Position numbers and translations under genes: made by a program. Under the pieces are notes generated by a model. That model worked only from the letters and a program-made list of their open reading frames with translations. It was not told the origin of the DNA and did no database searches. A DNA stretch of 64,000 nt from Liolophura sinensis (lineage: Eukaryota > Mollusca > Polyplacophora > Chitonida > Chitonidae): assembly GCF_032854445.1 (NCBI RefSeq), contig NC_088304.1, positions 36,005,551 to 36,069,550 of the forward strand. The letters are read 5' to 3'. Below are positions 1-64,000 of this stretch, piece after piece; positions within the stretch are counted from its first letter, which is position 1; each line of letters begins with the position of its first letter.

Positions 1-309
1 TCTGAAGTGTACAAACTATGTCTCCACAGCTATTCACTGTCTTGGCATATTGCGAAGTGTAAATGTAAAATCTGTCAATACATACATTCACTAAGCTCGA
101 AATGACTGCTTCGCAGCGCACAACCCGATGTGACCTGTCTTTAAAAGCAATTAGCGATGAAGCCAAAAGATTAATCGTCAGGTATAAAATAGATAGTGGA
201 TATTTTTAGATATTTATTCCCGGCTGCTTGTTATAATACAGCGCTAGTTTCTTACAGAATGAAGTTTACCAAAATACCGACCTCTTCCTGCAAATACCTT
301 GGTTTTAAG

Positions 310-840
310 ACATCACAAAAGTAAAAGAAAATTAAAATATGAAGTTAGGTTCATCAAAAAGACAAATGAAAACTATGCGTAAAAATACTTTCATTTATTT
401 TTTCAGATTTTTTTGGAGAGTGTGGAAAGGCATTCAATACTATGGTCGATTTCATGGAGAATACTGACTGTATCTGGGAACTCTGATAACACATCACCTT
501 TTTCTTCCTGGTCTTCACCAGACGGAAGGAATTTTTGAGAACATTATTTCAGTAATCTTTCACTCATGGGTTAAAAGAGTTATTCCAACATTCAGTGTCG
601 TGATTAGAGTTGGATAAACTTCCTGTGATGTCAGAGTTCCTAACCTCCGATAGTATTGTCCATGGAGCCCACCTTTGAAGTCATATGTGTTTGAGTGCCT
701 TTAACTCTTTTCACAAAAATCTAAAAAAAAAAAAAAAAAAGAATGAAAGTATATTTATGCATAGTTTTATGTGATCTACTAAGTGATGTCTACTTCGAGA
801 TTTAGAGGTATTTTCCTTTAAAATCGATCAGGTAAGGACA
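310..840. repeat. Dispersed repeat, copy 1
   Basis: This stretch matches 23105-23690 in the same order: an AAAGTAAAAGAAAA start, a block reading CTTTCATTTATTTTTTC, a block near AGTGT(G/T)GAAAGGCA, then AAAATCTAAAAAAAA and a TCTACTTCGA-like end. Copy 1 carries about 150 bases (roughly 541-700) that copy 2 lacks. No coding capacity is visible. The family is not recognised; it may be an old non-autonomous transposon. Confidence 0.6.
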
Positions 841-2460
841 GTGGCGATTGGTGATCACCGAATGATCACATTCATAAGAAAAGTCTTACAACAACATAAA
901 GGCGATGCACCGTAGAAAATCAGCAGGGCGTGTCGACACAAAGATATCATTATAGTCTGATAATTGCACATGCTCGCTTCGTACATCGGCTGAAAAACTC
1001 TCATTTGTAAATACATGCACGAACACAAAAACGTGTCGGTTTTACCATAATTCCAACAGGTTGAAAGTACACAGACATGAGTGCTTACAGTTAATGGTAT
1101 GTCTCTGCACATCTGCTTTAATATGAACTTTGTACAGCTGTCTACCGAATAGCGCAGCTGTGATTTATCCCGATAGGTCTTGATGATTAAAACAGTTCAG
1201 CGAACGACTCCATATTGATAGTCTATGTGTATTTTATGATACACAAATACATTAGCGAGTAGCCTTAAACACTTGCTATTTTGTATAAACTAAAAAAACA
1301 CTGCCTTTCACTTTATTTGCTTTTTTATTACATTTTTTATTTTTATTTTCCTGTCCACGTTTCAACAACTGCTATTTTCAGTTATACCTCGGTTATACTT
1401 CGGTTATACTTATACTACTGTAAATTTCGGACACACTTCCATACTCCTCACAGGGGAGTATCACTGCTGCCGTCATTGTTACCACCCAGGCCACAGGAAC
1501 CTGATACAGTGCATGCATGTGTGGAACAAATGGTGAGAGTATCGCAGAAAAAACTAGGTAACCATCATTTCAACCTTCAACATTTTGTGAGTGGGATTTT
1601 CACATTCATAGGCAAAAAGCGCTGCAGACTAATTTTAGAAAAAAAAACCTAACTTGGGTTTAAAGTCGGCTCGCAGAACCCGAAGGCTGTGATTACAAGT
1701 TCAGAGCATATGTTCAGGGCACGTCTATAGTGTACAGGTAGGTAAATACGGCCTAGTTAGTGAACAGCAAGGTACTTATAGTCCACAGATGGTGTGGTTG
1801 TTTAACAACAGCAGTGAGCTGCACATTCGCCTGTAGTCTGTGTATACAACACACCTACATGCACTAGCTACATTTGATAACACAGTCATACAGGTGACTG
1901 CGAGCACGTAAATGTATTCACCTGTGTATGTAGGTCGGCGATGCGGAACGTAGGCATCAACGCTTATGTACTGTCTTCTGAGATAGTTCTAACCCTACCC
2001 CAGTCCATGCATATAGAGGTAGCAACCTCAGTGTACTGTCTGGCATAGATCGTCCTCCTAGACGGAAAAGCGCCAATCTAAATGACCCCTTCCCCCCCAC
2101 CCCCACCCCCCACCAACCACCCTCCGCACCACAACCCCTTCTAAACCAACAAAAGTTGAGTTAAAGACTAACCAAATTTAACCAATATTAGATGCGTGTG
2201 AGATGGTATACAAATGGATTAGTTTAAAACTGCTCGCACGATGTACGTTTACGAATCGACACAGCTAGGTTCAAGGCCAGAAAAATCTTGCTGTGGTCAA
2301 CTCACACTCCAGGATTTTATGAACTTCATTTCCTAAATATGAGTGCGGAATGGAGTGTGAGACTGCATTTGAGCACTCCGTATAGTTTTATATAACCCTA
2401 TGTTCTAGTCCCAGGTGTAAACGGCCACCTATCGAAAGTTGTAAGAAACACAGTCCCACA
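841..2460. other. Intergenic, no gene seen
   Basis: No open frame here has protein-like composition or convincing splice sites. A short direct repeat of about 14 bp (GGTTATACTTC-like, three copies) lies near 1380-1415. The only striking item is the C-rich block listed separately. Confidence 0.5.
2085..2113 (-). promoter_or_regulatory. Potential G-quadruplex / i-motif block
   Basis: The plus strand carries runs of 4, 7, 5 and 6 C separated only by TT, A and A. The minus strand therefore has four G-runs with loops of one or two bases, the textbook pattern for a very stable G-quadruplex. No gene start is seen nearby, so a regulatory role is unproven. Confidence 0.55.
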
Positions 2461-2537
2461 TTTATTTATTTATTTGGTTGGTGTTTTACGCCGTACCCAT
2501 GAACATTTTACTTATACGACGGCGGTCTACATTATGT
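2461..2537 (-). mobile_element. SINE family A, 3' fragment
   Basis: The plus strand shows an ATTTATTTATTT tail, then GGTGTTTTACGCCGTAC, then a block like TTACTTATACGACGGCGG. This is the complement of the 3' end of the full SINE at 28286-28557. Only the tail region survives. Confidence 0.75.
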
Positions 2538-2808
2538 TTTGAGGAAACTGCGCAGAAGAGTCCTACATTACAAGAATGTACCAACATATAACGTCTATAG
2601 ATTATATATCAGCACAAACATTTGTGAAATATTCACACTAAAACAACGCGCCAACACCATCATTGAGCTGTTGTTGTTTCATTTATTAACTGTATATGCA
2701 GGCATGGGAACATTTGGCTTCCCTGAGCTATAAAATTGAACTTAGCCCTGTGACCGCATTCACAGGAACAAATACTAACAACATGTATCGAAATTACCGA
2801 GAACTTAC

Positions 2809-2949
2809 GTGCATCTCGAGTATTTCCGCCTTCATATCACCACATGCAACTTCGGGAATCAGACTGTCGCCCAGGATGCCGTTCTCGCAGATCTCGCAAG
2901 CCTCACAGAACCAGCAGCATCGAACCACCCAGTAGAACAGCGTGAAAAA
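2809..2949 (-). CDS. Candidate isolated exon (weak)
   Basis: On the minus strand a 46-codon open stretch ends at a perfect donor (CAC, then gtaagt) at 2809/2808. It encodes a cysteine-rich, protein-like segment with CCWFCEACEICENG in its middle. Against it: an in-frame TGA lies at 2950-2952 just upstream, the segment has no Met before the cysteines, and no strong acceptor is visible inside the open stretch. No partner exon was found and the family is not recognised. It could be chance. Confidence 0.25.
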
Positions 2950-4087
2950 TCACTGACAACCTTGGAGTGGTGACTGTGTGAGGCCTGGGCAGGGTCGGTC
3001 AGGGGATTAGGCCTAATCTGGCCACGTAACACCTCCAGGCCTTACAACCGAACACCCAGCAGGTCACTTCAATTGTGCTTTCGGCTTGCCCTAAGCTTTT
3101 GTCTCCTCGGATGGACGTCCATGAGGACAAGCGTGCAATGTCACTGTGTAGCGGTTTGACCAGGTAAACCTGTGACTCAACCAAGCCTGCGTTGGTCAAT
3201 AACAATTGACTAAATGAACGCAGCAGGGTATGCTGTGTACAACACCTCAATATATAGGTGGGTCTCACAGAGAAAATCCATTACTCCAGCAGACTGGGGA
3301 CTGGAGGAAAGAAGAAAAAAAAAACGCCGTTATTTTATTCTTCTCTCCAGAAGAGCCAAAGATGGATATGGTTGCTAATACCGTGTTTGGTTAAGAGCTC
3401 CTGCAAAACACATCTTATCCATAGATATTGACATCCTCTTTCGATGGGTCGGGTTCGGTAAGCATTATGTTTTGGATAGGCGTAAGTCAGTTGGGTCAGG
3501 CATAAAAGAAATAGATAAGCCTCTTTTGTGAGAGACGCCGATAGAAATTATGTGAAACGGCTTATATATATGCTGATTTGTAATGCCACGCAACAAAAGA
3601 CACGAGACACGTTATAGAACCTGCTTTGCACCATGAACATGTGATGGGCGAAAATGTAACATCAACGGCAAAAATGACAACCAATTAAAATTTTCAACCC
3701 CAGAAGCAGAGCTGAATTCTATAATGCGACCCTATTGGTCAGTTAACGATCTTCTATGGTATAAACCATTAGCGAGGAGGTTATATATGGCGTTTTGGAG
3801 TTAGTTTTCTTTATTTAGAAAAACGCTTCCACACAGCCTGAAATATGCTTCTTCGAAAATGTTAAAATCGTTCTACAAATAGTTACATTTTTGTCGCACG
3901 CTAAACTGAAAAATATAACTCTGCATAGATTTAGGCTTGCATTTGTCGTTATAAGATAAGCTCTTTGTTTTTTGACGTATCGGAGAGACTACAAGACGTG
4001 TGAAATTTACGATAATTTATCTTTATCTCGCATTTTGAGCATGCACTGTATTTGCCGATTTGCACAATAACTCAAGAGCCTCTCACC
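2950..4087. other. Intergenic, no gene seen
   Basis: 3000-3270 is less AT-rich than its surroundings and may be an old repeat. No frame, RNA gene or clear repeat structure can be supported. Confidence 0.4.
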
Positions 4088-4325
4088 TTACCATGCGATC
4101 TCTTTGAGTTCTAGTATAGCCCATACTGCCTTCCTCCCCTGTCTTACATAGAAATGTCTACCAGCAACCTGCGTATGGTGGTAAGTTTCCTCCGGCCTCT
4201 GTCCGACTTTCTCCAACAATATGGCTGGTCGCCTGAATATAAGGGAAACATTCTTGGGTTCGGCGTAAAACACGAATACTGCTACGAATGAAATAAACAA
4301 ATTAAAGTACGTAGCGATATCGCCT
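4088..4325 (+). mobile_element. SINE family A, diverged copy
   Basis: In plus orientation the order of blocks follows the full copy at 28286-28557: CAGCAACCTGCG, a TTTCCTCCGGCCTCTG-like block, an ATATGGCTGG block, an AACATTCTTGGGTTCGGCG block and GTAAAACACGAAT. It is heavily mutated and lacks the tRNA-like head. An 89-codon minus-strand frame over it is a by-product. Confidence 0.65.
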
Positions 4326-4804
4326 TTCGAATCCAACCCCATCTTACCCATAGCCATCCGCGAATCGATTATATTTTCAGCTCCTCGCCACTAATGTTCC
4401 CTATAACCACCGCCATATGCATGCGGTTAGAGTCAATTTGAATATAGCTTGCACAATTAAGCATATAACGAAGTTGGCTTGTGACCAGTGAAGGTATATC
4501 GACGTTTATCCCGAGTCCTCGTTAATTAAAATCTGTCTCAAGGATTCATGAGTTTCATGATGTAGCTTTATCACTTTCTGCAGGCCTTCGACCAAATCTG
4601 TTGCCTTACAACTTTAAGTATGATTTCCAAAAGTGGTCGTTAATTGCCAAACGTTTCGCGCTTACTGTTCGCCAGGTTGCGTGTCAAAGTGTGAATGTAT
4701 ATCAGCAAGGAATAAGAGTGATATGGCCTCAAAAGTCAGAGATCTGTCAACAGATTTTAAGACGTACTGGTGTTATGCGTTGAAAGTGTGATTACATTTA
4801 GTTT

Positions 4805-5640
4805 TTCAATAACCAGATACTGACAACAGATTGTTCACACTTACTGTTCAAGTCCTGCTGTTAGCACAGTTTAACTTTCAATAACCAGATACTGACAACA
4901 GATTGCTCACACTTACTGTTCAAGTCCTGCTGCTAGCACAGTTTAACTTTCAATAACCAGATACTGACAACAGATTGCTCACACTTACTGTTCAAGTCCT
5001 GCTGTTAGCACAGTTTAACTTTCAATAACCAGATACTGACAACAGATTGCTCACACTTACTGTTCAAGTCCTGCTGTTAGCACAGTTTAACTTTCAATAA
5101 CCAGATACTGACAACAGATTGCTCACACTTACTGTTCAAGTCCTGCTGCTAGCACAGTTTAACTTTCAATAACCAGATACTGACAACAGATTGCTCACAC
5201 TTACTGTTCAAGTCCTGCTGTTAGCACAGTTTAACTTTCAATAACCAGATACTGACAACAGATTGCTCACACTTACTGTTCAAGTCCTGCTGCTAGCACA
5301 GTTTAACTTTCAATAACCAGATACTGACAACAGATTGCTCACACTTACTGTTCAAGTCCTGCTGCTAGCACAGTTTAACTTTCAATAACCAGATACTGAC
5401 AACAGATTGCTCACACTTACTGTTCAAGTCCTGCTGCTAGCACAGTTTAACTTTCAATAACCAGATACTGACAACAGATTGCTCACACTTACTGTTCAAG
5501 TCCTGCTGCTAGCACAGTTTAACTTTCAATAACCAGATACTGACAACAGATTGCTCACACTTACTGTTCAAGTCCTGCTACTAGCACAGTTTAACTTTCA
5601 ATAACCAGATACTAACAAAAGATTGTTCACATTTAAACTG
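4805..5640. repeat. 72-bp tandem array, about 11.5 copies
   Basis: The start TTCAATAACCAGATACTGAC recurs every 72 bases at 4805, 4877, 4949 and so on to 5597. Copies are nearly identical, differing mainly by C/T before AGCACAG, so the array is young. Every frame is stopped within the unit, so it is not coding. The last copy decays from about 5625. Confidence 0.95.
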
Positions 5641-6419
5641 TTGTTTACACCCTTCTGTTGTATTTGTCAGCTTGTAAACGTAACAACAATTAGGGTTTCA
5701 AGTGACAGATATTAACAAGCATGTTGACACAGTTTGGTGGACATCGCTTCTGTCATATTTGTCTGCCTGTATTTGCAATCACTGGGTTTAAGAGACTATA
5801 CCGGAGCCCTGGGACAAAAAAATAGTCGATCAGCGTAAAATCAATCGAATGTTTGCTATTACTTTAGAATAGTCCACATAATTACCTTTCACAAAATATC
5901 AGCCTCGTCTGTGCACGTGCTACTGTTCTCAAACACAGCTGATGGCATAGTAACTTTTTCAATAGTTAGGACCATTTTAACAGTATAAATAATGCAGATA
6001 CGAGTCTGGTATTCGCTGAGGGGCAATGATTCTATCTATTCTGGATAAATACAGTAAATTTGATGAAGTGAATATAGATTTTATACCAAAAATATCCGGT
6101 ATAAACTCTTCAAGCAAATAGACGTTAACCACAGACGACTTTTTCAAATACAAGGGATCGCTATCTTTCGAATGACCCATTCCTCCTTTCGTATTTCATC
6201 ACATAGGTGTAAAGTTACTGTTGTGGAGTCCGTTTGGATCTGGGTGGCAGGGGTTGGGAGATGGGGTGGGGTGGTGATGGTGTGTCACTGCAAGGATATC
6301 GATTTCGTTCAAATTCCTCACATACTTGCACGCGTGCGCCTGTGTAGATTGCATCCGGGTAATTTCGGTGTGTCGGCGTTAATCATGTGGTATCACTGCT
6401 GCCATGAACTTGCATAACC
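5641..6419. other. Intergenic, no gene seen
   Basis: Short frames at 5977-6180 and 6172-6417 show no family features. 6238-6280 is a G-rich patch. Degenerate copies of the neighbouring 48-bp unit begin near 6400. Confidence 0.4.
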
Positions 6420-8800
6420 TGTACCACGTTCTGGTGAGATGAGCTTATATAACTGCTAGTCATGGGTTTGTCTGATTGTGTCAGTGGTGTTATCTCAGTG
6501 ATATAGTATAGGTTAGCTTGTGTTCAATTTATTTAGCTTGTCCCACGTTCTGCTGAGATGAGCTTGTGTCATGAAATTGTTCAACTTGTCACTCGTTCTG
6601 GCGAGATGAGCTTATGTCATGAACTTGTTCAACTTGTCACTCGTTCTGATGAGATGAGCTTATGTCATGAACTTGTTCAACTTGTCACTCGTTCTGATGA
6701 GATGAGCTTGTGTCATGAACGTGTTCAACTTGTCACTCGTTCTGATGAAATGAGCTTATGTCACGAACTTGTTCAACTTGTCCCACGCTCTCGGTGAGAT
6801 GAGGTTGTATCATGAACTTGTTCACCTTGTCCCACGCTCTCGTTGAGATGAGATTATATCATGAACTTGTTCAGCTTGTTCCACGTTCTGGTTGGATGAG
6901 CTTGTGTTGTAAACTAATTTAGCTTGTCACCCGTTCTGGTGAGATGAGCTTCTGTCATGGACTTGTTCACCTTGTCACCCGTTTTGGTGAGATGAGCTTG
7001 TGTCATGAACTTGTTCAGCTTATCATCCGTTCTGGTGAGATGAGCTTGTGTCATGAACTTGTTCAGCTTATCATCCGTTCTGGTGAGATGAGCTTGTGTC
7101 ATGAACTTGTTCAGCTTGTCCCACGCTCTCGGTGAAATGAGGTTGTATCATGAACTTGTTCACCTTGTCCCACGCTCTCGTTGAGATGAGGTTGTATCAT
7201 GAACTTGTTCAGCTTGTTCCACGTTGTGGTTGGATGAGCTTGTGTTGTAAACTAATTTAGCTTGTACCACGTTTTGGTGAGATGAGCTTGTGTTATGAAC
7301 CTTTTAAGCTTGTCACCCGTTCTGATGAGATGAGGTTATGTCATGAAATTCTTCAGCTTGTTCCATGTTCTGGTGAGATGAGCTTATGTCATGAACTTGT
7401 TCAACTTGTCACTCGTTCTGATGAGATGAGCTTGTGTCATGAACGTGTTCAACTTGTCACTCGTTCTGATGAAATGAGCTTATGTCATGAACTTGTTCAA
7501 CTTGTCCCACGCTCTCGGTGAGATGAGGTTGTATCATGAACTTGTTCACCTTGTCCCACGCTCTCGTTGAGATGAGATTATATCATGAACTTGTTCAGCT
7601 TGTTCCACGTTCTGGTTGGATGAGCTTGTGTTGTAAACTAATTTAGCTTGTCACCCGTTCTGGTGAGATGAGCTTCTGTCATGAACTTGTTCACCTTGTC
7701 ACCCGTTTTGGTGAGATGAGCTTGTGTCATGTTTTTAGCTTATCATCCGTTCTGGTGAGATGAGCTTGTGTCATGAACTTGTTCAGCTTATCATCCGTTC
7801 TGGTGAGATGAGCTTGTGTCATGAACTTGTTCAGCTTGTCCCACGCTCTCGGTGAGATGAGGTTGTATCATGAACTTGTTCACCTTGTCCCACGCTCTCG
7901 TTGAGATGAGGTTGTATCATGAACTTGTTCAGCTTGTTCCACGTTGTGGTTGGATGAGCTTGTGTTGTAAACTAATTTAGCTTGTCACCTGTTCTGGTGA
8001 GATGAGCTTCTGTCATGAACTTGTTCACCTTGTCACCCGTTTTGGTGAGATGAGCTTGTGCCATGAACTTGTTCAGCTTATCATCCGTTCTGATGAGATG
8101 AGCTTGTGTCATGAACTTGTTCAGCTTGTCCCACGCTCTCGTTGAGATGAGGTTGTATCATGAACTTGTTCAGCTTGTTCCACGTTGTGGTTGGATGAGC
8201 TTGTGTTGTAAACTAATTTAGCTTGTACCACGTTTTGGTGAGATGAGCTTGTGTTATGAACCTTTTAAGCTTGTCACCCGTTCTGATGAGATGAGGTTAT
8301 GTCATGAAATTCTTCAGCTTGTTCCATGTTCTGGTGAGATGAGCTTATGTCATGAACTTGTTCACCTTGTCTCACGTTCTAGTGAGATGAGCTTATGTCA
8401 TGAACTTTTTCATCTTGTCTCACGTTCTAGTGAGATGAACTTATGTCATGAACTTTTTCATCTTGTCCCACGTTCTAGTGAGATGAACTTATGTCATGAA
8501 CTTTTTCATCTTGTCCCACGTTCTAGTGAGATGAACTTATGTCATGAACTTGTTCACCTTGTCTCACGTTCTAGTGAGATGAACTTATGTCATGAACTTT
8601 TTCATCTTGTCTCACGTTCTAGTGAGATGAACTTATGTCATGAACTTGTTCACCTTGTCACTCGCTCTGGTGAGATGAGCTTAGGTCATGAACCTGTTCA
8701 GCTTGTCTCATGTTCTAGTGAAATGAGCTTGTGATGTGAACTATTTTAGCTTATACCACGTTCTGGTGAGATTAGCTTTTGTTATGAATTTCTTAGCTTG
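6420..8800. repeat. 48-bp minisatellite with higher-order repeats
   Basis: The basic unit is about 48 bp and contains GAGATGAGCTTGTGTCATGA followed by ACTTGTTCA and CTTGTC. Roughly 49 units are present. Marker variants recur at multiples of the unit: the GTTGGATGAGCTTGTGTTGT variant near 6893 and 7613 is 720 bp (15 units) apart, and the variant block at 7282 recurs at 8243, about 20 units later. This is higher-order organisation. Because 48 is divisible by three, 16-residue repeats such as MSLCHELVQLVTRSDE appear in open frames; I read these as artefacts. Confidence 0.93.
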
Positions 8801-9190
8801 TTCCACGTGGAGCCTGCTTGTGAGACCAGCTTGGGTATGTGCTAACTATGAGCTTGTCTGATGGTGGCATTGGTGTCATGATATTGTCAAGGTATAAACG
8901 AGCACTGACGAAATGAAAGGATGTGATTGGTATTCAGTTCGTCATTTTAGTGTTCTGCTTGTACCATTAATTTGACGAGTTTGTGTCACTGAATAGATGA
9001 GCTTGTATCACCGGTATCACTAGGTATTTTTGTGTCAGTGGTCTTGCGAACTACTGTGATGTCAGTGAGTTGGTGTGTTGAGCTCGCATACCATTAATTT
9101 GACAAGCTTGTGTCATTACATGTAATTGCACGTGCTTGTATCACGGGATTGGTATGTCAATATGAGTGGTGTGGCGGGCTTGTTCCACAA
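8801..9190. repeat. Degenerate flank of the 48-bp array
   Basis: GCTTGT(A/G)TCA-type fragments continue with increasing divergence and irregular spacing to about 9190. This is the worn edge of the array at 6420-8800. Confidence 0.55.
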
Positions 9191-10717
9191 AATCAAAAAG
9201 CTCTGTCTCAGCCTTTGTTTCTTTAAATACTTATTCGCATGTACATGTATTATCTTTATCTAAAGTGTCCACTAAATGATCGAAATGGTAGTGGTGAGGC
9301 TAAACCTAAAAAAGTGCACTTGCGTGGCGGTGGCAGTGATTTACGGCGAGCGCAGAAAGCGGGAAACGCGCTGTAAGGAGCGTGTATCTGTTCCTTGACG
9401 ACTTCCTGTTTTATCCCATCTTGTATGGCCTTTGAAGACAGGTCAAAATTTTGTTCTTGATCTGAGTCTCCAGAGAGGAATGTACCCTGGTGTAGAAGGA
9501 TGGTAATAACCTGGACATTACATTCATTACGTTATCACAATTTCTAACCAACATAAGTTACACATTCGATTTACAATGAAAATGACGTATAGGATAATGC
9601 CGGTGAATCGTTACAAGTGTTTGGGTTTTGTTTTTTTTTTTTGGCTTCCGCAAACTTGTTTTGCTAAGTTGAGCCACTTATCTTCTATGTAGTGTTTCAC
9701 TTAATTATTTAATGATACAAATCATGATGGCCTTAAGTAGACAATAACTATGAAGCAATTTGCTAGGCTAAGGGTGTTTCCTGAAAGCTGACACACAAAG
9801 ACACAAGCCAATTATCACGGAAACCAGAGTACCCGGAGTCAACCACCACACTTGTACAAACCTTCAGATTTAAAACCTCATGCAGTGGTTGGGTTCGAGC
9901 CTGGAAGGTCAGAAGTCTGTCAGCGGCTGCGACGAAAGAAACGCGAAAGAGAGATCTTCTCATTCATATGTCTTGAGACGATCTTATTTTGGCTGCTAGA
10001 CAAACCTTTACATTTAAATTCCTAGGAATCACAGTCCCTGGCTGAGGACGTGACAAACGGCTAACGTAAAACCGGAGACCAAGCAACGTACATCGGGTTT
10101 GAACTCACAACCTTAAGAAGACTAGCACAGTTTGTCAATGCGTTTATAATAAAAATGAAATATTGATCAGTTTGTTCATCTTCAAGGACCAGAATGGTAA
10201 TATTCGCATGATGGATTAGATAGCTGTGAATTAGACTACAGAGAATACGCACTCTCCCCAGACAAGGTATTCTACAGATAAATAGTCAAGGGGAACTAAC
10301 TCTCGACGCAAAATGGAGAGCAGGCATGTCGACTCATCAGTGAGGCTTCACCAACTGTGGCGTGACTTGTGTGGGCGAGTTCAGGCTTGCGTTTATTGCA
10401 GCCTTGTGGTCAACCAACGCAGAATGACCAACGTTGTCCTTGTATTGACACGGTATAACAACGTGCGTAGTTTTTTGTATGATACCAAACCATAAATCAA
10501 AAATTAGACTACGATAACGGATACCTATTTTGATTAAACAAAACTGAGTGCATTGTCCATACCGTAAGTTTTAGTACATACCAAAAAAAACTGTAAGTAA
10601 TGATGAAAATTGTTAAAACGCGTCGTTTTGTGTTGTACTTACAGGACACGCATATTATGTGCGAAAATCCGGTTGATTGATTGGTTGTTTGCGTGGCTGG
10701 TCATAGTTTCCATTCAG
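9191..10717. other. Intergenic, no gene seen
   Basis: No coding frame is supported. A canonical B-box-like GGTTCGAGCCTGG lies near 9892, and a GGTTTGAACTCAC segment near 10096. Both may be remnants of tRNA-derived SINE heads, but no complete element can be traced. Confidence 0.4.
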
Positions 10718-10725
10718 GTGAATGA

Positions 10726-11044
10726 GTGAGTGATTGGGTTTTAACGCCGTGCTCAACAATTTTTCAGTCATATGACGACGAAGGAATCCTTAAGGTGTAT
10801 GTAATGTACCTCCTTGTTGCAGGACGGATTTCCACCGCTCTTTTATCTAGTGCTGCTTCACTGAAACGACTTACACAAGGCAAGTAAGCCGCCTCACCCG
10901 AGCCATTATACTGATACGGGTCAACCAGTCGTTGCACTATCCCCTCCATGCTGAACGCCAAGAGAGGAAGCCACAACTTCCTCGTTTAAAGTCTTAGGTG
11001 TGACTCGACCCAGGATTGATCCTGGATCTACCGCTCCCGATCAC
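10726..11044 (-). mobile_element. SINE family B, 5'-truncated
   Basis: Minus-strand element with a 3' tail of (ACTC)n (plus strand GAGTGAGTGATT), the shared body (TTTTTCAGTCATATGACGAC, then TTTTATCTAGTGCTGCTTCA) and part of the tRNA-like head at the right (GACTCGACCCAGGATTGATC on the plus strand). The head stops at CTCCCGA, before the A box. An 8-bp direct repeat GTGAATGA (10718-10725 and 11045-11052) fits a target-site duplication. The body keeps an open frame shared with other copies. Confidence 0.8.
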
Positions 11045-11052
11045 GTGAATGA

Positions 11053-11639
11053 TGTGCGCCACAAACAATACAAGGTCATGAATTAAACAGTGCATGCAAA
11101 CCAACAGGGATGAAGAACTGGCCACATGTATCCAGAAAAACAAGGAGGCCCACTCACTTGCAGTACATGGAGAGGTAAAGCAGATAGATACCTGCAGCAA
11201 AAAGGAACATACGGTTCAGCTACATGTAATCAATCAATTGTACAAGATTAAACCGGTGACGTACATTTAAAAACTTAACAACAGCTGTGAAAACATTAGC
11301 ACGGTGTCTTGTCGACCATAGGATAGACACCACACCTGGGTTAGAAATTCCTGCATAAAACAAATCAGAGTGAAAGTAAATTTTTCATTAGGATACTTTT
11401 TGGAAGCCAGCAATTCCGAGTCGGCGTCTTTATGTCGGAAACAACAACACTAGGATTAAATGAAAAAACCTCCCCTTTGTTGAGCATTCCTAGCAAAAAT
11501 CTGGTAGGTTTTCCTATAAATTTTATAGATGCTATAAATCTCTAAAGCGGGTCAAAAAAACCTCTTTCGATACCTTTATTCTGTATGAGGGAATTCCCGT
11601 TGAGGTTACAACAACGTTTTCACAGCCATTCTAGCACTG
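11053..11639. other. Intergenic, no gene seen
   Basis: AT-rich DNA without supported coding frames, tandem structure or RNA genes. Confidence 0.4.
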
Positions 11640-11760
11640 TGTGTTTATTTCATTTCTTTTTTTGTTTGTTTGTTTTATGCCGTAATCAAGAATATTTCAC
11701 CTTTACCACGGCGGCCAACATTATGGTGGAAGGCCGGGGGAAACCCACCGTGTTCCACAT
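11640..11760 (-). mobile_element. SINE family A, 3' fragment
   Basis: The plus strand reads TTTGTTTGTTTG, then ATGCCGTAATCAAGAATATT, then an ACGGCGGCC block and GGGGGAAACCCACCG. This is the complement of the 3' half of family A, and the head is missing. Confidence 0.7.
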
Positions 11761-12082
11761 GTTTCTAACACTGTATTGGTGAATATCACACAAAGCATAA
11801 CATAAATATTGTTATTAGCCAAGCGTGAAGTTGCCGATACAAAGGTTAAGTGGTAGCTTATACGAAGTGATCGTAGGTTAATACATGAGGCCCGAGGAAT
11901 ATAAATACGGTACATAAAGCTCACCTGTGAGTTCCAGTATTTAAATGTATGTTAAGAACTGCTATGTTATGTTAAAGACTTCCGTTAAAAAGAATCTTTA
12001 AAAAACTTAATGTACTTTAGGAACAGTTTTCCAGTGCATTTCATAATGACAACCTATCTGTCTGTTGTTGTTGTCTTTTCTT
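11761..12082 (-). other. 3' flank of the armadillo gene
   Basis: This lies directly downstream of the stop codon on the minus strand. It presumably contains 3' untranslated sequence, but no AATAAA is visible close to the stop. The nearest match is in or near the SINE fragment at about 11643. Confidence 0.35.
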
Positions 12083-14722
12083 TTACGACAAAGCATCCAT
12101 AGCGAAGCGGGCGTTGTCCTGTACCCCAGTATTCCCTTGGTGTCTCTGTATGGCGTCTAACACAGCATTCACAGCGCCAAGTTTTGTTAGAGCCAGTTTG
12201 GCACCAGTAGAGGCCGCCATGTTACCAAGCGCTAAACACCCATCTTGTTGCGTTGACGCTTTGTCAAACAGCTTGGTCATAGCGTTTATTATCACCTCTC
12301 CACCGCCATTGTCGTTCATGATGCACCCACAAGACTCGAACTGAGAAAATCTCGACAGTGCCCAACAACCGTTTTCTTGCACCAACACGTTATCTGTGTT
12401 ATGCTGCATTGAGCCAATTACCGCCAGAATACACAGGCCTTCGCTGCCCGTCACTGATTCATCCGTTTCACTAATCCCGCAAAGATTACCCAGCAGAAGG
12501 CAGCCGTTTTCCTGTATGAATTCCTTCCCTTTGAATCTGTTCATCGCTCGGTATATAGCTTCAAGTCCCCCTTCTTCGACCAACCTCAACTTATTCTCGC
12601 TGTTGTTCAGAGTGATGTTCTTCAGCGCACACATTCCGTACTCTTGGATGTTCGCGTCTTGTTGATAACACTGCATGGTTCCAACAATAGCCTGTATTCC
12701 ACCGGCCTCTGCAATGCTGCTTTGGTTACACTCGTCCAGAGCCATGTTGGTCAAAGCCAAAAGTCCGAACTCCTGAACGGCTGTGTAATCTGGAAACTGC
12801 AACACGGCGTTCATGATCAAATCCAGTCCCCCCAAGTCTGTTATTGATTGTCGGTGAGAATCAATAGTGGACATATTCGCCAAAAAAATGCAAGCTCGTT
12901 CTTGAATAGCACTTTCAGAAAAATTCCGTCTCATAGCATTAACAACAGCATCAGTCCCATTGTTGTCCGCAATGGTATTCAGATGTTCAACATGACTAGA
13001 CAAATTCGACAGAATCCTGCATCCGTACTGCTGAACAGATGACTGATTTGGATGGTTATTCATGGCAGCAATGGACAGTTCAACTCCTCTCTCTGTGACG
13101 ATTTTCCTTTGGAATGACCGCCCAGCGCTCAAGTTGGCCAGAGCCAGAGTTCCACATTCCTGAAGCGATTCTAGTGCCGGATATCTGCCCATGGCATTGA
13201 GTATAGCGCGTAATCCACCATTCTCAATCACGGACTTCCTGCATGATTCACCGAAACTCAGATTGGCCAGTGCGTGACATCCGTACTCCTGTACTACCGA
13301 AGTAGCGTGTGCGTCCATCGCTTGGACAACAACCTCGACCCCGCCTCTGGAGAAAACCTCCTGGCGACTGGTTTCGTGTTCCGTAAGATTGGCAATTGCC
13401 AGAGAACCGTAACGTTGAATGCCTTCGTAATCAGCGTGTGTTTTAACTGTAGTCAAAAGAACTGGTATAGCATTTTTCTTAATTACAACATCAGCGTTGA
13501 CCTTTTTAATGCATATGTTTGCGAGGGCTCTACAGGCATGCACTTGCACGTCAGCATGCTTGGGAAACGCCAGCATTGCTAGCAATATAGTTTGTACTAC
13601 CTCATCGGATGTCTCAACGCCGATAGACAGATTCGCCAGGGCCATGCAGCCGTGTAACTGAACACCGTGTTCCGCTTTGAGGGATTTCATCGCCGAAAGT
13701 ATCAAATCTGGTCCACCTTCAGCGATGACAATTGGTCTGTTTTCACTTTTGACGGCCACATTACCAAGTAGAAGGCATCCATTTTGCTGCACACCAGTGT
13801 GTTCGCTGTGCATCTTCATTGCAGTTACGGCAGCTGACAGCGTCGGTTTTGCAACGGGGTATTTACTGGTGTCATTCGCCGTCAGATTCGCCAGGGCCAA
13901 GCAGCCATGTTGTTGGATTCCTTCCTGGAGAAGATGGATTTGCATAGATTCCAGCACGGTAGTGATCCCCCCTTGTTTCGTCGCCGTTTCCTGGCGGTCG
14001 TCGTCCACCGTGATGTTGGCCAGTGCTTGGCAGCCTCTCAGTTGGACTGCCACACACTCCTTGTGTTTCTTCATGGCCATCAGAACCGTTCCAATTCCAC
14101 CTTGGGTAGCTGAGGTTTTCTGGTTGGATGTGTCCATGAGTAGATTTGTCAAAGCTCGACATCCATGTTCCTGGACATCGCTGTTGTCCTGGTGACGGCG
14201 CATGGCAGTCAGTACAGCCAGTACCCCCTCCTGTCGCGAAACGGCTGCGCACAGTTCCTTGTGAAGTGTGAGATAAGCCAGAGTCTCACAACCCTTAAGT
14301 TGTATTCCGCACTTTGCCCTGAAGCGCTTCATGGCGCCCATCACCAGATCTATCCCACCACATTGGGCCATTGGCTCTCGGTTGATCTCCTTTCGACAGA
14401 AATTCGCCAAGGTCGAACAGGATAGCTCTTGAACTGCGGCATTGGAACGATGTGAGTTCATGGTTTCCAAAACAAACTTGACCAGTTCCGTTGTTATTTC
14501 TCCGCCCGATGAGCATTCTGGGATCACGCGAGATAAAGCCTCCAAAGTCTTCTTCAGCAAAGCCACGTCGGTGCCTGGCCGAAAAGACGCCACGATACAG
14601 AGAATCTGCCCCAGGTTGTTGTCTGCTAAAGCCTGTCCCAGCTGCTCGGTTACTGATGGTGGTTTCTTCGCAGGAAATGTCTTCTTTGGGACTTCTCGCA
14701 CTACAGTTCTCACACTTGCCAT
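12083..14722 (-). CDS. Armadillo-repeat protein, single exon
   Basis: A complete 879-residue frame on one exon, from ATG at 14722 to TAA at 12083. After a basic N-terminus (about residues 1-25, with VPKKTFPAKK), it is a solenoid of about 19 repeats of roughly 42 residues. Each has an [I/V]Q-x2-[G/A]C-x-[A/T]L-x-N[L/I/M] core, for example VQEHGCRALTNL, VQQYGCRILSNL and IQENGCLLLGNL. These are armadillo (ARM) repeats, which form an alpha-helical superhelix used for protein binding. No kinase, LRR, signal peptide or membrane segment accompanies them, so the partner and pathway cannot be named. The start has A at -3 and G at +4, and a possible 5'-UTR acceptor lies near 14749. The intron-free structure contrasts with the two neighbouring genes and could mean an old retrocopy. 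The repeats resemble Vac8/beta-catenin-type ARM in general, with no specific orthologue recognised. Confidence 0.92.
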   Translation of the reverse strand: MASVRTVVREVPKKTFPAKKPPSVTEQLGQALADNNLGQILCIVASFRPGTDVALLKKTLEALSRVIPECSSGGEITTELVKFVLETMNSHRSNAAVQELSCSTLANFCRKEINREPMAQCGGIDLVMGAMKRFRAKCGIQLKGCETLAYLTLHKELCAAVSRQEGVLAVLTAMRRHQDNSDVQEHGCRALTNLLMDTSNQKTSATQGGIGTVLMAMKKHKECVAVQLRGCQALANITVDDDRQETATKQGGITTVLESMQIHLLQEGIQQHGCLALANLTANDTSKYPVAKPTLSAAVTAMKMHSEHTGVQQNGCLLLGNVAVKSENRPIVIAEGGPDLILSAMKSLKAEHGVQLHGCMALANLSIGVETSDEVVQTILLAMLAFPKHADVQVHACRALANICIKKVNADVVIKKNAIPVLLTTVKTHADYEGIQRYGSLAIANLTEHETSRQEVFSRGGVEVVVQAMDAHATSVVQEYGCHALANLSFGESCRKSVIENGGLRAILNAMGRYPALESLQECGTLALANLSAGRSFQRKIVTERGVELSIAAMNNHPNQSSVQQYGCRILSNLSSHVEHLNTIADNNGTDAVVNAMRRNFSESAIQERACIFLANMSTIDSHRQSITDLGGLDLIMNAVLQFPDYTAVQEFGLLALTNMALDECNQSSIAEAGGIQAIVGTMQCYQQDANIQEYGMCALKNITLNNSENKLRLVEEGGLEAIYRAMNRFKGKEFIQENGCLLLGNLCGISETDESVTGSEGLCILAVIGSMQHNTDNVLVQENGCWALSRFSQFESCGCIMNDNGGGEVIINAMTKLFDKASTQQDGCLALGNMAASTGAKLALTKLGAVNAVLDAIQRHQGNTGVQDNARFAMDALS

Positions 14723-15670
14723 AATTTTGTTACACTCTCCGTTGTCTGGTAACTCTAACAGCTAGTCCTGTGGATCAAGAAGAAAATCCATTACAGTTAA
14801 TAGGTGCGTTCGTCAAACACAAGATATTACAAACAAACAAACGCTTTATGTTAATCCACATTTTAAAAGTAATCCATTGAAATAGCTTCTCCCTTATAGT
14901 GCTACATGTTTTTGGTATGAAGTGTTATAACTGTACTCATAATGAGAAGACAGGCAGCAAACATGCCTGAACTCGAAGCTTCCCGTTATCTATAAGGTCG
15001 ATTGCATACCGGCTTTGCCAAGGCCTATATTATTACACTTGCATTTTGACGCCTTGTGAACAGTATTATCTTTGAACATGTACCCATCTCGATCATATGT
15101 TGTCTAGTTTTACAGTCGTCACTCTGCGATAATGAGGTCATCCGAATTACCATTCAAGCATGACAGTCTAGTCTGAGGTTTTCCATTTTTGCTCCTCTCC
15201 GAACAGACTATCACCTTTTACACCCACTCAAGCATATAACATATCCTGTAGTCCATTTCATCATTGCGAAAATGACTCTTTTTGTATCCCCCTGACAAGA
15301 GGGATCGCGTGCTAAAATCCACATCCCTAGTGCAGTGATTCGCCGGTTTTCTTCACCTTTGGATACCCTCCAGAGGTTCACACCGTGGTTTATTTCCAAG
15401 TATATCACTTTATATTTATCATAATTTTATTATATTAGACTTTCTGAATTTCTGAAGTAATTATAAAAAAATAATATAGTTTAAGTCTCATTCAAAAAAA
15501 CTAGTTCCTGACTTTCTGCTATTAACTACTAATCTTTGTTTTCTTTTAAATATCTGCATACATTTAAACCTACATATCTACAGGTACTATGCACTCATTT
15601 TTATACGTATTTACGTGATGGCCCAAACATAATATCCAAAATACAGATTGACAACTAGGACTTCAACACG
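14723..15670. other. Intergenic, upstream flank of the armadillo gene
   Basis: Presumed promoter side of the armadillo gene. No TATA box or other element can be fixed by eye, and the rest is AT-rich with no supported frame. Confidence 0.35.
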
Positions 15671-15679
15671 CGAAGTTTG

Positions 15680-16010
15680 TTTCCTTCTAGACCGCTTCGG
15701 CGGCCTAATAGTTACAGCGTCCGCCTAGAAGTCGGGAGACCCGGGGGTCACACCTGGTCACACCAAAGACTTCAGAAATGATATACTTGCTGTTTGGCGC
15801 TCAGCGCTGAGAGATTGGAACAATGGAAACAGCACTGGCTGGTCCGGTGTCAGTAAAATGTGGTGGGCGAGGTGTTTTGTATGGTGTCTTCGGCATGATA
15901 CTTCAGTGGAGGCAGCTCTTTGGTGGCATGGACTAGGCCTGCCACAAGAAGGCACAGTATATGTACACGCACCTAATGACGCCTTGTATGACGTTAGACC
16001 CTAAGCATAT
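15680..16010 (+). mobile_element. Possible third tRNA-derived SINE (family C)
   Basis: A tRNA-like head (CGGCGGCCTAATAGTTACAG near 15690, GGGAGACCCGGGGGTCAC near 15734) is followed by a GC-richer body containing TGGCTGGTCCGGTGTCAG, GGCATGGACTAGGCCTGCC and a conserved-looking CACGCACCTAATGACGCC. Only one copy is in the window, so family membership rests on the head-body layout. A worn B box keeps confidence modest. Confidence 0.5.
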
Positions 16011-17756
16011 ATACACACGTACTTTCCCTTTATTTTTAGGCTGATACTGAACCTAAGTTTATGTTTATGGGTCTATCTACAGACTTCACAAAAATATGCA
16101 CATATACCCCACTGTTAGCTGGAGAATGCGGAAGCTTCGTCTTGATCAAACATAGACTAATGAGACAGAAATCGTGTAAGAACTGGTCATAACTTTTAGG
16201 ACAAAGAAAAACACAATCTTGCAAAATAGAGCTCATATTAAATGAGTCACTGCCCGTTAAAATCGTGTTGATAAGTTTTCTGAGTCTAGTAAAAACATTT
16301 GAAACTTTCTGCGGTGGTTGTTTCTGATCATATTGGAACTATCAGTCACATCAAGTTTTTGCCACTGAAAACATACATACTGCTAGATTTAATTATTTTA
16401 AACACATATACATATAGATCTATGAATGCATTCGCCAGTTGGACCTTTAACGAACTGTTTGAAGCAAAGATATGCATGGACGTGACGTTACTGATGCCCT
16501 CTGGGTTGCTAGACCACCGCAGAATATTTTTGTTTTAAAACCATTTTTATTTGCTTGGTTGGAAAAATTCTAATAAAAGTTTAATGGTTCTTCATCTGAT
16601 GCATCCTTCATTCCAGTGTTTCCTTTGGCTTTAACAAATTTATTGTTTCTACCTATAACACTAAACCTACCCTTTACGAGTACTTTTCCCGGGTAATCAT
16701 CAATTTTCACAGGAATCCACAGGACAACTTGCACGGTAGAAGCCTTTCCGACACTGTTCTCTCTCGGGTTCAAGCCTTGGGGATATATTTCCTTTAGATA
16801 TGTCACGGGTCAGGTTATGGCGCATTTAATGCGAGCATTGTTGGACTGTCCCAGAGAGGTTTTGTCCATAGCTTTACAAGTTATTCTTGTTCAGAGGTGA
16901 AAAGAGAAACTCCACAACAACGCAAATGGAACGCCACACACCACAACGTTCGTATCTGAATACCAGTATCAAACATATACTGGTGTCGTGTGACGAATTT
17001 CACGAAGTGGGTCACTCGTTTGTGGTACGTAAATCAGTAATGATTTATTTCAGAGTCGTTCATTCACAGAGTCATGGAGCTATACAGGTAAGAAATTATC
17101 AAGCAGAGACCGTGAGATACATGTAGACTAGGTATACCCAACATAAAGCAATTTGAATGCCAAACACCCATACATGTATTATTCGTTCTTTGATACTAAT
17201 GCAATAAAAAAATCTCAAAGGCACAGTTGCCAAAACAGATACTAATGTTGACGGTCATTAGCTCCGAAGGAATGTTTCTACTGAGGCGGGTTTGAAATGC
17301 AATCGTTTTAATTACAGAAAACATTCTTGAGGCTCTAGGATCACGGCGGTCTTAAAAAACTTTCACACCGAGTTTATAACCCGCTTTACCGGAAAGGGTA
17401 ATCGCGCTTATCAAATAACTGTATAATTTTACACAGTCAAGTAGTTCTACTTGTGCTTGTTTCTTTTACACTTGACGTCGCCTTGGAATACAGGCGAATG
17501 CAGATACTCCCAATTCCATATATTGAAGTTAATACCTGTGAAGACTCCAGACATGATAGTCTGAATATATGCTCATTTATATTTGTTTGAGGACGGTAAT
17601 AGCGTTATTTCCTTTATCTTTCTTGGTTTAAAGCAACTTTCTACACAACTATTGCAACCGTAACTGCAAATTTCAGACACTCTTCGCATTAGTTAGTATA
17701 GTAAAACCCGTGTCATACTGGGGGCAACACCCAAACTATTATCACATACCATTATA
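16011..17756. other. Intergenic, no gene seen
   Basis: AT-rich DNA with only short frames of non-protein-like composition. No repeat array or RNA gene can be supported. Confidence 0.4.
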
Positions 17757-17850
17757 GTTTATTTATTTATTTGGTTGGTGTTTTACGCTGTACCCAAGAA
17801 TATTTCACTTATACGACAGTGGCCAGAATTATGGTGGGAGGAAACCGACG
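17757..17850 (-). mobile_element. SINE family A, 3' fragment
   Basis: TTTATTTATTTATTTGG, then TGGTGTTTTACGCTGTACCC, then AAGAATATTTCACTTATACG and ATTATGGTGGGAGGAAACCG. This is the complement of the family A 3' end; the match fades after the GGAAACCG block. Confidence 0.8.
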
Positions 17851-17942
17851 ACCACATTCCAGCTTGTACATGCATACAACCCGCTAGTGAGAACCACGGC
17901 CCTAAAGCACTAGTATTTGCCATTAATGTGGACGTTGTTTGA

Positions 17943-18530
17943 ACTTACCAATTCTACTGTAGGGACAAGTGGTATGTGCCAATAAATTGGTCATCGTTCC
18001 CATCCACCAGTTCTACTGTAGGGACAAGTGGAATGTGCCAAAAAATTGGACATCGTTCCCACCCACCAGTTCTACTGTAGGGACAAGTGGTAAGTGTCAA
18101 TAATGTGGATGTCGTTCCCACTCACCAGATGTACTGTAGGAACAAGAGGTATCTGCCAAGGTAGGCGTCGTTCCCACTCACAACTTCTACTGTGGGAAGA
18201 AGCTGTATAGGTCAATAATGTGGACGTCTTTCTCCCTCACCAGTTCTACTGTAGGGACAAATGGTATGTGCCCAAGATTTGGACATCGTTCCCACCCACC
18301 AGTTCTACTGTAGGGACAAGTGGTATGTGCCAATAAATTGGACATCGTTCCCACTCACCAGTTCTACTGTAGGGACAAGTGGTATGTGCCAATAAATTGG
18401 ACATCGTTCCCACCCACCAGTTCTACTGTAGGGACAAGTGGTATGTGCCAATAATGTGGACGTCGTTCCCACCCACCAGATCTACTACAGAGACATGTGG
18501 TATATACCACTTTTGTGGACATCGTTACTT
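17943..18530. repeat. 59-bp tandem array, about 10 copies
   Basis: TTCTACTGTAGGGACAAGTG recurs at 17952, 18011 and 18070 and then, with drift, to 18421. The units also carry GGTATGTGCCAATAA and ACATCGTTCCCAC. Copies 4-5 are the most diverged. The period is not a multiple of three and no frame persists. Confidence 0.92.
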
Positions 18531-18605
18531 AGTTGATTGCATAATATTTTTCAAGAATATTATACTTGTGCGACGGTTGTCATTTTGGTACGTGGAGGAA
18601 ACTTA
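18531..18605 (-). mobile_element. SINE family A remnant
   Basis: A short block with TTTCAAGAATATTATACTTG, GCGACGGTTGTCATT and a GTGGAGGAAAC end resembles the family A 3' region in complement, without its tail. Confidence 0.4.
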
Positions 18606-20139
18606 ACATTATAATTCAAAAATTTTGAAACAAGGCCTTCCAACGGTGAAAGGTATAGTCATATTTATTGAAACAATGGCATCTGGTACAGTAAGAAATC
18701 GTGGATATTGTCGTTTCAAAACAAAGCTGATAAAGTGGTAGGGCATTCTAACATGTCGAAATAGCAGAGAAATGAGATTTCTTTATAACACTGGACCTCA
18801 GTCTTAAATCGCTGCAACTCCATTCTTATTTAGAGCTATATGTTAACTGCTGGCATGGTAGGGCCAGCTATAAACACAGAATCGGAGCTGTGCACAAAAT
18901 ATGTTGACAAATACTGAGCGAACAGTGTGTTGCTCCTCAAAGCCGAAAGTTGATGGCAAACACCGTGGCAACGCATGCCTTTAACAGCCATGTCTCTCAC
19001 AATGAACTTAGCCTACGATTTCTACGGGCCCATCATGTCTTCTTTATTAGAATAATGGTTAGAACTATGGCACATGTAATACAGTGTATGCAGAATGTTT
19101 GTAGCAAAAAGGTGTGCATCACTTTTTCCAGCGATCCAAAAAACACAGATGTAGAATGAGTGAGTTCCATTAACCGGATTGTAACCAACAAAATGAAATA
19201 TTTCATTCAGATATACATGATTTTCGAGACTGCGAACAAGTGATGTTGGCTTTAGTAAGTCCCAACTATTTTTCGCGTTCAGGATGTTCCTCCATCACGT
19301 CTTCTTCCTTAAAATAATGGTTCCAGTACACCTTACAATTCTTCCCACGTTTATCCAATTAAAAGATGCTGACAGACATGTCTAGCTCCAGTGTACAATA
19401 CTTTCTTCTACTTCATTCACAAACGTATAAATGTATTAAACGATTAGAGAAAGGCAACAGTTAACAATCAGAGAATCAATCTATCAAACCACAAAACTGA
19501 TTGCACAAATAATTCTAAGAAACAAGTTATATACTTTAACTCTACGTCAAGTGAGAACACAATATAAAAGAATGAATTAAAACTATCATGCGGTTACAAT
19601 TGTGCAGCTTTCAAGATGAGTACAACAACAACAACGCGGCAATAATCCTTCATAAAAGTTAAATAGATTTGGCAAACAATTTTAATCCAGAATCACTACA
19701 TCTACATGTACAGATAAACAGAATACATCATTCTGTTCAACATACTAATACACTTGGGCGTGCACGTGCACTTAACAAGGCTAGTTTCATTTTCCCTTTG
19801 GCAAAATCCTCAGGTTTAATACTTCTACTATCGCTCAAACCCACTTCAAATAACAGTGTGATTTTATCAAAAAAATCTAACAATGCAGCCAAATGGTAGA
19901 TACGCGCAGATGTTATAAATTTTACCGGCAGCAATACAATACATACACCTTTTCACATGACATATGGTGATTTGATCAGGCTAAGGCAATCAGGGACTTA
20001 CATGTACATATATATTTACATATGGCACTGACCAGTCAAAAAAAAAAACAATGAAGATATTAAGCATCATTCTTGAACCATAAATATTTTATCCTATGAG
20101 ATTGAGCTAGGAATAACACAATTACAATAGGGGATAAGT
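18606..20139. other. Intergenic / distal 3' flank of the HIRIP3-like gene
   Basis: No coding frame is supported. Part of this may be transcribed 3' sequence of the gene ending at 20576. TTTAAT on the plus strand (ATTAAA on the minus) occurs near 19680 and 19814, but no poly(A) site can be chosen. Confidence 0.35.
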
Positions 20140-20375
20140 CATAATCAAACAGATCAGATTGTGTGGGAATCCTAATTAAACAGATCAGATTGTGTGGGAA
20201 TCCTAATTAAACAGATCAGATCGTTTGTGAATCCTTACAGAACAGATCGAATCTTGTGCGAGTCCTAACCAATCAGATCAGATCGTGTGTGAATCCTAAT
20301 TGAACAGATTAAATCTTGTGAGAGTTCTAATCAAAAGATCTGATCGTGTGCGAGTCCTAATCAGACAGGTAGGAT
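20140..20375. repeat. 31-bp degenerate tandem array
   Basis: The block AAACAGATCAGATTGTGTGG recurs every 31 bases at the left (20148, 20179, 20210) and decays rightward through forms such as CAGATCGAATCTTGTGCGAG, for about 7 units. It lies 200 bp beyond the stop codon of the HIRIP3-like gene, possibly in its 3' UTR. Confidence 0.8.
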
Positions 20376-20575
20376 CACATATAATATGTTGTTGTTGAAA
20401 CCCAATGTTCAAAATAACCCTGAGTGCAGATGTGTATTTACTCCATGGGTATGGAGTCACTTCAACATCATACCATTAGACATCACATTCCTTGTCACCA
20501 ATCATAGCAATGTTGTACAGGTAGGGAGCAGATTCCACACTACTGCCATGCTGAAGTAGCACACCTGGAATCCAA

Positions 20576-20700
20576 TCAGTCTGAGCTGCCCTCACTGTCA
20601 ATAATGTCCTTCAGTCGGTCTAATTTCAGCACAGGAGAAGTTTGTTTTCTTGGAGATTTGGAATGTGATGAAAACAAGCCCTGGCTTCTACTCGTGCGGC
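20576..20700 (-). CDS. HIRIP3-like exon 9 (terminal)
   Basis: Acceptor atttcag before GCCGCACG, 40 codons, TGA at 20576-20578. It encodes GRTSRS, a Ser-rich linker with SPRKQTSP, and the acidic end LKDIIDSEGSSD, which parallels the conserved last residues of HIRIP3. It is separated from exon 8 by an intron holding the 36-bp minisatellite. Confidence 0.9.
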
Positions 20701-23700
20701 CTGAAATGACAAGTAATAGGTGTACAGGATTTTAATTTACATTTGGAGAAAAAGGTCAGAGTTTAAAAGAAGGCTGAGGAATTGAAAATAATGATGTCAC
20801 CATTACTATTGATTTAAACAGTAAGAATATTGATAGTAGGCGTCCACAGGGACAGCAGTAGACAGCTGTCTGCAGTCTGCAACGGGGACAGCAGTAAACA
20901 GCCGTCTGCAGTCTGCAACGGGGACAGCAGTAGACAGCTCTCTGCAGCCTGCAACGGGGACAGCAGTAGACAGCTCTCTGCAGTCTGCAACGGGGACAGC
21001 AGTAGACAGCTGTCTGCAGTCTGCAACGGGGACAGCAGAAGACAGCTCTCTGCAGCCTGCAACGGGGACAGCAGTAGACAGCTGTCTGCAGTCTGCAACG
21101 GGGACAGCAGTAGACAGCTCTCTGCAGCCTGCAACGGGGACAGCAGTAAACAGCCGTCTGCAGTCTGCAACGGGGACAGCAGTAAACAGCTGTCTGCAGT
21201 CTGCAACAGGGACAGCAGAAGACAGCTCTCTGCAGCCTGCTACGGGGACAGCAGTAGACAGCTCTCTGCAGCCTGCTACGGGACAGCAGTAGACAGCTCT
21301 CTGCAGCCTGCAACGGGGACAGCAGTAAACAGCCGTCTGCAGTCTGCAACGGGGACAGCAGTAGAAAGCTGTCTGCAGTCTGCAACGGGGACAGCAGTAG
21401 ACAGCTCTCTGCAGCCTGCAACGGGGACAGCAGTAGACAGCTCTCTGCAGTCTGCAACGGGGACAGCAGTAGACAGCTGTCTGCAGTCTGCAACGGGGAC
21501 AGCAGAAGACAGCTCTCTGCAGCCTGCAACGGGGACAGCAGTAGACAGCTGTCTGCAGTCTGCAATGGGGACAGCAGTAGACAGCTCTCTGCAGCCTGCA
21601 ACGGGGACAGCAGTAAACAGCCGTCTGCAGTCTGCAACGGGGACAGCAGTAAACAGCTGTCTGCAGTCTGCAACAGGGACAGCAGAAGACAGCTCTCTGC
21701 AGCCTGCTACGGGGACAGCAGTAGACAGCTCTCTGCAGCCTGCTACGGGACAGCAGTAGACAGCTCTCTGCAGCCTGCAACGGGGACAGCAGTAAACAGC
21801 CGTCTGCAGTCTGCAACGGGGACAGCAGTAGAAAGCTGTCTGCAGTTTGCAACGGGGACAGCAGTAGACAGCCGTCCGCAGCCTGCTACCAGGACGGCAG
21901 TAGACAGCTGTCTGCACTCTGCAACGGGGACAGCAGTGGACAGCTGTCTGCAGTCTGCAACTGGGACAGCAGTAGACAGCTGTCTGCAGTCTGCAATGGA
22001 GACAGCAGTAGACAGCTCTCTGCAGCCTGCAACGGGGACAGCAGTAGACAGCTGTCTGAAGCCTGCTACGGCGGAGGGCCGTAGACAGCTGTCTGAAGTC
22101 TGCAACGGGGACAGCAATGGACAGCTGTCTGCAGTAGGGCAACGGGGACAGCGGTAGACAGCTGTCTGCAGTCTGCAACGGGGACAGCAGTAGACAGCTG
22201 TCTGCAGTCTGCAACGGGGACAGCAGTAGAAAGCTGTCTGCAGTTTGCAACGGGGACAGCAGTAGACAGCTGTCTGCAGCCTGCTACCAGGACGGCAGTA
22301 GACAGCTGTCTGCAGTCTGCAACGGGGACAGCAGTGGACAGCTGTCTGCAGTCTGCAACGGGGACAGCAGTAGACAGCTCTCTGCAGCCTGCTACGGGGA
22401 CAGCAGTAGACAGCTCTCTGCAGCCTGCTACGGGACAGCAGTAGACAGCTCTCTGCAGCCTGTAACGGGGACAGCAGTAAACAGCCGTCTGCAGTCTGCA
22501 ACGGGGACAGCAGTAGAAAGCTGTCTGCCGTTTGCAACGGGGACAGCAGTAGACAGCCGTCTGCAGCCTGCTACCAGGACGGCAGTAGACAGCTGTCTGC
22601 AACGGGGACAGCAGTAGACAGCTGTCTGCAGTCTGCAACGGGGACAGCAGTAGACAGCTGTCTGCAGTCTGCAATGGGGACAGCAGTAGACAGCTCTCTG
22701 CAGCCTGCAACGGGGACAGCAGTAGACAGCTGTCTGAAGCCTGCTACGGCGGAGGGTCGTAGACAGCTGTCTGATGTCTGCAACGGGGACAGCAATGGAC
22801 AGCTGTCTGCAGTAGGGCAACGGGGACAGCGGTAGACAGCTGTCTGCAGTTTGCAACGGGGACAGCAGTAGAAAGTTGTCTGCAGTCTGCAACGGGGACA
22901 GCAGTAGACAGCTGTCTGCAGTCTGCTACTTGCCCTTTCCGAACACCCTGCATGTAGATGTTACTAGTTCGTTATCTTCTACAATTTTTATTTTACTATT
23001 TTCACCCCCTGTCTCAACAACATTCCAGTCTCAACAACACACAATGTGTGCCTATAAATCCATAAACCCACTTTACAAGCAAACTATCTGACAATAATTA
23101 ATCAAAGTAAAAGAAAACTAAACTACGAAATAAGGTTCACTATACAGATTTTTTTTTTTTTTTTTGATTGGTGTTTTACGCCGTACTCAAGAATATTTCA
23201 CTTATACGACGGCCGCCAGCATTATGGTGGGTGGAAACCAGGCAGAGCCCGGGGGAAACCCACGACCATCCGCAGGTTGCTGGCAGGCCTTCCCACTTAC
23301 AGCCGGAGAGGAAGCCAGCATGAGCTGGACTTGAACTCACAGCGACCGCATTGGTGAGAGGCTCCTGGGTCATTACGCTGCGCTAGCGCGCTAACCGACT
23401 GAGCCACGGAGGCCCCCACTATACAGACAACTGAAAAGTATGCATAAAAATGCTTTCATTTATTTTTTCCAGATTTTTTTAAGAGTGTTGAAAGGCAATC
23501 AAATACTTGAAAATTATGGTGGGCTTTATGTGCCATACTGACGGTAACCAGAAACTCTGACGTCACATCTATTTTTCCTTTCAGAAAAATCTAAAAAAAA
23601 AAAATTATAATATTCATACATAGTTTGAAGTTGTCTATTTAGTCATGCCTACTTCGATTTTTAGAGGTCTTTTACATTAAGTGACAAAATTTAAAAAAGA

Positions 23701-26700
23701 AAAAAAATTTGTAAAAATATTTCCAGATAGCATTATGTAGCTTTTCTACTTGTGATGCTGAATTTATTTTCATGTGGTGTCTTCTGTTAGAGCAGAAGGC
23801 AGCATCTTTTTGTGATTGGTGTACATGTAGGAAGTTAAACATTGAGTTGATCTGATATCAGTACTGACCTTCCTGGCCAGATAAAATATTATCTTTGCTT
23901 AACTCGGCTGCCTCCCGCTCCAGCCTCCACTTTCTGGCCATTTTCAGAGTTATCTCCCCTGTAAAGAAGAAGCTTTACCTCTCAGAATCTCCCAAGATGG
24001 TAAATGGTCTACTTCAGCAATTAACATAATGCATTGATGCCAAAGTGGAATGAAACCCCAATCCTCCATCCTACTTCACACATGACTATGATGTTTACTC
24101 AGTTAATCTAATAGATGTTATCTCATTTTAAAAAGTAAGAAAAGTTCACATTTACAGCTGGGAGTCTGAACTACAAAATCCTTGTATGGTGGAGGATGGT
24201 GGCTATGTATATCTGCTATATACCCGCACCCAACACAGAACAACAGCTGGTGCCAGATCAGTGACGTCACGGCTCTAATCCAGCTCTTGTTTAAATGCTT
24301 ACTGGTAGCCTGAGTTAAGAGGGCTTACAGTTACCTGACGAAGACTTAAAGCAGCCAAGCATTGGGTTCCCCATAGTCAATGCATCAACCTGACAGCTGT
24401 CATATACACAGAAATGAAAAATTGTTGAGTACAGCATTAAACACCAATCGATGAGAGAAGAAAACAAAAACAAAAAAAATTACAAAAACAAATTCAGAAT
24501 GTGAACTATATTTACTTCCATGCTTGTATTAGTCCTGTGTACAAGTGAAATGATAAGTGTTTTTACCTTTCATGCCACACTCTTCCAAGTAATCCTGGAT
24601 CTGCTCAACCTTCTTTTCATCAGAGTTACATCCCCTTACACGATGACTGTAAGACAACCCCATGGCCTTACAAATCGTTACCAGCTGCTTCAACTTTTCA
24701 CTGTACTTGTCAGGAGCTGCCCTCTTATCCTTCTGTGTCAATGAGATCAACCAAACTGGATGTTCAGATAATAACGTGTACTGAACTGTAAAAAGTAATT
24801 AAAGACTGCTATCATGTGATTAGATTTATTTATTTATTTATTTATTTTACTTGATTAGTGTTTTACACCGTACTCAAGAATATTTCACTTATACAACGGC
24901 GGCCAGCATTATGGTGGGAGAAAACCGAGCAGAGGCCGGTGAAAACCCACAACCATCTGCAGGTTGCTGACAGACCTTCTCATGAACAGCCAGAGAGGAG
25001 GCCAGCCATGTGATTAGATGTAAATGTTCACCTAAAGCATAGACTAACTAATAGGAGTGTATTCAGATATAACAGTTTACCCTAAAAACCTCAACCTTTT
25101 CGCATATGACAGAGCAACTTCCCGTGCAATTTATGCAAACTTTTAATTTGATTTTGGAGACAAAAATACATTGGTTGGGTTCGCCACTTTCAAACCTGCA
25201 CATGAAGTATAAATTTATCAGTATACACATCATAATGCCTTCAGAATATACTTGAACAAACAGCTTGCAAACCTGCGAAAAGGTTGAAGAATTACAATGG
25301 TATATTTCAGTTCATTATCATGTGGAATCCATTGCCTACATGTAATAGTATCAACTTTTCTCGTCCTTCATTTCTGTTGTCCAGGATTCAATGCCATCAT
25401 CAGCACAGTAGTTTCATCTTTGCTCTTCATATTATACATGATAAAAACTTGATCCAAATTTTGACTAATCCAATGTGAGTGTATTAATGTATAGGTCCCA
25501 ATTCTCGCTCCTGGACCATTCCAATCTATCAATTCATTGCTCTGTCGAAAGATATGTGCTTGGTTTTCTGAAACAATTTAAAAGCGACGTAATCCGTGTT
25601 CACCAAAGAATACTCCCTACATGTAAAATACCCTGACAAATGAGTACAAACTTTCATTGGCTGAACTGCAGGTGTGTTTATAAATACTCACATAATATAC
25701 AGTCTCGCAATTGTAACGGGACAAAACCTACGTGTACTTCAGTAATACCTGGCATCACTGAGCGTAAACAAATTAAGTCTCTAAACTTAACCAATCAAGT
25801 CGAAAATTTGGACCATATTCATGCTCCTGCTTCAATCTGTCCTGGTAAAGTTTACAATAACATGCCCCCAACTTACAATGTTACAATCGTTTCCATTGGT
25901 CATTCTGGCTTTATGTTAATTAGCCATCTATATCAGATTTCTGTGCTGTGTCAGCAGAGGAAGTACACAGAAGGCTACGAGCCTCTGCATGCACAGGATA
26001 AGGTGTATTTCATTTCACTGTGTTCCACCTTGGTTCAGACTTTTTCCAGTAAGGTGGCTTGTAATAGTTAAGCAACAGGCACTCCAAAAGTACAGGTGAG
26101 CTCTTTCTTAGACATTAATCAACATTACTGTACCTTTTCTTTTGAGGCCCCTTTCTTACTTTTAGTCTTCTCTGATTGCTTCACCTTCTCGGCTGAGTTT
26201 TTAACAGGCTTGGAAAACACAGATTTCTTCTTCTGGAACAAACAAAAAAACACACATTCCACTTGACAAAGACAAATAACATTACGTCTAAGTCCACAAG
26301 ATTTATTAATTCAAAACAGTTCCCTGGTTATTTGCTATATTTTTAATGGTAAGTTTCTCTGAATGTGTGTCATGCACCTAAAATCAGTAGCAAATTTCCT
26401 GTCTAAATTATCCAGGAATGACCAGGAACTATGTAAGATCACCAAAACCTTTAAAGTGCTCATTTGTTTTGGCAGTGGACCATACCATAATAGGCGAGTT
26501 TTGAGTTGAAACTCTTTGGTCGTCAAAGGTAAAAATAGTCCCACTGTGCCATGTGAATGGTGAAAATTTTAGGTAACCTTGTTGAAACTGATGTACTGAT
26601 CACCTTTCATCCTTTTTCCAGAGGCACAAATGACACATCTTTCCTTTAGAAACATCTCTAGTTCACAAAACGTTCAGATTCTCCATTTTCTCTTTGATTC

Positions 26701-29700
26701 ATCTTTTATTACACTTTAAACAGAATCCCCTTTAATAGTGAATGGGTTTAAAAATAGTTGTCTAACATTTTTGACAGGTCACATAATACAGTTGGACTTT
26801 TTGTACCTTCGATGATAAAAGAGTCTGAATTGTGCTGTCAACCACTAATAGTACATGAGCTAACATTTCACCCATAACCATGCTGCACATTTTGCACCTG
26901 TTCCATCAATCTGCGACAGGCATTAGGGCCAGAAGACTGGCGGGGGACAATCAGAAATTCCGTCTGCAGTTGAGATTAAACCATGACCCTTACAGCTGTA
27001 GAACCACTGATTAACTTCATGTATACAAGTACCTGTAGTCAGGTATGCAGGTCTATTCAAGGGAAAACTTAAACTTGTGTTGTTGGCAAACACCAACACC
27101 TCCACCTTTCTTTGGTCTTCATCAGGATTTTTTACAGGTACAACGCACCTGCTGTTTTTTGAGAACTTACACACATTAATATAACCTAAAAGTGAACTGT
27201 CATCACTATTAAAACATCCCAGTATTATCACACAATGGCAGTAACAATAACAATATGTCATAATATTAGTACTAACATTTTATCTAAGTCCTTTCTCAGA
27301 TTTTTCTGAACTGGGTCAAATGCACTTCTGCAAAATTGTATCTTTATTACCTTTAGCACTTTTGCTGGCTGTTCCTTCACAGTGATCAACCTGAGTTCTG
27401 ACTCGGACAAACTACTTGTGTCCACATCACTGTCATCTGCCTTGGTCGACTTTTCCTTCTGAAAGATTACAGCCACAAAATAAAAATAAAAAATGATCCC
27501 TTACTCTAGAAACTGGAAATCTGCTTAATAAAATCATTATTCTAAAGAGCTGAAATTGATTATAATTGCATATAAATAATGTCTATAAAAACCAACTTTC
27601 CAGAAGCCATCTTCGGCCCCAACAATGTGCCATTGTTACTACATGTATCACTGAAAACACCATCTAGAGGTCCAGCAGCTGGTTTATTTGAAGGTGGTTA
27701 CCAGCTAACTACATCCTGCTACTTGGGCAAGATTTGGAGCATGTCACCATCTCAGACCTGCTTTCCTCAAAATTTTACTTGGAGTAATCAAAGTAACAAA
27801 AATTAGTAATCTGAGACAAAAATTAGTAGTTTTTGAGCAAAACAACTTATTGTCGACTATCAGATAGCTAGGGTGTCCATTTACTCCTAAGGTCTTTTGA
27901 AAAGTCAAAAAAAATAGAAAACTCAGCAGACCGAGACCAATCTTTTTTCTCACAAACCATTATACACAAAGTGGATTTCTTCATATTAACACACTCAAGC
28001 ACTGACTTGTGAACAGCCCAACAACTCATTGACCATGTAAAACACGACATATTGATCTATCAGAAAGTTTTACTGTCCTGGAATGAAAACATCGTTCCAA
28101 AATTTTACACTGCAACAAAAAGGCAACAGTTCAATGGCATTATGTAGTCACAGAAAGGTAATATGCAGACTTGAAGAGGTCTAGTTCAGATGGACTGTAG
28201 TCTCTTCTGCCAAATCTGCCCAGGAGTGATTTAAACAGCAGCAAGCTTTCAAGGATACTGTCAGACAAGCAAGATCTTTGATCAGATAGGGGCCTCCGTG
28301 GCTCAGTCGGTTAGCGCGCTAGCGCAGCGTTATGACCCAGAAGCCTCTCACCAATGCGGTCGCTGTGAGTTCAAGTCCACCTCATGCTGGCTTCCTCTCC
28401 GGACGTAAGTGGGAAGGTTTGTCAGCAACCTGCAGATGGTCGTGGGTTTCCCCCGGGCTCTGCCCGGTTTCCTCCCACCATAATCCTGGCCGCCGTCGTA
28501 TAAGTGAAATATTCTTGAGTACGGCGTAAAACACCAATCAAATAAATAAATAAATAAATCTTTGATCAGTTCCATTTTTTCGGGCACAAGAGAAAACTCT
28601 CTCACAACAGGCACTAGAATGTGGAATAGTTAGAATCCCAGACATGACAACTGATAATTCCTTGAACCGCAACTCCTCATTCTCAGCTTGAATGTCGCCA
28701 ATGGAAAATCAGGTACTGTCAATTCTATCTGACATACATCTATTTATGTCACTGTCATCCCAACTTCGGTAGGCTGTAAACTGACATAGCACTCTCTGGC
28801 GCTGAACATCTCTTGGAATAAGGCGTGGAAATTAGTCGACAAAAAGCCTAAGACTCGTCTTAGCATGATTCTGTAAGCGATTTAAAAAAAGGTAAATTTC
28901 TCCAAAAGGCACTTTGTTAATGTCTGATAATACTTGACAGACTTGTAAAAATCAATGATTCTCTTCCTTCCTTAAATAATTTTCCCTTCTGTTGCCCAGG
29001 AAAGCTTCTGTATCATCACCAGTGAGTATACTCTGGTTATCTTTCAAGCCATACGGATATATGTATTGGACTTAATGTCATGATTTCCCTTTCATGACTT
29101 TAAGTAACGATCAAATATGGTCTAACTAGTCTCTGAAGACATCTTCCAAGGATGTGAATTTCCCGCTCTTCAGTAGAATAGCAAGAAGCACTGAATCAAA
29201 CAGAAAACGGACATATAGAAGGAAATGAGCCAACAAACAGTCTGTTGGTGACCTAGCAACAGTCAGTATATTTTCAATCTTCTTCCCTGGATAAGAATCA
29301 TTCTTATTTGACCCCTTCACTAGCTCCTATTTTTGATGAGAAAAATAGACTTTCAGAGAATCTCAATTCTGAACCATATGAGCAAGGCACCTGAAACAAA
29401 ACCAAAGATGCTGTTACCAATTATTTTCAACTTATTACAAATTTCTAATTCCAGTAATAAACAAAACAATAAATAATTTAATAATGAAGTGAGCATTTCC
29501 ATAAACAGATACATGTAGGTAGGTGTATGATATACATGTACTACTTACTGATGTTAAAATTTCTTAATCATCTATACGTTCCAAGAAACAGATAATATTT
29601 ACACTGGCAAATGTGAAGGAGTAACTACCTGTTGATACTAAGCCATCTGGTAAAACAAATGCTCCACTTTTTTCCTCTGTTCCATGCCACAGAAGTCATA

Positions 29701-32700
29701 TTTTCTTTCAAATTTATCAACTTGTGTAGAACTTTTCTGGAAAAAAGTAGATGTCAGTCAAGGCCTCTTCAAAGGGGGGCAGACACTCTGTTGCAGCATT
29801 CCGTGCCCCAAGGTGGATGGTGTATAAAGTGCAATGAGCAAAGGAACACGCTTGGATGGTCATCTTTACCATATGAAGCGACTCCTTTGCGCTGCCCGAC
29901 CATGATGTTACCATGGTCACAGCCCAAAGCAAGACAATTTGTCCAGCTCAATCCAGCAGATTTCACCTCTGTATCCAGAAACTTGAATACATTTTCACCT
30001 GTTGATGATCAAAACAGAAAGGTTTTTTGCATCATTAATCAAAGTGACAGTATCGTAACCTTTAGTTTTATAAAATCTGGAGAATTATTTTTAAAAATTC
30101 ACTGTCAATAAATTTTCTGTTCACTGAAATTTATTTTTAATACCTGTTGCTGATCCATTGCAGATTGGGCATCTGAGCAATTCAGATGTCACTTGGTTTT
30201 TTGAATTTAGGCTCACATTTTATACAACTTTGTTTTATAATAAGCCTATATAATATTTATATATATTGTATGCTTCTAATTTCACAAAAAAACAAAATTC
30301 CCTCCACTAAACCAGGACATGCAAATTTAACACAGGATTACAAATTAAAGATGCCAATCAACTTACACGCGACTGGTATTCACAAGATAAAAGCAAAATC
30401 ATATTACCCTTTCCCTTCGTTTTATCTTTAATCTGAGACTCTCAGTAAACGGCTTTGTTTAGTTAAAATAGAGGGTGAAGTATAGGGTGATGTACAAAAT
30501 AAAATCAATAAATCACAGAAGAAAAAGGTTAGGCCTACTGTCTATGAGATTAGTAAGCTTTTTTCACAAAAGATATTACACTACTTTACATAACAGCATG
30601 TCAACAGTAATGATAGCCCAGATGCTAACCAAAAGACAACATGGTGGTAAACACCAAGAAGAATTCCATACCTTTATCTATTTCAGAGTCCGAAAACATC
30701 TTTTGGAAGTACTGGGTTAACCAGTCAGCTCTGCAATCACTTCGCACATTATCACTTCAGCTTTTACGATTTGTTGCTGCAGACATGTTTGGCTGTTTTT
30801 CTCACTCCTGACGAGGAAGTTGGTCATGGTACTTGATGAAGCAGCCCTCGAAACGATGTTTTGTGATATATGGAGTTGATATGTTTTCTGCAGTCATTTT
30901 GTCCTACGTTGTGCACAACTAAAATCTTTTCTACACAATCATTTAATAGCTTTAGCAGATGCTCAAAGACACGGCCAGACATTTGTATATGTCCTTCTGA
31001 ATCTCTGCTTAGATGATTTGTGTGTCTTTTTGGTTGATATCTCGTCATCTTCGGACACATCAGAATCGGACATGAGTGCGTCTTGACATGGTTGGCAACA
31101 AGTCTGCCAGAAGTGAATTGGCGGCAAGAGCGGCAAGTCAGGTTTCTCCCCGGTGCGGAGCAATGCACACCTGCATACTGTATTCAATACTAGCAATACT
31201 GGCACCCCTGCGCGGAGAATGCGATGTAATGGGAGATCACTTATGATTGTGTTGCAGTCGATAAAGAGTTGATTCCCTTGGTCGGTTCTCACGCGGTAAA
31301 CCGAAATATTTGTCAAGGACGCTCCAGTGTACAGAATCGGACATGAGTGCGTCTTGACATGGTTGGTAACAAGTCTGCCAGAAGTGAATTGGCGGCAAGA
31401 GCGGCAAGTCAGGTTTCTCCCCGGTGCGGAGCAATGCACACCTGCATACTGTATTCAATACTAGCAATACTGGCACCCCTGCGCGGAGAATGCGATGTAA
31501 TGGGAGATCACTTATGATTGTGTTGCAGTCGATAAAGAGTTGATTCCCTTGGTCGGTTCTCACGCGGTAAACCGAAATATTTGTCAAGGACGCTCCAGTG
31601 TACAGAATCGGACATGAGTGCGTCTTGACATGGTTGGTAACAAGTCTGCCAGAAGTGAATTGGCGGCAAGAGCGGCAAGTCAGGTTTCTCCCCGGTGCGG
31701 AGCAATGCACACCTGCATACTGTATTCAATACTAGCAATACTGGCACCCCTGCGCGGAGAATGCGATGTAATGGGAGATCACTTATGATTGTGTTGCAGT
31801 CGATAAAGAGTTGATTCCCTTGGTCGGTTCTCACGCGGTAAACCGAAATATTTGTCAAGGAATTGTACGGAGTTAATTCTGCAAAATTCGTGGTATATAC
31901 ACTTCAATATTCGTATTTATTTCGGCGATGACGTAGTGGCGTAATTACTGATAAAAAAATCGTAACAATTACGCCAAATTCGTAAGAGTAAACAGGTCTG
32001 CCCTCTACTTTGACAAAAGTTGTTTTATTCCATTTAATTCTTGTGAAGGATAACCTTTTACTCAAAAAGACAATGGTACATATGGTTGGTTGAATTTGTA
32101 GAAATTTCCCAGATTTACTTATTTAGTCGAGTTTGACGCTGTACATTTAACTGAAAAATATTCCAATGATAAGAAGATGTAATTATTTTTTCTTAACAGA
32201 CATTACATTTACTTCTTACATGTCTATTCAATTTTATGGTTCTAATGCTCAATTGGTGTACAGGTTTCACGAACATAATCAGCCAAATGGCTCACAGCAC
32301 TCAAATTCACACAGCAAACATCCATTGTGATAACATTCATCCACTCATGGTACCTGATTTTAATACATGTACCTGACACTAGCACAACCAAGATATCTGG
32401 GGTTTTTTTTTTTGGTTTTTTTCTTGTTTTTTTTTTTTTTTTGGTTTTTTGTTTAATTGATTGGTGCCTAATACATCACACTCCAGAATATTTTACTTAT
32501 ATGACAGCGCCCAGCATCATGGTGGGAGGAAACTGGGCAGAGCCCATTGAAACGCACGACTATCCGCAATTCACTGACAGACCTTTCCACATACATCCTG
32601 AGGGGAAACCCATAAGAGCTGGACACAATACATTATACTGACATGACTGAGGGACATCTTTTGCTCTCTGTTTTTTTTTTTTTGGAAAAAATTTTTGAAA

Positions 32701-35700
32701 AATCTTTTAATATTATTTAAGTCTCAGTCACTTTGCAATCTCAATGGATTGCAGAACTTGCAGGACACACAATGATGTCACCGTACATGTACATGTATGT
32801 GCATCGAACTTAACAATTTTTCAGTCATATGATGATGGAGACCTTAGAGTGCGTATATGTGTTATTGTGCCCTCTTGTTGCAGGACGGATATCCACCGCT
32901 CTTTTATCTAGTGCTGCGTCACTGAGATGACTAACCAAAGGCAAGTAAGCCGTACCATCCGAGCCATTATACTGATACGGGTCAATCAGTCGCTGCACTA
33001 TCCCTTTCATGCTGAACACCAAGTGAGGAAATTACAACTTCCCCTTTTTAAGTCTTAGGTGTGACCCGACCCAGAATTGACCCTGGATCTATCGCTCCTA
33101 AAGCGGACGCTCTACCAACTGTGCTAGCGGGGCCCATCTATTATACATGTGACTATTCAAACGCTGGTCAAGACAACGTTTCATACTTCACTTTAAACTT
33201 CACCTACATTTGATATTTAAACATATATGTATATAAATATGCATGGGATTTTAATTCATATTTAACAATTTTTCAGTCAAATGATGACGAAGAGTCATTA
33301 AATGTGTGTACACGTATTGTGTCTGGTTGTGGCAGTGCAAGTGTACATGTACATGTAGACTTTCAGAAGAGAGTGGTCAGAGGAATAACATAAGCTGCTA
33401 AACTGTTTTCTGACATTAAAGTCAGCATTGTGTATTAAATGTGTATTAAGTGTACTCGTAGATCATTTCAACAAAATCAATGTATTTTTATAGGCAGTGA
33501 GCAGAAAAATAGACGTTACAATAAAACAAATACAGCCAAACCTGTTGTATGCGGCCAGTGAAGGGACACGTAAAAAGTGGCCGCATATGACAGTTGGCCA
33601 CATAAGACAGATTCTGAAGACCAAGCCAAATCACAACTGAATTAAGTTTCAGGAAATGTACACATGTAGGCCTACATAATAATCTTATACATTTTGTTAC
33701 AGCACTAATCTGTTCTGCGACATAAATTTCATAGAAATATAACAATTGTAGTAAAATAATAACTCAATAATTTCAAATTTTGTGGAGTGGACCTATGGAC
33801 TTCACGCATTTAACAGGCGATTACAGAAAGAGTTTCGGGTGAGGGCACGTAGGCCTATGACAGGAGAACTTTCTTCCCATCATTGTCAAGCCCTGGAAAG
33901 CCATGTGCTAGTTTGGCCTACGTAGGTATAAATGACTATTCTAACAAAGTTTTGGACTGTAAATGGCAGACTGCTGAGATGTTCAATCATATTTGGCATT
34001 ACCGGTGAAACAACAACAACATGTACGAGTGAAGGAAGGTCAGTTTCTCCATGTGTCCGGTACAGGCAATATTTTGGCCATGCGAAATGAAAACACAACA
34101 TCATTTGCCTGCAAAGATAATGGCCAAGCAAGCCAGATAATTTATCAAAGAAACCATTCATGGGAGGAACCACAGGAGGTCAGATTATATCCGATTAGGC
34201 CTATATCGGAGTTTGCCCGCTGTTTATGGCATTAATAGCGGGGACCTCAGCACGGCGCTAATCCACTGCCACATTGCAGGGGTGTCCGTACAATAACCAG
34301 CTAGGCCTGATTAAAGAACAATAGACTTCAGTGCTATTGACCAATAATGTTCACACTTCACTTGTCATCACAAAGGGGCAGGTTGTAACTTCTAATCACA
34401 ACAAAAGCTATTGAAGTCGTGTGGTCGCCATTTTGAAATTTTTGAATGTCCGATACGGCAAGCATCATTACTCTTGAAAGTCTCGGTCGCTCAGGACAGG
34501 ATGATATAGAATTTGGTAGCAAAATGGCCGTTGGACGCGTTGGACAGGTGCCCGCATATTACAGGTCATTTAACATAAAAAATTGCTTGGTCGCGGCCGC
34601 TTACGGCAGATGGACGCTGATTACAGGTGGCCGTAGGTACAGGTTTGACTGTATCAGTTTTTCAAATGTATTTCAAACAGTATTTTCATTCTTCTTTGTA
34701 ACTTTAATATGAACTTCCTAGTATTAGTCCAAATACAGCAAGCCAACCTGGAGGTAAATTATCCACATATGCGTAGCACCAAGCAAAGAGCAAGCATTTT
34801 ACAAGCAATGCCATTTTTTTACAGTTAAAAAAACATATTACAGTACAATTTTATGCAGAACGAAAAAAATCCTTTTAACATACTGCACACAGAGGAAGAG
34901 AAAGGAAGGCAGGGCGAAAAATTTGAGGCCAGCAAGCATGTAAGCAAATATCCACACACAAACAAACGGCCTACCTGTACATGTATCTCGGCTGGGATTA
35001 GAATGCACTGTGCTGGACTGTTCCCTGTGTGTTTCCCTGGAGATGTCCTCTTCCCGGGACCACCACTGTCGCAGACACTAAGGTCAGAGTGTTCTGTCCT
35101 TGATAAGCAAGGTTCACTTCTCAATTCCACACTGTCACTACTTGATGGTGATTGAGGTGGTGTTGATGATGATGACAATGCCTTAATCTCTGTCTCATCT
35201 GGACTAATGTTGCCCGAGTCATCACTGCCATCAACATCATTACCATCATCTTGTCCACTTTTGGAATGAGATTCATCATCTGAGTGACCTTTCCTGCCAT
35301 TTTTCTTGCTGGAATCTTTATCATCGCTGTCATTTTCAATGCCTTTCCTGCTCAACCTTTTGCCACGATTATTTCGCTTTTCAGTTTTTCCTTTTCCAGA
35401 CTGTGGAGATCTGGTCTTCTTTTTGGTCAGATTTTCCATCTGTGGAGACCTACCTCTACTGTGTAAACATGAAGTGTCATCTGAGTGAATGTCACTATTA
35501 TGCAAATCTGCATCAACAGCTTTTTGTACCTTATTCACAGAAGATCCTACTCTCACAGACTCTACCGATGATGAAGAAACGCTGCGAGACTCTACATTCG
35601 CCTTTCTATTCTTCCCCCTTTTAGTGTTTGACACTGCCTCGACATCTGTGACCGATGATTCTGAATCAGAAACAATTCTAGGGGATATGGTTGGTTTGCT

Positions 35701-38700
35701 ATTACATGTATTTCCCCCAAACAAACGTTCGTCATTTGCATCAAACGCGCTTGAGCTTGTATCGGAAACTTGCTGCATCTGAATCTGTTTCTTTAACTTG
35801 CATTCAGCCTGTTTCTTTGACAATCTGTCTCGAGATCTCCTTCTTGGTGACAATCTGTCTTGAGCTCCCCTTCTCGGAGACAAACTCTCCAGCTCTGATA
35901 AAGTAGCATCAGAATCAGTCAACAATTCTGTTGAATGAGCCTTGGATGAACTTGAATTTAGCTTCATCTCTTCCTTCTTTCTTTTTGTTTTTTTGGGACA
36001 CAAATGCTTTGCACTTATCTCTGACACTAAAGTAGAAATCTCAAAGTCACTCTCACAAGATCCAAGTAACTTTTTCTGCACTTGTTTGCCACTACATGCT
36101 TGCTTTGAATCACTATTCTTTGACGTAATATTTGTCTCTGGCAAACTATCTGAGTCGGAATCAGTGAAATCTGTCTTATTGTTTACAACATCCATATGTT
36201 CACCTGTTTTCATTTTTTCTAATTTAGATGTTTTTTTGCCTGAGTTTTTGTCCTGGGATTCAGAACCTCTGCTTTTCTTCTTACTAACTGGCATAACACG
36301 CCTTGCAATAACAATTTTACTTTCTTTGGTCTCAATGACATCGCTTTTGTGTTTTCCTCTGGGCGTCTGTGAACGTGATCCCACCGTCTCAACTATCAAA
36401 TCACTTCCCTCGTCGCTAGATTGAATGACATCGCTTTTGTGTTTTCCTCTGGGCGTCCGTGAAGGTGATCCCACCGTCTCAACTATCAAATCACTTCCCT
36501 CGTCGCTAGATCGAATGACATCGCTTTTGTGTTTTCCTCTGGGCGTCTGTGAACGTGATCCCACCGTCTCAACTATCAAATCACTTCCCTCGTCACTAGA
36601 TTGAATGACATCGCTTTTGTGTTTTCCTCTGGGCGTCCGTGAAGGTGATCCCACCGTCTCAACTATCAAATCACTTCCCTCGTCACTAGATTGAATGACA
36701 TCGCTTTTGTGTTTTCCTCTGGGCGTCCGTGAAGGTGATCCCACCGTCTCAACTATCAAATCACATCCCTCGTCGCTAGATTGAATGACATCGCTTTTGT
36801 GTTTTCCTCTGGGCGTCCGTAAAGGTGATCCCACCGTCTCAACTATCAAATCACTTCCCTCGTCGCTAGGTCGAATGACATCGCTTTTGTGTTTTCCTCT
36901 GGGCGTCCGTGAAGGTGATCCCACCGTCTCAACTATCAAATCACTTCCCTCGTCGCTAGATTGAAAAATACATGTATCACTATTACTTCTAGAAATATTT
37001 CTTTGCTTTATGTTTTCAATTCGCTGATCGCTGATGGATGATTTCCTAGTAGAGGATCTACATTTACGACCATAAGAATTGTCTTCTCTGCACTTCCTGT
37101 TAGCTGCTGGCTGGTCCCTTCCACGTATCCCTTTGTCGTCCCGTATCTTCTTCTTTCCTCTCCGAGATGAACCGTGACCCCTTGAATCCGCGTCTCCTGA
37201 CTCCCCATCAACACTATCACTTCCAGATCTGTCAACTGAATATTTCAATCTTTGCCTCAGACTCTTGCTTTTTAAAGCTCCAGGCTTCTTACCATGTGCT
37301 GGCTCGAAATCACTGTCACTCTCTGAGACAATTCTTTGCTTGACATTTCCACTAGTTCCTGATCTGCGAACTCTTCTCGGTGACACTTGCACATTCTCAA
37401 AGTCAGAATCAGACTCCGATGAACCAGTTGATTCTACAAGGAACCTCATTCGACATTTTCTTTTCTCCTTTGTTGTCTTCAGTTCGGTTGGGGAACTCGT
37501 CTTCCTACAGGGACTCCTTTTTATAGGTGATTCTGTAACTCTCTTGTCTGAGTTATCATCACCGACTAGATTTGCACAGAATGCCAGTTTACTCCCAGTT
37601 TTGTGAGACTGGATAACATTTCTAACAAGGAAGGTAGTTTCACTGACTCTAGGGAATGACTTTTCTTTCACTATATCCACCAATGAGATGACGCAGGGCT
37701 TGATGTCAAATTCTTCACTTCTTTCACTGCTGTCATCCACTTTACTCTGCCGAAATAAATTTTGTCTTCATGACATGATGTAACAGTTTGAACCGAGTAA
37801 AACAATTCAAATGTCTGACTTTCAACACTCGCCTATAAAGTGAAGTTTACTTAAAAATATTCATGTCATCATGATGAAAAAATATTCACCTTCATACCAA
37901 TACAAAAGCTAAATTGCTTGAATACCAGGTTTGTCCTTAAAGGGCCATTTCGGTGAACCGCCAACTATTTTACCTTGCAAAGCCAGGTGAGTGAAACATA
38001 TACAATATACCACATTTACATTTCCCACAACTGCCATTCTTTTAGTTCAACTGTTGTGATATCTAGCAGTATACAGGAACTGGGTGCTAATTTTCGCTCG
38101 ATGGTCTACACTCTGACCTAGTGGAAGCATGCTTCCTACAATAGATACTATAAATCACCTCAAAGTTCGCCCACAAAAGTGCATTTTTGAGGCAAATAAA
38201 TGTCACAAAATACTGGTATTAGTTTTGGTGCTGAAACATACAATTTTCCAGCAGAATATCATCTCATGTTCCAAACAAATCTCAAAACATCTTCCTAAAA
38301 TCAACATTACTCCCAGAATCAGGAAAAATGGACGAAACTTGGTGTGACATTGGGGTGTTTGTTATATTGAAACTTTAAGGCAAAAAATAAACTTCCCATT
38401 CCCAGTACATTCTGGCTAAAAAAAATAAAAAAAATTGCGAAACTGAAAATACCAAGTGTTGCTTTGAACTCCTGACATTTCATTAAATACCGACAAAAAG
38501 CAACTGAAGCCTCAAACTGCAAAGGGGGCTGCGCTGACTGTGGAGTTAATTCTACATGTGCGTGTATCATGAAAACAACTCTGCTGTGGCGAGTGTACAT
38601 GTACATGTAGTTCCATTGTGCCTAAAACGGAAAAATGTGGCTTATTCTGTCTGGACAAGGCATTCAGTTTACCAAGCAAAGTCAGTGAATGTAGCTACAG

Positions 38701-41700
38701 TATAGTGTCAGTCCAAACTGACTTCAGGCCCTGTGTGCATACCGTTTGAGGGTGAACATCAAGGCAGGTTTTGTCATCTTCAAACTGTTTGATAAACCTG
38801 ACAGCTGTCCATTTGATGTGTTTTGTTGTAGAGTTTTCTTTTAACATTTCATACATCCACAGACATTTGCTCCATTCTTTTCTAAACTAAACACATCTGA
38901 ATGCTATACAGAATTAATATTTTCAAATTAACACAGAACTTAAATGATCTAAAACAGATGAAAAAAGAAAAACGACTCTGACCTACTGTGAGCAGTATTG
39001 AAAGAGATGTCACTTGTTTTCACACCGGCCTGTGAATGCTTTTAATCAATGGTCAGTGACCAGTCACCTTTTAAGCAGTCGAACGTAAAATATTCATTCG
39101 TCATTATCACAGCCTGTGATTCATGCTTGATGAATGCAGTCAAGCAACACGATCAGTTTGGATTGTTTTCGGTTTTAATCGTCCTCTGTAGCCTATCAGA
39201 AATCACAGTTAACCATTACATATATAGCTATCAAACGGCAAATTGCGCTGTTGTATACAGTTGACAATTTGTTAGAAGCCCACTCATTGGTCCACAGTAC
39301 ACACACACGCCAATGGGATAGCATGTAACAAAGCAACATTCATCTCAAGTTAGCGCGTGCTGTATCTACTTTTCTTTCACTTTCATACCGGAGACTGATC
39401 AAAATAAGTACGAACGAACTCCTACTTTGTTTCATACCCACTAAGCTGTATCACCATAGTTTGCATATATCTAAAGCTTAATTTTTGTTTAATTACAGCA
39501 AATACACGCATGATCCAACACTTCAGCTTGGCAATTGGATATGAGTTCACCTTCTACTAGAAGAATGCATTCACCATGCCAGGCACATTCATCCATCATA
39601 TGCGTTTTGTATGAAAAATAGTGTGTTTACAAGGTCATGAATTCACAGGTCCAAAATGTTGACAAAAAAATGTTCAGTGAAAAACAAGTAACAAGTGTTC
39701 TTCTCCATATGGTACATGCAGAAGATTGATGAAAACTGTTAGAAGGCTAGGAGAGATATTTTGTTTTAGAGAAATCTGTGAAAAAATCTAACTAAATTAC
39801 ATGTACATATCCCTTTTCACCTTAAAAACTTAGCCAAGGTCAATGTCAAAGTGTATACATTTAACATGGATGTGGTACTGTATGTTGGATGAATCTGGCT
39901 ACAGGCATGTTTACATTAGAGGGGGCAAACGGGCACACAGGAACTGAGCACACTCCTGGGTCAAATTGGGTCAAGGGGTAAACGTGATACATGTACGCCG
40001 CTCTGCCACATTCAATAAAAGAGAAATTAGCATAAATTGTAATGAAAACTTACCGGTTGTTTTAGTGGACGTTCTTTCCTATTCGACACTTTCAGTGACT
40101 TTTGCGTCTCTCTTGATCTCTGTATCTTTGTGGTAGATTTTCCCCTTTCTGAGTCTGACTCACTATCTGCATCAATGCTGGTTGCTGAGTCACTATCTGC
40201 ATCAATGCTGGTTGCTGAGTCACTATCGGCACCAATGCTGGTTGCTGAGTCGCTTCCAACTGCTGAGGTATCACTGCACAAGACATAACTCTTAACACCT
40301 CCCCTTGTCTTCTCTTTCCCTCTCGATCTGACAGGGGAAACAGCAGCCTCCAGCTTTCTCCTGGCAGGGCTTCCCTTCTTTGCTTGACTTAATGCTTTCA
40401 CCGTCACAACTTCAGCCCAATCCGAGTCAGAGTCAATGTTTTCTATATTTACTCTAGCACTTTCTGTCTTTCCAATTTTTGAAACTGGTTCATCATCAGA
40501 TTTCCCTGTCAAGCTCTTTTCACTCTGTAAAACATTAAATAGACCTTCAACCTCTTCACTGGAACTACTTCCATCCGAATACGAAGCTTGCTTAGATCTC
40601 AGGTTTGTCATGGACCTCTTTGAATCAGACTTGTTTCTGACCCGTGATTTGTTGGTAAGTGAGGAAGTCTTCGACACACTCTCATCGGAAGTGTGAAGTT
40701 CAATACGTTGTTGCCTCTTGTCAATACGTGTTTGTGAATCACTTTGGTTAGAATCACTATTGTCTGATTCAAGAGAAATCCTTTTTCTCTGTGATCTTTT
40801 CTTTGTTACTGCCTTAAGTGGCTTGATAAAGTCCGAGTCACTTTCATCACCTGCCCAGTCAACTGGTAACTCTGATCTTTCTGACACAGACTTCTTCCCA
40901 GGTGAAGTTTTCTTAGCACTCTCAAACTCACTATCTGAGCCACTCCTGTTGAACTCTATCCTTTGTCTAGCAGTTGACAACTTTGATTTTTCTGACTGTA
41001 TGCCATGGGAAGTTTTCATAGCACTGTCAAAATCGCTTTTAGAACTGCTCCTGTTAAACTCCGTCCTGGCGCTGGACCTTCTCGGTCTCTTATTCGTAAA
41101 GCTCCCACCATCTGATGTACTTTCAGTTGAATCACTGTCAACAGTTTTTCTCTTTTTGGACATCTTCATTATCGGATTGATGCTAATTTTTGTCGTTTTT
41201 GCCTTTTCTAGAAGCACTGAACAATTTCTGACACTGTGACGAGCTTTCACTGATGAGCCTTCTTCTTCTGAGTCAGAAGCAGATGCTGGTTTCTTTGTTC
41301 CTTTGTTCATGCCTTTTACACGGCAGATGTCTGAGTCACTTCCTACAGATTCTGAGTCATTGCTGTCACTTTCCTTTTTCTTTGTTTTGAGGAGTTTGCA
41401 GTCTTCATCAGAGCTATTGCAACGGGAATTGCCTTTCTGGACCTTTTTTGCTTTTTGTTTCTGTTTTGGGGAGAATCCTCTGTGTCCATGATCAGATCCT
41501 GAACCTGATGAGGCTGATATCACCCGTTTTCGCTTGGCCTTTGTTCTCCACTCAGCAAGACTTAGTCGGCGTCCTGTTTTTCCCTTGAGAATTTCACCTG
41601 AAGAACCTGAGCCACTTTCAGTGCGGATGTCATAGAGACGAACACAGCACGGTTTAAGTTCATTCAATTTCAGGTTCATTTCTTCCATCGCTTCACCCAT

Positions 41701-44700
41701 GGAAACGATTCTCTTTGGCCTCTTAATACCAGAGTACTTTTTGGTTGACCTGGCCTCTTTTAGTTTCCATGTTGTTACAATTGATGCATCCGATGACAGG
41801 TGCTCCAGTTCTTTCTCGGGTGATTTTTCCTGTGCTCTTTCCTCTTCTGACAAACTCGACGGTTTATATTTGTGATCATCATCAGCTCCATATTTGCCAT
41901 TATCAAGTTTCTTTCCTTCTACATCATCATGTCCATTTATTACATCTTCACCATCATCCTCACCATCATCTTGGACAACATTCCGACCTCCACCATCCTT
42001 ACTATCATCCTGTCCTTTGACCACTTTGTTAGACTTTGTCTTTTTGACAACGTTACTGTCCTTGTTGTCCTGCTTGAATACCCGGCAATCTTCCTTGTTT
42101 GTCTCCTCTCCTTCTCTCCCTCTGTTTATCAGGACTTTGTCTCCAGATTTCTGAAATGATACATGATTGAAGAAAAATAAATCATGTGCTATTTCTAGCA
42201 TCCAATGGGTCCTATTGAGCAATATAGGGCAGAGTTAGAAATATCACATGCATACATTCACCAGTGCAGCCATTTACATGTATCTAAAGACATGTAATAA
42301 AATCAGAAAAACAATTACTTACCAGTTTTACATTAAATTACATTGTACAGGTAAAAATCTGATGCCGTTTATACATGTACCATTTCATTAAATATATCTT
42401 GATACTTTTAAAACTCTTTTTTTTTTTGTTTAAATAAAGTGAGTGCTTAGGGTTTAACGTCGTACTTAACAATTTTTCAGTCATATGACAACGAAGAAAT
42501 CCTTAGAGTGCATGTAATGTGCCTCCTTGTTGCAAGACAGATTTCCACCACTCCTTTATCTAGTGCTGCTTCACTGAGACGACTTACCGAAGGCAAGTAA
42601 GCCGACCTGCCCGAGCCATTATACTGATACGGGTCAACCAGTCGTTGCACTATTCCCTTCATGCTGAATGCCTAGCAAGGAAGTTACAACTTCCTCTTTT
42701 AAAGTCTTAGGTGTGACATGACCCAGGATTGACCCTGGAACTTCCACTCCCAAAGCGGACATGATGATTTGTTAATTATACCATGATGATTTGTTATTAT
42801 ACCATGAAGATTTGTTAATTATACATGATAATTGGTAATTATACCATGATGATTTGTAAATTAAACCATGATGATTTGTTAATTATACCATGATGACATG
42901 TTAATTATACATGATAATTGGTAATTATACATGATAATTAGTAATTATACCATGATAATTTGTTAATTATACCATGAAAATTTCTTAATTATACCATGAT
43001 TTTTCACCTTCATCTCTATATAATAAAACAGCTGTGTTACAGGTATAGTTGCATACAATGTTACTACATGTATTTATAATCAAATGGCAAACATCTATGG
43101 TAAATGACAGCAAATGTCACCCAAAAAGGGCATTTCTTGTCACAAATAAATGCAGCCATACCGAGGTGAGGAGGTTTTGTGTGGAAGTATGAATGCATGC
43201 AACCATACATGTGCCAAGGGGAGAAGGTTTTGTGTGGATGAATGAATGCATGCAGCCATACATGTGCCAAGGGGAGGAGGTTTTGTGTGGAAGTATGAAT
43301 GCATGCAACCATACATGTGCCAAGGGGAGAAGGTTTTGTGTGGATGAATAAATGCATGCAGCCATACATGTGCCAAGGGGAGAAGGTTTTGTGTGGATGA
43401 ATGAATGCATGCAGCCATACCGAGGTGAGGAGGTTTTGTACGAATGCATGCAGCCATATATGTGCCAAGGGGAGAAGGTTTTGTGTGGATGAATGAATGC
43501 ATGCAGCCATACATGTGCCAAGGGGAGGTGGTTTTGTGTGGATGAATGAATGCATGTAGTCATACTGAGGTGAGGAGGTTTTGTGTGAAAGTATACATGC
43601 ATGCAGCCATACATGAGCCAAGGGGAGGAGGTTTTGTGTGGATGAATGAATGCATGTAGTCATACCGAGGTGAGGAGGTTTTGTGTGAAAGTATACATGC
43701 ATGCAGCCATACATGAGCCAAGGGGAGGTGGTTTTGTGTGGAAGTATGAATGCATGCAGCCATACATGTGCCAAGGGTAGGTGGTTTTGTGTGGATGAAT
43801 GAATGCATGCAGTCATACCAAGGTGAGGAGGTTTTGTGTAAAAGTATGAATGTATGCAGCCATACATGTGCCAAGGGGAGGTGGTTTTGTGTGGATGAAT
43901 GAATGCATGCGGCCATACATGTGCCAAGGGGAGGAGGTTTTGTGTGGAAGTATGAATGCATGCAGCCATACATGTGCCAAGGGGAGGTGGTTTTGTGTGG
44001 ATGAATGAATGCATGCAACCATACCAAGGTGAGGAGGTTTTGTGTAAAAGTATGAATGCATGCAGTCATACAGAGGTGAGGAGGTTTTGTGTGAAAGTAT
44101 GAATGCATGCAGCCATACATGTGCCAAGGGGAGGTGGTTTTGTGTGGATGAATGAACGCATGTAGTCATACTGAGGTGAGGAGGTTTTGTGTGAAAGTAT
44201 ACATGCATGCAGCCATACATGAGCCAAGGGGAGGTGGTTTTGTGTGGATGAATGAATGCATGTAGTCATACCGAGGTGAGGAGGTTTTGTGTGAAAGTAT
44301 ACATGCATGCAGCCATACATGAGCCAAGGGGAGAAGGTTTTGTGTGAAAGTATAAATGAACAAATGAATGCATGCAGCCATAACGAGGTGAGAAGCTCTT
44401 GTGTGAGTGCCCAAACTGGGTAACCCCACATACACATCTGGGTCCAGTATGTATGTACTGTTTTGTATCTCTCACCACATAGGACACTTCTAAGATATAT
44501 GAACGTAACAATGGAAATGGAGACAGACAAGACAACCAGCTTGACTCTACAAATGCAGTCTTCATAGGTTTAAATACTAAGTTAACAGGAAACCAATTTA
44601 ATGAAAAATTAAGTGGTAAATCTCAAAGTTATTCAAAGAGCAAACAGATGTGTAACAAAAGAAGTGAAAATAAGAGTCACAAATGCAGATGTCGGTCTTC

Positions 44701-47700
44701 TGATTGGTGAAAAATTGATATTCATGTACATGTAACATGATATGCATTATATGCAAATTCATGGAATAATTTATAAATTACTCGAGTCAGGGTATAATTT
44801 ATAAATCATTTTACAAAAGTACAGTGTATGACCCAGAAGCTCACTTTACAATCTTAAAATTTAACGGAACTTTTCTTATTTCAAAAATCTAAAAAAAAAA
44901 AAAATAAGGAATCATAAACCTGGTAAAGCCTTTACCTGTGGTGCCTGGTAAGACAGGAAGTCTGGGAGAAGTTTGATGATAATCTGCTTTAGCTCAAGTT
45001 TCTCATCTGGACTTAAGACTTTCCCAGTTTCATTTTCATATATTAGACGAACTTTCCTCGTGCTCAATGAACTGAAAAAAGAGACGAATACAGAAAACGT
45101 ACACGTAACTGTGAACAAAAGTTACATATACAATTGTACATTGTACAATTGTGGAAACTGTACATGTATACATTGCAACAGTGAGTACACCCACAGTAAC
45201 ATGGACTTTTCAGTATACTACCTTATACTACTGTGGTGTCCTCCACATACTCAACATGTATCACTATGAGTTGGTTGTTCGTAATCCCTATCCATTTCAG
45301 TATGACTTGGTTGTTCGTAATCCCTATCCATTTCAGTATGACTTGGTTGTTCGTAATCCCTATCCATTTCAGTAAGACTTGGTTGTTCGTAATCCCTATC
45401 CATTTCAGTATGACTTGGTTGTTCGTAATCCCTATCCATATCAGTATGACTTGGTTGTTCGTAATCCCTATCCATATCAGTATGACTTGGTTGTTCGTAA
45501 TCCCTATCCATTTCTACGACTGATGTATGTCATTTTAATCACAGTGATCTGCTTTGATTTGCAAGCATGCATAGGACTTTGCATACAGAGTTTATCTTGC
45601 GGATATTCTGTGGAAGTTCACTTGACAATATTCAACAACCCGCCACACTAAACAGGCCTCCTTATGGAGTAATGTGGGAAACAGAGAAGTTTGAGTATAA
45701 GCCCAATTGGCATTCTACGCATCTCGCAAGTTCACACAGACATCGATGAAACAGGTGAAGGCTCTTCTGAGCTAATGAGCAATTTTACATGAGATGCCAC
45801 CGGCACTGTCGTGTCCAAAGACAGATGTATATTCAATCCAGCAACTACCATTAAATAACACCTTTTATCTGCGTTAGTTTGCAAGATCCACCCCCTCTCT
45901 CACTGATATCTGCAAGAACTTGTGAGGCCCCTAAAATGCCTATTGAGCTTATTGCGGGGCGATTATACAGAAATGTGATTGTAAGTCACATACCCTACCT
46001 TCTCCCAGCTGGAATATAGGCCTACCCTGGCCTATAAAGCCAACCTTTCCTGACAGTTTGTACAGGACAACTTACGATGTTATTTTTCAGTACATGCGCT
46101 TGTTTAAAAAAGGAAAAACATACAAATATTGATACCAGAACATCAACCTAGTGAAAACACATTTTTACTATTCCCCCTCCCAAAATATTTACCATGCCAT
46201 TTTCTGGTTTGTGTTCTGCAAACTATGCTATTCAATATTTAAAGTCGATGGTTGTGTGGCATTATTACAGGGATCATTCAACACCTCTACTTGGGGTTTT
46301 ATATTAGCAGAATTGTCTTGAATGTACCGACCACTTGCCTTCCTCCCTACTTGTGTATGGGGTCAGCACAAGAATGGAACATGGAGGATTGCTGTTTGAT
46401 CATTGATTTATTTATTTATTTATTTGATTGGTGTTTTATGCCATATTCAAGAATATTTCACTTATACGACGGCAGCCATCATTATGGTGGGTGGAAACTG
46501 AGCAGAGCCCGGGGGAAACCCACAACCATCCACAGGTTGCTGACAGACCTTCTCACGTAAGTTTGATCATTGAAATAATAATGCTGCCTTGCACATGTGA
46601 ATAAAACACCCGTGACGACAATGCATGCTTGTCGATTTGAAGGCAGACTTTCCATTTATTACAGACTACGTGTCTACTTTGGCCGGAACATGACATAAAT
46701 CTGACAGCTGAGTCTCAATGAGGAGGAGGAGGAGGGGGATACGCTTTTCTTAGATTAATTTTAAAAAGGTAGTTTGCAACATATTTCCACAGGCATTTCA
46801 AGAAAAAAGCAAGTACTATGTGTGCATTAATGTATTCATGTCTTTAAATTAGCTAAAACGGGCTTTAAACTTCACCAAACAAATGCCTTCAAAACCCACT
46901 GATGTATGTACCAGACGACCTTGAGTCAATATCGAGCTCTGAGGAGTACGTTTCGCTATGAATGGCATGGGTGCTTTCACAGAAAATATAAAAATATAAA
47001 AACAGAAATATATAACAGAAAACACTGTTTGCTCAGACAACAAAGTTCAAGTGGTTAGATCCAACTGAAAAGATAACAAGCCTAATTTCCAAGTTCCTGA
47101 TGAGAATACAAACCATGTAGATTTCATCTGGCACTTGCAGGTCTGGGACATGCGAGGTTCTGGAAGGTCATTTGCAGACGCAACACCATACATACCATTT
47201 GTTCAGTGTCCTAATATATGTCTAGATTAAAGAGAATAATTGCCAAATTCCCATGTGTATTTATCTACTAATCACTCTAAAGGTATGCTCAAAAGTATAA
47301 CAACGCCTCACTAAATACATTACCCGGTACCTCAACACCCATCCCTTGGAAACCCCAGTCGGTTCATTCGGACTTCAATTACACTGAAGTTGAAGGTAAA
47401 CTCCTCAGTTGAACTTGAGTGAGACAAAATATGCGATGTGTATGTGGATTACAAAAATCAAGACCCCATGCACAACACCAGCTACAGGTACTGATTTTAC
47501 AAATTACTATCACATAACAAACTTACAACAAAAAGCAGGATTACAAGAGTCCCAATAATGAACATGACTTATTCACACTGGTATTCTTAATTAGATTTCA
47601 AGCCAAGATATTCGTATTTGGGCAAACAGGCATTACACAATACAGAATTCAACATCGAGTGCACTCCGACACCCGCCAGTAGGCTATAAAACCTCCACAA

Positions 47701-48854
47701 CTGTACAAGCCTTTTAAGCCTGTAAACACGTGTGTCCGTTTTTGACGTAGACCTATATGCATAAAGTATGTCACACCACATATCAAGGCCGATATTATGG
47801 GCTCAGGAATATCGTGGAATAATCAAGTAGCTGTGTATATATGTCAAACTGTGCCAAACTTTGATTTTCTTTAAGAAAGGTTTGTATGAAGTCATGTAAC
47901 TGTTGTCATATCTCTAGAATTATTCCTAGTCTGTGCTCGTATAGTGTACAGATGTGAACTACTGTCACTGATTGACTACCAGTAATCCCCTACTCCCCAC
48001 AGAGACTGTACGACTCCAGACAACAGCCCCTGCAAGGCATATATTTTCTAAAAATGCGCCTGAAATTACTGAGAACGTATGGTAGTTTACACAGCCAAGC
48101 ATATCACCAAAATGACATGAGAACGTATGGTAGTTCACACAGTGAAGCATATCACCAAAATGACATGAGAACGTATGGTAGTTCACACAGTGAAGCATAT
48201 CACCAAAATGACATGAGAACGTATGGTAGTTCACACAGCGAAGCATATCACCAAAATGACATGAGAACGTATGGTAGTTCACACAGTGAAGCATATCACC
48301 AAAATGACATGAGAACGTATGGTAGTTCACACAGTGAAGCATATCACCAAAATGACATGAGAACGTATGGTAGTTCACACAGCGAAGCATATCACCAAAT
48401 GACATGAGAACGTATTGGTAGTTCTCACAGCGAAGCATATCACCAAAATGACATGAATCAGACGTAGAAATGAAAATGGATTACTGTCAACCAGGTCATA
48501 CAGAGGACAGCATCACTATGTTGAGGACAGCACAGTGATTGTCGGGCAAGTCAGTGCTTCCATACAGGGGCTATGCTTCTACGTAAACATAGCTCCATAG
48601 AGCTAACCCACATCTTGACTTCAAGCATGCAGAGGAGCATGGTGTTTTGTTGTTGTTGTTCCGGAACAAGGAAGACAGACTTTATCGCTTAGCAAGTGTA
48701 AGAGCGATCCAGGGAGCAGTATGCCTCACATAGCGGAATGTATGTCTTCCACAAATGCAGAACAGAAAGGAAGATTGCAGCAACATTACAGTCCTCAGAA
48801 TACGTACCTAAAATCCTTTGTGCCAGCGAAAAGCTGCCTTACCCAATCCTCCAT
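20576..48854 (-). CDS. HIRIP3-like histone chaperone, 9-exon gene
   Basis: Nine exons join in frame (47+136+2097+2772+108+99+166+90+125 nt = 5,640 nt; 1,879 residues). Human HIRIP3, about 556 residues, binds HIRA and H2A-H2B through a C-terminal CHZ motif. Matches: the N-terminus (residues 1-30, MEDWVRQLFAGTKDFS then SLSTRKVRLIYE) aligns with the conserved HIRIP3 N-terminus. Residues 1767-1810 (LKQLVTICKAMG ... YLEECGMKG) match the helical region before CHZ. Residues 1820-1845 (LEREAAELSKDNILSG) match the CHZ core. The last residues (LKDIIDSEGSSD) match the acidic human end. The middle (about 62-1753) is disordered, rich in Ser-Asp-Ser-Asp casein-kinase-2-type sites and Lys/Arg. Its nuclear role as an H2A-H2B chaperone is inferred from the family. 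The unusual features are the length, a seven-copy repeat and array-filled introns. Small exons missed in the 7.5-kb intron 4 cannot be excluded. Confidence 0.88.
20849..22928. repeat. 36-bp palindromic minisatellite, about 58 copies
   Basis: The 36-bp unit joins GGGGACAGCAGT, AGACAGCTGTCT and GCAGTCTGCAAC. AGACAGCTGTCT is a perfect 12-base palindrome and CTGCAG is a second one. Unit variants (AGCTCTCT, AAACAGCCGTCT, TACCAGGACGG) recur in blocks: the CTACGGGACAGC variant at about 21277, 21744 and 22428, spaced roughly 13 and 19 units. The array lies in the last intron of the HIRIP3-like gene. Long open frames on both strands (over 300 codons) follow from a stop-free unit with period divisible by three, and I do not regard them as genes. 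Confidence 0.96.
23105..23690. repeat. Dispersed repeat, copy 2 (interrupted by a SINE)
   Basis: Homologous in order to 310-840. It is split by a family A SINE at 23149-23416, with the host sequence CACTATACAGA duplicated on both sides. It therefore predates the SINE. Confidence 0.6.
23149..23416 (-). mobile_element. SINE family A, full length, with TSD
   Basis: Minus-strand element. On the plus strand it begins with a long T run (its poly-A tail) and passes through GGTGTTTTACGCCGTACTCA to the tRNA-like head (GACTTGAACTCACAGCGACC, then CGCTAACCGACTGAGCCACG). It is flanked by an 11-bp duplication CACTATACAGA (23138-23148 and 23417-23427). The tail is pure A, whereas other copies end in (AAAT)n. 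Confidence 0.93.
23869..23958 (-). CDS. HIRIP3-like exon 8 (CHZ region)
   Basis: Acceptor ctttacag before GGGAGATAAC; donor GGAAG then gtcagt; phase 1 to phase 1. It encodes ITLKMARKWRLEREAAELSK then DNILSG, matching the helix and the [VD]-x-NI[IL]SG segment of the CHZ motif that contacts H2A-H2B in this family. Confidence 0.9.
24395..24462 (+). mobile_element. SINE family B 3' remnant
   Basis: GAAAAATTGTTGAGTACAGC, then ATTAAACACCAATCGATGAG resembles the family B 3' end (GAAAAATTGTTGAGCACG, then an ACGTAAAACC block) in plus orientation. The body is not traceable. Confidence 0.4.
24567..24732 (-). CDS. HIRIP3-like exon 7 (C-terminal helical domain)
   Basis: Acceptor gacacag before AAGGATAAG; donor AAAG then gtaaaa, leaving phase 1. 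It encodes KLKQLVTICKAMGLSYSH ... VRGC ... QIQDYLEECGMKG, which follows the HIRIP3 pattern of a helix, a short Cys-containing turn and an L-x-E-LGMKG end. This is the most conserved part of the family and the strongest identification evidence. Confidence 0.92.
24823..25010 (-). mobile_element. SINE family A, 5'-truncated
   Basis: The plus strand reads (ATTT)n, TTTTACACCGTACTCAAGAA, ACGGCGGCCAGCATTATGG, then GCAGGTTGCTGACAGACC and GCCAGAGAGGAGGCCAGCC. The tRNA-like head is absent. It sits in intron 6 of the HIRIP3-like gene. Confidence 0.85.
25091..25287. mobile_element. Possible 197-bp inverted-repeat element
   Basis: TCAACCTTTTCGCA at 25091-25104 is the exact complement of TGCGAAAAGGTTGA at 25274-25287. 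A 14-bp perfect inverted repeat enclosing about 170 bp suggests a small non-autonomous DNA element (MITE). No target-site duplication is evident, so chance or a stem-loop cannot be excluded. Confidence 0.35.
26134..26232 (-). CDS. HIRIP3-like exon 6
   Basis: Acceptor ttgttccag before AAGAAGAAA; donor GAAAAG then gtacag; 33 codons in phase 0, strongly basic (KKKSVFSKPVKN ... SKKGASKEK). It is a plausible nuclear-localisation segment just ahead of the folded C-terminal domain. Confidence 0.8.
27351..27458 (-). CDS. HIRIP3-like exon 5
   Basis: Acceptor ctttcag before AAGGAAAAG; donor CTAAAG then gtaata; 36 codons in phase 0 (KEKSTKADDSDVDTSSLSES and on to KVLK). Acidic and serine-rich then basic, like the rest of the linker. 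Composition, phase and splice signals support it. Confidence 0.8.
28286..28557 (+). mobile_element. SINE family A, full length, with TSD
   Basis: Reference copy in this window. The tRNA-like head has an A box in TGGCTCAGTCGG and a B box in GAGTTCAAGTCC. The body continues through CAGCAACCTGCAGATGGTCG, TTTCCCCCGGGCTCTGCC and GCCGCCGTCGTATAAGTG to AGTACGGCGTAAAACACC, with an (AAAT)n tail. A 12-bp duplication ATCTTTGATCAG flanks it (28274-28285 and 28558-28569), the mark of LINE-assisted retrotransposition. It lies in intron 4 of the HIRIP3-like gene, opposite to its transcription. Confidence 0.95.
29717..30003 (-). pseudogene. hAT-like transposase fragment (decayed)
   Basis: The minus strand encodes a segment with SAGLSWTNCLALGCD and GNIMVGQRKGV, and a later C-x-LHFIHH, resembling the family pattern LSWxNCxAxGxDNxxxMxGxxxGV ... 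C-x-H-x-IHN of hAT-type transposases and their domesticated relatives. The last part (EEALTDIYFFPEKF) is in another frame, so there is a frameshift near 29780. No inverted repeats or duplication were found. It lies in the same orientation as its host intron. Confidence 0.55.
30960..31075 (-). pseudogene. Possible 5' part of the hAT-like relic
   Basis: An ATG at about 31073 opens 36 codons: SDSDVSEDDEIS, then KSSKQRFRRTYTNVW and a stop. An acidic start followed by a basic K-x-R[FY]-R-x-x-[YW] block is common at the N-termini of hAT-like and ZBED-like proteins, and the relic at 29.7-30 kb lies downstream on the same strand. The link is an inference and the piece could be unrelated. Confidence 0.25.
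31062..31860. repeat. 271-bp unit triplicated in tandem
   Basis: AGAATCGGACATGAGTGCGT starts copies at 31062, 31333 and 31604, spaced exactly 271 bp. The first differs from the others at one visible base (GGTTGGCAAC versus GGTTGGTAAC) and in its left junction. The third ends at 31860, 14-15 bp short of full length. The unit is relatively GC-rich. Frames running through it on the minus strand shift at each copy because 271 is not divisible by three, so it is not a coding repeat. Confidence 0.95.
32450..32620 (-). mobile_element. SINE family A, diverged
   Basis: T-rich tail at 32402-32450, then ATTGGTGCCTAATACATCAC, AGAATATTTTACTTATATGA, ATGGTGGGAGGAAACTGGGC and TGACAGACCTTTCCACATAC. It is the complement of family A, older than the 23.1- and 28.3-kb copies, and lacks the head. 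Confidence 0.75.
32812..33135 (-). mobile_element. SINE family B with complete tRNA-like head
   Basis: Minus-strand element. The body is on the plus strand (AACAATTTTTCAGTCATATG, CCGCTCTTTTATCTAGTGCT, TACTGATACGGGTCAATCAG). The head reads ACCCAGAATTGACCCTGG, then GGACGCTCTACCAACTGTGC; its complement carries the A box (GCACAGTTGGTAGAGCG). The tail is missing and no clear duplication was found. It keeps an open frame starting at MKGIVQRLIDPYQYNGS. Confidence 0.88.
33261..33300 (-). mobile_element. SINE family B, short fragment
   Basis: TTTAACAATTTTTCAGTCAA, then ATGATGACGAAGAGTCATTA repeats the 3' body of family B only 125 bp from the complete copy. Similarity stops after about 40 bp. Confidence 0.55.
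33533..34651. mobile_element. Pogo/Tigger-like non-autonomous DNA element
   Basis: The left end CAGCCAAACCTGTTGTATGC, then GGCCA mirrors the right end (complement CAGTCAAACCTGTACCTACG, then GCCAC), with TA flanking both sides (33531-33532 and 34652-34653). CAG(T/C)nnAACCT ends with a TA duplication are typical of pogo/Tigger elements of the Tc1/mariner superfamily. Subterminal GGCC-type repeats (33583-33620, 34545-34605) echo the ends. No transposase frame is present in the 1.1 kb. It lies in intron 4 of the HIRIP3-like gene. Confidence 0.6.
34975..37746 (-). CDS. HIRIP3-like exon 4 (924 codons)
   Basis: Acceptor ttcggcag before AGTAAAGTGG; donor GTACAG then gtaggc; phase 0 at both ends. It begins with acidic sequence and the island IKPCVISLVDI (about residues 773-784), then long Ser/Asp/Lys/Arg disorder. 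It contains seven 90-bp repeats (36332-36962), an RLSPRR-type duplication and many SP, TP and SDSD sites. The frame continues past the donor, but without it the frame would end in intron sequence. Confidence 0.88.
36332..36962 (-). repeat. Seven-copy 90-bp coding repeat in exon 4
   Basis: Seven tandem 90-bp units encode about residues 1022-1232. Each 30-residue unit runs SSDEGSDLIVETVGS, then [PR]-S-[RQ]-TPRGKHKSDVI. Units are nearly identical, with changes limited to a few positions (S/P, SP/RSQ, S/C), so expansion is recent or homogenised. Each unit holds acidic CK2-type serines, a hydrophobic LIVE core and, in most copies, a proline-directed site next to basic residues. Confidence 0.95.
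40054..42150 (-). CDS. HIRIP3-like exon 3 (699 codons)
   Basis: Acceptor atttcag before AAATCTGG; donor CAACCG then gtaagt; phase 0 at both ends. It encodes a disordered region with acidic Asp/Gly runs, then Ser-Asp-rich and Lys/Arg-rich blocks. A short hydrophobic island LKPCCVRLYDI (about residues 224-235) has a counterpart in exon 4. Near the end is a three-copy, ten-residue repeat (DSDSATSIDA-like, 40160-40260). Antisense frames over it are shadows. Confidence 0.9.
42430..42765 (-). mobile_element. SINE family B, slightly 5'-truncated
   Basis: The plus strand reads AAGTGAGTGCTTAGGGTTTA, AACAATTTTTCAGTCATATG, TTTATCTAGTGCTGCTTCAC, CCATTATACTGATACGGG, then GACCCAGGATTGACCCTGG and CCCAAAGCGGAC. 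The head breaks off before the A box, where the AT-rich array begins. It is in intron 2 of the HIRIP3-like gene. Confidence 0.9.
42766..43005. repeat. AT-rich tandem array, about 22-23 bp unit
   Basis: About ten copies of CCATGATGATTTGTTAATTA followed by TA, with internal variants (ATGATAATTGGTAATTATAC). It abuts the truncated SINE head, so the array may have grown at the insertion edge. Confidence 0.85.
43145..44400. repeat. 53-bp tandem array with a shorter unit type
   Basis: About 24 units. Long units read ATGCATGCAGCCATACATG, TGCCAAGGGGAGGAGG, then TTTTGTGTGGATGAATGA. Short units replace the middle with a CCGAGGTGAGGAGG form. Long and short units alternate in blocks, giving composite periods. 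ATGCATGCAGCCAT contains the palindrome ATGCAT. Minus-strand frames rich in MHSFIHTKPPPLG-type peptides come from cycling frames (53 is not divisible by three) and are not taken as coding. Confidence 0.92.
44936..45071 (-). CDS. HIRIP3-like exon 2
   Basis: The acceptor (ttttttcag) gives 45071 as first base and the donor (CACAG, then gtaaag) gives 44936. It completes the conserved N-terminal domain: RKVRLIYENETGK, then LSPDEKLELKQIIIKLL. It ends in phase 0. Confidence 0.88.
45262..45520. repeat. 36-bp tandem array, 7 copies
   Basis: The unit is TTGGTTGTTCGTAATCCCTA, TCCATTTCAG, TATGAC, repeated seven times with only T/A changes. It lies about 190 bp upstream of exon 2 of the HIRIP3-like gene, in intron 1. 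Open frames on both strands are by-products. Confidence 0.95.
46407..46560 (-). mobile_element. SINE family A, 5'-truncated, with TSD
   Basis: The plus strand has (ATTT)n, TTGATTGGTGTTTTATGCC, AAGAATATTTCACTTATACG, GAGCCCGGGGGAAACCC and CACAGGTTGCTGACAGACC. The 13-bp duplication GTTTGATCATTGA flanks it (46394-46406 and 46561-46573), so the truncation occurred at insertion. Confidence 0.92.
48060..48455. repeat. 48-bp tandem array, about 8 copies
   Basis: TATCACCAAAATGACATGAG, AACGTATGGTAGTTCACACA, then GTGAAGCA repeats in 48-bp steps with few changes (GTGAAG or GCGAAG). One unit loses an A and another gains a T. It sits 350 bp inside intron 1 of the HIRIP3-like gene, just downstream of exon 1. 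Confidence 0.94.
48808..48854 (-). CDS. HIRIP3-like exon 1
   Basis: The ATG at 48854 opens 15 codons plus two bases, ending at a strong donor (TTTAG, then gtacgt). It encodes MEDWVRQLFAGTKDFS with the last codon split. It was found by extending from exon 2: only this donor restores the conserved hydrophobic-DFSSL pattern of HIRIP3 N-termini. No other ATG is needed. The promoter lies beyond 48854, and no TATA box is recognised. Confidence 0.82.
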
Positions 48855-50930
48855 AACGTTGACCTCCCGCCACTAGACTACTGCGCAGAAGTCTGCCGAA
48901 ATTCGGTCTATCCATGGTCACACACTGCTTTCATAATTGCTTCACACTAAGAGAATACAAAACAAAAATGCGAGAAAAAAGTTCACAGAACACGGTAGTC
49001 TTACTGTAGGCCAAACACATTGAAATCCAAAATGTTTGTTTTTTTTTTTCAGTGGTATAGGTCATGTATATTGAGATAAATAGCATGGAGGTAGACCGGA
49101 TCTCACCGATCCGGTGAGAATAAATATTTAGCGACAACTTAATTGTTCAACGTTTCACTGAAACGACTTATTACGTTGTTTTAAAGGGAATTATGGAGTC
49201 TTTTAATGTAATCATCTGTGGCTTAAGCAAGTTTATTCATGACAACACTATAAAAGTGGCCATCATAGTAGGCCATGTTTAGGAGAACAATTCTTGAGCA
49301 TTACCGTAGTAAAAAGAATCAGCATTAACAGTGCATGGTCTTGGGCAGAGATTTGTAGATTCTCTGTCTGATTGTGAGAGCTTTGACGACAACATGTGGT
49401 CGCCGCGAGTTTCACGATGCAGACTTTGTATGTATACCACCCTTGATGACTATGCTCTCAACTGCCATTCACCATTGTGGCGTAAATACAGTATTGACCG
49501 GATATTTATGCATGGCGCAAAAGCAAAAATTACAAGTATCCCCCTCCCCCTCAAACCCCAACTACAATCCCCCACCTACATACGAAAAGGTAATAAGTTA
49601 AAAGTAAAATAAAAGTTCACAATAAATAGTAAGTTTACGGCCTGTAAGGCTCTCGCGCAGGTGAGGCATCAGTGACCAAATAGAAAACCCACCTTGAAGT
49701 TTAATTTCAAGGTGAAGGGCTTCCTGGTAGAAACCCTTCCTGAATAAGGGATAATGAATCTCTCGAAATATATTCAAGAAAGGTGGCTACTAGTTCATGT
49801 TTAGGACGGATATTATTCAACGAATAGGTATAAAATTAACCGCGAACCATGCACGACGGCCGAAGTGCTCTAGATGTGTACCTGCTAAATGTTGTGAAAA
49901 GTGTCGCAAAGATGATATAGCTTGAGGAGGCATATGTGTAACACGACAAGTGTACAAAGTAAGACTTGGTGTACCGGTATGTGTTATGCGGTGTGTTGAT
50001 TATACCTGAAATTTGATACAACTACCTGTGTTTGGTAGACTTAGATAAATGCTTGCATGGACAGGTTTCAGAGTTCAAAGTTTTCATTGGCAAATTGCTA
50101 ACATGCGTTGTTATCGATAAATACTATACATGTATACAGAGCATCGTGGTCATATTCTGCGTAATTTGTCACACATAAAATATATATATTTGGGCTTTTG
50201 CTCGTATATATTTACATGTATACGTGGATGTGTATGTATGACTTGTCACTTCCAGCTGCCTGCAATAACATGGCTTTTGTTGTGTTAATTTGGTGACGGG
50301 CGTGTATTTTTCTGAGGTGGTGAAAACTGTCACCGATTTACCAATGTAGTTCCAGTGTACCGCCGCAGTGTGTTTTAACACTCCCGTAAGGTTTTCTTTC
50401 GGTGTGTAAACCCGCCTAGAGCATCGTTATTATGAAGCACAATAATTATTTCATAAAATACCGGTCAAATTTTGTTTTTTCCACAATAACTTTTTTCACA
50501 ATTTTACTGTTGTCTTGTGCACTTTTTAGTTGTCTGCATGATGCAAAATAGTCGCATTTCCAGTGATTCGACCAGGCCATCGTTGTAAAGAAAATGTTTG
50601 TTGCGGGTACGCTGACTTTAGTCGCTAAATTCCGGCCGACTCAGTTATTTTTTCAGAAATTTTCCTTTCTTCGGGAAACAAGCATTGCCTAACGCTAACC
50701 ACTGCACTGCTCCGATTTACAGAAATTAAGTTCAGTACCATGGGTTTGCTCTCACTGGAGTAATAAGACAACTCATTCCATTCACCACCTTGGGGCACAT
50801 TTTTGTTCACACCATGAATGTAGGTCCCACATATCTAACAATGGCATCGTTTAAAACCTAATGTTTTGCAGCCAATAGTCCCAAATCCGTTGGACCTACC
50901 GTTGAATACCACTATAGTCAGAGTGGCCCA
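48855..50930. other. Intergenic, presumed promoter side of the HIRIP3-like gene
   Basis: No exon is supported. The first few hundred bases should contain the 5' UTR and promoter of the minus-strand gene starting at 48854, but no TATA, Inr or CpG block is evident. Confidence 0.35.
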
Positions 50931-51242
50931 GTACTGCTAGGTACATGAGTGCATCGTTAGATCAGCTCACCCATATTCGTCCAGCTAATACTTTATAATC
51001 CCACAATAGTACTGCTAGGTACGCGAGTGCATCGTTAGATCAGCTGACCCATATTCGTCCGGCTAATACTTTATAATCCCACAATAGTACTGCTAGGTAC
51101 GCGAGTGCATCGTTAGATCAGCTGACCCATATTCGTCCGGCTAATACTTTATAATCCCGCAAAAGTACTGCTAGGTACGTGAGTGCATCGTTAGATCAGC
51201 TGACTCATATTCGTCCGGCTAACACTTTATAATCCCGCATTT
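50931..51242. repeat. 78-bp tandem array, 4 copies
   Basis: GTACTGCTAGGTAC begins copies at 50931, 51009, 51087 and 51165, exactly 78 bp apart. The units also contain GAGTGCATCGTTAGATCAGC and ATTCGTCCGGCTAATAC. The first copy differs most. Confidence 0.95.
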
Positions 51243-52734
51243 ACACTGCTTTAGGTGAGGTTTTTAGGTTGTTGTCGCTCGAAACTCAAACTTTCCTAAA
51301 AAACGTTCTTTCACAATTGATTAAGACATATCTAGTTTAAAGAGCTATACCGAAGATTTTTTTGCTAAAACCCATCTCGCTGAAAATCAAAATCAAATAA
51401 AATTTTCTGCATTTATCAAGTACAGTGCAAATTATTGCTTTTCAGTAAGTATCAGACTTGAACCTGTACTATTCATAGTGTTAAAATGACTTTAAATTTG
51501 GAAAAAATTAACAATCAACGCGCTTTGTAAATGTTAGGCACTTAAATATTACCACTTTAAAACGGCAATATTCATGTGCAAAGACGAGCTTGATATTTTG
51601 TGCAAGGTAATTATTCGGGCTTACTGGTGATCTAATTGAAAGTTATAATTCAATAAGATTTTCACTGATTGATTGTTTCTTAAAATTTTATGTATAGTGT
51701 GAATTCAATATACAGTGTTGTATATACATATATCTGCGTGGAGCAATATATGTGTGTGCGTTTGTGTCCGACTGTCTTAACAGACGAGCCGTTATGTAAC
51801 AGTAGTTGTCATTTTGTAACGGGATTTCTCATCAAGATCACGCAATAATGTGACGTAAACTACCGTGACGCAGATGACAGACAACTGTGTTACTGGCTCG
51901 TACTATGGAGATCAACTTATTTTGTTACTGAGCAGACAAAATGTTGGAATCAGCATTTAATAATTTAATGCCTTTGGGCCTTCGAATCGGTATCAAAAAT
52001 ATAGAGTTGATGTCAGCTGTTGAGAGCCATGTGGTCTGTCACGTGCCTTTTCTGAACTATAATAAGGCAGATCCGCCATCCGTGGCGGAGATGACCGAAA
52101 ATTTATGACACCATATTTTAAAAACAAAAGGCAGATAATATTCAAAAGTATAAATATAATTCGTGTTTTCTCGGTGTAGAAATAAAGTTTTTATCATAAT
52201 TCAGTGCTACAAGCGGATATTTTGTAATGAAATGAACATAATCAATATTATATCACTGCGCAAATTTTTCGAAGTATATATGCTGGGACATACTACTTTG
52301 ACATACACGAGCGACTTTCGAGGCATAAAAAATATTATTACTGTTCTATTCCAACCTGTAAGTATATATTTGGCCTTATAACTGCATTAGCTTATAAATC
52401 AAGGTAAAAAAAAGTCCAGAAGCAACAAGATCAAAATAAATGTGATATCAAAACTGAAGGGCACGCATGCGCGATATTACCGAATACTGACCCATATGAG
52501 CTGCGTTGTGCAGGCCGCAAGTGGCACAGTTCCTACATATATCCATGTGTGCATGTTGACTGATATCTGACCAAACCCACTGCGACACTGAGCGTAGTTC
52601 GTCACGACTCCGCAAGTATGCTGATAAAATCTGCACATAGCAGAAGATAAGATAAGGCTTAGAATAAAGGTTACGTTTATGACAAATCCGTTTTCATATT
52701 TTGAGAAGCGACAGATTGCCAGGCAGTCACCAGG
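51243..52734. other. Intergenic, upstream flank of the cysteine-module gene
   Basis: No gene is seen. Near 51838-51880 are TGACGTAA and GTGACGCAG, which resemble CRE/AP-1-type sites. GATAAGATAAGG (about 52646) and AATAAAGG (about 52662) lie within 100 bp of the ATG at 52735 and could be GATA and TATA-like elements, unproven. Confidence 0.35.
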
Positions 52735-52777
52735 ATGTTACTTGTGTTTGGAGCGCTGCTGCTGGTTTTCCTGGCTG
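52735..52777 (+). CDS. Cysteine-module gene exon 1 (signal peptide)
   Basis: ATG at 52735, 14 hydrophobic codons plus one base, donor GGCTG then gtaggt. This short leader is missed if only long open frames are considered. Confidence 0.85.
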
Positions 52778-55700
52778 GTAGGTCTATAGATTTCTGATGT
52801 CGTATGTACAGATATGCATTGTTCACTTGGATAATGACAGTGGCATGCAGGAAAACATGAATGTTTAGAGCAAGCATTCATGTTTGACGACTCATGCACA
52901 CTTCTCCTTCCCCTGCTGTAGCCTGTTTGACACACCTCGTGATTTTTTCATATAAAAAGTAACAAGAGCTGGACTCACTCCTCCTACCTACAGTTGGTGA
53001 GCAAAGTTGTGTGTTAAAATCTATACAAAATCCTTCATTATACAATATAATGTAGAAAAAGAAAAATACGTGTTCAGATGATTTCTTCTGATGTCATTTT
53101 TGCGACTTAAAAGGTTGGGGCGGCCAATTTCAAGGGCTGGTAGCTAAATAAGCCAATTGCAAGGTCAACTTACATGTGTTGGTATTAAGTTCGGTCATTA
53201 TTTTAGTACCATGCTGAACAGATGGCCACCGACCTTAACCCATCATATGTATATCTCTATACTTGAAACAAGGTGCTTTTCTCAAGGTACCATATGGCAA
53301 TGTCACCACCTATGTGCCCACAAGTATCCAGTAAAATTCATATACACACTGACGTCTATCTGCGGGTTTGGATATCTTGATCATATTTATCCAGATAAAC
53401 ACAATAAACATTTTACTGATTTCATGCTAACTGATTACAACAGATTTCACAAAAAAGTTTCGTTAAGTTTCATGCAGCCACAATTGATGTGTATTGTTAA
53501 AATTCTCCTCAATAATGGAAAATGCAGTTTGAAGTCATATTGAGATCTTTCTTATGTAACTAAATCTATTAAGTACAAGGTACTGTATTTAAGTAAATTC
53601 TTTAAAATCTATATATTGCGAGGTTTCTGATGGCCACGGTATAAAGGCGATTATTTATCACACTTAGCACGTGTTTGCTTTCTTTCCATGCAGGGGCCGA
53701 TGCGCGCTGCAAGACGGACTTTGAATGTCTGCCGCTGACGCTGTGTATACGAGGCAGTGCTCCGGCCTGTGACGAGGGAAGATGTATTTGTATGAAGGCA
53801 GAAGCTAAGAAGTCTCTGACTCATGGTAAGTGGCTACACATTGTATACTTCCCTAAAAAAATAATTTCCGGACTAATTATGCTTATTTACGTTTTTGTTT
53901 GTCTCACTCATCCTATGATCCGCTGTCACAAAACGTCTTAGTCGTAAATAAACTCTGAATCCCTTTATCTCCAAAATCATGTCATGACCCAAGCATGGGT
54001 GTTGTTGAATATGACATTTCAGCGGGGAAACTACCCCATCCAGTCAGATATCTGCCAACATTTATCTTTTAAACACGCCACCTTCGGTGAAGGCATATGT
54101 GAAGGTCAAAGCTGAGCCACTTATAGCCAAAGTGTCAAACTGGAGCCTCTATTATCTAGGCGTCATCAGGAACAGCAAAACAAAGTATTTCCTCAGTACC
54201 AGAAAAAGTGTTATTATTAAAGCCTTACCCGAAAGTATTATATAAAACGTGCTTTTATTAGTAGTTACATTTTATGGTTTGTTTTCATTTTTTGTATCTA
54301 AAGTTTTCTTTTTTTTTCAATGAGCGCTTTGAAGATCATGGTCTGGTAAATACATTGAGGAATAGAAGACAGTCGAGCATTAATTAAATATAAGTATAAT
54401 GAATAATATCTCATGCTTACTACAGAGGTTGGTGCTGCAGGGAAGAGTAATACTCATCAGTTTACCACCTACAAATTTATAGACATCACATATTTCCCCA
54501 GCGTTTGCATTTTTTCCCCTTTTATAAATATCTTGACGCCCATATATCTTGACGTCCGATTAATAAAACGCCATCGTTTTTTGAAACTGTAAATCTCTTT
54601 TTAAACATGGATAATCCCGTCCTTTACTGACAATGCTTGGGGTATTTCAGAGACTAAACGGCAAAGAACTTGTCACAGAGATTTCGAGTGTCAGTCACAG
54701 AACACCTGTTTCGTTGGTGACTCCCTGTGTCAGGGTGGACAGTGTGTGTGTGTCGGCCTTGGCAAGAGGGACGTCTCCAAAGGTTCGGTGGTAATGCTAT
54801 ATAGCACAGTTTTGAACTGAAAAACAACTGACCGGAACGATGCGTATTTCTTTTGTGTGTTTGTTTTTTGGAAAAATCGAATGATTGACCAAATGTTGTG
54901 TAACGCTATATTTAAGAATTGTCATACTTGCATGATGGCAGTCAGCTGTATGGGTGGAAAGTGGGATTGTTCGAAAATAAAGTTCTATCGGCCTTAGGCC
55001 AGTTACTAGCGAAATTCTCCACATGTAAGTAACTTACGTAAACAGATTTGAAGGCCATATTGGTGAAGACAAGCGGTCTAAAACGAACGTTAGACATGGG
55101 TGAGAGCGGGGAAATCTACAAGTTCCCTGTTCAAATGCTGGGTTCGTCTCTTGTCTCGTAGAGATTGAAAGGATCCAAAGGCCTTTTATCTACCAGAATA
55201 GGGCCACACCCATTTTAAATCATATGTCTAGTGCAAATGTCTGCAGCGCTATACGTCATGCACACGTTGTGTTATGTTCCAGAGGGAACGGCTGAATGTG
55301 AGATGAACATGCAGTGCTTGGTCAGAATGATGTGTATGTTTGGTGGAGCGTACTGTGATAGGGGGACATGTCAGTGTCCATCATCCCCAAGACGTAAGTG
55401 CTGAGGTATATACTGCAGTAACAAAAATGCAAAAGCAAGGGTTTCTCTCCGGTTTTGCGTGGAAAGGTCTACCAACAACTTGCAGATGGTCGTGGGATTC
55501 CTTAAGGCTCTGCCCACCATAAAGCTGACTGCCGTTGTATAAGTGGAATATTTTTGAGTACAGCGAAAACACCGAACCAATAAATACATAACAAAATCAT
55601 AACATGAAGTAATATAACAATAAGTACTTGACGTTGTTTTGTGTTGGCTGACATGAAGTTCACGTACCCTCCACCAATATGACAAATATCACACTTGAAA

Positions 55701-58700
55701 AGGTTAGCTCTTAAGCCCGTATGCACCAACAGAGATTAAGTTTTGTGTTAAGTCATGCCATTGATATTTAACTTAAGGATGACTTTGTCGTTTATATGAC
55801 TGATCGTGTGGTATGGTATAGCGCATTTTTCACGTCGCTGCATTCCGTGTATAGCATCATAATATCTGTGTATAGTACATTGGCTTGTACAGGAAAACGC
55901 AACAAAAATTTCTCTAAAAAAATTGTTACTAGATTTGACTGAACATTATAAATCTGTGAATGAAGACAAACGACATGACCGTGAAGCATTGGTGCAGAGA
56001 GAGCGCCTGGACACTGATAACCGAGGCGTTGCCAAATGGGACGTATCCCAATTAAAAACCAAGTGGAAAAATGCAAAAGCAAATGCAAAGAAAGAAATTA
56101 GTACCAAAAAAAGAAAAACACCAAACAGGAGGAGGTACATTGTGTAGTGGAGAGGCACATTTCCATACAGAACTAATTTCTGCTAACGCCGCGTGATAAC
56201 CCATTTGATGATTACGTTAGTGATGACGGAAATGGGTCATCTACGCTTAAAACTGAAACCCGAAACCATGGACTGAATTCTGACCAGTAGGAAAGTGGCT
56301 CAATAAAAGACCATAAGCTATCTCCTTTCTTCAATCAATTTAACTCCAGCTCATGTTCTTTGACCTGACATACACATTACAGAAAACAACTTTATACATG
56401 CATGGCTTTTTTCGCGCTCTGCCACACTTTGATAATCTTTCAAAAGGTACAGCGGAAATACTGACCATATTTAAATATAAATGAAGAATATGATTTTGTT
56501 GTCGAGTGATAAACAGATATCTGTACAGCACCTAACAGTCAAAACTGTTATGATAATTCATAATCCATATTTCATGCACAATAATATAATATAATATAAT
56601 ATAATATAATATTATATTATATATATATATATATATATTATCCTGAGATTCTTCCGGTACTAATTGAACAAAAAACCATGATTCACCTTCGACGTCAACA
56701 GCAACATCCCCAAGAGCCAAGAAGAGAAAACTTTCCAGCCGAAACGCCGAATGAAAAAATGAAGTTGTTCAACATTAAATTAAAATATACCACATAAAAA
56801 CAAAACCTAAAATGGAAATATTGCGTACACAGATAAAGGCCGTGTCTTCTAGACCTGTGAGACAAATTGGGATATCGTTTATGGATGTCGACGTCCGAAA
56901 ACAGACCAAAGGGGTTTGAACGATCTCGAAACATACGCTCAAGTGGTTCTGTAGCATCTAGTTCGTCGAAAGTGTAGACAAAATCCATCCTTCCTAATCA
57001 GAAACAAAACGCCAAGTGCTTATCTCAAAGTTAAGCCTACCCCAGGGGAAGTTTAAATATTCACACTTTCTACGCTCTAACTTAAACTAGAAGTTGGTGC
57101 ATCACGGATTACTCTTTTTATCTCAGCTTAAGACAAACTTAAATTGACTGGTACAGGTCTTACAGCTTGCCAAAGTTACAAACGCGGCGATGTGTTCAGC
57201 GGTTTTATGGATATGTTATCAATCGTTTTAAAAGCATAATATCACTAGTTGTGGTAAATTTCATCTAACAAAGCTGACTGGTGGAGAAAACGAATGGCGT
57301 CTCTGGGAAACTCTAGTGTTTTTATTCACGTCATGCATGAGTTAATTTTTTGTTGATTCTCTCAGATAACACAAAGGAAATCTGTCAATATTAGGCACGT
57401 TAAAGTGTAAGAAATGTGAGATCTTTGAAACCTTGAATGGTTTAGAATTATTACTCCGAGATAATCAGATAAGATTAGTAAGGTACAACTGTCTTCTGTT
57501 TTTTCATAGCTGCCCGTGCGATGTGCAATAGCGACTTCCAGTGTGGCTTGATGGAGTGTTTTGTCGGTTCAGCTCATTGTACGAGTGGGGTGTGCCGATG
57601 TTTAGCCGGTAAACGAGAACTGGAGAAGGGTACGTAGATGGCGGAATCCTGGTAATAAGTCTTCCTTCTCGTTTTCAAGCACTGCACCTGGCTTGAAATC
57701 ACATAAAGAAGAGAGGAGGTAACAAATAAATACATGTTCTTACATGTTATCATACATGTTATTATAAATATATTACCGTGGAAATAGGTTTTTTCCGGTC
57801 AAACACATATCCGTTCGAACGTTCAAAAGGCTCTATCAATGATGTTTGACTGCTGTATTATGACATTCTTAATTTAGTTAGGAAATGAAGGTTGGGGCAT
57901 TTAAATTAGTCTATGAATACGTACTGCTCAGATTTTTAAAGTCTGTGCAAACTTAAACACGTGTCACGACTGAAAACTATAACAACATCTTGTTCAGTAA
58001 AAATGCTGTCCAAATTGTCTGTAATTTTACAGTAGATTTCATTGTGAGATATTGCACAACTTTTTGTGTACATTTAAAACACCTGCTTGTACAAGTAACG
58101 ATAACATACTCCGGCTCTAAAATCACGAAAACAGTGCAGAATTACAGCTTAGTAAGACAACTACCGATAACCTGCAAATTCCCACTGCAGAAACAAAATT
58201 GTCAGTAGTTTATATTTGGTTCTAAAAGTGCTCGATCGTTTGTAAAATTGTACTATAATCTGTCTAATATATTTTTGGTAATCACGAGGTCTTGCACTAT
58301 TTGCAGTCCCAAGAGCCATGTGCACTAGCGACTTCCAGTGTGATTTGATGGAGTGCTTTGTTGGTTCGGCTCATTGTACGAAGGGGGTGTGCCGATGTTT
58401 AGCTGGTAAACGAGAACTGGAGAAGGGTACGGAAATAGCTAAGTACATATTTCTCAGGTTAAGGTTATGAATTAATTAATTAATTTCATTTTAATTTATT
58501 TATTTGATTGATTTTTTTACGCCGTACTCAAGAATATATCAGTTATGCACAAAACTAGGGGGAAACCCAGGGCCATCCACAGGTTACTGGTAGATCTTAC
58601 CACGTACGACCGGAGACCCCAGGTGTTATAATTTACACTCGTGATAAGGCTGTTTGTCAGAAGCCTGACAGAGGTCGATGGTTTACTATTAAGGGCAGTC

Positions 58701-60210
58701 CCTCACCCATATTCCTGACCTTTGTCGTGATACACCTAGAATAATTCCATAGTATGTCGTTAAACATGCACCAGTGCAATTAATAAATTTACTGAACTTG
58801 TCAATATTACATTTGCTATCAAATAGGGGATGCTGTATGTGAAAAATATTTTAGCAAGGCATGCGTATTGGCAAGACTGTAATCCTAGAAGCGTCTGCGC
58901 AATATTAAAGGAGAGTATTCTCGAAATTCGAGCTTGCTAACCCTGTGTAATGGGAACGAATGTAAATATTGTAACCCTTGTGACAAGACTGTACTCTGCC
59001 TACTTGAAAATAATTATTCACAATTCTGTTGTTATTGAAATCAGTGGTATTGTTATTAATCATAAAATGTAGGCAGAACGAGATACGAGAGATGCATACT
59101 TACGTGTGTAACAGCTGCGTCCCTATTTAGAGTGAGTGAGTGAGTGAGTGAGTGAGCGAGTGCTTGGGGTTTTACGTCGTGCTCAACAATTTTTCAGTCA
59201 TGTGACGACGAAGGAATCCTTAGGGTGTATGTAATATGCCTCCTTGTAGCAGGACGGATTTTCACCGCTCTTTTATCTAGTGTTGCTTCACTGAGACGAC
59301 TCACCGAAGGTAAGTAAGCCGCACCGCCCGAGCCATATTACTGATACGGGTCAACCAGTCGTTGCACTATCCCCTTCATGTTGAACGCCAAGATCTTAGG
59401 TGTGACTCGACCCAGGATTGATCCGGGTCTACCGCTCCCGAAGCGGACGCTCTACCAACTGTGCTATCCGGGCCGGTCATCCCTATTTAGATGTCTGACC
59501 TGTCACACGCAGGCAAACTCTGACCAACTCATCCATGCATATGTACATGTATATCAGTTGGTAACAGGTTTGTAACCTATTGGCTCTGAACTGAGTGGTA
59601 CCACAAGGAAGGATCCCCGCACTGTACCAATAAATTACTCATACGCAGGTTGCTGGCAGACCTTCCCACTTACGGTCGGAGGTGGAAGTCATACTGAGCT
59701 GGACTTGAATTCACAGCGACTGCATTAGTGGGAGGCTCCTGGGTATTTACGCCTCGCTGGCTTGACCACGGCCCCCCCCCCTCCCGCCAAAGAAATAAAT
59801 AAGGAAATCAAAACAAAATTGTAACCAAGCTATTACCAGCTGGTATCAAATTAATTACCACCTGGAACGGGTTGGTAACATCCAATATTGAACTGTTCTG
59901 TCAGCACTTGGTATATCAGCCACACTGCACTTGAGTGTAACTCAGTACTATGAAGCTGTAACCAGCCATGAAAAGGCCAGTGTGATATCAATCTTTCAAA
60001 CGTTTCATGTGCATAGCGAGCCTACACTCATTTCTCTATGCAAAAGTGCATTCTTATGCATACAAACGAAAGTAAAACGTACTTGTATGAAGGATAATTC
60101 TGATTTCAGCACCACGGGCTATGTGTCATGCTGACTGGCAGTGCTCAAGCCTGATGCTGTGTTTTGTCGGCACCGCGTCTTGCGCTGATGGCGTCTGTCG
60201 ATGCCCCTGA
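52735..60210 (+). CDS. Secreted six-module cysteine-rich protein, 7 exons
   Basis: Exons 52735-52777, 53694-53825, 54651-54782, 55283-55393, 57510-57629, 58307-58426 and 60110-60210 join to 759 nt, 252 residues, TGA at 60208-60210. Every intron is phase 1. Residues 1-15 are a signal peptide (MLLVFGALLLVFLAG, likely cleavage near ADA). Six modules follow, one per exon, each with six cysteines: C-x5-C-x(4,5)-C-x(6,7)-C-x4-C-x-C. Modules 2, 4 and 5 end in GKR (residues 96-98, 173-175, 213-215), the amidation plus dibasic signal. Basic pairs also lie near residues 52-53 and 61-62. The spacing recalls EB-type and other small disulfide modules, but no named family fits confidently. It acts outside the cell by inference. 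It may be a peptide precursor, a protease inhibitor-like or defence protein. Exons 5 and 6 are near-identical duplicates. Confidence 0.85.
53694..53825 (+). CDS. Cysteine-module gene exon 2 (module 1)
   Basis: Acceptor ccatgcag before GGGCCGATG; donor CATG then gtaagt; 132 nt, phase 1-1. Cysteines at residues 20, 26, 32, 40, 45 and 47. The linker contains AEAKKS. Confidence 0.88.
54651..54782 (+). CDS. Cysteine-module gene exon 3 (module 2)
   Basis: Acceptor gtatttcag before AGACTAAACG; 132 nt, phase 1-1. Cysteines at residues 66, 72, 78, 85, 90 and 92, then VGLGKR. The inferred donor is AAAG then gttcgg, which is poor. A better-looking gtaatg 8 bases on would break the frame to exon 4. Confidence 0.8.
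55283..55393 (+). CDS. Cysteine-module gene exon 4 (module 3)
   Basis: Acceptor gttccag before AGGGAACGG; donor AGAC then gtaagt; 111 nt, phase 1-1. Cysteines at residues 108, 114, 120, 127, 132 and 134. The tail is PSSPR, without GKR, so this is the most divergent module. Its intron carries a SINE and a Harbinger-type element. Confidence 0.85.
55427..55588 (+). mobile_element. SINE family A, 5'-truncated
   Basis: CAAGGGTTTCTCTCCGG, CAACAACTTGCAGATGGTCG, AAGGCTCTGCCCACCATAAA, TTGTATAAGTGGAATATTTT, GAGTACAGCGAAAACACCG and an AATAAATACA tail follow family A with many changes. The 8-bp repeat TAACAAAA (55419-55426 and 55589-55596) may be its target duplication. Confidence 0.75.
55890..56147 (+). 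pseudogene. Myb/SANT-like DNA-binding domain remnant
   Basis: An open frame with LLLDLTEHYKSVNEDKRHD, then KWDVSQLKTKWKNAKANAKK resembles the Myb/SANT-like domain that accompanies Harbinger transposases (helix ending in LKxKWKNxKxxAKK). The preceding GKRNKNFSKK is in another frame, indicating a frameshift. Stop at 56145-56147. Confidence 0.55.
56578..56640. repeat. AT microsatellite
   Basis: AATAT repeats run into an (AT)n tract of about 25 bp, inside the Harbinger-type element. Confidence 0.9.
56775..56988 (-). pseudogene. HARBI1-like transposase N-terminal fragment
   Basis: Minus-strand frame starting MDFVYTFDELDATEPLERMF, then RDRSNPFGLFSDVDIHKRY. The [VF]RDR[ST]NP-x3-[FY]-x-[DE] pattern is typical of Harbinger/HARBI1 nuclease N-termini. 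No DDE residues remain, because the rest is deleted. It converges on the Myb-like remnant. Confidence 0.55.
57510..57629 (+). CDS. Cysteine-module gene exon 5 (module 4)
   Basis: Acceptor tttcatag before CTGCCCGTG; donor AAGG then gtacgt; 120 nt, phase 1-1. Cysteines at residues 145, 151, 156, 163, 168 and 170, then LAGKRELEK. Nearly the same as exon 6. Confidence 0.9.
58307..58426 (+). CDS. Cysteine-module gene exon 6 (module 5)
   Basis: Acceptor tttgcag before TCCCAAGAG; donor AAGG then gtacgg; 120 nt, phase 1-1. Cysteines at residues 185, 191, 196, 203, 208 and 210, then LAGKRELEK. About nine in ten bases agree with exon 5, mostly with silent changes. Confidence 0.9.
58490..58625 (-). mobile_element. 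SINE family A, internally deleted
   Basis: The plus strand has ATTTATTTGATTGATTT, ACGCCGTACTCAAGAATAT, then jumps to AGGGGGAAACCCAGGGCC, ACAGGTTACTGGTAGATC and CGACCGGAGACCCC. The ATTATGGTGG block is missing. It is in intron 6 of the cysteine-module gene. Confidence 0.75.
59132..59479 (-). mobile_element. SINE family B, full length, with TSD
   Basis: The plus strand starts with (GAGT)n (the 3' tail in complement), then TTTTACGTCGTGCTCAACAA, TTTTATCTAGTGTTGCTTCA and the head: GACTCGACCCAGGATTGATC, then GGACGCTCTACCAACTGTGC and TATCCGGGCCGG. It is flanked by the 12-bp duplication TCCCTATTTAGA (59120-59131 and 59480-59491). It is the only copy here with both tail and head, and defines the family. 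Confidence 0.93.
59640..59775 (-). mobile_element. SINE family A, 5' half
   Basis: The plus strand has CGCAGGTTGCTGGCAGACC, TCCCACTTACGGTCGGAGG, GCTGGACTTGAATTCACAGC and GACCACGGCC, the complement of the family A head and body start. The 3' end and tail are missing. A C-run of 12 or more follows the head. Confidence 0.8.
60110..60210 (+). CDS. Cysteine-module gene exon 7 (module 6, terminal)
   Basis: Acceptor gatttcag before CACCACGGG; ends C-R-C-P then TGA. Cysteines at residues 225, 231, 237, 244, 249 and 251. It shares the PRAMC start with exon 6 but has no GKR tail, as expected for a last unit. Confidence 0.88.
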
Positions 60211-60529
60211 CAGGATGACATAAATGGGTCAGTTATACAGGCAATGCGCCAAGCAGTATATATGTGTGACTTTACTGTGATTGTATGTTAAATGTGATGA
60301 CAACACAGCATTTTTGAGTAATTCTAAACCAAGGTCGTCTAATAAATTGCAATTAACATCATTGCATACTTTTTTTTACCTGATTCTGCTGAAGTCATGG
60401 TGATAGGGAGCGTGTAAATTGCTGCTTTATTAATGCATTTACCTGAACAGTTAGAATAAAACACTGGCTGAGGTAAATTGACAAGAGGCCCGATTTCACC
60501 AGTTACTTGTGATCATTGGCCACTTATCA

Positions 60530-60612
60530 CACTGTTGTCGCTGCTCTGGTCTTACTCTCTATGCTGTACGTCTATCACACTGTCGTCGCTGCTCTGGTCT
60601 TACTGTCACTGT
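60530..60612. repeat. Outlying units of the 48-bp array
   Basis: Not quite two units (TGCTGTACGTCTATCACACT, then GTCGTCGCTGCTCTGGTC) matching the array at 60895-61566 but separated from it by about 280 bp of unrelated sequence. Either the array was interrupted or units were transferred. Confidence 0.85.
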
Positions 60613-60894
60613 GGCGACTTTGCTCCTGTGCGAGATTCCTTTTATCACGTGAGCTCTCTTTCAGAACTTTTCAATTCCGTAGAAAGTGATAATATTTTTG
60701 ATTTTCTCTCTACCATTGGTATGGCAGGAAAGCTGTGATTTTAAACTGCCGTCTGTGTTTGTTATGTGACTTCTGATGTCCTTTTTTGACTCAATAGTAA
60801 ATGAATTATCCGTAGGAGATCGACTACTTGACGTTTTATTGTCGCGATAAAACTGAAATATTGTTGAAAGCGACTTTAAAACTTTCACTCACTC

Positions 60895-61566
60895 ACTCCT
60901 GGTCTTACTCCATATGCTGTACGTCTATCACACTGTTGTCGTTGCTCCGGTGTTAATTCCTATGCTGTACGTCTATCACACTGTCGTCGCTGCTCTGGTC
61001 TTACTCTATATGCTGTACGTCTATCACTCTGTTGCCGCTGCTCTGGTCTTACTCTATATGCTGAATGTCTATTATACTGTTGTCTCTGCTCTGGTCTTAC
61101 TCCATATGCTGTACGTCTATCACACTGTTGTCGCTGGCCTGGTCTTACTCTCTGTGCTGAACGTCTATTACACTGTCGTGGTTGTTCTGGTCTTGCTCTG
61201 TATGCTGTACGTCCGTCACACTGTTGTCGCTTCTCTGGTCTCAATCCCTATGTTGTACGTCTATTACACCGTTGTCGCTGCTCTGGTCTTAATCTCTATG
61301 TTGTACGTCTATTACACCGTTGCCGCTGCTCTGGTCTTACTCTATATGCTGAATGTCTATTATACTGTTGTCTCTGCTCTGGTCTTACTCCATATGCTGT
61401 ACGTCTACCACACTGTTGTCGCTGGCCTGGTCTTACTCTCTGTGCTGAACGTCTATTACACTGTCGTGGTTGTTCTGGCCTTGCTCTGTATGCTGTACGT
61501 CCGTCACACTGTTGTCGCTTCTCTGGTCTTAATCTCTATGTTGTACGTCTATTACACTGTTGTCGC
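60895..61566. repeat. 48-bp tandem array, 14 copies
   Basis: The unit TGCTGTACGTCTATCACACT, GTTGTCGCTGCTCTGGTC, TTACTCTATA repeats in 48-bp steps. A block of variants (AATGTCTATTATACTG, then GGCCTGGTCTTACTCTCTG) occurs twice about 290 bp apart, showing a higher-order duplication of roughly six units. A 219-codon plus-strand frame (MLYVYHTVVAALVLLY-type units) has no splice, start or UTR support. Confidence 0.93.
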
Positions 61567-63180
61567 AAGTTAAAAGGAAACACAACACTCAGTCAAATAT
61601 GCCCATATATCCACATGTATATTACATGCATCGAGTATCGGCATACCCTTATAGTTTTGAGAGGTTGTATAACAGAGAATTTGCCGAGCAGAAAAAATGC
61701 TGTTTACATTTAGGTATGTTTCCACCGCTGTTCCGAAATAGTCGTTACAGTAATTGTTGCTTTTGGCTTTTGACTTCCTACCTTGGCTCTCTGCATTAGT
61801 GACTGACCAGGTGCTCTATGGCCCAATATCAACATGCGGTGACTGGGTGGGACGTTGTATGGCCAGAGTCTTCAATTCACTTACAAATTAACGTGTGATC
61901 TCATAGCACTGCCCCGTAATATTCCAACCCTGGACTAGATAATCCGTGTAGCCTGAGATAACTACAGTCGCATTCCTGATAGGGGTTGGCCGATGAAATG
62001 AAGCCAGTGAAACAGGACCTTTCACTATTTTTGCCTGTTGTAGATCCGCCATCATTTCCTGAAGAAAACACACACACACATACACACGCACGCCCGTTTT
62101 ATGAGTTTGCTAAAGGGAGAAACCATTTTGGTATAGGTGAAGTTAATTTGTGTACGAGATTAGATCTCACAAAAAATTCAGGGAAACAGTTGGTGAGATC
62201 AACGACAGCACGCATGCAGTAATATGTGTATCTACCAAACCCTATGCATTTGGTAAAATTGTGGACTCAAAGCAATGTCATATACCCAGGGTCGTAAAAA
62301 AGAAAACAAGAAATGACCATTTTCATTGACAATCACAGTGGCGCCCCAATCAGAATGTCCTATTCTGCCCTATTTATATATTGATGTACTTTGCCTGTTC
62401 TTCATTCTTATCTAGGTTGAGCGAAATTTTGAACTTTGACAAATCGACGTATGATGTATTGGGATTGTTACGGACGTGCTCGGGATGCTTTTTCCTAACT
62501 CCCCACTCCGTTGGTCTTGGTGCCCTGGCTTCCATGTATTGTGCACAATGACCAATAAATAATTTAGCTCAAACTATGAACAGTTTATTTGGAATTAGAA
62601 AGCTTAGATGCGTCTGTTTTCTCAGGGATGCATTCAAATCTGCTGTTTTGTTTGCGTTCTAGATATATTTCATATTTGAGAAAAATCAGTCTGACTTTAA
62701 GCCAGCTCCTGGTTATTTATTTTTATTTTATTTTATTTTTATTCAGCACTGAACAAGCTTGTTTACTGTGCTGAGTTTACCAGTCATCAATTACTTACGT
62801 TTGTAAGATTCCATTGTTCAACAAGAGTTCAGATAAACACAACATTTGTTTGAAATGTATCAAAAGAAAACGACCAGCATTGTGGTAAATTTAACCCCTG
62901 AGGAGAATCTTCATGGGTGTTGATGACAGGTGTGTGGTTACCATGACAACTGTGCAAGTGGACAAATGTGTCCACCACAAATGAAAACTTTATGCGGAAA
63001 ACTGTCGGAGTTATAACCCTCACACGAAATCATATCTACTTATACAGTGTATATAAGGACAATGGCCATCTGGTTGACAACCGATGACAACCGCGAAAAT
63101 GGACAAATATGTGTCACGACATATCGTTATTTGTGTATCTATGTATGCACCAAAGATTAAAACTCTGTGTTGAAACTGTT
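61567..63180. other. Intergenic, no gene seen
   Basis: Short frames only. A CA-rich microsatellite lies near 62067-62092 and a TTTTA/TTTAT-rich tract near 62715-62745. No exon of the preceding gene is found beyond its TGA. Confidence 0.4.
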
Positions 63181-63199
63181 GGAGCGCGGACACGAAGTT

Positions 63200-63372
63200 T
63201 AGTCTCTTTGTATTTGGGTCACTAGTTCGAATCCGACTTTGGCTTGTTCGGCTGGGCTTTAGAGACAGAAAATCTGTCATGTACTTCCTGCTAAATGGAG
63301 GTTGGGTTTACTCTGACCACCATCATGTACGTGAACGTTTCGTGTTAACACTAATCAAATAAATAAATTAAC
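63200..63372 (+). mobile_element. tRNA-derived SINE remnant
   Basis: A B-box-like AGTTCGAATCCGA near 63232, a GGCTTGTTCGGCTGGG block, a GGTTGGGTTTACTCTGACCA block, then GTTAACACTAATCAAATAAA and AATTA. Head-to-(AAAT)n-tail order in plus orientation; it may be a relative of family A. Confidence 0.5.
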
Positions 63373-64000
63373 ACTTAGTCTGGCATAATTTTAACTCATT
63401 TTTATACACCCACGCCAACGGGGGGGGGGCGTATTATGTATGGCGATTTTGTCCATCCAGCGAATCAGCGAGGACGCTCAAAGTCAGTTGAACTTATTCT
63501 CATCCTATAGTTCATTTTATCTCAGTCCGTCGCGTATATTCAGCGGTGTGTAAAATCTGTTACACTACCTAAAATTGCCTATAGATAGTTAAACTCCATA
63601 AGCCTGATTTCAACACCAATAGTTCATTGCCTCCGGTCATGTCATAATTATTCAAAAGCCAGTGGTATGCTGGATATTGGGCCAGTATAAAAAATTCCCT
63701 CACGGCTGACCCTATTTTTTCTGACAGGATTGTGTTGAGCCCAACAAAGAAAGTTTCAAGTATGACTGTATAGGTACACTCGGTTTGTGAGAATCACTCA
63801 GGTGCATATATTATGGCAAAACACATTAACACTCACACACAGAGTGGGACATACACAGAGACACACTCTAATGATACAAGAGTTCAGTCAACGTGATCAC
63901 TCAGGGTGAAAATTTCTAGATAAGTTATCACCTGAAATTAGTTAGATTCATTAAAACAAGTTAATTCTATTTGTAAATGTGTTTCCTGGTAGTCTTTTTT
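63373..64000. other. Intergenic, possible unnamed repeat
   Basis: TTTTTATACACCCACGCC followed by a G9-10 run and GCGTATTATGTATGGCGA resembles the start of a dispersed repeat I associate with molluscan genomes, but only one copy is here. No gene is visible. Confidence 0.35.

What the first reader, a model, noticed from the sequence alone, without database searches (positions are those of the whole stretch)
52735..60210. Exon-per-module secreted cysteine protein with GKR amidation signals
Seven exons read in one frame to a signal peptide and six C-x5-C-x(4,5)-C-x(6,7)-C-x4-C-x-C modules, all on phase 1-1 exons. Three modules end in Gly-Lys-Arg, where neuropeptide precursors are cut and amidated, and further basic pairs lie between modules 1 and 2. 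The layout suggests a polyprotein releasing several knotted peptides, some with an amidated Leu-Ala or Gly-Leu end. I cannot assign it to a named family. The exon structure is seen directly; processing is inference.
Basis: partly seen in the sequence, partly recalled or inferred. Interest (0 to 1): 0.85.

Follow-up and report, generated by a model that had tools for sequence, protein, structure and literature searches.

The report
Chiton tandem EB-module peptide precursor
A chiton gene encodes a secreted protein made of six small cysteine-rich EB-type modules strung together by linkers that carry hormone-type cutting signals, so it may release several disulfide-locked peptides, a strategy known from sea anemones but not seen by me in print for this module type.

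Summary
The gene model is confirmed: seven exons at 52735-60210, all introns GT-AG, 759 nt, a signal-like start plus six six-cysteine modules, one per exon. The genome matches the chiton Liolophura sinensis. The module can be assigned: the spliced protein matches Pfam EB (PF01683, E 5e-17, six stretches), although no module alone reaches the cut-off. A paralogue 234 kb upstream shares the layout. In the nine inter-module linkers of the two genes, basic residues are 25% versus 7% in modules, all 12 dibasic pairs lie in linkers, and ordered Lys-Arg occurs 9 times versus 2.1 in linker shuffles. That supports convertase cutting into separate peptides. Amidation is weaker: Gly-Lys-Arg is in 3 of 5 linkers here, 0 of 4 in the paralogue; two of the three come from an exon duplication, with Gly at a place where 78 of 98 other EB modules also have Gly. 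An uncut multi-EB protein stays a live rival: another EB array in this genome has equally basic linkers with many Arg-Arg pairs. Weak hints point to a CS-alpha-beta-like core. No transcript or peptide data were available.

The parts
52735..52777 (+). exon 1: start codon and signal-peptide-like hydrophobic leader
   Evidence: in-frame stop upstream, A at -3
53694..53825 (+). exon 2: module 1 and start of linker 1 (KK)
54651..54782 (+). exon 3: KR and KRQR before module 2, module 2, GKR after it
55283..55393 (+). exon 4: module 3; no dibasic pair after it, RPAR formed across the next junction
   Evidence: weak EB match in the genome search, E 6.6
57510..57629 (+). exon 5: module 4, GKR after it
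   Evidence: EB match E 0.59
58307..58426 (+). exon 6: module 5, GKR after it; duplicate of exon 5
   Evidence: 89.6% identity over 125 bp, no further match outside it at E<=1e-3; EB match 24.1 bits, 24.4 with its neighbours in the frame
60110..60210 (+). exon 7: module 6 ending C-R-C-P-stop
   Evidence: EB match E 0.08
60341..60346 (+). AATAAA, first polyadenylation-type signal after the stop

Best explanation
A secreted precursor in the chiton Liolophura sinensis. Shown by sequence: a leader-like start and six tandem six-cysteine EB-type modules, one per exon, joined by basic linkers with acidic residues; one paralogue of the same layout 234 kb upstream. Inferred: the leader sends it into the secretory pathway, each module folds with three disulfides, proprotein convertases cut the linkers at Lys-Arg and at R/K-x-x-R sites, carboxypeptidase trims the ends, and several separate disulfide-rich peptides of roughly 30 residues are released. 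Modules 2, 4 and 5 could in addition be amidated; this step is optional and gene-specific, not a family trait. The released peptides most likely act outside the cell (signalling, defence, or binding of channels or proteases); which of these is not resolved.
For: Gene model, start and polyA context. Pfam EB for the window protein and the paralogue. The paralogue is the only other locus at E below 1e-3 in searches of the genome with either protein; modelled. Linkers: 9 of 9 hold at least one R/K-(x0 or x2)-R/K site, 8 of 9 a dibasic pair; 12 dibasic pairs in 136 linker residues against 0 in 296 module residues; ordered KR 9 versus mean 2.1 in within-linker shuffles (0 of 20,000 reach it; with the duplicated linker counted once 8 versus 1.82, also 0 of 20,000). 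Within seven residues after CxC, dibasic pairs are in 6 of 11 target modules (5 of 9 without the duplicate and the terminal module) against 4 of 98 other EB modules, Fisher p 1.3e-4; GKR in 3 of 11 against 0 of 98 (target GKR counted). Exon matches to Pfam Cu2_monooxygen exist in the genome, 25 at E<=0.001 (that the amidating enzyme PAM belongs here, along with other enzymes, is recalled). [quoted passage not shown]
Against: No transcript, peptide or orthologue data. The controls are not independent of one another, the windows were chosen after seeing the linkers, and control stretches were read from unspliced DNA. A long EB array in the same genome (C1, 83.83 Mb) has equally basic linkers (24.9%) with dibasic pairs in 16 of 25, far above its own shuffles (mean 7.79), mostly RR (13), and KR slightly above too (4 versus 1.51, p 0.04); so dibasic pairs alone do not show cutting. 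Dibasic pairs before modules discriminate poorly (5 of 11 versus 19 of 98). Linker 3 has no dibasic pair. In the window gene alone the excess of dibasic pairs as such is not significant (4 of 5 linkers versus mean 2.82, p 0.23); only KR order (p 0.012) and GKR stand out.
Confidence: 0.55

Rival explanations
1. An ordinary uncut secreted multi-EB protein: the modules stay joined and act as a multivalent extracellular or mucus-type protein; basic linkers are exposed spacers.
For: EB family match; EB exons are abundant in this genome, 134 exon matches at E<=10, a lower bound, and one array has equally basic linkers with many RR pairs. Nematode proteins with three to five EB modules are reported (PMC5763927, passages). 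Tandem cysteine-rich secreted proteins that stay joined and act bivalently are a described class (PMC6262176, abstract and passages).
Against: Excess of ordered KR and confinement of all dibasic pairs to linkers in both paralogues; 7 of 11 target modules lack the Gly at +3 after CxC that 78 of 98 others have, and none continues as the xxGY...C arm seen in the C1 array.
Confidence: 0.38
2. Amidated neuropeptide-type precursor in the strict sense (a narrower case of the best explanation, so the two odds overlap): modules 2, 4 and 5 are released with amidated ends (Gly-Leu-amide, Leu-Ala-amide) and act as neural or endocrine hormones.
For: GKR 3 in the 5 linkers of the window gene versus mean 0.08 in shuffles; 0 of 98 other EB modules.
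Against: 0 of 4 linkers of the paralogue have GKR; two of the three come from one exon duplication; in modules 4/5 the Gly is at +3 after CxC, where 78 of 98 other EB modules have Gly, so it may be a family remnant. In the survey of molluscan proneuropeptides PMC6425005 the term 'EB domain' does not occur in the main text (find; the paper was not read whole).
Confidence: 0.15
3. Pseudogene or gene-prediction coincidence.
For: No RNA data were available here.
Against: Open frame through seven exons with GT-AG sites, upstream stop and polyA signal; Pfam match; duplicated exons 5 and 6 keep the frame, all cysteines and the linker residues.
Confidence: 0.03

Closest known systems
Pfam EB module (PF01683) proteins
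   Same: Spliced protein matches at E 5.3e-17, 62.1 bits, six stretches, above the cut-off as a whole; paralogue E 2.9e-12.
   Different: Each module alone matches only within profile positions 20-47 of 52 and scores 15.4-22.4 bits, under the 24.3 cut-off. Other EB modules of this genome mostly continue with Gly at +3 after CxC (78 of 98); 4 of 11 target modules do.
SCREPs, secreted cysteine-rich repeat proteins (PMC6262176, abstract and passages)
   Same: Leader plus tandem homologous disulfide-rich domains.
   Different: The authors mean domains that stay joined and say sequences with a cleavage site between domains should be removed; this protein has possible sites in every linker.
Multi-copy sea anemone peptide precursors such as Hau II, Am I, Ugr 9a-1 (PMC11552618, passages)
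   Same: Several disulfide-rich peptides per precursor; in Hau II basic residues after each copy and acidic residues before it.
   Different: Another peptide family (boundless beta-hairpin, cysteine pattern CXXC-C-C as the abstract gives it); Hau II has identical repeats and RKR rather than (G)KR. Gene structures were not compared.
Cystine-dense potassium-channel toxins (CS-alpha-beta fold, recalled)
   Same: A profile of the 11 modules finds 10 PDB sequences, nine named as potassium-channel-type toxins and one plant antifungal peptide, best E 0.027; the best model of module 5 aligns with scorpion toxin BeKm-1, rmsd 1.7 over 29 residues, Z 2.9.
   Different: Second and third Cys are 4-5 residues apart, not the 3 recalled for that motif; E-values are not significant, Z is low, and the model of module 2 has low confidence.

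Membership tests
Pfam EB (PF01683) | score above the curated cut-off for the whole protein | tested here: met
   62.1 bits versus 24.3; paralogue 46.9
Pfam EB (PF01683) | single module over the cut-off | tested here: not met
   six modules alone score 17.0, 15.4, 22.4, 21.2, 22.1, 18.0 bits; in the genome search the exon of module 5 has 24.1, or 24.4 with its neighbours in the frame
Pfam EB (PF01683) | eight cysteines per module (recalled from the Pfam description) | tested here: not met
   six cysteines in each of six modules
Neuropeptide or peptide-prohormone precursor | leader for secretion | tested here: inconclusive
   hydrophobic leader with A-x-A by eye; no SignalP
Neuropeptide or peptide-prohormone precursor | dibasic sites between peptide units | tested here: met
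   4 of 5 linkers, and 4 of 4 in the paralogue
Neuropeptide or peptide-prohormone precursor | conserved amidation signal | tested here: not met
   GKR in 3 of 5 linkers here, 0 of 4 in the paralogue
Neuropeptide or peptide-prohormone precursor | released peptides and a receptor | not testable with these tools
   needs peptidomics and receptor assays
CS-alpha-beta fold | helix Cys pair spaced C-x3-C (recalled) | tested here: not met
   C-x4-C in 2 and C-x5-C in 4 of 6 window modules; C-x5-C in 5 of 5 modules of the paralogue
CS-alpha-beta fold | fold match | tested here: inconclusive
   Foldseek best E 4.5, four rows, two described as scorpion toxins, one hongotoxin, one cystine-dense peptide; Z 2.9 at best among 8 chains aligned; model pLDDT 75.6, the other four models 50-56

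The most novel reading that the evidence does not exclude
A chiton lineage has turned the common extracellular EB module into a releasable peptide: the EGF-like trailing arm was lost, the module shrank to a compact six-cysteine cystine-dense core, and the linkers became convertase sites, in one gene also amidation sites. The result is a two-gene family of polyproteins that each release about five or six distinct disulfide-locked peptides.
Probability: 0.35. Interest if true: 0.6.

Novelty: new variant of a known kind. Interest (0 to 1): 0.42.

Why it matters
If true, it shows how a structural extracellular module can become a multi-peptide precursor by gaining cut sites in its linkers, and it gives a chiton peptide family with predicted masses that can be checked directly by peptidomics. 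The two paralogues, one with and one without Gly before Lys-Arg, would let amidation be compared on one scaffold. If false, it is an ordinary multi-EB secreted protein.

Tried and rejected
PDB search with the whole protein gave four pyruvate decarboxylase sequences at E 0.031-0.086, judged chance. NCBIfam gave one sub-threshold motif for the window protein and nothing for the paralogue. Late nodulin (E 0.045), Toxin_23, Toxin_37, Conotoxin_I2 and other Pfam rows are below their cut-offs. Control for the fold hint: 11 modules picked by hand from the C1 array and 6 from other loci find mostly proteins such as coagulation factors IX and X and heregulin, whose EGF domains are recalled; against my reading, the first set also lists two potassium-toxin-like chains at E 0.28 and 0.86. 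Scrambling the non-cysteine columns of the 11 target modules left 0 and 1 matches (the single one is again a potassium channel blocking toxin, E 0.48) against 13 for the unscrambled cores (best E 0.091). So the hint is not cysteine spacing alone, but it stays below significance. The second structure model (module 2) had pLDDT 60.6 with only the hairpin; it was not searched.

Literature searches, listings only unless said otherwise: 'EB module' with mollusc (1 paper); EB module/EB domain with neuropeptide precursor/amidat (251 papers, 20 listed, none of the 20 holds an EB term); EB module with cysteine-rich and toxin (2 papers); tandem cysteine-rich precursors (23 papers, 15 listed); PF01683 with mollus (1 paper); EB module/domain with annelid, mollusk, brachiopod (695 papers, 5 listed, none of the 5 holds an EB term); EB module with cysteines, Kunitz, secreted (224 papers, 10 listed, one with an EB term); chiton neuropeptides (35 papers, 15 listed); Urticina precursors (10 papers, 6 listed). 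No row listed presents an EB-module polyprotein in its title or abstract start; unlisted rows and most full texts were not seen.

Full report
What was checked. A stop in frame begins 33 nt before the ATG, and AATAAA lies at 60341 after the stop. A pattern scan of both strands of the window found the six modules and no others. No transcript data could be consulted.

Where it is. The assembly searched here has 609,464,459 bases in 632 contigs, with contigs of 96,433,062 and 19,479,325 bases. A chiton assembly of 609,495,693 bases in 632 scaffolds, longest 96,433,062 and one of 19,479,325, is published as Liolophura japonica (PMC11068029, passages) and corrected to L. sinensis (PMC12441733, whole text). 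The totals differ slightly, so the identification rests on scaffold number and lengths.

What it is made of. The spliced protein matches Pfam EB at E 5.3e-17 with six stretches. No module alone passes the cut-off (15.4 to 22.4 bits against 24.3), and those matches lie within positions 20-47 of 52. EB exons are common in this genome: 134 exon matches at E up to 10, a lower bound. I fetched 59 stretches covering many but not all of those places, chosen by going down the list and leaving out most copies of one tandem array. Their modules differ from the target: 78 of 98 unique ones have Gly at the third place after CxC, often followed by an aromatic and a further Cys. Four of 11 target modules have that Gly.

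The paralogue. Searching the genome with the window protein gave 11 rows: its own six, four at C10:35.824-35.828 Mb (best E 5.8e-7) and one weak one on C6, E 0.46. Reading that stretch (L001) gives a seven-exon gene with a leader, five modules of the same pattern and a unique last exon. It lies 234,431 bases upstream, start to start, on the same strand. Searching with it, typed with a slip at four junctions, found the same two loci plus two weak matches at E 0.24 and 9.8.

The linkers. Five linkers of the window gene and four of the paralogue were compared. Basic residues make up 25% of 136 linker residues and 6.8% of 296 module residues. All 12 dibasic pairs are in linkers; the 11 modules have none. 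Eight of nine linkers hold a dibasic pair and nine of nine at least one site of the general convertase form (that form is recalled). Against shuffles within each linker, KR in that order occurs 9 times versus 2.1 (0 of 20,000 reach it); a pair of any kind is in 8 of 9 linkers versus 5.03 (p 0.02); GKR 3 versus 0.13 (p 0.0002; with the duplicate counted once, 2 versus 0.10, p 0.003). For the window gene alone only KR order (p 0.012) and GKR stand out, not dibasic pairs as such (p 0.23); for the paralogue alone KR occurs 5 times versus 0.95 (p 0.0003). A frequent layout is core - xKR - spacer with acidic residues - KR, RR, PR or AR - core.

Controls that cut both ways. Within seven residues after CxC a dibasic pair is in 6 of 11 target modules and 4 of 98 others; before the first Cys in 5 of 11 and 19 of 98. 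The 98 are what remained of 109 after removal of 11 duplicates, and one stretch of 59 (L030) gave no module; control windows were read from unspliced DNA and the target strings were entered by hand. The long EB array on C1 has linkers just as basic (24.9%) with dibasic pairs in 16 of 25, above its own shuffles, mostly RR in an x-R-R-x-G-D-like setting; KR is slightly raised there too (4 versus 1.51, p 0.04). So dibasic pairs alone are not proof of cutting; the stronger points are their KR order, their place and the agreement of two paralogues.

Amidation. GKR after modules 4 and 5 goes back to one exon duplication: the exons are 89.6% identical over 125 bp, no match beyond that stretch was found, and the linker has no amino-acid change. 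Identical exons with unlike introns may mean constraint or exon-limited conversion; I could not tell. Their Gly is at the +3 place that most EB modules here share. In the paralogue the residue before the first KR is Val, Ile or Leu in three linkers (one linker has RR only), and Glu before the second KR of two linkers. Amidation is therefore possible but not a family feature.

Fold. A profile of the 11 modules finds 10 PDB sequences at E up to 10: nine named as potassium-channel-type toxins and one plant antifungal peptide (best E 0.027). Two sets of other EB modules find mostly EGF-domain proteins, the first also two toxin-like chains. Scrambled controls gave 0 and 1, the unscrambled cores 13. 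The best AlphaFold2 model of module 5 (pLDDT 75.6, other models 50-56) has a short helix and a hairpin; its four Foldseek matches have E 4.5-9, and Z is 2.9 at best, a level that the tool calls possibly only a common arrangement. The model of module 2 is poor. This is a hint only; resemblance to a toxin fold says nothing about toxicity.

Verdict. An EB-family tandem protein whose linkers look like convertase sites; separate disulfide-rich peptides are the better-supported product (0.55) over an intact multi-EB protein (0.38). The mode of action has precedent in sea anemone precursors (PMC11552618, passages) and the architecture in SCREPs (PMC6262176, abstract and passages). In the rows that my searches listed I saw no EB-based one.

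Noticed in passing
window 12083-14761 (-): Single open frame of 892 aa made of armadillo-type repeats (Pfam ARM_ARMC5 E 8.6e-44, ARM_LRRK2 E 3.7e-43).
   Followed up: partly
window 34825-37767 and 40027-42234 (-): Two long Ser/Asp/Lys-rich open frames (980 and 735 aa), one with internal repeats, no Pfam match at E<=0.01; perhaps exons of one gene.
   Followed up: partly
window 59402-59474 (-): tRNA-Pro (CGG) predicted inside the last intron of the gene, beside a dispersed repeat also present in L001; probably a tRNA-derived repeat.
   Followed up: no
window 60857-61573, 43064-44569, 20756-22925: Long repetitive stretches giving overlapping open frames in several frames.
   Followed up: no
genome C1, about 83.824-83.840 Mb (L011, L013, L028, L029, L056): Large array of EB modules, in part in open frames of 606 and 1068 aa, with x-R-R-x-G-D-like linkers.
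   Followed up: partly
genome C2, 9.077-9.087 Mb: Run of EB exons spaced about 1,155 bases with near-identical scores, suggesting recent tandem amplification.
   Followed up: no
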